Below are positions 1 to 64,000 of a stretch of DNA of 64,000 nucleotides, piece after piece. Numbering within the stretch: the first letter of the stretch is position 1; the number at the start of each line of letters is the position of its first letter. A model generated the notes under the pieces. The model was given only the letters and a program-made list of their open reading frames with translations. It was not told the DNA's origin and searched no databases. The DNA is from Dipetalonema caudispina (lineage: Eukaryota > Nematoda > Chromadorea > Rhabditida > Onchocercidae): assembly GCA_013365325.1 (NCBI GenBank), contig JABVXV010000027.1, forward strand, positions 369,499 to 433,498, in the 5' to 3' direction. The position numbers and the translations under genes are program-made.

Positions 1-3000
1 GATATATCTTGGACTGGACCAAGTGTTTCTAACGGTCCCATTCAGGTAAGTTTGCCTGCACCGTAAAAGTATAGCATTTATTAATATGCCGGAGTAATCA
101 GCACGATTTCAATCTAAGTAAAACGTATCGATATGAAGACTTGTAGAAACTAATTAAAAAGTTTTCTATTTCTAGTCTTACACGGTTTATTTCACTCCGC
201 TGGATCAACAGCAAATATCAGATGATGCTTACAAGCAATGGGATAAAATTGTTATTCAAAGCAACGATAATTTTGGAACCTTACGTTTAAATAAAGATAC
301 CTACGACATTTTGCCTAATCGATTGTATCGAATTCGGGTGTCTGCAACTAACGATTTATCAGAGGGTCCAGCAAGCGAACCTGTAACGGTCAGGACCGAA
401 AGTGGAGGTCAGAGTGTTCTTTTAGCTTAATATTTTTGTGAATTATATATTTTATCCAAACAGGAAACATACTATATGTTAAAATTATATCGCTTGCGCA
501 GAAAAAATTCCATCTTTGTTTTTTTTTCTCTTTTTTTGTTGGAATGCTATATCCAAATGAAGTTATCTACTTCAGAAACACCTCCGGTAATACATCTGGA
601 ACCGGCTGATAATCCAACCACCGTGGCACCGTATGGTTCAATATCTGTACGATGCATTGCAACAGGAATACCGACACCTGTCATTATGTGGATTATTGGT
701 ACAAATGCTAGTGACGTCATACGAGGACCAATCCTTCAATTAACCGATTTGCGGAAAGATGAAACTGCAACTTGCAAGGCTGAAAATAATGCTGGACAAG
801 TTCAAGAAGTATTACAAATACTTGTAGCCGGTTAATTTTTCTCTTATTTTGTTTTTAACATATAGAAGTAACATATATTTATATACGCACTTACATACAC
901 ACACATAAATTGCCGAAATTAAGAATTTAAACGCGAACTTTAACTTTATACAGCAAAATTTTACCCTTCCTTCAAACTATCACAAATCGAGTCAGAGATA
1001 TTTGATTTTCCGGTCACTCAATTTTTATATATTTTAGGACCAGGAAGTCCACCGAACGAGATTGTTGCTTTCCCTCTAGAAAATCAACAAGCAAACATAG
1101 AATGGACAACACCGGACACTCCGAACGGGAAAATCACTGATTACATCATTCATTACGGAGAAGTTTTTGATGGTTAGTAATGAATTAATTTGGATTTGCG
1201 AAATTGTATGCTGTTCAATCACTATTTTGAAAAATGTTATCACTATTTGATAGTACTATAATATCCATAAAATTATAATTAAACATTTCTAGTTAGGACC
1301 AAAATTATAAATAATGCGGCCAAAATATTTATATTAAGTCATTAGCTAAAGCCAAAGCTATAATATTTTGGGCATGAAATTTTGTCTAGTCCCAGTTGAA
1401 ATTTCAAATTCAAAATTTACGAAGGACACTGATTGGTTTCCGCCTTGCAGGAGAAGCTCTACCACGCACATGGGAAACTATAAGAGTGTCAGCTGAGGAA
1501 CCACAAAAGTATCGTCTTACTGGATTAAAACCAAAAACTAATTATGCAATTCGATTGCAAGCAATCAGTGATCGTGGACCGGGTGTTTTGTCCGACCCGA
1601 TCAAAATAACAACGCTACCGCTAGGTTACTTCAACAAAAGCTTTTTACTTAAATCCTGAAAATTTTCAAAATTTGGAAGAAACTGAACAATATCCAAGAG
1701 TTTTAGCTTTAATTTATCCTTTTACTAATTACCGTGGAAATTCAAATTTAGCGCCTGCTACTGTTCAACCAGCTGATATAAAGGTTCATGAAAATAACAC
1801 CGTTGCTATCCAGTTCGATGCACCGAGAGATCCCGAAGATCCAGAAAAACCTATCAAGGTTTGTATAGTAATAATTGACAACATAATAATCAAATATATC
1901 AGTATTTTAAAGCTATTTTCATTTTTACATTTTATTTCTACAATTGCCTCTAAAAATTTGCTCATTTTCAATTAAATACACTTAACTGCTTCTATGCCAT
2001 TGTACGATTATTATCAATTCAGAAAATTTGACTTAATATCAACACTAAAAACACTGTAATATGAGTATATTCAGGAATTCATTGTCCAGTATACGGATGA
2101 TGATCCATCAAATGAAGATGCGGAATGGAAAGAAATGTTCTGGACGGAACCAGATGATGACTTTTCCGTTAGCATTCCTATCGGTGGCGAACACTTCAAG
2201 CCTGACACCAAATATTCAATCAGAGTTAGATCTCTCTAATTTGAAAATTCACAAATATTGCAACTCTTCCTTGTTAAATGAGCAAATAAGTTTTGTCAAA
2301 AAAGAAAACTTCAATAAAATCTGATCAAATTTGACTTATTGTAGGTAACAGCTCGAGGCGAAATCGATAGTCCACCATCGGAGCCAATCGTCTTTCAGAC
2401 CGGAGATGGAAGTTTGTGTTTCATTTATTGGTAATAGTTAAATAAGACCAGAAATAATGCATAAAAAAGACGTTACAAATAGGGACACTTAAGTTTGAAG
2501 GGGAATAAATCGATTTCCGATTTTTCGAAATTCATTTATTTCTCTCGTCATATATTTTCCGACTTCGGAGTTGGGCAATTTCGATTACATTACACAGTCA
2601 TTCCGCTCTCTGGCATGACTCAACATAAATAGCTCTATTAAATATGCGAAATGCATTCCAGTTATACCACCGGAGAAACCGCAAATCAATGTTGATGTAC
2701 CAGATAACATCATACGTGTACCAGCTGGTAGTGATTATACAGTTGGCTGTTCGTCAAGCGGGTTCCCCGCCCCGAGAATTTTTTGGGTTGATAAGGATGA
2801 ACAGGTAAACTACATATTTCTCTTTTTCTTCTAATTCCCTTCTCATTTATTCCAAATTCAAAAATAACGGCAGGAAAAAATAGCTACATTTCACGAAAAA
2901 TGTGAAAAGCTCAAAAGGTCGTATAGGTCGCAACCACATATTAATTGCTCTGGTAGGAACGAATATGAATTTCATGTCACCTTTAAGCACTTCAAAAAAG

Positions 3001-6000
3001 AAATTAGGCTCTTTTTTAAAAAATTAAAAGCGAATATAGCCCATAGGAAATTATTTTCTCCATTTGAAGTTTTGTATTCCGTCCAGGATTCTTTGAAATT
3101 AATTTCAAAATAAAATTTTTTGTAATGAAATAAACTTTTGAAAACCCTATGATGTTTATTTAAATTTCACATGAAGTTTTGCATCAACAAGACATGAGTT
3201 AATGACAATTTTTTAAAAATCATTTCAGCGTATTATTTCATCCTGCCATTCTTTCTGATTTACTTTCTGAAAGCAATTTCTTTAGCCTCTTAGTGATGGA
3301 CCGATGCTAAGGTTACAAGATGTAAAAGAAACTATAAAAGCAAAATGTGTGGCGGAAAATGATGGTGGACGAGCTGAAACGCCTTTCGAAATTTTCGTTA
3401 CAGGCTTGTTTGATGATTCCTTTCTATTTTGGATTTTAGATTGAACTACTTGACGTTTTCTTAACTGAGGCAGAAATTGCAAAAAATAGCAAACAGCTGC
3501 ATTCTGTAATATTGTCTAAAATAATGTACAGAATAGGACTTGGTATTTTTATTTGGAAGTCCTATGGTATTTATTACACTTGAAATTTTAATACTTAAAA
3601 ATTTTTACTTTATTCTGCTATATCAAAAAGTTTTTTTCCAAGTTTTAGGTCCTGGGAATGCACCAAGCAATATTCGCTTGAATTCGGTGAGACCGCGTAC
3701 AATTCATATTTATTGGGATCCATCAACGATACCCAATGGAAATATCACTCGTTATATTGTTTATTATACCCCATTGGATGATCAGGTCAGGCTTATTTTG
3801 CAAAACTTTGAATAGAATTTGGAATTGAAATTAAAATGTGCGGTTTAGTGGAGTTTTATCCATATGTTAACATTCTAGCACTAATTTCTTGCAAAAAATG
3901 TGCATTTTTGCTTATTTTTAGAATATAGTATATCAGATGGGACAAATTCCAAAGAAGCCAATAACTGAATGGATGACATACCATAAAGATACCGAACCGT
4001 TGACTGGGACGCCACAGAGAGCCGACCTAATAGATTTTGTTGAACCGGATACTGCTTATGCTGTGGTACTACAAGCTGTCAATCAGGATGGACCTGGACC
4101 GTATTCCGAACAACATACTATCCGAACGATGTCACGCGGTTTGATTTAACATTCTGAAAAATGTAAAAAAGGAATTCGAAGAAAGAAATATTCACCATCT
4201 GTTTTTAAATATCAAACCTGTCCGGAAATAGCGAAATACATCACATCTTCTGATAGATGACTCAACTGTCAATTTAGAATACACCGTTAATTAAGCTTAA
4301 GATAGATTCCTAAGTGTTCAAGATTTTCAAAAGAATTTCAATGAGACAGTTGGGAAAAGGAAAGAAAGAAAATATGTTATTATTTACGTCTGTTACTTTA
4401 GCTCGTGAAGGTCCACCACTTGATCTAAGAGTTGAACCAGAAGGTCAGCGCTCGGCAAATGTTGAATGGCATAAGCCAATTACTAGCGAACAACCACCAA
4501 TTGGTTATGAACTATACTACATTAAAGCAGACGCTAAAATCTGGGAAGATGATTTAGCTAGCATCGATGACTGGTATGCTTTTCGATTTTGAAACGGGTA
4601 TGGTTTTCTGACGGGAGGATATTCCGAAATCAAACTGACGAAACGAGTTGTAGAGCCCTATGAGTACGATTAAATTATGTAGGAATATAAATTGATAAGA
4701 AAAATGCATCTTTAAGTGAAAGTGATTACTTTGAAATAAATAACTGATAAGATATTCCTTTCACAAACAGTGCTTTAATTTGTCTTTTCCTGCACTTTTC
4801 GGTTAATTATTTAGGCTTAATTTGCATTTGAATCGGATTTTGTCGTTAAGAAGTATGCCTTGGATTGAGAAGATTGAGTTACTGGCAACAGTATAGATGA
4901 GTTTTACGGTATAACGATAAGGTGATTTAAAAATGGTAGATAAATTGTAAGTAGTAAGTGGTAACTGACTTGTTTTCCACACTTTTGTAATAACTTTATT
5001 TCCTCGCCTTTCCTAAAAATTATGATTATTTTATCATCATCCAGTTTCGATCAAGTTACTTTATCTGAAGTTGATATTTTTCAGCCGACTAATTTTGTAA
5101 ACAGTGATAAACCGGGTTAACTTTTGTATAAATTTCATGTGCTTTTTGCCTTTAGGAGCATGATACCAATAACGGAAAAAGATGAGGATAAACTGTACTA
5201 TAAGATTGATGAATTACTTGAACCGGATACAGAGTACGTGTTTCGGATGCGCGCTGTTTATCCAGATGGGCCGGGAGTATTTTCCGCTGCCTGTATTACG
5301 AAAACACTTCCAGACGGTTTATTTTTTTATCTTTTTATCTAAACCACTTACAATCACCTATCTCAGTTGCCAGTCATAACAATAAATGAGCCGTTAGAAG
5401 TAGAAAAAAAAACTAATAATTTATTCAACAAATTGAAGAGAACGAAAATTTGAATAATTACAGTATTGCTTTTACACTTATCAAATGATAAGTGTAAAAA
5501 CAATATTGTAATTATAACAGTCACTTTTGCTTTATACGAATATGAATTTCTGGATCAATCAAACAAACATGTTTGAACTTCAGGTAACGCTCCGTATATT
5601 CTCATTTCGAATGGTGATCATGGAGTGGAAGGTAAAACGGAAATAACGATCCTTCCGGGATCAGCGCTTGACCTCTCATGTAATGCAACAGGGCAGCCTC
5701 GTCCAGCAGTTAAATGGATCCGTTCCGGATACTATCCAATTGATCCTGCTTGGGTTTCCTATTTTGATAATTGCAACATTTTCAGACTTTTTTTTTTAAT
5801 GAGTTAAATTAATAGGATCATCCATAGCGTTTAATCCTTCCTTGCATTATGTCTCATAACAATAGGAAAAACTGGAAACCAGATAGATTCTCGAAGTAGA
5901 TTTATGACACAAGCTTTGGAATTTTAGCAAATAATCTGTGCGTAAATGATTCAAACACTTTATGCGTAGTCGAGAATACATAGTAATGTCTTCACTATTT

Positions 6001-8264
6001 ACTCAATGTCTCTAGAATTTCTGTTATCTCTTTCCTGGGCACCCTAACCACTAACATTTTAAAGTCGGAAGTACAAAAGTCGATCGAATTCATTTTTCAT
6101 GAGCAAAAATGTAGCGTTCATTTAAAACATTTTAAAGCCTACTTCAATGATCTGCTCACAAAGCGCAGAACTTTGTTCATTTGGGTGTGTGTAATGAATT
6201 TGTCCGCTTCTTAAGTGAATTATTTGCATTGGGTATCATTTTTGAACGAAGCAACATATCATTCTAAATCGCGGTTGCATTTAGGTAAAAGCAGACGAGA
6301 AGTATGCAGTATGGTTTCTGAAAGTATCAAACATTACCGAAGATACGTCATTCAACTGCGTTGCACAAAGTCCGCTCGGTTTTGCCAATTGGACCATTAG
6401 CGTTCGTCTTGTTCCAGGTGCAAAAATGCAACTGTATCGATCTTTCTGATCTTCCAAACCTAGGCATTGGACATATCTCTAATCAAAGTTTGAAACATAA
6501 TAGTAAAGCTTGAAATATCGATTTAGCCTAAATCTTATTTTTCTCATCTTCGTTATTTGCTACTTATATCTTATCAGAAACTTTAAAAAATATTATGCTA
6601 GTTTTGCAGTCGCTTCTTCTTAATCACTATCAGCTCATCATCCAAGGGAGGATTTTAAGATTTCATTGGTCGTTTAAAGACGAGGTTTAGTTGACAGAGA
6701 TAATGAACACTTTTCTAATATTCAGTAGTCAAGTATAAATATCAAGATTTTTACAGACCTTCAACCAACGTGGAAAAATGATTTCGCAGTTGCGAAGAAT
6801 GAGAATGGTGAGGTGGCGGTACACTTTACAGATGACTTACCGGATTATCTTAAGGGACCTGTAAGCATTTTGCCCAATAAAACTTTGATCCGCAGCAAAA
6901 AACTCTTTTTTCTCGAAATTTCTTTTTTGTAAACTCTCAGATAAAACTAGAGTTGGGATGATTTACGTGGTTTTAGCAAAACCCTTGGAATATCTATTGG
7001 ACTGATAATCCGTCTAAGCCTTTCGAAACTTGGAATTTAATTCCATCCGACGATCGTCCCTTAGACCGTATAACTATACCAGAAATGGAACCAGGTGCCA
7101 AGTATCATTTAGTAATCGAGCAGCCATCTGCTGGAATCAAAACACCGGTTCTCGATATCATGGCTCCAAGTAATTTTTCGTCTTATATTATTTTTCGAAT
7201 GAGAAATCAAAAAAAAGAAATTCATGCAATACTATCGAATTCATACCAATTACTTCAATTCCTCTTCCCCTAAAAAAAAAGTAAACAGAATAATTTACTT
7301 CAAAAGTCTGAGGGTTATATATCTTTTTCCAGTTGCAATTTTTACCAAAAAAATATTCTTCAAATAAAGTTCAACTCATTGTAGTTCCCAAAAAGTAACT
7401 TGAAGTATCATTGCAAAAATGCGAAATCTAACAACGAGTTTTGCTTATTGCTGTAAATTTTAGAACCAGCTAGCGATATACGCGTTGGAACTGATATCAA
7501 CGGCGAAACAGTATTAGATTTCAAGCCAGCACTTGCTACAGAACCGATTAAGGTAATATAATGTATGAGGAAAAGAAACTGTAGGAAGAGAGGAAATTTT
7601 AAGTTCCATATAATAGTCTAAAAGCTGAATTCGTCTTTAATATATGTGTGACGCAAAATGCCTTTTCAATATTGGCCACAGTTTACCTCTCTAATGAACT
7701 TTTCTCCCGAAATTTTTCATGTGTTTCACCTTGTCGAAGGTGCTATGTTCGGGAACGAACTCACAAAAACAATCGAAAAATATACGATAATCATAAACAG
7801 TATACTGTCCCCTTTGATTGGTCATTTTGTTATTGGTTGGATAGTAATCCATCAGCTTATGGTTTTTTTTGGTGAAAATTTCAGAAATACATTATCAAAT
7901 ATTGGCCGGATAGCAATCCATCAGCTGTAATGTATATGGAAACACCAGTCAATGTTACCGATAAGATTGTGTTAGATGGTTTGCAACCTGACGTTGATTA
8001 TAATTTTATGGTAAGTATTCTCATCATCTTTAATTGCCAGTTATTCCAAATTCCAAACATTACTTTGCTCAAGCAAAATTAAAGATTAACTTATAGGAAG
8101 ATATAGCATCCATTATAGATATGTTTAATTCTCAATTGTTTTAAAGTGACTTTTTTAAAAACAGTTTCCAAGTTAATTTCAATAATAATTTAAGGTTATT
8201 GCAAAATTTGACGACGGCGATAATCTTGCGAGTGAACCAACTAAAATACGTACACCTTCCGGAG
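1..8264 (+). other. Ig and FN3 module region, three Ig-FN3-FN3 units
   Basis: Exons (with introns between): 1-45, 176-407 (FN3); 576-830 (Ig); 1038-1172, 1451-1624 (FN3); 1752-1858, 2075-2224, 2345-2411 (FN3); 2662-2804, 3286-3403 (Ig); 3649-3785, 3922-4138 (FN3); 4402-4573, 5156-5316 (FN3); 5584-5753, 6285-6417 (Ig); 6757-6860, 6977-7169 (divergent FN3); 7464-7552, 7885-8010, 8195-8264 (FN3). The Ig domains show the Cys...Trp...Cys pattern. The FN3 domains show the central Trp, LxPxTxY and a C-terminal PxSEP/GPGxxS strand. Every boundary between domains is a phase-1 intron, and most introns inside domains are phase 0. Such domains usually mediate matrix or cell-surface contacts. Confidence 0.85.
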
Positions 8265-11200
8265 GTGTGTCACCTTTTCTTCCCTATGAAATGTTTTTCA
8301 CACATCAAACCTTCCGGAAATGTAAAAAGTTTCTAGGTAGTATATCTGATAGTATCAAAAAGTGAGATTCATGCTTTTATTGATCCTTTAAGCTTCTGCA
8401 GATAAGATGGTTTCAAATTTGAATATTACAGATATTCAATGCCACTGTGCGCATGCTTGCATGTTTGAAGAGGATGAGGAAGGAGTGATAACAGCATCAT
8501 GCTATTGTCATAATGGTTTTAAACTTGCTGATGATAAGAAATCATGTGAACCCATAGAAGATGAGGAAGCTGGCATTGTTCAGGTAACTACTTCCATATT
8601 TTGTTTTAAAAACTTGAAGAATTTTAATTAATGTGAAATTCTAAACATTTAACACGGTATTCTGTAACGAACAACTAAATATTTAATGTTTTTACCAAGA
8701 GTAATTTGATAGTTAAAAGTTTAAATTTATCAGAAATATCTCTTAGAATTGATATAGAGCATTTTGAGACCTTGTATATGACAAATTTATTTGCCGGAAT
8801 CACAGGATAGTAACATCCAATCTTAACATCCTCTCGTTTAGAGGTCATTTAAAATATTCTTTCAAGTTTGTAGATCGATTTCAAATTTGAAGGACTAAAT
8901 ATTTCAGGTTACTCCACCAACATTGATTCCTGAATCCGAGCATCCGAAGGAGCTCTCTACTATGCCAACTCCTTTTGATGGTTTGATACCGAAATCAGAG
9001 AAATTTGATAAGACAGACATTCTGGGACCGGAGGAGCGTGAGAAAGAGTCGAAAACCAAGCCTTCACCAACCGATGAGTTCAGACCAGCCATTTGGCCGG
9101 ATGAACAATTGATAACTACTGATATGAGTAGAGAGTCAGTTGATACTACTATTTCGCCAATGTTAACAGATTTTGGTCAGTCAGACCGTGTTTTGTCACC
9201 AGTCGTGGATTTTGATGGTGCACCTTTGCCTACCAATGAATACGGGCAGGCAGTGGATAATCTCGGAAATCCAGTTGTCTGGGATGATGAAGGCCGGCCA
9301 ATAGGCCCAAATGGTATTCCTTTACGTCGCAATTACAAAGGAGAATACATATATCCAGTTATAGGAAAAAATGGACAACCGTTACCTACTGATATTAACA
9401 TGAAACCAATTTACCATGTTGTTGGACCAGATAATCAGCCTTTCCGGACAAATCAGGAAGGTCTGTATATCGATCGGTACGGCCAAATAATTCCAACAGA
9501 TACCTCCGGGCGCCCAATAAGTGTTGATGGGTCACCTTATCCAACTGATGAACAGGGTCAGTATATTGTTGTGGATTCGGAAACCCCCATTCAACAAGCT
9601 GCACCGACGGATGAACTTGGACGTATTATCTACCCGGTTTTTTATCCAGATGGAACATTACTAGCAACAATGGAAGATGGTCGATTTGTGAACGAACATG
9701 GACAACTCATTCCGACCAATGATGCCGGATTACCGGTTAATGAGAAAGATGAAGTGCTACCAGGAGATTCTGAAGGGAATTTTGTTTATGTAGGCGATTA
9801 TATCCTGCCGACTGATTCCAATGGACATCCTGTGAAGGTGCAATACAATGGAAGACTTCTTAAAAGCGACAAAGTGGGACGCATCATTGGTCCTGATGGA
9901 CAATTAGTGCCGGTAAATAATTATGGACATCCAGTTGACGAATCTAACATTGTACTTCCGACTACTTCTGATGGCATATTTGTACTACCAATAACTGATG
10001 GAAGGAGGGTGACAGTTCCAGCAGCAGAACAAAGAAAGCGAGTGGAACGACCTCTTAATATCATCGGACCTAACGGACACTTGCTACCGACCATGGAAGA
10101 TGGCACTGTTTTAGATCCTTTTGGAAAGACTATACCAACGAATAACATCGGAGAACCAGTAAATTATCGTAATGAACCATTACCAACTAATAGTGAAGGA
10201 CAAGCTATTTATCCGAAAGACGGTTTGGACTGTCCAATTCCTCCAACAGACCAACATGGAAGACCGATTTATTCTGTGGTTGGACCAGATGGCAGATTAC
10301 TTCCTCGAAAACATGACGGAACTGCAATTGATCCGGACGGCAACTCACTTCCAACTAATGCAGCCGGAGTACCTATAGATGGAAAGGGACGGCCTTTACC
10401 CAGTGATAAAAATGGTTCTATCATTTATCCAGCTAGAGGAATCCATAGTGAACCACTTCCAACGGATTCTAACGGAAAACCGGTGTATCCAGTAATCGGT
10501 CATGACGGGAATTTGTTGCCGACGGATAGAAATGGCAGAGTAGTTGATGAGTATGGAAGGCCTCTACCAACAAATGCGGCTGGCGTCCCAGTCGATGAGC
10601 AAGGAGAACCACTGCCATTCGATCAGAATGGTTACATCAGATATCCTGCCCCAGCAGAAAAACAGGGAAGACCTGTATACAACGTCATCGGGACAGATGG
10701 AGAGCCGTTACCACGAAATGAAGATGGATTCGTTATTGGTCCGGATAATAGAGTGGTGCCAACTGATGCTTCTGGATACCCAGTGGATAATCGTGGAAGA
10801 CCTTTGCCTCAAGATCGAAATGGGAACATCATTTATCCTGCCAGTGGTATAGATGTTGAACCAATGCCAACTGACCGAAATGGTAGACCGGTGTATAGGG
10901 TGATTGGGCCAGATGGTCAGCTGCTTCAAAAAGATAGTGATGGTTTTGTAATTGATGAAGATGGGCGACCCATTCCAACGAATGCTGCAGGAGTTCCGCT
11001 TGATCATTATGGAAAACCGCTCTCCGTTGATCGGAATGGTTATGTTTTCTATCCAAAGGAAAGTTACGCATCCGATAGAACCGGTGTACCCGGATACACT
11101 ATTTTGGGACCTGATGGAGTCCCACTACAACAGAATGCTGATGGCGCATTTATAGATCCATATGGCAGACCGATTCCAACAGATTCAAACGGATATCCTA

Positions 11201-14200
11201 TTGATAAGCATGGAAGAAATTTACTGCGGGATCGCATGGGCAATTTCATATATCCAGGAGAAGGCTTGGATAAAGGATTTGCACCAACTGATGCTAGTGG
11301 ACGACCAGCATACTCGGTAATCGGTCCGAATGGTGAAGTGCTACCAAAAGGTTATGATGGAGAGATAATGGATCCCCATGGTAGACCGATTCCCACAAAC
11401 GTTATGGGCATTCCAGTGAACAATCGAGGAGAACCACTACCTAGAGATAACAGCGGAAATATAATCTATCCAGCTGGTGGATTGGATGTTCCATCGCTTC
11501 CTACTGATAGTCATGGAAGACCTATTTATGAAGTTATTGGCTCCGATGGTAAATTTCTACCGACTGGTCCCGATGGAATAGTTTTAGATAACCAGAGAAA
11601 ACCAGTTCCAACAAATGCTGCTGGTGTACCGGTTGACCGATATGGACGGCCATTAAAACAGACCGATACAGGTAAATTTGTATATCCAGAGGATGAAATT
11701 TATGGTCAACTGCTACCAACAGATAAAAGCGGAAGGCAAGTATATCCGGTTATTGGTCCAGACGGAAAGTTATTGCCTCAGAACAGAGATGGTAATGTTG
11801 TTGATCCTTCCGGACGTCCGATTCCTACCAATGAGTACGGTATCCCAGTAGATAATAGGGGACGTCCTTTGCCACGTGACAAAACAGGAGTTGTTATATT
11901 TCCGGCAGGAGGTCTGGATGTCGAGCCTATGCCTACAGACAAAAGTGGAAAACCAGTTTATCCAGTTATTGGACCTGATGGCTATCCATTACCGACAACA
12001 GCGGATCATGACATTATTGGTCCAGATGGAAATATTGTGCCTGTGAATGCTGCTGGTGTGCCAACCAATCACCGAGGTGAACCATTACCAAGAGATAAAC
12101 AAGGCAATTTTATATATCCGGCCACTGGTTTGGATGTTGAATTACCACCTACAGATAAATCTGGAAAAGTTGTATACCCTGTTGTCGACCCACACGGTAA
12201 ACCCTTGCCTACCAATGAAGATGGAGCGCTCGTTGATTTTGATGGATCTCCGATACCAACTAACATAGCCGGCTTGCCTGTTGATGAATATGGTAAACCT
12301 CTATCGGCAGATGCTGAAGGAAATTTTGTTTTCGGTACTCCAAAGAGGCCTACTGATCAAAGGGGCTTACCGATATATCCAATCATTGGACCTAATGGTA
12401 AATTGCTACCAACCGATGAATCAGGCAAAGTGATTGGGCCTGATGGGCATCCAATTCCTGTTGACAATGAAGGCAAACCGATCAACAACCGCGGTGAAAC
12501 GCTGCCTACTGATCGTTCAGGAAATTTCATATATCCTGTCAAAGGTCTCGACGCTGAATTGCTTCCCACTGACAGTAATGGATTACCTATTTATTCGGTT
12601 ATAGACTCTGATGGACATACGTTGCCAACAAATGATAAAGGATTACCGGTCGATGATCAAGGGAAACCTTTGCCGACTAATGCAGCAGGAGTTCCGATTG
12701 ACAATTATGGGAAGCCATTGCCTACTGATTCTAACGGGAATCTCATATATAGGAAAGAAGTTCAAAAGCCTATGTACCCTGTAATTGGACCTGATGGAGA
12801 ACTGCTACCAGCTGACGAGGTTGGTGTTGTCCGTCAACCGATTCCTACGGACAAAACTGGAATCCCAATAGATGATAGTGGTCGACCATTACCAACGGAT
12901 TTCACTGGTAAAGTGATTAGAGTTTGGCCAGATATTGAATCGTTGCCAACCGATTTGAGTGGTCGGCCGGTATATCCAGTACTTGGACCGGACCGAAAAC
13001 CGCTACCGACCAATGAGGATGGAGCCGTTGTTGACAAAAATGGCGTAGTTATACCAACTAATGCTTATGGTATACCCGTTGACGAAAGAGGCGTACCATT
13101 ACCTACAGACGAAAATGGAAACATGATATATCAAAAATCAGCTGCTGAAGCACACCCTACGGATAGGTTGGGTAGACCGATGCATAAGGTGATTGGACCT
13201 GATGGCAATTACCTGCCGCTAGATATCGACGGTGGTGTTTTGGATCCTCAGGGTAAATTGATTCCGACAGACGAAAGCGGAAATCTTGTTGACATGAAGG
13301 GCAAGCCTTTGCCGAAGGATCGCGATGGAAATATAATATACGTAGCAAAAGAATTAGACGTGGAATCATTACCTACAGACCAAAGTGGAAAACCAATCTA
13401 TTCGGTGATGGGACCGGATAACGTACCATTGCCAACAAATGAGGATGGTCGTCCTATCGATGATGAAGGTAAACCGATACCGACAAATGCTGCTGGTGTA
13501 CCGGTTGACCGATATGGACGGCCATTAAAACAGACCGATACAGGTAAATTTGTATATCCAGAGGATGAAATTTATGGTCAACTGCTACCAACAGATAAAA
13601 GCGNNNNNNNNNNNNNNNNNNNNNNNNNNNNNNNNNNNNNNNNNNNNNNNNNNNNNNNNNNNNNNNNNNNNNNNNNNNNNNNNNNNNNNNNNNNNNNNNN
13701 NNNATAGGGGACGTCCTTTGCCACGTGACAAAACAGGAGTTGTTATATTTCCGGCAGGAGGTCTGGATGTCGAGCCTATGCCTACAGACAAAAGTGGAAA
13801 ACCAGTTTATCCAGTTATTGGACCAAACGGAGATTTATTACCAACAACGGAGGATGGTTTGGCCATCGGATTAGATGGCAGCCCACTACCAACGAATGCT
13901 GCCGGGAAACCCCTTGGACCAGATGCATCACCGCTGCCCACTGATGAAGTAGGCCGATTCATATATCTGCCTCCTCAGGAACCGTTTTCGACGTTTGCAA
14001 CGAATGAATACGGTCATATCGTCTATCCGATTGTGGATACGGCTGGTAGACCTTTAGATAAGGATGAAAGTGGAGCATATATCACCAAAAATGGTATCCC
14101 AGTAGAACTTAATGAGAATCATATTCCCCTTGATCCTGATGGTAATATTCTACCAACAGATTCAAGAGATAATTATATTTTTCCTGATCTTGATATTACG

Positions 14201-17200
14201 GGAAGAATACTACCTACGGATTCGACCACTCGAGCATTATATCCAGTAGTTCTTCCAAATGGGCAGCTTCTTGCTACAGATTCAAGTGGTGCCGTCATTG
14301 GGCCAAATGGTGAACCACTGCCGACAAATAATCTCGGAATACCGGTAAGATCAGATGGTAAACCTCTTTCAACAGATGACGAAGGACGCTTTATCTATAG
14401 TGAAGTTCATGGAACTGCTCCAATAACTTATTCTACGAAAAAGGTGATTATCGGTGTTGTTGATAGTGAAGGTAAGCCGTTGCCGACTGATGAACTTGGT
14501 CGATACTTGCTAGCACCGAATTATCCCCTTAAGCAAGACGATGCTGGTAGATTGATTGGACCAGATGGTGAACTACTTCCCACTGACGATTCTGGTAACT
14601 ATGTGTATCGAGATAAAATGAAATACCCGAGTGAAGTAGAAGATGATTTCGGACGTCCATTACCAACTAATGAAGATGGCTTGTATGTTCGAAAGGATGG
14701 TTCGATGATTACAACAGAATTGGCAGACCTGACGACCGATGGACAAGGTGTGATACTGCCTACCGACGAAAGTGGTATTTTCACATTGCCTAAATTTCCG
14801 ATACAAACAAAATCATACCAGATTTTAGATGAGAAAAATCAAATAATGCCAACTGATGATGCTGGTAATTTCTTGGATCGTGAAGGGTATCCAATTGCTG
14901 AAAATGAAGAGGGGAAACCAGTATCTGCAGATGGAGTAGTGTTACCTACCATCGACACAGGTCATTACGTCTTTGACACCACACGACAAAGACCTATGAT
15001 ACCAACTGGAAAAGAAAAATCGATGATAGTAGATACGAAAGGACGGCCTTTACCAACTGATCAAAGTGGCATTCTTATTGGTCCTGACCGTTATCCTGGT
15101 GATGGGATAATGCCAACAGATGAATATGGTAGATACATTTATCCGGCACTAAAGCCAGATGGAAAACCATATCCAACTGACCAAGAACATCGTCCAATTT
15201 ATCCGGTTATTGGATATAATGGCGAACTTTTGCCGACGAACGACGAAGGATTGGCACTTGATCCTGAGGGACATCCGATCCCGACTAATAGTGTTGGACG
15301 ACCACTGGATGAAGACGGTGTTATGTTGCCAATGGATTCCAAAGGAAACGTTCTTTATGACAGCGAGAGAAAGAAGTGTGATACACATACGGGCGTTATG
15401 GATATTGCAGTGGTAATTAACGTGGAGACTCTGAATCGTGATAGTTTCGAGCATGTGAAAAAGGTAATTCAGAATCTAATGGATGAACACTTCGACCTTG
15501 CACCAGATGTGACGCAATTCGCGCTCGTGAAATATAGTGGAACTGCTGAGGTACCAATTACTTTGGGTGGTTACAATGAAAAAATGGAACTTTTGGAAGA
15601 GCTGAGTCGAGTTAAAATTGATCACATCGCAGAGCATCCCAGATTAATTATCGGAGTCAGTGCTGCTAAACAACAGTTCCTATCGTTCGGTCGCGAAAAC
15701 GCTGGCAAGTTGATGATAGTGATAACTGATGGACAAGACATGTAAGTTTGTTTCATCATTATTTCACATTTTGTTCCATATTTTTTCCCAAAAGTCCCTT
15801 AAAATTCTCTTTAAAGAAAGGTCTATTCAAATATATACCTATTTTATATATACATATTTTTTCAATATTTTAGATATTCGGAGGATCGCTTTAAAGACAA
15901 CACTATCCCTATGCTTGTTGTTGGCAGTAGAGAATTTGAGGAAGAAATTAAAGACTGGACTAAATCCTATATCGTGGTAGATTCTTGGAAACAACTGCAA
16001 GCTGATTCTATTGCTATGATGATCGAAAAGGAATGTTTGCTAGGAAGAATTTTCATTCCAACGAAAAAAACATCTCCAAGACCAAAATCTGAAAGATTCG
16101 ATGTTTTTGCCAGTTCACCATTACCAACCGATGAACTTGGTCGTATTGTGGTAGTACCAACTAGTGAACGAATCGTCCTGGCTACCGATGAATACGGTCA
16201 TGTCATATATCCTATAAAAGATGCTACTGGAAGGCTTCTTCCAGTAAATGCAAATGGTTTAGTTGTGGATAGGTTCGGGCGGCTAATTGAATTTGACGAT
16301 TATGGTAAACCAATTGGTCCAGATAGGAGGCCATTGCCAACAGATGAATCTGGAGCTTATATTTATCCTGCTCTTGATAGCGGTGGCAAACTTTTGTTTA
16401 CTGATGGGAAACCATTACCAACTAATCAAGATGGTGTATCCGCGGATATGAATAGACAACCGATTGCCATGAATTTGGCTGGAAGATACAGTGATCATCA
16501 AGGATCGACTTATCCATTTAACAGCGATGACAAGATTATCATGGCAAAAAGGACAAGTAAAATAACAGATACAACCGATTCTACCAAACCCTTTTTGTAT
16601 TCAGTGATCGATCCAGATAATATCCTATTATCAAGGGATGGATCGGAAATTTATGTAAACAATGTTGGACAGGCGGTTGTTGAACGTGATGATAGTGTAA
16701 AACTTCAAGAGCCTGATGAGAAATCGGTGCCCACCGATGATGCAGGAGGATTCATTTACCCAAAATATAATCAAAGTGGTGAACTTCCGCGCAATGATTC
16801 AAATATGAAATTAGTTTATCCAGTAATAAGAGGAGACAGTAAGTTGCTGCCAACTGGCAAAAGTAGCTTACCACTAACGTCAGATGCTTCCCCAGTTGAT
16901 ATAAACTTCGACAGAAGGCCACTTTACAATCTAGATGATGAAGTGCTGTCGCCAGATAAATACAATCGAATGGAGGATTCAGATGGTGAACCACGCGCTA
17001 CTGATAAAACTGGGAACTTTATCAATAGACCGTTACCAATTGAAGTAGATCAAGGTGGTGAACCAGTTGGCGCTAAAATTGAACCAGTGCAGATACCAAA
17101 GGGACAAAAAGCAGTTGTCGTTGACTTGTTCGGCAGACCCTTACCTACTAATAAATATGGCGATTCGATGTATGTAGATGGTAGTGTAATACCAACAGAT

Positions 17201-20200
17201 GCGTCAGGAAAACCCATTGGTCGAGATGGTTCCTTAATGCCGGTTGATTATCGTGGACGATACATATCTGATTACATGCCAGACAGAAATGTTTTACTGG
17301 AATCGGAACTTTTGGCAAAAGCTTCAACATGTGAGAAGGTTGAAGAATTCGTGAACATCATTTTCGTAGTGGAATCTTCGAATGCTACAGAAACGAGTCT
17401 TAATAAAATTAAGCTTTCATTGGTAGATTTTATCAAAAAGAATATTAATTGGGGCATTGCCAAAATCGGTATGATTTCCTACGGAAGTACAGTGGATGTT
17501 AACCTGGATATTGGTAATTACCAGAGTTATGACGATTTGAAAGAATCCATCGTAAGTTTGCCACTCATTGGTGGTGCAGCATCTGGTGATGAACATGCAT
17601 TCAGAACTGCGCTTCAGCTCTTCCGTGAAAAGTACAACAATGACAATGGAGAATTAATCATTCATATCTTTAAAACTCCTCTCAGGTTTTTTTTTTCCTA
17701 AATTATTTGTAAATTTGTTCCTATACTATCATATCCGTTTTTCATGATGTCAGTTGTCAGAATAATCAGCAGAATTAATTCTCAAAATTAAAAAATGATG
17801 GTGCTACTATCATAGCTATCGATGTTGTTATCATGAAGATCATGTTATCATAGCCTATCAGCAACATTAGCATCATCTTCGTTATCAACGGCTATGATTA
17901 GTTGACAAATATATCATTTATTGTGTCTTTTAATTCATTATCACTAAAATATAAAGTAAGTTTTAATTTTTAGCAAAGGTGCTCGAGTAATCGTTAATCA
18001 TTTGGAAGTGAACGAAACTATTTCAATTTTATTACTTGGACCAGATCAATGGTACCGATTGGAGGATGATGAAGAAATCAAGAAATTGCGAAGCGTTATA
18101 TGCTTATTGTTGATGAAAAGTCATCTGGCACAAACTAGGAATCCTAGTGGTTAGCATATCTCAATTAGTTGATCATTAATGCTTCCAGTATTGTATCACC
18201 TATCGAATGTTCTGGCCGAATTTAAGAATCAATAATATTTCCGACCAATGTATTAATTTTAATCATTGACTAGTAGATATTGAACCATAACTTCTTCTTA
18301 CCTTCCTTGATATGGTTATTACGTTCCAATTCAAATTTTTATTACCATTTGTTTCGTCTCGCAACACGCAATTTTTTGAACATTTCTAAGAAATAATTCC
18401 TTGTTAGTCCAGCAAGCAATTCATTTAAATATTCATAATAGAAGAAATAAAAGTGATCGAAGTGATAGCCAATTTTTTTACTTCATCCTCAATCATTTGT
18501 TGTATAACACAACATTTTCATTTAGAAGAAATAAAGGGTAGGATGAAACCTGATTTTTCACGAGATGAAAATGGCCACTTCATGCATTCGATCGTTGGCC
18601 CAGATGGGCGGCTGTTTGTTAAATCGGGCACCAGAACCGATAGTTCTGGTGCCCCGATTTGATTCATTTGGAAGGCTTGTTCTCCATGACAATGATGGCA
18701 TTCCAATCAGTCCAGAAGACAAATCCTTACCGAAAGATGATCAAGATCACTATATATATCCTGTACTTGGAATCGACGGTATTCTATTTGGATGCGAACA
18801 ATCGGCCAATATATCCGGTTAAGAACAGGAACAGCCATCGACAATTCTGGAGAACTGATACCAACAGATAAAAGTGAAAACCGGTTGGACAAAATAATCG
18901 CCGCTCCAACCGACATTAATGGATGGTTGATGTTGGTTGAGAAACAAATAGGGAGAGCATTATCGGTAGCGATGATCATGCAGTTTATCCGACTACTAAT
19001 CTGGATGGAAATCCTCTTCGAACCGATAGTACTGGCACCTACTACGATCATCACGGTAATCCGAAAATACTTGAAAATTCTGGAAAACCACTGAGATCAA
19101 ATGGCAAACTACTGCCAACTGATTACAGCAGTAAATACATATTTGGGATAGTTAATCTGGATGATATGCCGACCAGTGCCGACAGGTTTTTATTACGGAC
19201 TCCAACAGCAAATTCTTGATAGGTCAGACTAAAAAATCTATATCAGCTGATAAATGCGGGCATATCAATTATTCCGAGACCAATGGAAGGTTGCCACCGA
19301 CTGATGACTCTGGGATATTACTAGATCCATTGGGAATGCCTCTACCTACTGATGATACCGGGAAGCCTTTGGGTCCTGATGGTGATGTTTTACCAGCAGA
19401 CAAGTATGTCAGACATTTCTATCCCAATATTGGACAAAACAGAAGAATTATTTCGAGAAAGAAGCTAATAGGATCAATTTATTCCACCAGAGCAACAAGT
19501 AATGTCAAGGACAGTGATTCCGGCTGATAACCAGGGATAACAGCATTCTATCCGGCACATCAGCCAGATAGAATGCTGTTATCAGCAGATGCAACGAAAA
19601 AATTACCGATTACAGCGGTAGATGGTCGATTACTGCTTACCGACAACAATGGAGAGTTCATAGTACCTGATAGGAGGCCAGTATCAATGAATAATTTCAG
19701 ACAACCTGTCGACACCGATGACTCTCAACTACCGACTGATGGAGATGGAATTTTTGTGCTAGGCAAAGAAAAAACCCATTCCATCTCGTTGTTAGTCCAA
19801 AAGACAATTATTAATCAATCCTCACGCCATCTTTATTCACATAGTGAAACCTGCTGCAATTACTGGTACTACCAAAGTTCATCCAGACGGCCAAACGCTA
19901 GCAGCGGGCAACACCAGAAATTTCATTAATCCTTTCATCAAACCAAATGAGAAATTACTTCCGACCGGTGATTTCAGAGATCGTAGTGATATGCTTAGCA
20001 AGCCGGTTTCGACAAATGATGAAGGTTTGTTGATGGATAGAGATGGAGCGACCTAACTATACGGAAGACAATCTATTCATTCAACAGTTCTAGAACCGAT
20101 TTCATCCAAAAAATGAAAGTGAATAACGAATTGATAGTGATAAAAGCATTTTGTTTGCTAAAAGTACTGACCACCACCACATCTATCCAGCAATTGGATC

Positions 20201-23200
20201 AGGTGGATGCCTCTATCATCTATCCGTTGGTATCAGCAGTCCTTCTGGTAGCTATTCGCCATTCTGATTTACTGCAATACATACCGGTCTACTTCAAACC
20301 GGTCAACTTAGATGGTTCTTCCCTTCCAGCCGATGAGTTTGGTAGATATGTGTTTGGCATCACTGACAGAGAAAGGAGTGTGATAGGCATACTATCAACG
20401 GATCAAGTTGGACTTTTTTTGTATTCAGTCATAGGTCCTGATAGCGAACTTTACTGACGAATAGCAAAGCTGCAACAGTTAATCACTTCGGAAGACCGAT
20501 CGTGACCAACAAATTTGGTCTACTGATCGATAACGAAGGTCATATACTGTCAACAGATAGAACCAGTAATTATCTATATTCTGAACTTGATGGTAGCGAA
20601 CGTATACTTTCTTCTCATGTATACGAACAATCAGGTTCTACGGTATTGAGCTCAAGAGGACAAGTTCTGCCGATAAATGTGGTAATGGTTCAAAACATCA
20701 AATTGAAATCAACAAGTTTATCATGGCAGACCTTCCATTTCAAAGGATTTTCTAAAAATGATCTGAGTTGATACAAAATTGAAAAGGAGCAAGTGGCAGT
20801 AAATGAAAATGGTCATGCTATGTATCTACTTCTGAGTTCGGATAGTGAACTTCTTCCAACGGACGGTACTGGAAGGCTTGTTGAAAGATTAGACAAGCCA
20901 ATACCAGCAAATGAAGCAGAAATGCTGATCGATCACTATGAAAGAATCCACAATGACTGATCTATATTCCTGCTTTATTTATTACCAACGGATGGTGGTC
21001 AGTATATTTATCGAACAGCAAGAAATGTCCGGTAGATCTAGTTATTGATACTAAATGAAAAGTTTTACTATTGATCGAAGAGGTGCAGTGTTACGACTTG
21101 ATGTTTTAATGGCCATCTAATTTCCATCGACATTCTGGAATTCCGGTTGATCTAATCAGAAAACCTTTGTCAACTGATAGTTGTAATCGATGTGCTCCAA
21201 ACGTAGATGTGCTTACAGGAGTTGTCTAGACATGCAATCTAATCGGTAATTGGGCTAAAGGTTGAGCGTCCGTCGACGGACAGATCTCGCATCCGATCGA
21301 CCTAATAGGATATCCAGTGCTACGAATAAGCTAATTAACACCGATATAGTAATAAAGATTAGCATTCTCAAGCATTTCTTAGTTATCAACTACATGTTTT
21401 TCAAGTAGTAGAAGTAGAAGATAGTTGATATGAATACTGCAATTGCAGATTCGTATGGTGGACCAGTCCCAACTGATCGATTTGGAAGACCATTAGATTT
21501 CGATGGATCATCTTTACCAACTGATGAACGAGGAATTGTGGGAGTTTTACCGAGCAGCGAAAAAGGTTACATTCTACATTCAATTGTTGGTCCTAGTGAC
21601 AAACACTACAAACAAATCATTATGGTTTCTATTCAGGTTACGACGAGCAACAAATAGAAATAACCAGTAAGGATAAAAAAATTGGTCCAAATGGTAAAGT
21701 GGTATCAATGGACAGTGGGAACCAGTACATTTATCCGACATCTGCTTCACAAAATAGTCATCGGCCAACTGGTAGTCATAAAAAGCTTTCGTATAAAATA
21801 TTTGGTGAAGACGGTAAAATTCTTCCAACAGATGAAACTGGTGCATACATCAATACGGATGGTAAACTAATACCAACCAATTTCTATGGAGAACCATTGA
21901 ATAGCGAGAGAAGTTCAGTTCTTGCAACTGATACTAGTGGACGTTATCATGTTTCGAAGAAAAAACTGACCGATAAACAAATGCCTACTAATATAAATGA
22001 CTATCACTTATATTCAGTAACGGATCCAGATTTAAAAACTATTTCGGATGAATTCGTGTCGACACCTTCTGGTTCTTTGTCCCTCGTGATTTTGTTTCCT
22101 GATGGTCATCCATTATCCGTTGGTGAGAATGGTGTTTACCTTGATGATAATGGGCAGAGTTTAGTTCATATCGATCAAAATGGCCGTCCTGTAATATCAG
22201 CTGATGGAACACCGTTGCAAAAAATTGGTGATGGTAAATATCTTTATCCGTATGAATCCCAAAAGGAAGAAAAAACAATCTTAACTAATGTTGCCGACGA
22301 TGATCATCTATTACGAACAGATCCTGAAGGTCGTCAGGTGCAATTAACTGGCAGAGGTAAATCTGTTGATGGATACAGCAGTTCATCACCAGAGGATAAA
22401 CATGGAAACTATACATGGAATGTGGAAACAACAGCGAGATATCACGCATCAACATTTCCCGGGTTAGAAAGATAACATCATTTGTAGTTTGCGGTTAATT
22501 TGTATTAAATTGAAGCCGTTTTTTATTTAACAAATTTGTCAATTATGAAAGACAGCAGAACTGTAGGTTTTATAGAAATACTGATTGCCTGACAAGAAAT
22601 ATGTGCAACGAATCACTTTTGCTCTAGGTGTGTCATATAAGCATTTACCGATAACAAAATATTTGCACTGTGTTAAAACGAAGTATCGATCGATCACAAA
22701 CTTTGAAAATGAAGTAATCCAAATTTTTTGGCTGCAGAATCAGGACTTGGAGCAGTCCATCACCACATTGTGTGATCAATTCAAATGTTGACATGTTACT
22801 CATCTTGGATTCGTCGAACAGTGTCAGAGTTCTTGATTACCTGATCATGAAGGACTTCATCAAGAATTTTCTGGTCAATTATTTCAATCTACAGCGCAAT
22901 TATGTTCGTGTTGGTGTAATAAAATATGGTGGCAAGGTTGGTCACTCCGGCTTTTAAACATATAAAATATTGAAAAACTTATTTTGGTATTCTTGTATCC
23001 TTTATATATTCTTTTACAAAACACTTGGGCTATGAAAACTGGTCTGAGTGATTCGATTTTCAGGTTGTACAATTTCAGGTCGAAATTCCGATATCATTGG
23101 GTGACTACGATAGTCACACTGAGCTTCTGTCAAAGATTAGTGGGACCAGACGCATGCGTGGTGAGGCTAATCTTGGTCAGGCTTTGCTTGACGCTTCCGG

Positions 23201-26200
23201 AGAATTCCTTATTTTCGGATCCAGGGATATTCCTCGTATCGTGATTATATTTTCAAATGGGCGGTCTAGGTATCAATACGTATCTTGATACTACTCGTAT
23301 AAATCAGTTTTTAAAGATCACAATTTTCGAATCGGGCCATTACTTTTTATTAGTATTACTTTTTGTGGTGTGATTTTCCGATTTTTCAAAAGTCAGGAAA
23401 TTCATTCACATCCAGGTGAAAAAAAAAACCGAATCTAATTTTGGCTAGCCAAAAAAAGCGTAGATCAAATTTATCTGTTATCTAGAAGGACCAAACAAAT
23501 AAAACCGTAAAACCGTCCCTTACGAAAATGCCGTGAAGATTAATTTCAGTGATAGAAAAAACTTATATTTTTCTAATTTCGAACTTAAAGGGGTGACTTG
23601 AAAGAGAATGCTCGTCTGCTACGAGATGATACTACAGCTCATATATTTCTGATGAATGTTGGAAATCAAGGCGACAACGCAGAGAATTTAGCCATTGTTG
23701 GTGAATCGAATCCACATCGAATTGTTACCATTGATGAGTGGCGTGGAGTGAATTCAGAAATTTTGAGTCCGTTTGTGAATGAATTGTGCAAGGTGGGCGA
23801 TCTTTGCAAAAAAAATCCAGTTCAGAATCCTATTTCTCTTTTTTCTGGCTTAAAAAGTACTCGAGTCTGGAAGTGGCTTGATGTCAAAAGATGACGCAGT
23901 TTAGCTTTTTTTTTTTGATTAGAAATTTACGCGTCAAAATATCAGTATTGTTTGTTTACCTTGGAATGCTCCACTGTTTTTGATGATTCATATAAGCAAT
24001 TAATTAATGATAGTTGTTTTTTTGTGCCTTTCAGGTATTTTAATTAGGTTGAATTTCCCAAAGATTAAGATATTGTCGGACGAATACTTGCTGTTAATTA
24101 TCCTTTCAGTTATTGCCACAAAGACAAGATAAAACAAGTAGAGATGGTACATGGCCGACAAGACAAACTGAAATGCGAATTGCAACTCCTGCACGCATTT
24201 GCGATCGAGTTGATTTCCAGGTGAAAACTTTTTTGCCTTTAAATGACATAGTTTGCAAGGGAAAAAAAGTGCTTTATCAGTTGTCTGTCATAGTCTATCC
24301 GTTATTTATTTATATGCATATTTCGTCTTCTTAAAAATGTGAGTTTAAGGCAGATATAATGTTTGTCTTGGATTCTTCCGACAATGTAACATCGGAAGAA
24401 TACATTAACCTTAAAGAAGATATCAGTATGTTGGTTGATGAAATACTCGATTTATCACCAGATGTTGTTCGCGTTGGTCTCGTCGAATACAGGTATTAGA
24501 CTTACAATATAATTCAAGAAGAGAAACAATTTCTTTTCGATCTTTTCAAAAAGGAACATCTCTTCCTTTAGGACCAGTAATTTTTCAGTTTGAATGTTTT
24601 CCCTGCGATGTATGAGAAAGAATTTGTTGAATTTGAAATATACTAATTTTTATCATTTTTATACAAAAAGAATATAACAATTGAATTATAATTCGCGATT
24701 TATGTCTGATTCGCAAATTTAAATTTATGCATCAAATATTTACTTCTAAATTGTTGACATCCAAATCTTGAGAATAGAACGTTTGATAATTTATTTTTTC
24801 GTGGTTCAGATATTTATCTCCTCTTATTGGAATTTGAGGCTTGGCTCTGTGCAATAAGGCACCAATCAGATAGATATGTTTACATTGGTTTGATTTTATT
24901 ATTTCTCATTTTTATTATTTGCAGTGATAAGGCATCAGTTCCTGTACCACTTGGTTATTACGACAATAAATTGCAACTTTTGGCAGATATATCAAACAAT
25001 GAACAGCTCGGTGGTACGCCAATCATTCTAAGAGGTCTTCATGCCGCCAGAGAACAATTTAAACGACACGGTCGAGATGGCGTTTCAAAAATTCTACTTT
25101 TAGTAACAAGTGGTGTTAGTCGGTTCGTGCCTTAATTAATACAGTAGCTGTATCGTAATGAAGCATTAAATCGAAATAATTAATGTTTGCTTGGCATTTG
25201 CTTGGTGCTTTTTTCATTCAAATGATAGTTTCGACATAAATGACGATAACGATTTCAGACAAACTAAATATTATGTGAGAAATTAATTCAATTTTGCTAT
25301 TTATTTGCAGTATTAGTGTCTCATATCTGACGTGGCACTTTTCAATTGTATTTCTTATTGGTGTAAAAACTTTTGCTTAAGACTGCTGATTATACTTTTC
25401 AGTGGTAATGTAGCTTTCGTAGCAGCTGATCTTCGTGAGCGTCTAAACGTAAGTATCTTCGTGCTGGTCGTGAACGCATTTCAAGGAGCTCAAATCATGC
25501 TAAATCGTTTGGCCGGTAATGAATATATTCGACAACGAGTAATATCAATTCCGAGTGCAAGTAAACTACAAGAACCAGAACTGTTACAAATTGGACGAGC
25601 GCTCTGTGGCAGTATTGACGTGGCTGCTGCTACTATTTGGCCACCGCAGGAAACTCCACATCGAACTACGAAACGTGATGTTTCTTACGCTGAATCAAAA
25701 CGCAAGTGAGTTTTACTGAGCAGAACATTTTCATTTATCTCAATGCAAGTTAGTGTGATAACGGATTTATTAAGCTATAGTATTGGCATTGATAACAATT
25801 TTAATAGGCTAATTTGTAATTCGTTTAAGGCTTAGTTTGGTTTTGTCGTTTTATTTGTCATTCAATTCATTTAATTTAAACTTTGTTGATTAGGAAAGAT
25901 AAAATATCTCGTTTGCCATTGCGCAACTGGAAAACAACGACGGAACATTTCGCTCCTGTACCACTTTGCAAGGATGGTTTCTTACGTCCATATCAACTTT
26001 CGATCGTTGTTGACAGTACCGCCAGATCGCCTGAGGAAGTAAGGCAGTTCCGTTTTAAAATACTATGGATTTTTATGGTTGATTACTTCCGGAAGCTCTT
26101 CATATTTCATTGTTTCTGTTTTTGTCTTCCTTCTTGTCCTCTTGTATTCCAAGTATGCATCATGTATGGTACATGAAAATGAAAACGGTCTTTCAGGATT

Positions 26201-29200
26201 TCCGCCTAGTACTGAATCATGTTGCCAACTTCTTGAAAACGCGGTTTTCACCAGAAAGCAGACTTCTGCAATTGAATTTGGTAGGCGTTGATAGCAATGG
26301 TACCAATTTGAAGGCAGCAAATTTCGGCGTTGATACGGTGGATGAAATTTTCGCCAAACTGATACAAAAAAAGCGAGTTTTATCAAAAAAGCTTCAAATT
26401 CTTACAAAAAGAAAGCCTTAAAAACTAGATGAAACTTTTACGTGAAATGACATCCCAACTGATTAATTGCTTGACGCAAATTTTTTACTACTTTTACAAC
26501 TTGGTCAATATGCCCTTTCTGCCAGCAATCCAAATAAAATTTTGTAGAAGCGATGAAATTTCTCCTAAACTAGGCCGAGGTATTGAAGAAGCAATGTTGT
26601 TGGCTAAAGAACATGCTGTGAAAGGAGTGATTCAAATAATTTTAATCATTAGTGCAGACGGGACAAGCAGGTAGTATAGACTTTTTTGTTGCACTATTCA
26701 TTTAGACTCGTACGAAAATACGAAAGATTAATTGATGATTCCTTTCTTTCCACTTTTCATTCTAGTGATGATGCGATACAATCAGCGGAATATGCAAGAG
26801 ATCAATATGGACATGGCGTTGTTGCAATTTCGATAAAAGCTCCGTCTAGTGAACTTTTGAAGGAATTATCATTGGGAAGTTCTACCAAGTTAGTTTTGCA
26901 CTTTCCTCCCAATTTAAATCAATTTCGGTCTTTTATTTGTTATTTACGAACCAATATTTCAGCTTGTAATTAAAAAAAAATTACTGGTCCATTATATTGT
27001 TATGTAAACTAAAAATTTGGAAATATTAATTGAAAGTATTAAATCAATTATTCAAAGTATGAATGGTTCGCATTAAATTATTCTGAGATTCTGACAACAA
27101 ACGAAAAAAAAAATTAAATTTGCAGAGTAATTCACTTCCCAGATTGGTTGGTTGAAACTGGATTATTTCAAAGCTGGATCGCTCATGCTTTTTGCAGTTA
27201 TGTTTCTACACCAATAACAAGGAAAGCTAAATTGACGCGCATGACTCCACCACCAATTCGAACGACTTGTATTAATTAGAATTTAATACTACTAATTAGC
27301 TGCTGAAATGATTTAACTGCTAAAAGTTTGCTGATGACAACAGTCATCCTATTTCTTCGCATCCTATCGATATGGATAGCTTTAGCAATGTTTTATACAA
27401 TTTTATTCCAACAAAACTCGAAGCAGTGAAGAATTATGTTTTGATCTATTTCAAATTTATATATTTCGATTTTTTTTACCGAAGAGTAAGTAAATGAAAG
27501 TAAACTTTTTGAATATTACAATCATCTTTTATAGCAAAAATATCAACAAATCAAGCAACCAACGTTAAAGTAACACCGGTGAATCCAAATTCGCTACTAG
27601 TCTCATGGACTTGTTGTACGGATAATAAAGCAGTCAGTTTCCATTAAATAATATTAAATACTAATATTAGGTTTTTTGATAACAATTAGTTAATGTAATT
27701 AATGTAGGCCCTTACGACATACTCTTAATGTAACGAATGAGTTGGAAATTACCTACTGACACCTATCATATTTTCGAAAATTTAAAAGTCTCAATTTATT
27801 TAATTAAATTTTAGCCACAAGACGCTGTAGTGCGGAAGTTTAAATCCTTCTCGACTTCTGATATAAATTGTTTTATTGAGACGGGAGGAACTTTTAATTA
27901 CCAAAAACTTGGATTTTGTGCTATTTAGGATTACATCATTTCCTACACTCCGGATTTATTATTGCCGAAAGAGTATTGGAAAAAAGTGAATGCAACTTGC
28001 CGCGACAGTTTTGGAAGAAAAATTGATGGCTTACCATCCGACAACACTTATACTGTTTGTGTTGAGACATTGCAGCGATCCGCTAACAAATCCGCTCCAC
28101 TTAATCTGAACGATTGTGCAACTGTAGAACTTGACAGTGGTGAATTATTTTATTTCGAAATTAAATAGCAGTCAAACGAGACACTACCAAATTTTACTAA
28201 AGCTATTTCCATTCCGTTGGAGATCGATCTTATAGCTGAATTATTCCAAAAAGAAATGTTCATTTGATTTAGTTTTAATTGGTAAATTTGAGATACTACG
28301 GCACTACCAGATCAAAAACTATCGGATAGCCAGTCGATATCACAATGTCAATGTATATGTGCAAATAACGGAGAAGCTTTGATAAAACCGACATGCGAAA
28401 CACTGATGGATCCCTTCCGTCCAATCGCTACTCTTCCACCAGCTGTAGATGGTGAATGTCCCTGTAGTATGCCTTCGAAAGGTGGACGATGTCCCAGTGG
28501 ATACTTCCATAATCGTGGACAATGCTATGGTTAGCCAGTTTTCTCGAGCAAAGTCATTTTCTTACAGTCAACAAAATTGTTAAGATTTTGATGCCTGTTA
28601 TTCTTTAAGGTGATATTAAATATCGATATGCTGTCTATTTTGATGTATAGTATGAAAACTTAATTTTAAGACATAAATGAATGTCAGCAACAAAATGGCG
28701 GTTGTTCACATGGTTGCGTGAATATTCCCGGAGACTTTTACTGTGCATGTCCACATGGCATGATGCGTGACCCAGCGAATCCGAAAATTTGTATCAATGT
28801 TGCGGGTAGTTTCGATCGAATCGCAGCACTGTTGGGTCAGTATCTCTACTCAAATCGTTATAATGCAAATGCTACCGGTGCTGCAAAAACTGTAACGCAA
28901 AGTGATGACAAAATAGTGAGATACAAGGTTAGTGATTGCTTGCTCTTGAACTTTATAGAATTTTAGATGCAACAAATTTATGCTTTAAAATTTTTAGATT
29001 TCTTTAGACTCGTGAATTCAATGTTTTCATTTGCATTTTTCCGGAGTGGAAACACAAGTAACTGCCAAAAAATACTCAGTTTACGCATCCTCTTAATTAA
29101 ACTTACAAGAGAAGTCCTCTGTAGATAAGTTTAATAGAAAACTGAGCGATAAAACTTATTTAAATACAAATTGAGAGATAATTTCTGAAAAATCAGAGTT

Positions 29201-30380
29201 CAAAAAAAATATAATCTTACTTGATTGCTAGTGTGTGTCAAAATACCACTTATAAATTACGCAACATTGCAAAGAACTTTGACATTAATCAAGATAGTAC
29301 AAGATGGGAAAATTTTAAAAGAAACACAAGAACGATTGATCTCGTTCGTTAAGATTGGTCGTGCTTTGAATAGTAATGAGAATAAAGTTACGTTGAATCC
29401 GACTGTTCTATCTCGAATTTGTTATGACACCGGAAAAAACCCGTACTAAATGCCGTGAAAGTTTTTTTTTTTTGTAGTAGGAGAGAATCTGTATTATTAA
29501 CGAAGAGATACAGTCCTTTTGATTGTGTATCACAACAAGTAATTAAATCTAGAATTTATTAAACACAGCAATTAAGCAGATGTTATAATATGATTTCGAT
29601 AGCGTAGTACATTAAGGAAGGCGGTTTGGCATGGGAGTCACTGAACTGACTAGTAGTTGGAAGCTCCAAGAAGAAAAACCACAAGAGGTAGGAGTGAGTG
29701 GTAGCTTTGTACGTGCGTAAGGTGTATGAGTCTCAATAGGGCCATGACCTTTGTATATATATATATATATATATATGTATAGTGGGAGTGGTCTACAGAA
29801 GCACTGTTGTACCGTGCCGTGCCATAAGCATGGATGACAAAGGACATTGTAGTACAATCCTAGCCTAAGCATATAAAATAAAAGACACGGTATTGCAATC
29901 CAATTCGATTTAAGCATATCTTAACCACAGAGAACAAAGATGCATTGTTTTGATATCTCATCTTTGATAAGGATGAGTGTAAGCTAAATGATTTATGTTA
30001 ACAATTTATCAGATGAATTATTTCATTACAAAATGAAGCATCAATTGCTTTAATTATAAGGAATGTGTTATTCCTTTCTTTTGTGAAACAAATTCGAATT
30101 TCACGACACGAAATGGTTACTTTTGATTGAAGAAATAAGTAACATTTTTCTCGAAGTATGGTTATCAGTTGATAACGCATCTTTATCTTTCCATTTATTG
30201 ACTTTTTATTTATTTATTTTTTTCCATTTGATAATCTCCACTACAACATTTTTTGAACAACCAAATTCTGATTTCGGATTATTTCAGGCAACAGTGAAGT
30301 CAGAAGATGATAAAACGATCTCATTTGAATGGTCATTAATGCCAGCAGTTATACGGAGGGCATTCAAATGGCTATTTTGA
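1..30380 (+). CDS. dig-1: Giant extracellular matrix protein, mesocentin/DIG-1-like (5' end outside window)
   Basis: Spliced gene, open at the left edge, ending at a TGA at 30378-30380. Domain order read from phase-matched exons: three Ig-FN3-FN3 modules, EGF, PTDxxG repeats, VWA1, repeats, VWA2, a broken repeat exon, VWA3-5, FN3, Cys-rich, Ca-binding EGF, short C-terminal exon. About 4000 residues are encoded before the broken exon and about 980 after it. This Ig/FN3/VWA/EGF mix with a long repeat core fits C. elegans DIG-1 (mesocentin), a secreted basement-membrane-associated protein needed to hold the gonad and nerve bundles in place; that role is family knowledge, not visible here. No transmembrane segment is evident in the C-terminal exons. 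As assembled, the exon at 18526-22462 would stop translation early. The orthology call rests on architecture and could be a paralogue. Confidence 0.72.
5456..5513. repeat. Long perfect-loop hairpin in an intron
   Basis: Two 28-base arms (5456-5483 and 5486-5513) are reverse complements at 26 of 28 positions, separated by two bases (AA). The hairpin lies in the intron between exons 5156-5316 and 5584-5753. No coding content. Confidence 0.85.
8402..8583 (+). other. EGF-like module exon
   Basis: The exon enters in phase 1 and leaves in phase 0. It carries closely spaced cysteines (CHCAHAC near the start, then CYCHNGF and a final C before EPIEDEE), a short EGF-like module with an acidic tail. 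It separates the Ig/FN3 array from the repeat exon. The spacing is unusual for a standard six-Cys EGF, so the fold is a moderate-confidence call. Confidence 0.65.
11611..11975 (+). repeat. Source copy of an identical internal duplication
   Basis: Bases 11611-11731 are identical to 13483-13603, and 11855-11975 are identical to 13704-13824, on the two sides of the assembly gap. Other repeat units in this exon differ at many codons, so exact identity over 242 compared bases marks a recent duplication, gene conversion or an assembly artefact. Confidence 0.85.
13604..13703. other. Assembly gap, 100 N
   Basis: Exactly 100 Ns, the usual placeholder length, inside the repeat exon. The reading frame is phase 0 before and phase 1 after it as written. 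The matching interval in the identical copy (11732-11854) is 123 bases, and 123 would restore one continuous frame. The true missing length is unknown and could include further repeat units. Confidence 0.97.
15376..16050 (+). other. VWA domain 1 (degenerate MIDAS)
   Basis: Runs from KCDTHTG, at the end of the repeat exon, across the intron 15742-15873 into exon 15874-17685, ending near KECLLG. The strand/helix order of a von Willebrand A domain is clear ([30 protein letters not shown]). The metal site that should read DxSxS reads N-V-E-T-L here, so metal-dependent ligand binding is unlikely. Flanking cysteines (Cys in KCD and in KECL) probably pair, as in matrilin-type VWA domains. Confidence 0.8.
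16100..17300 (+). repeat. Repeat block II, divergent PTDxxG repeats
   Basis: Same exon as the end of VWA1 and start of VWA2. It contains the same motif type as block I ([33 protein letters not shown]) but more diverged, with several units that have lost the PTD core. The frame is fully open. It acts as a spacer of about 400 residues between VWA1 and VWA2. Confidence 0.8.
17326..18149 (+). other. VWA domain 2 (degenerate MIDAS)
   Basis: Exons 15874-17685 (end) and 17974-18149, with phase 2 at the inner junction. Core strands NIIFVVESS and [11 protein letters not shown], and LIIHIFK before the intron, match a VWA fold. The metal-site motif reads ESSNA instead of DxSxS. If the phase-1 donor at 18149/18150 were not used, the frame would stop at TAG 18151-18153, which would be a natural end for a shorter product. 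Confidence 0.72.
18621..18660. repeat. Quasi-palindrome at the first frameshift of the decayed exon
   Basis: Arms 18621-18637 and 18643-18660 are reverse complements apart from one extra G, with a five-base loop. The TGA that closes the first frame (18660-18662) sits at its edge, and repeat peptides continue in another frame just after it. Confidence 0.85.
19536..19583. repeat. Perfect 17-bp inverted repeat at another frameshift
   Basis: Arms 19536-19552 and 19567-19583 are perfect reverse complements, with a 14-base loop. It follows directly after the stop at 19525-19527 in the decayed repeat exon. Confidence 0.88.
22738..23792 (+). other. VWA domain 3 (intact MIDAS)
   Basis: Exons 22738-22936, 23079-23263 and 23591-23792, all phase-consistent. 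The domain starts with a Cys ([12 protein letters not shown]) and ends with a Cys (NELCK). The metal site reads DSSNS, a complete DxSxS, and the later Thr/Gly region is present. This is the only one of the five VWA domains with a full first MIDAS motif, so it is the best candidate for metal-dependent ligand binding. Confidence 0.82.
24110..25705 (+). other. VWA domain 4 with linkers
   Basis: Exons 24110-24220 (linker with a Cys), 24350-24492, 24925-25122 and 25403-25705. Core [29 protein letters not shown] and SIFVLVVN follow the VWA pattern, ending near RALCGS. The metal motif is DSSDN, one position off the consensus. The last exon adds a basic linker ([19 protein letters not shown]) that could be a protease site by its dibasic residues; that is inference. 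Confidence 0.8.
25894..27268 (+). other. VWA domain 5 (one phase conflict)
   Basis: Exons 25894-26038, 26197-26376, 26548-26670, 26766-26888 and 27126-27268. The core starts [20 protein letters not shown] and ends AHAFCS; the metal motif reads DSTAR, degenerate. All junctions agree in phase except 26376 to 26548: the upstream exon ends in phase 0 while the downstream one needs two carried bases. One base fewer in the A run at about 26366-26372 would resolve it. After the domain comes a short Pro/Thr linker (MTPPPIRTT). Confidence 0.7.
27535..28139 (+). other. C-terminal FN3 domain
   Basis: Exons 27535-27632 and 27929-28139, phase 1 at both outer borders. It shows the FN3 pattern: [16 protein letters not shown], then YIISYTP, and [12 protein letters not shown] in place of LxPxTxY. 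It carries extra cysteines (WTCC, TCRD, VCVE, DCAT) not seen in the upstream FN3 domains. Confidence 0.78.
28293..28927 (+). other. Cys-rich segment and calcium-binding EGF module
   Basis: Exon 28293-28529 is Cys-rich ([29 protein letters not shown]). Exon 28671-28927 opens with [18 protein letters not shown], the calcium-binding EGF signature, then FYCACPHG. Then follows a linker ending IVRYK. Phases match (1 and 1 in, 0 out). The final coding exon, 30288-30380, continues in phase 0 with [15 protein letters not shown] and a basic/hydrophobic end. Confidence 0.85.
28928..30287 (+). other. Long last intron of the matrix gene
   Basis: A 1360-base intron between the cbEGF exon and the terminal exon. 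It holds a TA run at 29754-29776, an AATAAA at about 29877 and one 74-codon frame (29225-29449) with no similarity that I recognise. That frame may be chance or an alternative terminal exon. Confidence 0.6.
29754..29776. repeat. TA dinucleotide microsatellite
   Basis: About 11 uninterrupted TA units inside the last intron of the matrix gene. Confidence 0.95.
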
Positions 30381-32472
30381 AATTTTCCCGAGAAAGAAAT
30401 TCACACGAACTTTCAAGTTTTCGAAAGCGAAGAAGAAAGAATCTTTTGCGTCCTTCTGTGTTACTATAATTATTGTTATCGTTCATTTAGTATCAGAGTT
30501 GTACCACATTTATAAAAATCTTCGCTGTATCATTCATACCCACTATCGCTGCACATTCGATCATAGCTCTTCTTTTCTTTTATTATTCAAAGTTCTTTTT
30601 TGCTAATGTATCACATATTTTTCTACTTAACTCTCAGTTTAAACAGTACTCTTAAATAAGAACAGTTTTGGATTTTCGGGGTTTCGAAAATTTTCCACAA
30701 AAATCGAAATATTTCTAGTGAATGTGAGAAATGTTTTGCATGTTTTAATGCATGAAAAGAAATTATTCAACGCGCAAGTTAACTATATATTTGTATATGT
30801 ATACACGTCACGTGAGTGTGTGTACACGTATGCGATCCTGTGAATGCGTAATGTATGTTTATCATCAGATCTCGCTCGATGAACGGCATTTTAATCAGTC
30901 AACTGCTACTGGCTTAATTTAATCTGTAATTTAACCATTATTTTAGCCATTTTGCCATACTTCCCAGTATACATTGTCATTTGTACGACGTGTGTTCGAT
31001 TCCCAAATATCACTATATTTCTTTCCTGCCTTCTTATTATCGTTATAGCTTCTCATTGTTCCTACTGCTAAACGTCATCGATATAACTGTCATTCAGTAC
31101 TTCAAAATAGCAGTATCAATTTTAAGATACATTCGTCAAAAAGATAAATCACTTGGATTAGAAAATAAATAAATCATTCTTTGTCTATTATTTTTTTACT
31201 GAATAGTTACATAGGTAGCGCTAAAAATGATATCATTGGTCAATATAATCTCCCTATTTGGAGTCTAAATAAATCTCCAATTGGCTCGTCAATTGATACT
31301 AGTTACGAAATGATGTTCAAAATTTTTGTTCTATTTATTAGGGTCTTCCAAAAGCTCATCGCACTGCTTAGTATCTTTACTGCCAAAAACTGTTGTGATG
31401 GTCTATGAGATCATTGTATATGTTTTACTTTTTAAAAGAAAACAAGTCAATTGATGATGTTTGCTTGTAGTAGACAGAACTAGCAATAAAATATTCATTC
31501 AAAACGGGTTGATATTGTTACAGAAGATATGTCTTTCCTGTCCAATAAGAAAGTAGTACCTCAAAAATTCTGCGCCTCAACAGCAAATTATCCGCGAGGC
31601 ACTATATCGCAGTTGCGCAAACGTAAAATATATTTCCGCATGAAATTTCCCATAATTTCAATGAACAATTGGATGAAAAGTCAAATATTTCATTATGAAA
31701 TGGGAGATAAATTCTGTTAATATTATTTATGAAATAAACAAACAGTAATAGTTCCTTGCAATAGCATGGAAACGATAAATGGTACAGTGCCATGACTTTA
31801 AAGAAAGATGACATTGAATAATAATGGATAAGGTAAGAAATTGAAAAAAGTTACTCAGTTGAAACAATCTTCATCCAATGATATCATATATTATCTTCCT
31901 TCTTTTTCCTTCCCAACATATACCAAGAAATGTGCCTTTCACATGGGATATTTAAATACAGGGACGTTTTATCTCCATTTGTTCCTAGTAGTACATTATT
32001 TCATTCTCTTGTACTTGGTCTAAGGCGTATAAAAAGAATCAAATCTCATACTTTGAAAAGTAAATGCTGGGTCATTAGCTTTATATAAGTCCTTAAATTG
32101 TGATGAAACCTTGAGATTTCGCCCTTCATAGACGTAGAGTTTCACAACGGTGCCGTAGTGAGCGCCATGAAAACGCGTTGTTGTCTATTTTAACATTTTT
32201 GTAATTTGTAGATTTGATGGTTTTTGTTGTTGTTTTTCACTTTTTGATTATTTAGAAGGGGTGAGGTTGTGTACTAAGTTAGTTTACATAAATGAACTAA
32301 GTAAGACTGTTTCGAGTTACTGTGAGAGAGAGGACATTAGAGACAAAATGGCCAACCGGACAGCACTGTCTCCAGTGGTCAGTGCTAAATTTCAGCAAGA
32401 TACGTCACGTTTTTATTCTCTAACATTATACCGTTATATTTGTTTGCATTCTTCTCATAAGCATAAAGAACG
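30381..32472. other. Intergenic region between the matrix gene and TAF1
   Basis: About 2.1 kb, AT-rich. The nearest AATAAA downstream of the matrix gene stop is at about 31164. Around 32320-32400 the sequence is less AT-rich and contains a short ATG frame (MANRTALSPVV, from 32348), possibly the TAF1 promoter or a 5' exon. I see no RNA gene or transposon. Confidence 0.5.
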
Positions 32473-35400
32473 ATGGAGGATACCGACAATGATTCGTCTC
32501 GAAGTTCTACTGGAGATCCCAGTCCTTCACACTTTAACGGTATAATTTTTGTTTTGTTTTTAGTTTTTCGTATTTCATCGCCCAATTTCAAGTTCTTGAA
32601 AAAAAAAGCCTCGATTGACTGTAATTAAGAAATTCGGTCCAATTTTAAATTGAGCTTATTAATGTTACACTTTTTCTTTGACGACGAAAAATGAAAGTAA
32701 TGCCCACCTTGAAAATATTGATCTTCTATGACAATATAAACTTAAAGTTCCCATCGATTTTTTTTCTCCATTAAATTCCCAATAATATCAGTCAGTGACA
32801 TTAAGGAATAATAACTCCGTCAAGACGTTTTTACTCTATATTCTTCAAAGTTATTGTTACATATTTACTTCAATGAAATAATGATATTGGAAAAGAAATT
32901 ACAGATGAGGAAAGTTCAAGAACAGCTGTAAGCGATGAAGACTGTGAAGATGAAAGTCGTGATACTAATTTCAGTTCGGATACTGAAGAATTCTACCGAA
33001 ATCATCCGTGTGCTATCAATGAGCGTAAGGTTTTGCATATCATGTCAGTGAGCTTTTTTCTAACTAAATTTTCGCATAAGTTTTGCTGATTTCAACAAAG
33101 TTAGTGGCTTTTTGTTGCATTTGAGAAATGAAGGAATGCAGTTTGATGGGAGAGAATTTAATTCAAGAGACCCGTTTGAACCAGTCAGATGAATTTCCTA
33201 TTAATCTTTGACTTTTTTCATGTAAACTGATTAAATTTCAAATCAGTTCGGGTTAAATATTCTCGGACATTACCTCTTTCTGTTTCATCGCTATATAAAG
33301 CTGTGCATTTTCCTAAATGTCTTGTTTGCAGCATGGTACGTTCGTCATCCTGATTTGGTGGATCAAACTAATGACGCGGATGATGAACATGACGATTTTT
33401 CAGATGATGATTATAATTCAGTTGTTTCTGGTATGTGGAGCGTGTTTTAAGACCTACGTTTGGTTTTTTTTTTCCCATATTGGACTATTATTTTGAAATT
33501 ATATTCTCTCTCATTGATTTAGACTACAATAACGAGCCTTTTATACCGCCATCAGAACGTGATGATGCTCCTTTGGCTGGAATTTTGCAGAATCCTGAAC
33601 TTGATAAAATCGATCCGAGGTAATATTTTGTAAGTGTCATTGCGACACTTATTTTAAGTAGTATTTCGTTGCCTTCTGCAGAAGCGTTTATTTCCAATAA
33701 TTATAGTTCACCTTTAGGCAATTTTTTCCGGATTATTCACGCAATAAGGTATTGCGATTCTCTCGTCTGTTCGGAGCTAACATCAAATCTTCATCACGTA
33801 CAAGAATTTGGTGGCCATCAAAGACATTCCGGCCAAACGTAATCTTTTGATATATTTTTGTTACAGTAACCTACTTTATTATGACGGATGCATCCACTTT
33901 TTATATATGTATAAAGCATATTTAAAATTCATAGCATTCGAAATCTCAATGAAATTGATAATTTTATAGAGCCCTAGGCAAGAAGAGGATGAAGAAGCAG
34001 TAGCAGCAGTAAGTGTAGAAGAGCCGCAGGTGTTCAAAAGGCCTACAGAAGTGAGTTTCTTCTGATTAAAGGTGGAAAGAGAAACGTCCGAATGGCAGGG
34101 TATTGCATTAGTAAAAGTTCGAAATTCCTTTGCTGTGACGGCTCAGGTTTTTTGGACTTTTTCGATTTTATTTACTCAATTTTACAGATTTTAGCTCACG
34201 GAAACATTGCAGTCCATCGAAACGTTTGGTCCAAAGTTAATATTCGGAGATCCTCCTGCTCCAGAAGATTGTCTTGTGGATGATGAAATTCTTTTAATGA
34301 GACCTTCAAGTTCAACTGTATCAGCTAAAAATGGTAACGGTGATGGCAACGTGAATGATGTGTCACCATGGAGGTCTCTGATGTTTTAAAAAGTCTCGGT
34401 CTTGATCAAATTGACTTGATTTCGCTGTACATATTTCATTTCAAAAAGAAACGAATGTTGTGTTTAGTGAAACTTCAACTATTTTCTTGCCTAATCTTTA
34501 TAATTCCCGTAAGTAATTGCTGATTTTAATATATGTAGATTTCAGATTCGGTCCTGCGCGTATTTGGTATGACTCAATGAATGTTTTGTCTAATCCATCT
34601 CATTTCGATTATGGGTTTAAATTGAAGCGTGAGGTGTGTATTTCCAATGATTTGATAGTAGTTATCTGAAATTTCAGTTGAGTGAATCATTTTTTACAGC
34701 AGTCATTGCGAAAAAGAAGTTCCATGAAAGATGAGAAAAATGATAAAAGTGAAGATGAAGTAGTCGAGGAAGAAATTGGTCCTGGATTGGCAGCGAGTGA
34801 ACCATTTCCTTCAGAAACATTCCTTCCCGTAAATTTAATTCGCTGGGAAGATGATATAATGCTCGATGAAGAACAGGCTAGGCGACAGGTTCCTTCCCAA
34901 TTTTAAACTCGTTCAGAAGCTATAAAACTTTTCGTAACTTCTGCGTGGAATTCTTGTGCAGTAAACTTTTTTTTTATAAAAAACAATCTTTTCAGATTTT
35001 AAAAGGTTTGGCTTCCCAGCCACCTGATAAATTACCTGAATGTGGTTGGATACCCACACAGCAAACGAGAAATTACGAGTCTTTTATGACAGCTTGTAAG
35101 CTTTATCTCTTTTCCATGTATTTTTCATGTTATTGCAATGTTTCTTGAATACACTAACTTTCCTTGATATGATTTTTTGATTTTCGAGCTCAAGTTTTAA
35201 ACTGCATTCAGTAAATTTAAATTATAAACATATTAAATTAGTTATTCGGACTTTTCGTAGAATCGTTTCCTTTTTTTTTTCTTTTTAGTTAAAACACGTA
35301 CATTTGAACAGATGTTCGCGAAACCAGGCATATTCCCTACATTGAGCAGTGCAAATTTGGGTTTGTGGTTTATCATTGGATTTTTTTTTCTTAATTGATG

Positions 35401-38400
35401 TGGAACTCTTGTGAATTTTACTCTTCAATATGCTCCCTTGAGCTTCCATCTCTGTATGATGACAAAGAAAAAACACTACTCTGAAATATCTTTTATTCAA
35501 ATTTGAGGTGAGACTAATAATCATGAGCGTCCTTCATCATAAGGTAATCAAGACTGTTAAATCAAACAAACGAGCATGATTATCCTTTGATATAAAAGAT
35601 TTCTTAGCAGGATTCATTTCTCATTTTATTACCGAACATTTACCAAAGGAAAGCCAGTATTTAAAACTAGCATTTTTTTATAAGAAATATGATTTGTCAT
35701 AGAAGCATCGACTTTGGTCTGGTGAGGAACAACATAAATGTAAGACTGAGTTAAATTTCGAAACACTGGAATGCATAAATTAAGTTACGAATTTGTCTGG
35801 AGTCTACCATTTCATTCTTCATTCCATCTTCAGTAATTCAATGTATGCTTCTATAGCTCCTCAATTTTCAAGATTTTTATTAGTGTATGTCAAGGTTTTT
35901 GTATTGTTTCAGATTTTCCAAAAGAACCAACTCCATCTCATTCTCTTTTTCCTATGGAAAACTATGATTTGCTTTACACGAGATGGGAAGATGATATTAT
36001 ATGGGATTCAGAAAATATGGATCACATACCAGGTATGCTCCATAAATATGTAGGAAGAGAAATAAACAAGAACAGATATGAAATAACTGAAAAAATTGTG
36101 CAAGCCAGGAATAGGGCTACTTGAAATGTTACGATTATAATAGACGGTATTGTCGAAAACTTTTGTTTCAATATATGGTTGTATTTGATAAATTGATAAT
36201 GATCTTTTACTTTAGAGCCGAAACTCCTTACTCTTGATTACTCTGACGATCCGAAATTGTTTGGTATGCCAGAAGACAAAGCGACTGAGGATAAGATTCA
36301 GGATGGTGAATTGCCAAATCCACCAAAACCGTTCGATCGGAAGGTAACTGTTACAAAAGTTTGGCGGGCCTTCATGCAAGCGCTTAGTTATCTCCTAAGT
36401 TGTTTAGAAAGTTCTGAAACAGGATATTGGTAAAAAACTTTGATTTTCATAATTATTGAAGAAAGTTATATAGGAGCATCAATTTACAAAGAAATCCAAA
36501 ATGATTCTCGGCCAAGTACAACAGCGACAAAAGCAAGAAGAAGATGAACAGATGGAGAGTTCTATCGCTCAGCTGACGGACAAAGATCCATTTAATCTTA
36601 GCAATGATGATTACTATAGACCTAAAAATGTTGAAAGGTTAGACTGATCGTATCAAGTTCTTGAACTGATTTTAGTTCATTAATACCTGTTACAGCATCT
36701 ACAACTATCATATGATTCCTTGACGTTGTTGGAAAACGCATATTGTTTGAAATTTGGTTTTATCAGCTAATTTTCATTTTTATTTATTTATTCTTTTTTT
36801 TTTTTTTGAGAGGTTAAACGTTTCCTTTTACTGACTATATTTCACAGATTTTCTTATAGGACAGTCAGTTCCGTTTCTGGTAGTTCACTTATTCAGCACT
36901 CACTACCTGCACAAAATATACATCGGACATTTTTCCCTACTCATTTAAATCCATTTAAATTACGACATTATCATCGTTTACCGTTGTCAAAACGAATCTT
37001 ACGAACAACAGGCACTCGTCTCGTATATGTTAAAACACTGACCAAGCTGATCAAAGAAAAAGAAGAGGTAAATACTTTTGAGTTTTTTTATTACTTTAAC
37101 TGGAGTAAAAAAAGCATATAGAGAAGATGAAAACACTCTGTTTTTCCATAGATCTGCTTAACTTAAATCTTTTTAATTTTATTTTTTAAGTTTCGTGAAA
37201 AACAGAAGGCAGCAGAAGGAGGGGGTGAGATTTTCTTCATGCGTGAAGTGCAAGATTTGTCGGGTAAAGATAGTACTTTGTTACTGATGGAATATTCTGA
37301 AGAGCATCCACCACTGCTCAATCAACCCGGAATGGCCAGTAAAATCAGGAATTATTACAAAAGAGTAAGTTTAAATTCTTGCTCAGTTTTGATTCATTTG
37401 TGTTTGACTGAGATATCAGAATATGTGAGCTGTCACTTCATTCCTCTTTTTCTCTTTTCGGTTAATTTTATACCAAGTACCGCAGAAACATTGGACAATA
37501 TCTTCTATATTCACCATTCAACTTGTTATTTCAATCTCTCCGTTGTTAGATTGTTTATGGAACAGTGTACTAAGTTGAAAGCCGCGGAATCTGCTCACAA
37601 TGCACTTTTTTGGACATTGGATACAGATATAGTCCTACTCTTTTCTTTTTTCCCAAGTTATGGTTGATATATTTGCAGAAAGTTGGAAAAGAAACAGATC
37701 CAGAATATGAATTTGGCGAAACTGCTTTTACGCACACTTCACCATTTCTGGGTTCTCTTGCACCAGGTCAAGGTTTACAATCTTTGGAAAACAATTTGTA
37801 CCGTGCTCCCATTTACAAACATGTATCAAATTCAAATGACTTCCTTCTTATTCGTACAAAGCAAGGGTAAGTGATTTTGGTTGATCTTCGAGTTCAGTAA
37901 CTTATATTAAGTTAAAAACCGAGGAATTTTCTCACCATATAGCTGTTTGGTGGAACCAATGGGCAGATGTTAAATATTATTTTAAATTGAATTTTATGAA
38001 CGTCTGAAAATTTATAGTCCAGTTTCCAGCCGTTTTAGCATTTAGAGAACGTACCATGTTAAATAAGTAGATGGTTTGGTATGAACAGGTGATACATCTG
38101 AAAGAAACAAAGGCATTTAATTTTCTTTGAAATATGTCATTATTTGTTCTTAACTTAGTTGGAAAATCGAGATATTTGTAAATTTCTAATAAATTGATGA
38201 GCAGAAAGTTACAGGTATTTTATTCGTCATTGCCCGACATTATTTCTTGTTGGTCAGGAATGTCCGTTGTATGAAGTACCAAGTCCAAACTCGAAACGAG
38301 CAACAGTTTTTGTTCGGGACTTTTTGTTAGCATATATTTATCGACTTTTCTGGGCCAGCGATCAAAATCCCAGGAGGTAAGAATTTTCACCTGCTTAAAT

Positions 38401-41400
38401 CTTTTTAGAAGTGAGCTTTCCTTTTATACTGAGTCCTTCCGTAAGTTTTTATTTGTTAGACAAAAGGAAAGTTTCAGTCTCCTAACAGCGAGCAAAGACT
38501 TTTCCTGATAAATTTTATTTTATTTCGGATTAAAAATGGAGGACATCAAGGAAGCATTTCCTCATTATGCTGAAAGTTCGGTACGCAAGCGGTTAAAACA
38601 GTGCTCAGATTTCAAACGATTGGGACAAGGTCCTGACCAGAACTATTGGGTTAGTTGCAAATCGTTAGATTTAGAGAGATGTGATAGAGTCTTTTTATAT
38701 ATATTGTTAGAAAAATTACTTTAACAGTTCTCGAGAACACGACTTTAATTTTATTTCGATGTCTTAACAGTTTCTTTTAATTTCCTACTTTTATTAACAA
38801 GAATTCTTTGATAGGTTTTACGAAGTGATTTTCGATTACCGAGTAAAGAAGAAGTACTTGCGATGGTAACACCGGAAATGTGTTGTGCTCAATATAGTAT
38901 GCTAGCGGCTGAACAGCGCTTAAAGGTAATAATTAGATGCTTATTACGGCCTTTCGTGACACATTCAAGTAATAGTCTTCAGCAAAGATATTCTAGATTG
39001 AAAGAAAAACAATAAGAGATTTAATTTAGTAAATGGAATAAAATTGTATTTAGGACGCTGGTTATGGAGAGAAGTATTTCTTTACCCCAGAAAATGAAGA
39101 TGATTCGGATGACCAGGTCACTATCGAAGATGAAGTCAGCAAATTCTTTACTTATCGGCTTAGTTGATATGCTATGAGAAATATATATAACATCGTCGAG
39201 TAGCGTTTCTTCCAGAAAATAAGCGACTTGGAGTATTATATCAAGAACCATATCACAAACTTTTTCTTTGATAAGAGATTGATAGTTGGAAATCGTAAAT
39301 TAATATCACTTTCAGTATAAGTGGAAGTGCTTCATATAGGGCTGGTCAAATCCTTATTTCATATTGTTGCTAAAAAATTCACAATTCGAAAATGTCAAAT
39401 TGTCCAGATTCTGTGATATGGATTAATTTATTTTGGCAGTTTTTTTTGTTGAATTTCATTCCATACATATTATTTTGAAGATAAAATGCGCTCCGTGGAA
39501 TACGACGCGAGCTTACATATCATCAATGAAGGGCAAATGTTTGTTGGATCAAACAGGTATAGCTGATCCAACCGGATGTGGTGAAGGTTTTTCGTATGTT
39601 CGTGTTAGCGCTAAACCACAGAAAGCTAAAGTTAGTTTTGTTCCTTTTTCTGCGTCTAGCGTTACAATTTGTATTACTTTTTGCCCTTTGTTGTTTATTT
39701 CTTGTTTCAAATTTTTTGCAGGAAGAAGTGACGAATGTTCCGAAACGATTGGTAACCGGAACAAATGCTGATCTTAGAAAGTTACCATTGAAAGAAGCGA
39801 AAGAAATATGTCGAGATTATGGTGTTAGAGAAGAAGAGGTGCTTTATCAAATACCAAAGTATTTACATCGGATTTGATTTGAATTTTAGAAAATTAAACC
39901 TAATTAATCAAACGAATATTACCGTAACACAGGAATTTTCATTTCATGCTTCAGATTAATTCGTTGAGTCGGTGGGAGATAATTGACGTCATTCGAACAT
40001 TGTCTACGCAAGCTGCTAAAGCGAGATCTGATTTCTCCGGTATATATATCGAGTTTTGTAATATAGCAAACTTAGTTCGTGTTAGTATGAGATTGTTCAC
40101 TTGTTTCTTTATTTATTTATTTTTTTTTTCGCGATCCTAGTAATTGTCATGAAAAAGCAATTGTAGGTATGGCTCGGTTTGCGCGTGGAAATATTAGATT
40201 TAACTTCGCAGATATGCAAGAAAAATACAAAAAATTCTGTCAGAGAACATTTGACCTACAAAATCAGTAAGTTACTGCTGTCTCTAGCACTTTGCATTGT
40301 TAATATTTTTTCACGCATATGCTTTTCCTCAACTTTCTGGAATCTTGCTTGAAGTTGAAGACAAATTTATTGCAGGACATTGTCAAATACAGATATTTTG
40401 AGTACGGATGAAGGAAGCAGTGGCGAAGATTCAGATAATGAAGAACTTGCAACAAAGCTTGAGAGCATGTTAGATGCTAATAAAGGTTCTGCTTTTAAGT
40501 GATGAAGATCTGAAATATAAACAAGTACTTATTTACTGATCTACTTAGTGGAGAAAAAGCATGGTACAAATAATAAAAGGCATATCAGAAATCAAAAAGG
40601 AAAATTAGTTAATTGCTTAATTCATCCTGCCACCTAATGCATTTATTTACCATCTTGTTTATTTGTCATTTTGTTGTTCACTGGTCAGATTGTTTAAGGC
40701 AAACCATTCACATTTGATAAGAAAAAGTTGGAGTTCGAACAAGAGGAAAAGGAACGAAAGGCGCTGCAAAAAATGCTTTGTAATGATGAGCCTACAGGAT
40801 CGTCCACAGCTAAACATGAAAAGGGAAATGATGTAAAAGGTTCCATATTTTGTTTACGAAATTTTGATCTCCTCTCTGTTCACTCTACAACTCTGCTTTT
40901 TTTGTTCTTGTAATAATATTATGTTTATTAAATAATTGATTGAACAAGTTTTTAATTTACAGACAAGGATTTGGATGCAGCAACAGTATTTGGCGAAATG
41001 CAAAATTCTCAGATTCCAGCACCCTCTGTAACAAGGAAACTTAAAATATATCGTACTTATCGAGCTGAAGATGGCACAGAAACAGTATATTTTTAATGAT
41101 TTTCTAATAGTTAGATCGGCAATTGGATCAGGCGAGAAATCCTCAAAGTTCCCAATTTTTATGGTGGTGAAGATGTAAGTGTATATTTTTTCAAAATTTC
41201 CTTTTTATATATTCCTTAATTTTTTTTCTCATAGACTCGGGTTGAAGTAATTACACGCCAACAACTAATCGATGCGTACGTCCGTATACGCACAAGATGT
41301 GATGAAACCTTTATTCGAGTATATGCGCAGATGGATGAGCAATTCAAGGAAGTAAGTTGCTTATTCAACAGTATACATAGTTCAAGATAAGGAGGCCTTC

Positions 41401-44400
41401 TTGGTGTTTGCCAAATCTCGAATTGCTCCTATTAAAGGTATGACTATTCCAAGATTAGAATTACTTGCCGTACTCATAGGAGTGCGCTCTGTGCAGTTTG
41501 TTATTAGACAAATGGAATTAGAAAATATAAGGGTCACCGTATGGTCAGATTCAATTCACTTCTGTTATTTTTCTTTTTTAATTAAGAAAATCAATTTTGA
41601 TCTGGAGAAGGCAGTAAAAAAGAGAGAGTTTGAAATCTCTGAAATGACCGTTTTTCTGTTCCACTTTCGTTGATCCCTATGAAGTTTAACATCTGCAGGA
41701 AAGAAGGAAGGAAAAACGACGTTTACAAGATCAACTACGCAGAATTAGGCGTAATGAGCTCAAAGCTAAGCTTCATGGTGTGCCCATTGGGCAACCTATT
41801 GCCAAGGTTAGTTTAGTTTGTTTGACTTTGGAACTATGCAGACTTTCAATTCATATAATAGGGAGACAGAACTTATTTATGTGTTTTCCTTTTTATGCGA
41901 TAAAACTGTTGTTTTTCGCTAAGGATATCGCTGTGTTGGAAATAGTAAAAAAGGAATAGCTTATCCAGTAATAATTTTTTGAGGCAAAAGTAGCGGAAAA
42001 GAAGCCGCCAGTTATAAAGCCAAATCTGTTAAAAATGAGGTGTAGTGCTTGTCATGGTACGGGACACATGAAAACCAACAAAAATTGTCCGTTGTATGGT
42101 AAAGATCCGACAAAGACCATCAAAACCGTTGGCGATATCCATCCGGTATTTTTCAGTTGTCGTAGACTGCTATCAAATATTGATTAAGCATTTTCGTTCT
42201 AAGAATTGCATTCCACATTTTGTATTTTCATGAGTGCTGTCGATCAACTTTTTTTGAAAGTAATATTTTGATGTATTAGTCGCATTTCGCATGTCATTAT
42301 TCTGCAGTGTACGTTTTGGTGGAGTGAAGAATTTAATCTTTAGTTTTATTAATTGGTTATTAGTATAAGGCCAACCTTGAGAAGATTCGAAATTCATGTT
42401 AGTTTGATCGATTTAGGTAGCTTTGACTGATGAACAACTTGAAAAGATGGCTGTTCCATCTGGAGAACTGATTGCAGTTGAAGGCACAAAATTGAAAATA
42501 TCAAGGAAATTATACAGTCATGCAGAAATGATCAAGAAAAATGCCCTTAGGTAAATTTTTTCATAATTTTATTGTCAAGAGTATAGCCTGGTTCTAAGGG
42601 AAAGTCTTATTTCGAGGACCTAAACTTTTAGGCTTCATATACCTCGTGAACTAATAGAAGGTGATAAAAAACTGGTGGGAGAAGCAGACAAACGATCACC
42701 ATCGATTCCAGCTGAACAAGAAGAAAGTATAAGTATGGTGCAGGGAAACGATAATAATGAAGATGTTGATCCGGATGACGATGTACAAATCCCAGGAATT
42801 CCTGAACCGCCTAAAGCAAGTTAGTGTAGATGTGCTCATAAGTTGATTTAGCGTTGCTTCTCTAAGTATTGGTCATATAATAATCCATTGTTTCCAAACT
42901 AAATTAAAATGGTCCTATATCTAGTAATGCATGCTGAAAACGTTGTTGGTTGGTTTCCCAAAGTGAAACTTTGACGGAAGATATCAAGCTATTAGCAAGT
43001 TTGTTATCCGTCTTTATCTTAATGGAAGATGTAGGCAGACTATATTCAAAATTTTAGACAAAGTTCGCATAACTACTGTTGGTTCTAATAAGCGCCGTCA
43101 TACTGCTGAAATGGATGATTACTTGTACGGCCCACAAAAAACTGTTAAGCGGATAAGAGCTGATCCAAAAGTTAGTCTTTATAAAGCATTCATTTGGATG
43201 CGAGTAACTAAAATATTTTCATCAACTATGATGCATCGAAAACTCAAATGTGGTTGGTATAGCCACAACTGTTTTCAAAAAGCCAAAAAATATAATGTAC
43301 TGACCGTTGCTTTATTTTTCGGTTTTTATTAACCTAATGATTAAGACGGTAACGAATTGTAGGTATCGATGTCGATTGTTTTGAGTGAAATATTTAACGA
43401 TGTTCGCAGTGTCTTTGGTTGTGAAGAAATCATGTTCCCAGTCAATCCAAAAAAAGTAATTCTTTTTATAGGCTACTTTGCCATGAATAAGCATTATTTT
43501 AATTTCAATCATGTGATTATTTGAAATCTGCTTTTCCTGCTCATTTATGTGACATAGGTATTAGATAATTAACAGATGTATAAAGACGAAAAAAGGATTG
43601 GATAAAGCGATAAGCTTCTCTCTAGGTTTCTGTTTTATCAGCAGTTGACAAAAGTGGCGAAAAAGTTTCGAAAAAAATGGCAGGAAACTAATGCCTTTTT
43701 AACCACTGAGATAAAATAAGGAGAGGAAAGAAATAGATTAAAGAGAGAAGTTGAATTCTTTGTAATGTTACTTTTAAATAACCAAAGACTTATTTGCGAA
43801 GGGAGTGAAATTTATACTTTTCCATAATCATTTCCCTATTTAGGTCCCAGATTATTACAACATTATAAAGGAACCAATGGATCTACAGCAAATCAAGAAG
43901 AAAATTTCTGAGAATAAATACGAATTGAGGCGACAGTTTCTGTATGATATCAAACTGATAATGGATAATTCAATACTTTATAATGGCGGTGGCCATCCTA
44001 TTACAATTACTGCCAAAAATGTTAGTTTTCAGGAATGGGTAAAATAAAAATGTTGTTTCCCTTGTTTCTTTTTTCGAATACTTAGTTTTCACGAGAAAAT
44101 AAATCTCAATCTTAGGTATTTGAAATGGCATCCAGACATGTTGCTGAACGTGAACAAAAATTGATTGCCTTGGAGAAAGCAATTAACCCCTTGCTCGATG
44201 ATAATGATATCATTGGTTTCTCATTTATATTGAACGAAATTGTGCAAGAATGTAAAAATATACCTAAAAGCGTTGCATTCCATTTTAAAGTTGACCCAAA
44301 GAAGGTTAGTTTCATATTTCATCGCTATTTCTAAACTTTAAAAACCACTTAAACCAATTTTGCTACAGTTGTTGTAAGAATGTAATGATCGAAGCAATTT

Positions 44401-45789
44401 GCAAATTGTATTTTAAAAAAGTTCGGTATGCATATTCTATTTTTAGAAAGTAGGATGATGCTTTCCATTTTACTGAACCACATATAACCGTTGTTAATTT
44501 TTTCATCATGCTCACCTCTTGTTGCTGCAAATTCTTGTGATTGAACTTCGTAAAACGTTTAGTTTACTAAATAATTCAGTTTTTTAGTTGCCTCAATATT
44601 ATGAAAAAATACATAAGCCGATGGATTTGGGTACCATGCAGCAAAATATAAAGGAGCATCGTTACACCACCGTTGAAGCATTCCGAAATGATATTAAACA
44701 GGTCTCAATTTTTACTTACTTTCTTCCGTGGGAAGATAGAAAATAGTAATAATTTTTTCGAATTTTATACAGAAATTAAATTTTCGTAAGAGGCTTTACA
44801 GATCAGAATGAACAGTGAGGTGTATAACGGACCCCCAGAAATATCACAGTACACCTCGAAAGCTGTTGAAATATGCACATTGGCCGAGAAGATGCTTGAG
44901 GTGTATTTTCTATTATATCATTTCAAATACAAGATTTTTTTTTTTAAACATAAACGATGCCACTAACTGATTGATTTATACTACATTCATTCTGCGCTAT
45001 TTGCAACCGCTAACTACAGGAACGAAAGGAACAATTAGCAGAACTAGAGATGAATATACAATCAACATTAAACGAACATGTAGATCTCGAATCGAATGCA
45101 ACGAGTACCATATGTGCTGAAGAAGTGGAAGAACCATCTCTGGGTTCAAGGCCTGATGAACTGGAATCAAGATTGAATGAAAATGTAGTCAAAATGGAAC
45201 TAGGTCCGTATTTGGTTGGAAACTATTTACATGGCTTTTTAACAAGAGTTCTACGACTTGTAATGGAAACAATTTTTATTTCATTTTTGTAAATATCCGT
45301 TTTTAAAGTAATTTTTCTGCTAAATTTAGATGATGATGAAGAGGCGACACCGATGGGTAATTTGCAGGATGATCTTGCTTTGAGTGGTGATGAAGATGAC
45401 ATAGATGATGAAGATCAGGATTTCGGTATGTCTACAGCTCTATTTGATAGTGCTGCAGCTTTTTATTTTCAATTATGCAATTAAATTAAGTTGATTTATC
45501 TCTCATTTGGAGTTGGGGAATTTTTTCTTTGTGACTGATGACGGAATTGTATGTGAGATGGGCTTGATTGGAAAATTTTTAAATTCAAATTTAATTTCTA
45601 GGTAGTAGTTGTGATGCACCAGGTGAAGTAAGTAGCCAGTATGATGCGGAGAATGATCTGCTACAATCTCGAATGCATACTTCGGGTCGGCTGAACGCAG
45701 ATCTGGCATTGAGCGACAGTGATGAGGATGAAGATGAACAGTTTATGGAAGCAAAAAGGCCAAAACTGGAAGATCTTACTACACTTTGA
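32473..45789 (+). CDS. taf-1: TAF1, largest subunit of TFIID
   Basis: Complete gene of 42 exons, 5457 coding bases (1818 residues), close to the usual 1740-1890 for the family. TAF1 scaffolds TFIID in the nucleus, contacting TBP, TAF7 and promoter DNA. Diagnostic stretches in order: [20 protein letters not shown] (33523 exon), [33 protein letters not shown] then [25 protein letters not shown] then [69 protein letters not shown] and [28 protein letters not shown], a zinc knuckle ([20 protein letters not shown], 41984-42145 exon), two bromodomains, and an acidic tail ending [11 protein letters not shown]. The start ATG at 32473 heads an acidic Ser-rich exon; I see no clear TBP-binding TAND motif. 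All junctions agree in phase; one acceptor reads GG (38527-38528). Confidence 0.95.
41389..41565 (+). mobile_element. BEL/Pao retrotransposon fragment in a TAF1 intron
   Basis: About 58 codons reading [20 protein letters not shown], then [10 protein letters not shown] and a VWSDS motif. This matches the start of the RNase H-like region after the reverse transcriptase in Pao-type polyproteins. It is in the sense strand of the 41352-41698 intron of TAF1. Nothing upstream or downstream of it resembles a longer element, no LTRs are seen, and the similarity ends within the intron, so it is a relic. Confidence 0.82.
43844..44900 (+). other. Tandem bromodomains of TAF1
   Basis: First domain: exons 43363-43455 and 43844-44020, with [17 protein letters not shown] and the acetyl-lysine-contacting Asn in SILYNGG. 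Second domain: exons 44116-44304, 44588-44701 and 44802-44900, with [17 protein letters not shown] and NSEVYNGP. Both keep the YY..I..PMDL and Asn motifs, so both should still read acetylated histone tails. Helix spacing is normal for TAF1. Confidence 0.93.
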
Positions 45790-48700
45790 TTACTTTAAGG
45801 ATAATTTTTGAAGACGTGAGGAAGATGTTATCATTCTCTTTTTCGAATTGTTTCTACATTTAATATTTGTGCATAATATTCATTCTTTTTCATTTTTTAT
45901 AAACTGAATAACCTTGTAAGCATAAAATTAATCGGATGTAATTACAATTGTGCTATCCTAGTGAGTAGTTTCGACGGGATAAACTATCTTTTGGCTAGCT
46001 AATCACTCATAAAATGAATAATTACTGATTCAGGATTGCTATATGTACTGTTTTTAATAGTTGGTGGTTCGAAAATTTATGTACCTGACGATTTGATTTT
46101 AAAAGACTAATGGATTACAGAATGAGATGATATAATGAAATTTGTATCCAATAACTTTTGGATTTTAGTTCATTTTTTTGTTAAGAACATTTGGTCATAA
46201 ATAATCAGCTAACTTTAGTGAATTTCGAAAGATTCGTGGTAGAAATAGTAAAGAGATAAATTAATTTGTTAGTGGTTCAAAATGAATAGCTTGGCAAAAA
46301 ATTACATTAATCGATATGCTATTAACATGTTTATGTATTTTTCGGTGAAATTTGATTTTTTATTCTTTTGTGAGTTCATTCATACCTTGAGGATGTTTAT
46401 AATATCTAACAATGAATCTGTTGGTTGTTCTTACTCCACGAATTTGTATTACGGGTTTTATTTTTGATTGTACTTGGTGCTGGTGCTCGTTTTCTTTAAC
46501 AAAAGTAAAAAGGAATTACTTTGGTTATTGGTGTCCTATTATGCTGTTATGCATTTTTGCTAATATTTAATTTGGATCATAGTTTTGTTCTCGGACCTCT
46601 TTGCTTCTTGGAAAAGAATTTTGCAGCAGTATGTCATGGTTCAGAGTACATTATATCTCCCTATTCTTAATTTGAATCCCTTGATCAGAGTAAGCAGTAG
46701 CAAAAGATTTTAAGGTTCTACATAAATTATATCACAAATTAGTTTTAATTATTACTTAGTAGATCTTCTTTTGTTGTGATAATAGTTGAGGCGATGTTTT
46801 TTGCCAAGATTTGGTAGATATTCTTTGCGCATAAATATTGTGGAGGGAAAAGTCCTTTGAAGTGTTCTATTTTTCTTTATTCCAGAGGTTAAGTTCATTA
46901 AAAAACTAAGTACTTCTTCGTGCATTCATTCTATATATCATTTTCCATTCCTGGACTGTTTATTTTTCCCTTATAGATTGAATCTCTCAATGATATCTGT
47001 GTTATATATGTGCAATTCCTCTTCTCATGAAAGAACAAATAAACTTTGAGCTGATTGACAGTACATTCCAGTTCCTAAGTAGTTGTTGGGACTCGGGGAT
47101 ATAGTAGGCTTTCAATTTTCGTAAGATTCTCACTTTAAGTATGTCTTTTTATGCTTGCTGAGAATTCAGTAGAGCCTCGTTCAAAAACTTTTAAAAAGTC
47201 GTACATCAGTGAAACGTAAGGAAAAGATATTTCATGAATATTTTCGTCGGAACAAGTCAATTTCAAATGTTATAAATGAAACGTCTTAGATTGCTCTTAA
47301 GATGTTGTTTGCTGAAAATTTTGATGATAATAATTGATTGAGAAAGCCAAAATAGGTAAGACTTAACCCTGCTGTTACGTGTTTGCTCTTAGATCTTTAA
47401 TTTTGCTAACAAAAATGGATGTGCATTTAATTCGAAATATTATAGCTTCTAATTATTTGAAATCCGTCATCAGGTGAATGAAATTTAAGAACTTTTTTGT
47501 CCAACGTCATCAATGAGGCCTGAAAGATTTCCAATGGCCTAGCTAAAGACTTTTAAAAGGAATGATTTTTATTTAATGTAATTCTAATAGAAACTAGTTT
47601 GTTTTCTTTTGGTACACCCTTACATACCTGTTTCTTTATGAGGTGAATCATTCTGTTTGAACTTTGTTCTTTTCATCATTGAACATTTAGATGAGGCAGT
47701 TATTGCTGTGATTTTCATTGTTCTCATTAAATTTTTGTCATTTTTGACGAATAAAAGTTGGGCTGGGAGAGAACAAATTGATGGGTTTGTATGATTTTTA
47801 TAAACGATGAGCATTTTTATTCTTTTAGAAATCATTCACTGTAATTTCTCCTTGATAATTTCTTAAGTAAATGGTTTCTTCAATGTTAGATGCACATTTC
47901 TATGTCTAAAAGTAATGTTTCTTTGGTGCTTTTATCGATCCACGAAGAATTAAATTTTATTTGGAAGGGTAAGCGCAATAAGCTTGTTTATCATCAAATT
48001 TTTTTTGCAGATTTAAAGTCTCTTTTCATTCTTCTATTGATTGGAAAATTAAATATATTATTTGAGCAATTGCAGTAACTCACATGGCATTTTTCCCATA
48101 GCAGCAGCTGGAATCATTGAAAGTGTCTTCAGCTGGATTTCAATTTGTTTTGCGATCAAAGTGATATGATTGCGCATCATTCACTACTTCCTTTCAATTG
48201 TTTATCATTTATCTAGCTATTATTATACTTTGTCTCATTAATTATTGTCATTAATCCTTAGTGTACGAGCATAAAATTGCCCACCTGATTTTTTGCTTTA
48301 ACTATTGCTGCTGTGAAACCGACTTTTTTTTGCTTAATTTTAACTCTAACGCTTCATCTTCCATATTATTCATGCGATTATTATATCAGATTGAGAAGTT
48401 GTTACTGATTCTACTTTTGCTTGTCAAACTAGACGGTGAAACCACTCTGACTGTCGCTCTAGCAGCATCGATGACATGGAAAATACAAACAGTATTAAGT
48501 TAATCTGATGCTTTTAGGTCGACTGATACTAAGAATGATATTTAAAATACCTATTGCATATTTTTGGTCCCATAACCATGTTACAATCGAATGTCATGCA
48601 CAGATTGTAAAAATGTGGTAATTTATTTGAGATAATTTTGATAATTTAACTTACAGGTATTTCATAATACAAATGTGTCCAAGAAATGTTAGTGATGATG

Positions 48701-50182
48701 GAAAGAAATTTTGAAGAAAATATATAAATAGTAAAGAATTGTTAAAAATTTATCTCAATGTTAATCTCCAAAAAATTACACTTAATTAAGTGCAGTTGAA
48801 GCATGCTAATGTGTTTCGGGATGATATAGCTGCATATAGAATGGATGATTTACGTCACCGACATTGCTTCTCAGTTGTCTTAACTTTCAATTTATCTGAT
48901 TTGATGGTCTTGTCAATGTTAAATCTTCTAAATCTATTTCAAGACAAGAAGTTCTTAGAAGCTGTGTTTACAGGAATATTGATTATTGTTATTGTCTAGA
49001 GGTAATCTTCCCGAAAACTAAAATGATATTGAAATAATTTTTAACGTTTAACATACTGCAATTTAAGATTGATATAATGTTACTTTGGTAATATTGAGTA
49101 TAGTAGCGTAAGTAGATGCTGAAATAAATCTCCTAGTATAAGTTAACTCTCATTAAATAATGATCGATTTTTTTTTCATGTACATTCAGCAGTTAGGCCT
49201 TTTTTTTGGTTCAGAACATTTATGCTATAAGTGAGGCGTATCTATCCTCATATTGAGTCCATACTCTTTCGAGAATTTTAAGAAAAAGGACAAATCGATA
49301 GACTTGAAAAGTATGCTGCTGGTTGCCTTTCGGCTGCTGTTAAAAGAAAGATGAGTGAGAGGATAGAAGTGGATGAGCGGACTAGCAATTATCATTTCTC
49401 TTCAATTCTCCACATTTCCTTCCTTCTTTTATCCTATCCGGCCATTTCATACGTTTTTCCTTGTTCACAAACTCTGATTTCGTGCTTTTATTATTTTCAA
49501 TTAGACGAAAATTCACACAAAACTCGAAATCATACACTATAACTTCTTCCATCCATTTGCATTTTTAGTGTTGCTTAAAAATAAATACATTTCCAAATTA
49601 CTCCTTTTTTCCTATAATTTAACATAAAGAATCCTGAAAGATTCATGACTCAACTTTGAAATTCCCGAATATTCCTATATATCGCTTTTCGTAGGATTCT
49701 TCTGTGAGTCGTATTTAGACCGTTATGGCTTCACAAGGTTCTAGTAACTGTTCATTATTTCATTAATTAGATCTTCGTCTCCATTTCTGGTTCAACTCAA
49801 TTTCTGGATTTTATGATAATAGTGTCACTTAAAGTAAATAATTGGCTGACTAATATAGTTGTAGTTCTTTGGAACGATTGATCTTGCGTATGGTCGTTAT
49901 ATGATTCACTTTGGTAGATTTCGATGAGTTTTATGATAGGTCAGATCGCATTCCTAGTTAAGTCATTTTATCTGGTATGACTGTTCTAATTAACGAAATA
50001 TTTGTCTGGTTCAGGAATCACTTCTTATGATACTGATAATCTTGAAGAAACGATCACGTTTTGCAACACTTGGTTGTTTTTTAGCTATTTCATTGGTTGG
50101 ACATAGGTTCATGTTATTTTCTGCAATACATTTGATCTGTAACGGTGCAACTTTTAGCTACCACTGACCTTTTTTTCTTTCA
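45790..50182. other. 4.4-kb gene-free interval between TAF1 and RILPL
   Basis: AT-rich with many short runs and only short, chance-like frames. An AATAAA occurs at about 47037. I see no exon chain, tRNA, repeat array or transposon that I can support. It probably holds the TAF1 3' UTR and the RILPL promoter. Confidence 0.5.
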
Positions 50183-50183
50183 G
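50168..50183 (+). promoter_or_regulatory. Splice acceptor just 5' of the RILPL start (possible trans-splice site)
   Basis: A pyrimidine run ending TTTCTTTCAG lies 46 bases before the ATG at 50230. In nematodes such a site can take a spliced leader; a cis-spliced 5' UTR intron is the alternative. Confidence 0.45.
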
Positions 50184-50229
50184 ATAAGCAGGACATTGGA
50201 AATAAGGTGGTGTCACAAATATTACAACA

Positions 50230-53200
50230 ATGGCGGAGATACGGTCCCCAGCCGATAGCCCTTCAAGACATATTACTGTTGTTGATGTTTATGATCTGGC
50301 TGCTTCAATTGGTAAAGATTTTGAACGAATCATTGATGAGTTTGGTAATGATAGCGTGCGCCAAATTATGCCCAAGGTAAGTTTTGTCTGCAAATTTAGT
50401 CTGGATATGCCTTTTAGTTTAAACCGTATGGCAATTACATTAACTACATTATATACTATGAGTGAATCCGGTTTTCCGCTGTTTTCATCACATTTCTAGC
50501 TTATTTGTTCTAATCAGCGATGTGACTATATTGCCAGTAGGAAGTCATACGTTCAGAGGTCCAATTCATAGTAAATTTTGATTTTAAAAACCCGAATTGC
50601 TAAAAATTTCGAAATTTCAAAATAAATAAAATACAGAATAAACAAAGCAAAAAAAGGCTTTAAAAATATATATAGGTTTTGGAGGGTTTTTCATAATCAT
50701 AGAACTTGTAGATGTCCGTCATAGAAAAGAAATCTTAAAATTCGTAGTTTTTTTCCGAAAAATAATTTATTTGTTTACGTATAGTCGTTATTCAAACATT
50801 TATAAATCGCTTAGATTCATTCCCTCGGGGAGTGTTCGTTACTTTCATTTCTTCATAGAATATCAATTATTTTGTCAAATTTTAGCATACCCTTTATTTA
50901 AAAAGTTTCAATTATTGGAAGGAAAATTAGTAAGTTGAATGGAATCATAAAGTAGAAGAAAGGCCTCAGTTTTTCTTCTTGGTGTTTTAAATCGAAACAA
51001 TTTTCTAATGGATGAAGAGATCCTGTCCGAAATGTTAAGAAAGAAGTTTAGAGGAAGTGAATAAAATCTTGTCGATATGTATGAATGTTATAACAGTGCA
51101 ACGCAACTTGTTTTTAATGGTGTTTCCAGCTGTTAAAAAGAGTCAGATGTTATGATATGTATTGGGAGGAAGCAAATAAAGTTTCGTTAGTATGCTAATA
51201 AGACTTTATCCGCTATATATTCTTGCGTAATTAGTTTTAGTTATGTAGGTGAAGAAAGTAACAGCTAAATGAAGGACATAAACAGGAAGGTTTGCTATAC
51301 ATACATCATCTTAGTTTCTTTATGATCTATTAATCCTGACAAATAAATATATTAGTAAATTTGTAGATCCAAATCGCGTTTATAAAAATTTCATTCAGTA
51401 TAGTAAGAAGCAATTTATTTCACTGCTTAATTATTGATCACTTTGCTTAATATACTGGAAAATTCAAGTGCTATATTTTTAAATTATGCTGTCTTCTTGA
51501 GTTTCTCTTCTACTGCTTATTTTTTGTCTTAACTTGTTTTTGCATGATAGTTCCCATCATTTCTTGCTTATCCGTCTAACTGAAATGTGTGTTTTCCGTC
51601 GTAATTGCTATAAGAATTTTCCCAGTGCCTAGAAAGTGTTTTATGACATAATGTAGTGTGAAATAAAGCTTATATCATTTACTTCAAGAGATGATTGGTA
51701 TCACTAATAGTCTTATACATTTTCGTTCCACTTCCTTACCTCTAGAGTTCTTTAGCTTCAGTTTTGCTATTGAAAGCTGATTTACTGTTTCATTGTTTGC
51801 AGGTGATTTCGGCTCTCGAGACGCTCGAATCACTTGCCAATCATAACGAGAAAGAAAATGAAGAAATTTTGATGTTAAAGAAAACAGTTGAAAGGTTGGA
51901 AAACGAAAAACAAATGAAGCAACAAGATCGAATCAAATTTGAATTGGTGATCATTCTGTTTTCAGTACTAGTGGAACTTTGTTTCAACTCATTTTTACAG
52001 TGTAGCTTAGTTGATTTAAGAAGCTTAAGCTCTACCTGCAGTTACAATATTATCTCTTTTAATAACTTCAAATATTTTAGTAACTGGAATGATGTGAGAA
52101 ATAAACAGATTTAAGACCCGAAGCATTAGAAAACTTATCTACTTGTATGAGAGAGATTCTAAATTAACTGTTATCCTTCTGTAAGTCAGAATGGTACCAA
52201 CATAGACAGTATTTATTTTTTTGCAATAGATATTCACTTTTGATCTTTGTTAAATATTCTTTTATTGAATTTATTTACATATAAATATAACCGCTCTATC
52301 TTTACTTATAATTCTGATTTCACTTTATGCCTTCTTCACTCTTTGGTCAGTCCGTTGGAGTTCCTGACTTCCGTTTTACCTCTTTATTCTTTTAGAAAGA
52401 AATTATGGATGGATTTCATTCATTTTTTGTCTTATATGCTATGATATATGTGATGTCAGGAATTGCAGGAATTAGAAGCAGTAGAAGAGAATTATCGAAA
52501 AGAAATAGATGATTTGTGGTCGATGGTAAAAAATTTGCAGTTGGAAAACAAGCATTTGTCATCAGCAACAGGAGATGATGCTTCAGCACTTACTTCCATG
52601 AGTACCATTTTTTCTAGAATTTGCATCTTATAAAAGTTTAGGACTACGTATCTTAGTAGTAGAAAAAAGTCAATAGTAGAAAATACCATATAGTAGCATG
52701 GTAGGACCTGCTTATGTTTATTTCATTTTTAGTTTTCCGTTTATTGCACATTACTGGAAAAGTCCTTTTTGTCTTTTTTATAGCTGGAAAGATGGATATT
52801 TAAAAAACCAATGCCAAAAAAGTTACAACTCTTTAATCAAGACAGCCATTCTCGATGACTTATTTTGATATTCAATTTTATATCCCCCTTTTTTTCCCCA
52901 TCGGTTTTATTAATAAGTGTCGTCTTGTTCAGATTCTATCTTTCATTGTCTAACAATTTCTGCAAAGGTCATTGAATTTTAATTCTGACCGTTTCAGCAA
53001 CTCGAGATGAAGATTTAAAAATGTTGTTAGAATTACGAGAACTCTCTACTAAACAAAAAGAGCAAATAAAAGAATTACAAAGAGATATCAGCACATATAG
53101 TTGTGAAGTAGAAAATGTAAGTCTGTCTTCAGTAGAGTTTCAATTGTTTACGAAATAGAACAGCCATCATCCAGTATCATTTAAGTAACAAAATCTAAAA

Positions 53201-55086
53201 TTTGTAGCATTTATATTTTCCTGAGATGGTTTGGAATCTTTGGTATCTCATAATTTCTTTCTTTACTGATTAATTTAACCTTCACTTGTTGCTACTTGAA
53301 GCATTCGATGCTCAAAAGGTTGAAATTTTTAGAAACCAAAAGGTTGAATGCTTTTTATCATACTTCTGTCTCTTTACTTTTTTGTGCATCACATACATAT
53401 TTTCATGCTTGAATCTGTGATCTGTTTTTCAGTTGCACAATAGTGTTGAAAAACTGATTCGTCAAAATGAAGAACTTTTGCGGAAGAATGCATCATTACA
53501 AAAACAGGGAAGAATGTTAGTGGAAGAGAAAAGTGAAATTATTAAAAGACTGCAGTTAACTGAAGAAGCTAATATCAAGCTAACGAAATTATTCAAAGAT
53601 GCTACTCGACAGTGCAAAGATTTGCAACAGTATCAAATGGTACCTTTTATTTTATTTATGCAAATTTCGGCGGAAGTTTGCTTTTCGAATATGTTATTTG
53701 CCTTCATCCTTTTCCATATGTTTACACTGCTTCAACGATTGTAAGCGGATTCGAGAAAATTGTTTTATGATATGTCTTTCTTTATATCTTTTCGGAAGTC
53801 CTCGTTCACAGTTATTTGCGGGGTCTTTCCGGCTCTATTCATTATCGAGCAGGACGTTTTGTTTAATCACTTACTTTTGTACATGATAGCTGTGGTTGAC
53901 TGTTTGCAAAAACATTTGCCTTTGCTTTAATTCTCATTCACTCGTGCCGTTTCTGAGATAAAATCCGGTCAGCAGAAAATTCAAAACTTGAGGTTGTCTT
54001 ATATTGTTCTATAAAAGTTACTTATTTTAGTGAAATATTTTTAGGATGACAGTGATAATGCTCCTAGGTTCACTCTGTCAGAACTGCGAGAAGTACTGCA
54101 AGAAAAAAATTTGTTGAAAGGCAAAGTTTTGGAATTGGAAGAGGAGCTCGAACAGTTGCGACCATCACGCAGACGAGAATCTGTTGCAAGTGATTCCAGT
54201 AGAGAGTTTGACAGGTATTTTTCAATATTTATATTTCTTGTTTAGTGAAGAAGTTTCTACTAATTTAATATGAAGAATGCTCATTTTTCATGTTATCCTG
54301 CAATACGGTCATTTTTCCAGCGGATAATATGACTCCCCATCGTCCAAGTTATGGAAACATCAACCATATAGTTTGTTTTGGAATTCTCATCATTATAATT
54401 TCAGGTCTGCTCAAACAGAAGAATATGTTGTCTATGGGCCAATCAACAGGGAACCTGAAGAGAAATTGTATCCATGGAAATACGAACGAAAAGAAAGCGG
54501 CGTACGAAAGTTGTATGCTTTACTTTATAAAAAGTTACAGAAGAAGTAACAGTGTTTTTCAATTGTTTCATATGCAGCTTACACTGTGGAAGGACGATAA
54601 AGACTAGTTAACATGAAGTCTTGAGAATCTGCCGATTATTAAAGAACCTCGTGGAAATTATCAAAAAGGTATTTTGAACCTTTAATTTCGGATCTTTTTA
54701 AAGTTTGCAGTTCATGGTTTAATTGATAAAATCCTTGATGGTATGCATAGGAAACTATTAATTTCTGAACATTGTTTTTGCACTGTGTTTAGAATTTGAG
54801 GAGGGCATGTAGAATTTGTTTATTCCCCATGAGTTAGTTCCCTAATAAATCAGCAGTAGGAAGTTAGTCATTCATTAAAGATATACTTAAGCTCTCAGAT
54901 TTTTGGAGGTTTTTGATAAGAATTTATGGATAACCTATTGAAGTTTGTGAAATTTATAATTGCAGTTTCCGATTTTTCTTCAATAAAGAGGGCTTCAATA
55001 GCGGTGGCTATAGCCCTGTACATGCCTCCAGCAGTCCAATACCATCATTGCGCTCGATGCCATCGTTTTCTGGTCAAGCAACTTAG
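50230..55086 (+). CDS. RILP-like protein (Rab effector)
   Basis: Exons 50230-50376, 51803-51946, 52460-52601, 52998-53116, 53433-53639, 54045-54214, then 54405-54549 (stop, 357 residues) or 54405-54509 spliced to 54966-55086 (384 residues). N-terminus: RH1-type helix (VVDVYDLAASIGKDFERIID). Middle: long coiled coil. RH2: FTLSELREVLQEKNLLKGKV. Conserved tail: VYGPINREPEEKLYPWKY then ERKESGVR. The RILP/RILPL family binds Rab GTPases through RH2 and motor light chains through RH1, controlling lysosome and cilia-related traffic in the cytosol. The second ending gives FRFFFNKEG, which resembles the aromatic end of family members better than LYALLYKKLQKK, so I favour it as the main form. AATAAA at about 55221 supports a transcript reaching past 55086. 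Confidence 0.88.
50377..51802 (+). other. Long first intron of RILPL
   Basis: 1426 bases, phase 0, GTAAG donor and TTTGCAG acceptor. AT-rich, with no exon, repeat array or transposon that I can recognise. Confidence 0.75.
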
Positions 55087-55220
55087 ATTCATGCCTGTCA
55101 GTCATGGCAACCTTTTGCACAGCTTCTTGATAAGGTTACACAACTTGGTCTCCCTTGCTTATTAATGTGTGCTTCTTGTGGATTGTTCCCTATTATTGCT
55201 TTTATTTTCTTTTCTTATTT

Positions 55221-55226
55221 GAATAA
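55221..55226 (+). terminator. Polyadenylation signal AATAAA downstream of RILPL
   Basis: AATAAA about 135 bases after the stop of the 54966-55086 exon and about 670 bases after the earlier stop. It fits use of the downstream terminal exon. Confidence 0.55.
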
Positions 55227-55669
55227 AATTTCAAATCTTAGCAAATCGTAAAATTTTAAAGACTTTTTATTCTTTCACATTACTATAGATAGTCAAATAT
55301 ATTTAATTGAGCAAATTCGATAGAAAGAAATCTTTGAAAAGGATGGCCATACTTGAAATAACATTCGAAGTAAGAACGTCTTAAAAAGGAGGAAGTAAAG
55401 GAGACAGAATTTGTAAATCCTAATATTCAGTTGATACCTGCTTTTATTGTTTTTGAATATAATTTATTAAGAACTAGGAACCTAAATGTTGAGCCAAAGA
55501 GAGTGCTGCTATGTTTTATACTTGTTTATTCTTCCGTCAGAACACCACAGTATAAGCTTATTCCATGCTTTATGCATTTTTACGTCTTTTGTTAGATGTG
55601 TGATTTCTTGTGCTCGCTGTTTGTTGGGTATGTATAAAGGAAACAATGCGTTTCTTTATTTGCTTATAG

Positions 55670-55697
55670 TTTTTTTTTTTTTTTTTTTTTTTTTTTT
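55670..55697. repeat. Poly-T tract (28 T)
   Basis: Uninterrupted run of 28 T between the convergent RILPL and F-box genes. On the minus strand it is poly-A. It could be a retroposed poly-A remnant or simple slippage; no flanking element is evident. Confidence 0.95.
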
Positions 55698-55895
55698 CAT
55701 TTCCAGTGTGTGATAAAATGAAGTTCTATACAAGCAGTAACTAGATGAACTGATGACAGAATCGTCGATTTCAACTGTTTAGCATTTTGGTATATAAGAG
55801 AGGATTTTCTACTCATCAAAAATTAACAAACCAACTCTAAAGCCAGTTGTCTAGCTAGATCCGGATAATGTGCATAATGGATCTGATAATTTGTG

Positions 55896-55901
55896 TTTAT
55901 T
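55896..55901 (-). terminator. Polyadenylation signal of the F-box gene
   Basis: TTTATT on the plus strand is AATAAA on the minus strand, about 56 bases past the F-box gene stop codon (55957-55959). Confidence 0.6.
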
Positions 55902-55956
55902 TTGAACCGCAAAATAGCAACACTATAATTGTCTCAATCAATATTTTCCGACGGTA

Positions 55957-58900
55957 TTAAGGTCTACTTCTTCTTATATTACTTCCTTCTCGTCTAGCAG
56001 TTGATATTGTACTTGTTGTTACCGTCGTTGATCCAGAATGAGCTGGTTCAGTATTGCCATCATCCTGATTCGATTGTCCTTCTTCTGAATCTTCTGAATC
56101 TGGCGATTCCGCAGTTCTAAAAATGGATCTGTCAACTTTTGTGGAAATGGTGACCGCTATCAGGTAATGCTCCGGATTTTCCATAGAAGCCTGCGAGGAT
56201 TATGTTTACTAAATTTTGATAATAAATTTGCTACAAGTTATGTCGAGAAAAACCCTACAATTTCAATTAAGACTCACGCAGATGATGTTTCTTGATGTTG
56301 TTCTGCAGGCGTAGCTCTTTGGGTTGGTGCAGTAGACTGAATATTTGCTTGTGAGGGTGTTCTTCCGAGAGACTGATCTAAATTTCTTCTTCCGCTCCTC
56401 GATATTACCACGTAACTTCGGCGCGATCGATCGGTACCACGTTCTGAATGATTGCCTAAAAATGGAGTCATTCACTAAACTATAATGATGAAAACAATAA
56501 CCGTCCATATCATCCCAAGGTTCCAGGATTATAAACAAACTGAAATCACCGAAATTATCATGCAAAATACCAATTTGGTTAGGTTGTCCTGGCACTTGAC
56601 TAGCAGTATTGGGTGTCACTACGCTATTGCCAGGATTTTCAAGCATTGCCAAGTCCGTAGAGGCATTACCACCAAATTCTGCATTCAGTTGATCATCAAT
56701 CATTCGTTCGAAAAATCCTGTGCAGGAAAACTCATGAAGGATTATCTTGTTATATGAAAATTTGTCGAAGTATTATGCGATTAGGTTTTGCAGACGAGAT
56801 GTAGTTTATTATTTACTATGAAGATAATCTGCAATTTATTCTGTTAAGAGAAGAATTTTTCATAATATCCTTACGCATATCAATGGATACCAGTCATTCT
56901 TTGTCTTTGCATATTTAACCCTCTTGCTTCTTCGGTTAATCTCTGGTTACTGCTTGATTTTGAAACTAATTTCGATTTTCAATTGAAGTTAAAAAATTTT
57001 AAATTCTAATTTTTCTCATGAATTAGTGTCTCTTTCAAATTCTCTTATTTGCATAAATATTGTTTACTTGCAATAGTAGCCATCATCATTTCACCAGGAT
57101 CCTCATTTGGTGGTAGTTGAACTTGAGCAGCAGCTCGTGGTTGAGGAATTGGTGATTCCTCAGTTGCTGTAACTTCTGTAGTTTCTTCAGCTGTATCCAC
57201 ATTTTCGCTCATAAAAAACCACCAACCAGGTACCTGTTGAAACTTTTTCCATTAAACTGCTACTTTTCCAATAATAATTCAAAGTTTTTCATGCTTTTCT
57301 TTTCATAGCTTACTTTAGTTGTATGTCATATTTTAAATTTTACAGCTTCAAACTATTTTTGAAAATGATTTAAAATAAATATTCATTCAGTGGTACACTG
57401 ATCTATATTGCAAATCATGCAAATATTTCTTTTCTTTTTTGAAATTTTTTAATTCATTATTCTCGTCATTTTTGGGAGAGATAAAACGTATAAAGAGAAA
57501 GATAAAAGGACATATTTTTTCCTTTTTCATCTTTTTTTTTATGTTTGAAATTAATTTTACCAAGCTAAAAAGAATATATTGAGTGTGGTGGCATTTTTGA
57601 TAGCGTTCTATGGCGGATAATGAACAAAATTTCTGATCTTTTTTTCTTCTGTATAATTAACCATAGGACTGATTACCGGATGTGGGTATTCAGTGTTGAA
57701 ATGTTTGTATGGTTGCGCCCAAACCATATGCGACAATAACTCACAGTGACCATGCATCCATTCTTGCTGATACAATGAATCTCCTCGTTTACAAAATGTC
57801 ACCTGCAATGGAAATTTCAACATCTGAATAGCATTTGAGGCAATTATGCTTTTGTCTGTGCACAACAAGAGGCCAAAATTAACGTTTAAAAAACTTTGTA
57901 ACTGGAAAATTACATACCTTAAAATGTAACTTCCGAAATTCATCATTTTTCAAATCTCTGGCTACCATGTGGGTCGGATCATGAAAACATAATTCTTTTA
58001 ACGTAAGTGGCAACAATTTCTTGATAAAATATCGTGTTTCAACTATTTCTGATTCATAAACGTACACACAGAGATATTTGGCGGTGAGTTGTTGCAACAT
58101 TCGACATTCTTGATACAGTGGTTTGCTGCTCAGTGATAGAAGTGATGGCGGTAGTGTCAGTTTGCACAAGCACCTCAAATTGCCTTAAATTTAAATTCCG
58201 ATGATTACCTTCTAATTATTCGTGCATAATTAGTTGACTGCATGCAACATTCGCTATTATTAATTATTATACATGCAAACTGTCAAAGTGCGCAATGTAA
58301 TATAATTATTGTGAGCAATGTTTAGAAGATGCAAAAGTTAGTTTAACTGTGGTGACAACTGGTAGTTGGTGCATAGTTGTTACACCGTTTTCTCTCTCTT
58401 TCGTATCAATTTGATAATTAATTCTAACTTACACAGTGCTTTCAGATAGATGGCACCATCAGGTGTGTGTACCAGAGCACCCATAAGACATAAATATTTT
58501 AATGAATTTGAATATTTGTTGGTGATCATTTCCATAGCTGCTGCGGTCAATGATATACCCTATAAAGCGAGCTATAGATACTCAATTTACTTATCTATCA
58601 TATCAAAATACCATATACTGAAATCTCTTTCAGCCTTTACCTATCAAAGTAACAAACCGAATTAATGCATGTTTCAGCAACAAATTTAATATGAACTTCA
58701 ATTGAACAATTCCCACCAAAACTTTGTTACCTGTAACTTTAACATTTTGATGGCATTTGCTTGCAAATTTTCGACATGTTCCGCACGCATTATATTCATT
58801 GCTTTGCGTGGAGTATCAAATCGTTTCAAAATGCGTAATACGAGTAATCTCTTGATTGAAAATATTGCTTTAATTTTGTCATTCAAATTTGATTCTCTGC

Positions 58901-60006
58901 AAGGGGGAAACTAATTAATTAAGTACTGTTGTAAAGTGGAAATCAGCATAGAAATAATGCCAGTTTGGCGATACAGGGAAGTTTTGTTCACTAAGCCCAG
59001 TGGTCGGAGTTCCAGTAACTTGGCCATTGTGTAGGGAATAAGACGTTGTAAACTTTATTATACATATCAATGCTTAATGATATAAGACAAACATTTATAT
59101 TGAAATTCAGGAAATGCACTGCAGTGAATCTACCCATAATTCCAGTGATTCAGTTAAAGTAGCAAATAATTTGACATAATACTTTGTGATGATTCAATTA
59201 CAAATTAATCTACGAGAAGTAAAGAGGATCTTACTTATCAAAAATATCACACGGTAGAGTAAGTTCTCGAAGGTTTGATAAACAGCGGAAAGCTGTCGCA
59301 GGAATTGTGCGGATGTGGTCCATGCTGCTGATCACAAGTTTTTGTATAAATGGAGAACTGCGAAGTGCACTTGCTAATTTATTACCGTCCTGAATAAGAC
59401 TGTTTCAATCCGGCAGGCTAATGAAGAAGACTTCATTAGCTTTTGTAATATTAGGTAAATTTTATGGAAGATATAGCTGTTATGGTGACTAAACGTAAAG
59501 AGTAAGATGTAGCCGTAAGTGATTGATCTTAACATTTGTATTAAATGAATAGCAATACGTAATGGTGATACTTACCGTATTTCCAGTGTTATTAGGTACT
59601 TCGAGTATATAGCGATCAGAAGCGAGAACAATGCCTATTTTGTGTGCGGTAATGCGATTGATATCACTCCACTATAAAAATGATACTTCGTCCCCACGGA
59701 ACGACGTGATTGCTTGATAAGCAACTATCAGCTACATTTTTTATGCTTTTTAATCTAATGTTTTGCAAATTTTAAATTCACGTTTCATGACTGAAACTAT
59801 TTGAAGCCATTTGTGGCAAGTAGATTAACATCAGTGGATAGCAACCAACCGGGTGTAACAAATTGTATAAGCGTTTATTAATAGCAGAGAATCGAGCTCT
59901 TTCTCTAGGCGCAAGCTGTTCGAATATTTCCGCAATGGTCTCATCCGACAACACTCCAAGAGATTCTCCGACGAGCAATTTTTTATCTCTACCGTTCAGC
60001 TTCATT
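55957..60006 (-). CDS. F-box protein with leucine-rich repeats
   Basis: Eleven exons on the minus strand, from 5': about 59782-60005, 59576-59671, 59235-59389, 58731-58896, 58433-58559, 57918-58183, 57677-57802, 57068-57233, 56502-56717, 56278-56455, 55957-56116; roughly 620 residues. The first exon has an F-box (LSDETIAEIFEQLAPRERAR then INKRLYNLL), the SKP1-binding part of SCF ubiquitin ligase adaptors. Later exons give leucine-rich stretches (CLSNLRELTLPCDIF, KRLLVLRILKRF, NSLKYLCLMGALV, LKELCFHD) likely to bind the target. The C-terminus is disordered (TTTEVTATEESPIPQP; SPDSEDSEEGQSNQDD). The start ATG (60003-60005) lies one base after a TTTTGTAG acceptor, suiting trans-splicing. Phases agree except between the first two exons. 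The target is unknown. Confidence 0.75.
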
Positions 60007-60138
60007 CTACAAAACAACAATGGAAATTTGAAACTATCAAATGCTTTTAAACAGTTACTGATAACCACTTTTCTCTCGTTTCCATTTAATCATCTCTCTG
60101 CAATTTCGATTTAAAATTTACATTTACACGTCGTGGAA

Positions 60139-60211
60139 TGAAATTAGCATGAAGAATAACTTTAAGGATGCATAAGTATTGTCTCATATCCCAGTGATAA
60201 GACATATGCTG
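60139..60211. repeat. Left arm of a distant inverted repeat
   Basis: Matches the reverse complement of 62879-62956 at roughly 85 percent with one short gap. It lies just upstream of the F-box gene start. Confidence 0.75.
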
Positions 60212-62878
60212 CTAGTGTAATTTCAGCTTATATTTTAATTTTTCCTGAAATATTGGCAAAAAGGCTAATTTGTTACTATTTTAAAATTTCCCTCATATTT
60301 TTTTCTCCGCATTAAATATGATTTGTACGAATAAAAAAATTTATGTGATTGGTGAATGACTTACTTTAAGTGTTATTATTTGATGTATTCTTGGCTAAAC
60401 GAAAATGAATTTCATTTCAATAGAATTAATCTTCTCATTATAAATTGTAAGAACCAATTTTGATGAGTTCTCGTTAAGATAATTTAAAATGCTCTTCACT
60501 TCAGAGAAAAAAAATGAATCTTAAAGCTTTTTACTTTTCACTACGATAACTTTTCAACTTCATGAATCTTAGTTTATCCATTTGTTTGTATTTATGATAT
60601 AGGCGATAATGCTAACAGGTCGATTTTATTTAGAATCGAATCTTTAAGAGAATCTGTTTCGTATGTTTCACTTTTAATCAATTTATTTCAAGTTTTATCA
60701 AATTGCATTTGTATTATGGTTGTATAGAGGGGAAATAAATATATTCTGAATGAAAAAGAATAAAAAAGTGATGTGAAAGTTTTCATCGATAGTGCATGGA
60801 GAAGACAGACATCCCAATTTGCGTCATCAAATTCTCGGTTCCCTCTGCTGCTCGATTTATTCTTTTGGAAGATGTGCTTCTGATAAGTTTCAAAGTTTCT
60901 TAGAAGACAATGAATTGTTCGAAAGGTAACACTGATAAAAAATGAAACGTAATGGAAGTTTCTATACTCTTTTTCTTCATTTTCGGCCCATTTGTGTTCC
61001 AAGTCCATCTGTCCAATTATCCTTTCTTCATTTTCCCTACTGACAATCATTTCTATAGTGTGGAGATAATTTGTTGAATTCTAAATAGATTTTCAGGTTT
61101 CTGATCAACGTACTTTACATTTTTATGAATGCTCTCTATTCCATTCTTCGGAAATTATTGATATTGTTAAGATTTCATTCCCGAAAATTCATCATTTCCG
61201 TCGCATTTGGACCTTAGAAGTCAAATGGAGCACATACTACGTGCTGATTTAATCTACTATAGAATGTATTGACAAAAGTATCGGAGATATGATCTGGAAG
61301 ACAATCTCAGAGTTTGGATGGAACTTTCTGATGGATGTTCATTCATTCAACCTCCGTTCTCTCTTTCCTATTTCTGTGTGTGTCGTACACTTTTGTTAGG
61401 TCATTAACATAACATCGCCAATTTATGTCCACCCACTCCTGAGAAACAAACAGGTCACTCTATGCCATTTAATCGTCGTCCTGCTCTGGCCACTACACTT
61501 TCTCAAAAATTTTACGTACTTTTCTTTTAATTTTCATTTGTCGATCAATGTTTTGAAGAAGAAAAGTGTCGTCATTTTTTATTGGTATTCAGTCCAGCAA
61601 GATGGCAAATGCCATTGCAATTTCGTTAATTTTATATTTCGAAAGCGATATCTCAAAAGATCCGACACATCGCGGTGCAGAAGTGTCAACGAATTAATAC
61701 TTAGAAAATATCACAGATCATTTGGCCAAACTTCATCTAATCCAAGAAACATTACTTCTGCTCACATAAGGCCATTATCCAAATTGAATTAGTTGTGAAA
61801 CGCAATGCTTTGGCATCGCTCAGGAAGTAAACTGATGGCGATTCCCTGTCATTTTGTACATTTTCTAATCAAATTGACTCTCATCATTTCAATCTTACCA
61901 AATATGTCTGTTCTCGAAACCTATTCGCATACGCAAATAATTTCCAACGTATATTTAGCCGGATGAATGCGAAATGAAGATTATACGTACGTAAAACAAA
62001 GAATAAGTTAGTGACAGTACACGTGGAAACAGAGATTCGAATTGGCTAGAAGCACCTCTATGCAGATTAAATTATCTGTACGAATTTGGTCCACTTTGTC
62101 CTAGCATTTACAGTTGGATCGCGCCTTTTGATATCCAATGCCTACTTTATTATCCCATCTGTCCCACCACTGTGCGCTTTGTTAGCCTAGGATCCTTTCT
62201 GCCATTGATTATTGTGCATTTCCATTATATATTTGCTGATTCTTTCTCATTTGGCTCACATAATACTAAAAATTCTGTAGACTCCATTCTGTACAGCACG
62301 TTTTACTATATGCTTGGCTGGATGAGACAGAAAAGTTAATAGAAATTCATGTGGTGTCCACAGCGAATATGAGAGTCTCATGGTCAAGGTCACTTTACTT
62401 CTCAAGGCTATGTTCCACTTCTTCTTGCTTATTTCTTCTGTACATGGCCATATCCTGGTGTAGTGTGAAGCACAACTTTGTACATCCACTTTCTACATCC
62501 AGCAGCAATATTAGTGCCCAATATTGCTTGCTCCCGGGAATATTATCTCTTCGTCCCCAATCTGTCGGATTTGTGGGTACCGTCGAGAATAACAAATCAA
62601 TCGGCCACTTTCCACCGATGAAATTATCGTTGCATGAAGTGATTGAAAGGGAATGAATAAGGAAACCGTAGGGTTTAGCTACCAAACAAGACGATTTGAT
62701 TCAATGATTTCTCCCAGATCACATTGGGTCTTGTCTTCGCAAGTTCTCTTTCAAAAATTCAAATTAAATCAGATTAAATGCGAAGGAAAAAATATCAGGA
62801 AAGTTTTAAAACAGTGACAAATTGGCCTTCTTATCAATATTTCAGGAAAAGTTAAAATATAAATTGAAATAAAACTAA

Positions 62879-62956
62879 CAGCATATGTCTTACCTATCAC
62901 TGGGATATGAAACAATGCTTCATGGATTTTTAAAGTTATTCTTCATGCTAATTTCA
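62879..62956. repeat. Right arm of a distant inverted repeat
   Basis: Reverse-complement partner of 60139-60211, 2.7 kb away. It shares the segment around ATCCCAGTGAT and the segment around AGCATGAAGAATAACTTTAA. It could be a pair of small dispersed elements. Confidence 0.75.
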
Positions 62957-63821
62957 TGGAATGTTAATTTCAGATCAAAATTACAGTTTGCAGAAAAATA
63001 ATTAAATGGAAGTGCTCAATACTAATTTGAAATTCTGTTTGAGGGTGCGAAGGAGCGGTGTTTACAATTCAGTGATTATCGGTATAAGAGCGCTTCCTTC
63101 GTTCCACCACATTGTACAACGCGAAGGGCATCACATTTTTCTTACATTTCAAGTCTCATCCGTCGTATAATTCTTCTTATTAAATCATACCTTTAACTAA
63201 TAATTGCGCAATTATTTAATGCTTACTATACAATAATATACGATGAAAAATAGTACAGCGAATAAATTGTAGCATTTTTGGAGTAAAAGCATAGCGATCA
63301 TTGCTAGAAATTTCGGTTAAATAGCTACCCAAACGATATTTCAATCTCGTAAATACATTTCTCCTAACTCTTTTTGTCATTAATGAGGAGATGCTAATTC
63401 TAATATTCCGGTGCAGATAAGTTTCAGGTAACTGCTGAGTTGTCACAATGAGGTCATTAGGAATGACCGTAACATTGTTACGACTATAAGGAAGTGCGTG
63501 ATAAGTGCACGTGAAAAAGTAAAGACGGTATCCCCCGAAACTTCTTCTTCCAAAATACGGAATGGAATGATGTGTTGGTGATGTGAGATGAATGATTTAT
63601 TTTCTAGTTGGTTTCTATAATGAAATAAAATAACTGCTTGGAACCAGTTTTAACTCCCAAACGATGTACCCTCTGATCATGATCCATTCCTTTCTTTCTT
63701 CCTCTGTTTTGATGTCTTTTCAAAGTCTTTTCTTGGATATTTCAAGATCTAAATACATTTTGAAGCAAGTTAGACTTATGTATCGAATATTAATTCTTTT
63801 CCAATTAACTATTATGATTTA

Positions 63822-64000
63822 CTGCTTCTATCTGTGAACAACAAGAAGCCAAAGTCAATATTTAAAAAACTTTGTAAGTTCATTTTTCAAATCTCTGGCT
63901 ACCATGTGGGTCGGATCATGAAAACATAATTCTTTTAACGTAAGTGGCAACAATTTCTTGATAAAATATCGTGTTTCAACTATTTCTGATTCATAAACGT
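63822..64000 (-). pseudogene. Partial second copy of an F-box-gene exon (runs off the window)
   Basis: Bases 63881-64000 are identical to 57944-58063, the 3' half of the sixth exon of the F-box gene, in the same orientation. 63822-63877 matches the neighbouring intron with several substitutions. Between them about 39 bases are missing, including the splice donor and the last exon codons. No copies of the following five exons are found at lower coordinates, so the copy is truncated at its 3' side. The rest lies beyond 64000. Confidence 0.8.

What the first reader, a model, noticed from the sequence alone, without database searches (positions are those of the whole stretch)
18526..22462. A 3.9-kb repeat exon is wrecked while its splice borders and the exons on both sides stay intact
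Seen: repeat peptides in all three frames with more than ten frameshifts or stops, bounded by an acceptor and a donor whose phases fit VWA2 (phase 1) and VWA3 (phase 2). Downstream exons are open with normal splice sites. Skipping the exon would not help, because the phases of VWA2 and VWA3 do not match each other. If real, about 980 residues (VWA3-5, FN3, EGF) cannot come from the same reading frame, yet look conserved. Options: consensus error limited to this exon, gene split with a new downstream promoter or trans-splice site, or very recent decay.
Basis: partly seen in the sequence, partly recalled or inferred. Interest (0 to 1): 0.8.

Follow-up and report, generated by a model that had tools for sequence, protein, structure and literature searches.

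The report
Repeat exon turned into an intron
In a filarial worm's giant matrix-protein gene (dig-1), most of one long repeat exon has decayed, but the gene is probably not broken: a splice site further in lets the cell skip the damaged part, and two Brugia species have protein models that lack the same piece.

Summary
The gene is the filarial orthologue of C. elegans dig-1 (mesocentin). Aligned to the Elaeophora elaphi orthologue, 18528-21187 needs 20 frameshifts and 4 stops, while two neighbouring repeat/VWA exons need none. But the damage does not reach 22462: the last kilobase is open. The VWA2 donor (18149|18150, phase 1) can join an internal phase-1 acceptor, 21448|21449. A 71-bp phase-1 intron (21566-21636) then leads into the open exon 21637-22462, which ends in the phase-2 donor that VWA3 needs. 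Of 13,009 open one- or two-intron models, this one aligns best to both B. malayi and B. pahangi DIG-1, whose models lack the same segment. By splice-site strength alone it ranks 7 of 12,992 two-intron models. Most likely about 2.9 kb of repeat exon has become intron (intronization) and one continuous DIG-1 is still made. That is a known kind of event in a large new instance. Splicing was not observed: no RNA data were available. A relative-rate comparison shows no clear acceleration in this lineage; the exon evolves fast in the other filariae compared.

The parts
17974..18149 (+). second VWA2 exon; donor 18149|18150 (GTG|GTTAGC), phase 1
   Evidence: all 5 orthologues tested give the 17974 acceptor; donor score 6.5, at or above 15 of 31 reference donors
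18526..21448 (+). decayed former repeat exon, now most likely part of an intron 18150-21448; the old acceptor 18525|18526 is still present
   Evidence: 20 frameshifts and 4 stops against P0001 over 18528-21187; 51-63 stops in each of the three frames; absent from the Brugia protein models
21449..21565 (+). small exon, phase 1 in and phase 1 out, reading [17 protein letters not shown]...; acceptor CTGCAATTGCAG|AT
   Evidence: 26 of 40 columns identical to B. malayi, counted from the alignment; acceptor score 4.5, at or above 8 of 31 reference acceptors
21566..21636 (+). 71-bp phase-1 intron, AAG|GTTACA ... GTTTCTATTCAG|GT; its sequence still looks repeat-derived
   Evidence: picked by local spliced alignment with 2 of 5 orthologues, P0001 and P0002, while P0010 locally preferred 21586/21648 by one point; best for both Brugia in the full enumeration; donor rank 9 of 207, acceptor rank 2 of 246
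21637..22462 (+). retained open part of the repeat exon; donor 22462|22463, phase 2
   Evidence: frame open 21600-22475; 60% identity to E. elaphi with 0 frameshifts and 0 stops over 21618-22394
22738..22936 (+). first VWA3 exon
   Evidence: VWA match to the frame 22718-22957, E 9e-6; junction from P0002 and P0010
23079..30380 (+). downstream exons to the gene's end (VWA, EGF, last codons ending in a stop at 30380)
   Evidence: 787 joined codons without a stop for 22739-28139 and 28671-30380; whether an exon at 28292-28534 is included was not settled
8908..15742 (+). intact repeat exon(s) upstream, with a 100-N assembly gap at 13604-13703, ending in VWA1

Best explanation
The gene is a working dig-1 (mesocentin) orthologue. 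Its long third repeat exon has been shortened from its 5' end by a change of splice acceptor. The old acceptor at 18526 leads into a decayed frame. The transcript is instead spliced from the VWA2 donor (18150) to the phase-1 acceptor 21449, then across a small intron (21566-21636) into the intact exon 21637-22462, and on to VWA3. A shorter form, 18150 straight to 21637, is also in frame. Because every junction involved is phase 1, leaving the upstream part out kept the frame, so that part was free to collect frameshifts, stops and small inversions. Shown: the open frame, the phases, the site strengths, the match to the Brugia proteins, and the restriction of damage to the skipped part. Inferred: that these sites are used in RNA, and the order in which skipping and decay happened.
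For: Of 13,009 open models with one or two introns between the VWA2 donor and 22462, the same one (21449, 21566, 21637) aligns best to B. malayi (1432, next 1424) and to B. pahangi (1459, next 1453); the six best for each of these two all use 21449, and with B. pahangi 218 residues align without a gap across the junction NPS|DSYGG vs KPS|DSDGG. Independently of orthologues, its splice-site score ranks 7 of 12,992 two-intron models, with 21637 second of 246 acceptor sites. Damage is confined: 24 disruptions in the skipped part, none over 21618-22394. The B. malayi and B. pahangi proteins carry 337-340 residues between VWA2 and VWA3 landmarks and the window model 348, against 1206 in E. elaphi and 1363-1500 in two ascarids. 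GC is 0.403 in the decayed part against 0.296 in 20 introns, so it still resembles exon. Downstream exons are conserved at 74-80% identity in the filarial proteins aligned. B. malayi dig-1 peptides and N-glycosites have been detected (tables seen as passages in PMC6742230 and PMC10187950).
Against: No RNA evidence. With A. viteae and E. elaphi as guides, the best models keep pieces of the decayed exon (18526-18642 or 19223-19513), although both still enter through 21637. Seventeen single acceptors give an open frame, so an open path alone is weak evidence. Acceptor 21449 is only 17th of 246 and scores slightly below the old acceptor 18526, which is 12th. The edges of the 71-bp intron win by only 6-8 alignment points. 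The Brugia structures are gene models and may have been built around broken sequence too. No clear rate acceleration is seen in the decayed part for this lineage. One frameshift was scored when 21637-22462 alone was aligned to E. elaphi, though the window frame is open there.
Confidence: 0.8

Rival explanations
1. The gene is truly cut: the 3' part is expressed alone from a new promoter or a trans-splice site, or is decaying.
For: In D. immitis the annotation is split in two: P0011, whose listed Pfam domains include no VWA, and P0024, which starts inside this exon; both lie on a contig of the same length, 12,535,412.
Against: An in-frame splice path exists and matches two Brugia species across the junction. 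The D. immitis split may be an annotation artefact: its second model reads on through part of the exon that is decayed here.
Confidence: 0.1
2. Assembly or consensus error confined to this exon.
For: The gene is repetitive, and the assembly has a gap inside a repeat exon at 13604-13703.
Against: 20 frameshifts in 2.7 kb and none in the control exons tested. Identity to E. elaphi is 51% against 60-72% elsewhere, with 52 inserted codons and 75 missing residues. The decayed part has 10 homopolymer runs of 5 or more in 2,923 bp against 7 in 1,014 bp of the open part. Gap flanks that are exact 121-base copies of earlier sequence suggest a short-read assembly (inference). Brugia proteins lack the same part.
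Confidence: 0.04
3. The old exon is still partly used, as small exons between mini-introns or as a regulated poison exon whose inclusion sends the transcript to decay.
For: The old acceptor 18526 survives with an ordinary score of 5.2. The A. viteae and E. elaphi alignments favour models with a piece of it.
Against: Keeping most of it would mean avoiding 24 disruptions; neither Brugia model keeps any of it.
Confidence: 0.06

Closest known systems
Intronization of exonic sequence (Irimia et al. 2008, known here only from its reference entry; described for Caenorhabditis and Cryptococcus in passages of PMC2740785, and reviewed in PMC3488318)
   Same: Former coding sequence becomes spliced out by existing or newly used splice sites, and the frame downstream is kept.
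   Different: PMC2740785 describes conversion of an internal portion of an exon; here the 5' part of an exon, next to an existing intron, is absorbed. About 2.9 kb of a repeat exon is involved and it is visibly decaying. The 71-bp intron nearer the 3' side is closer to the classical case.
C. elegans DIG-1 / mesocentin, 13,084 residues (passages of PMC8544517)
   Same: Ig and FN3 domains first, a large poorly conserved middle, VWA and EGF domains at the end; the window matches B. malayi DIG-1 collinearly over its whole span.
   Different: The filarial versions held are much shorter (about 6,000-6,500 residues in the complete models), and here a whole block of the repeat middle is dropped.

Membership tests
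DIG-1 / mesocentin orthologue | collinear match to annotated DIG-1 proteins through Ig/FN3, repeats, VWA and EGF | tested here: met
   tblastn of P0002 (BM_BM10822, B. malayi): collinear exons from 176 to 30377; VWA, EGF
DIG-1 / mesocentin orthologue | Ig and FN3 domains in the window itself by profile search | not tested
   the upstream exons were not scanned; orthologues carry PF07679 and PF00041 in precomputed lists
Intronization | the sequence is coding in relatives or the ancestor | tested here: met
   E. elaphi, O. ochengi, O. flexuosa, D. immitis and A. viteae models, and ascarids, encode repeats there; gene models only
Intronization | removal by canonical splice sites leaves one open frame | tested here: met
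Intronization | the sequence is actually spliced out of mRNA | not testable with these tools
   no RNA reads; only the Brugia protein models speak to it
Pseudogene / truncated gene | no transcript can encode the downstream conserved domains in one frame | tested here: not met
   an open spliced frame from VWA2 through VWA3 is printed; downstream blocks are open

The most novel reading that the evidence does not exclude
This repeat exon of DIG-1 is being eaten away repeatedly across the filariae. As phase-1 acceptors inside the repeats take over, the coding part shrinks stepwise (about 1360-1500 residues between landmarks in ascarids, 1206 in E. elaphi, about 800 in Onchocerca, 526 in A. viteae, about 340 in Brugia and 348 here). 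A repeat array with a constant phase would then act as a one-way ratchet turning exon into intron without ever breaking the frame.
Probability: 0.3. Interest if true: 0.55.

Novelty: new member of a known kind. Interest (0 to 1): 0.38.

Why it matters
It shows how a gene can look broken in a frame-by-frame reading and still be whole. It gives a case, caught before the remains have faded, of a long coding exon passing into an intron; such transitional cases help to date intronization and to see its order of steps. It also warns that automated gene models of filarial DIG-1, which appears in published proteome and antigen lists, are unreliable around this exon.

Tried and rejected
Second copy of the exon in the same genome: none found beyond this locus. 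DNA search gave only the exon itself and two inverted self-matches; protein search gave 34 matches, all at this gene. Both score best candidates only, so counts are lower bounds.

Rate acceleration as proof of lost constraint: not shown. In the decayed part, changes unique to the window, E. elaphi and a third species were 85/75/88 (O. ochengi), 76/37/106 (A. viteae), 48/30/65 (D. immitis) and 83/78/79 (O. flexuosa). The control exon with VWA1 gave 68/53/57 (O. ochengi), 81/52/36 (A. viteae), 54/64/50 (B. malayi) and 67/55/51 (O. flexuosa); the VWA2 control gave 24/42/44, 32/39/35, 36/86/91 and 29/42/64 for the same four. Three rows of that call were dropped because the third protein lacks the homologous stretch and matches other repeats: B. 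malayi in the decayed part (99/54/251), D. immitis in the two controls (33/14/251 and 25/13/191).

Disruption density: with 24 disruptions taken over 2,923 bp, 7.7 would be expected in 943 retained bases, Poisson P of none 0.0004. This is only a rough guide: the boundary was chosen after the fact and the alignment reaches only 21187.

Species: not identified. The tree joins the window to Brugia with support 46 only, and two partial trees leave it unplaced. Assembly sizes quoted for Mansonella (76-80 Mb in passages of PMC10145164) are similar to the 78 Mb here, which proves nothing.

In print: searches listed no paper on decay or intronization of this exon; only listings and passages were seen.

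Splice reference set: 31 introns were hand-picked from 54 rows; 12 rows in 18150-22744 and 11 doubtful rows were left out.

Full report
What the gene is. The window lies in an unnamed 78-Mb assembly. Its first 30 kb match DIG-1/mesocentin proteins of filarial nematodes collinearly. A protein search returned 21 relatives, among them B. malayi BM10822 (P0002), E. elaphi (P0001), O. ochengi (P0005), A. viteae (P0007) and B. pahangi (P0010); nine of the 21 were aligned to the window. Two further searches added C. johnstoni, O. flexuosa and a second D. immitis model. In C. elegans DIG-1 is a giant matrix protein with Ig and FN3 domains, a large poorly conserved middle, and VWA and EGF domains (passages of PMC8544517). 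Bma-dig-1 is Bm10822, 6469 residues in the listed isoform (passages of PMC10187950 and PMC6742230).

What is broken. The E. elaphi protein carries repeat sequence between its VWA2 and VWA3 domains; landmarks on either side are 1206 residues apart. Aligned to 18526-21448 with frameshifts allowed, it matches 816 codons at 51% identity over 18528-21187, with 20 frameshifts and 4 stops. Control stretches 13706-15742 and 15861-17685 match at 72% and 68% with none. The damage is real and well beyond what the controls show.

What is not broken. The frame 21600-22475 is open for 291 codons. It matches E. elaphi at 60% with no frameshift or stop over 21618-22394. When 21637-22462 alone was aligned to a slightly different E. 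elaphi piece, one frameshift was scored; the window frame is open there, so I read that as an alignment effect. The downstream exons joined from 22739 to 28139 give 787 codons without a stop, with sites inferred by spliced alignment and one GC-AG intron at 26373. Identity to filarial orthologues over that part is 74-80% for the records that match it. Upstream I checked 467 joined codons of 4371-8583, also open, not every upstream exon.

How the frame is kept. The VWA2 exon ends in phase 1 at 18149. The acceptors 21449 and 21637 both accept phase 1. From 21637 the frame is open to 22462 in phase 2, as VWA3 requires. From 21449 a 117-base exon ends at a donor, 21566, in phase 1 again. A weight matrix built from 31 introns of this gene, the region in question left out, gives 8.6 for acceptor 21637 (second of 248 AG sites listed), 4.5 for 21449, 5.2 for the old acceptor 18526, and 6.5 for donor 21566. 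I then listed every open model with one or two introns between the VWA2 donor and 22462: 13,009 of them. The best match to B. malayi and to B. pahangi is the same model, acceptor 21449 plus intron 21566-21636; the six best for each all use 21449. With A. viteae and E. elaphi, whose own models keep more of the exon, the best window models keep a piece of the decayed part, but also enter through 21637. Ranked by splice-site score alone the Brugia-like model is 7th of 12,992 two-intron models. Seventeen single acceptors would also give an open frame, so openness by itself is not the argument; agreement with two Brugia proteins is.

Interpretation. The decayed stretch is most likely intron now. 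Brugia lacks it in the protein in the same way, and the small exon begins at the same residue (NPS|DSYGG here, KPS|DSDGG in Brugia). The stretch still has the base composition of exon (GC 0.403, against 0.296 in 20 introns of the gene), so it has not been intron for long, or drifts slowly. Two inverted repeats with arms of 17-21 and 12 bases sit inside it. Among eight regions of the window scanned, the only other two hairpins of that size are AT-rich. Such local inversions fit template-switch mutation in unconstrained DNA (inference).

What does not fit neatly. Relative to E. elaphi and a third filaria, the window has no clear excess of amino-acid changes in the decayed part over the controls. 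E. elaphi and O. ochengi are only 48% identical there, against 76% and 64% in the two controls, and 43% in the retained part. So this exon evolves fast in species that seem to keep it, and the alignment, being fitted to E. elaphi, may hide changes. The D. immitis annotation is split at this exon and the C. johnstoni model lacks VWA2, which suggests trouble at this exon in other filariae or in their gene models. Lengths between the VWA2 and VWA3 landmarks, available for 10 of 24 records, are 1500 (Parascaris), 1363 (Ascaris), 1206 (E. elaphi), 808 and 802 (O. flexuosa, O. ochengi), 526 (A. viteae), 340 (B. pahangi) and 337 (three B. malayi records); the window model has 348. This is the ground for the bolder reading of stepwise erosion; it rests on gene models.

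Known or new. Intronization is described, including in Caenorhabditis (passages of PMC2740785 and PMC3488318; Irimia et al. 2008 seen only as a reference). This is a further, unusually large case, with the skipped exon still readable. Confidence that the gene keeps one frame by splicing around the damage: 0.8.

Noticed in passing
13604-13703: 100-N gap inside a repeat exon; the 121 bases on each side are exact copies of 11611-11731 and 11855-11975, as expected at contig ends of a short-read (de Bruijn) assembly, so the repeat count there is uncertain (the cause is inference).
   Followed up: partly
19536-19583 and 18626-18654: Two near-perfect inverted repeats inside the decayed exon that seem to overwrite repeat coding sequence; possible template-switch mutations.
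   Followed up: partly
26373-26547: An intron in the fifth VWA-like block appears to use a GC donor (GC-AG), from alignment to B. malayi; E. elaphi and B. pahangi prefer other edges.
   Followed up: no
28292-28534: A cysteine-rich open stretch is part of the B. malayi protein but missing from the E. elaphi model; it may be an optional exon.
   Followed up: no
37167-44044: Next gene on the same strand: DUF3591 and bromodomain matches, which I take from memory to mean a TAF1 orthologue.
   Followed up: no
P0011, P0024 (D. immitis) and P0022 (C. johnstoni): Public models are split or skip VWA2 around the same exon, a sign of trouble there in other filariae or of model error.
   Followed up: partly
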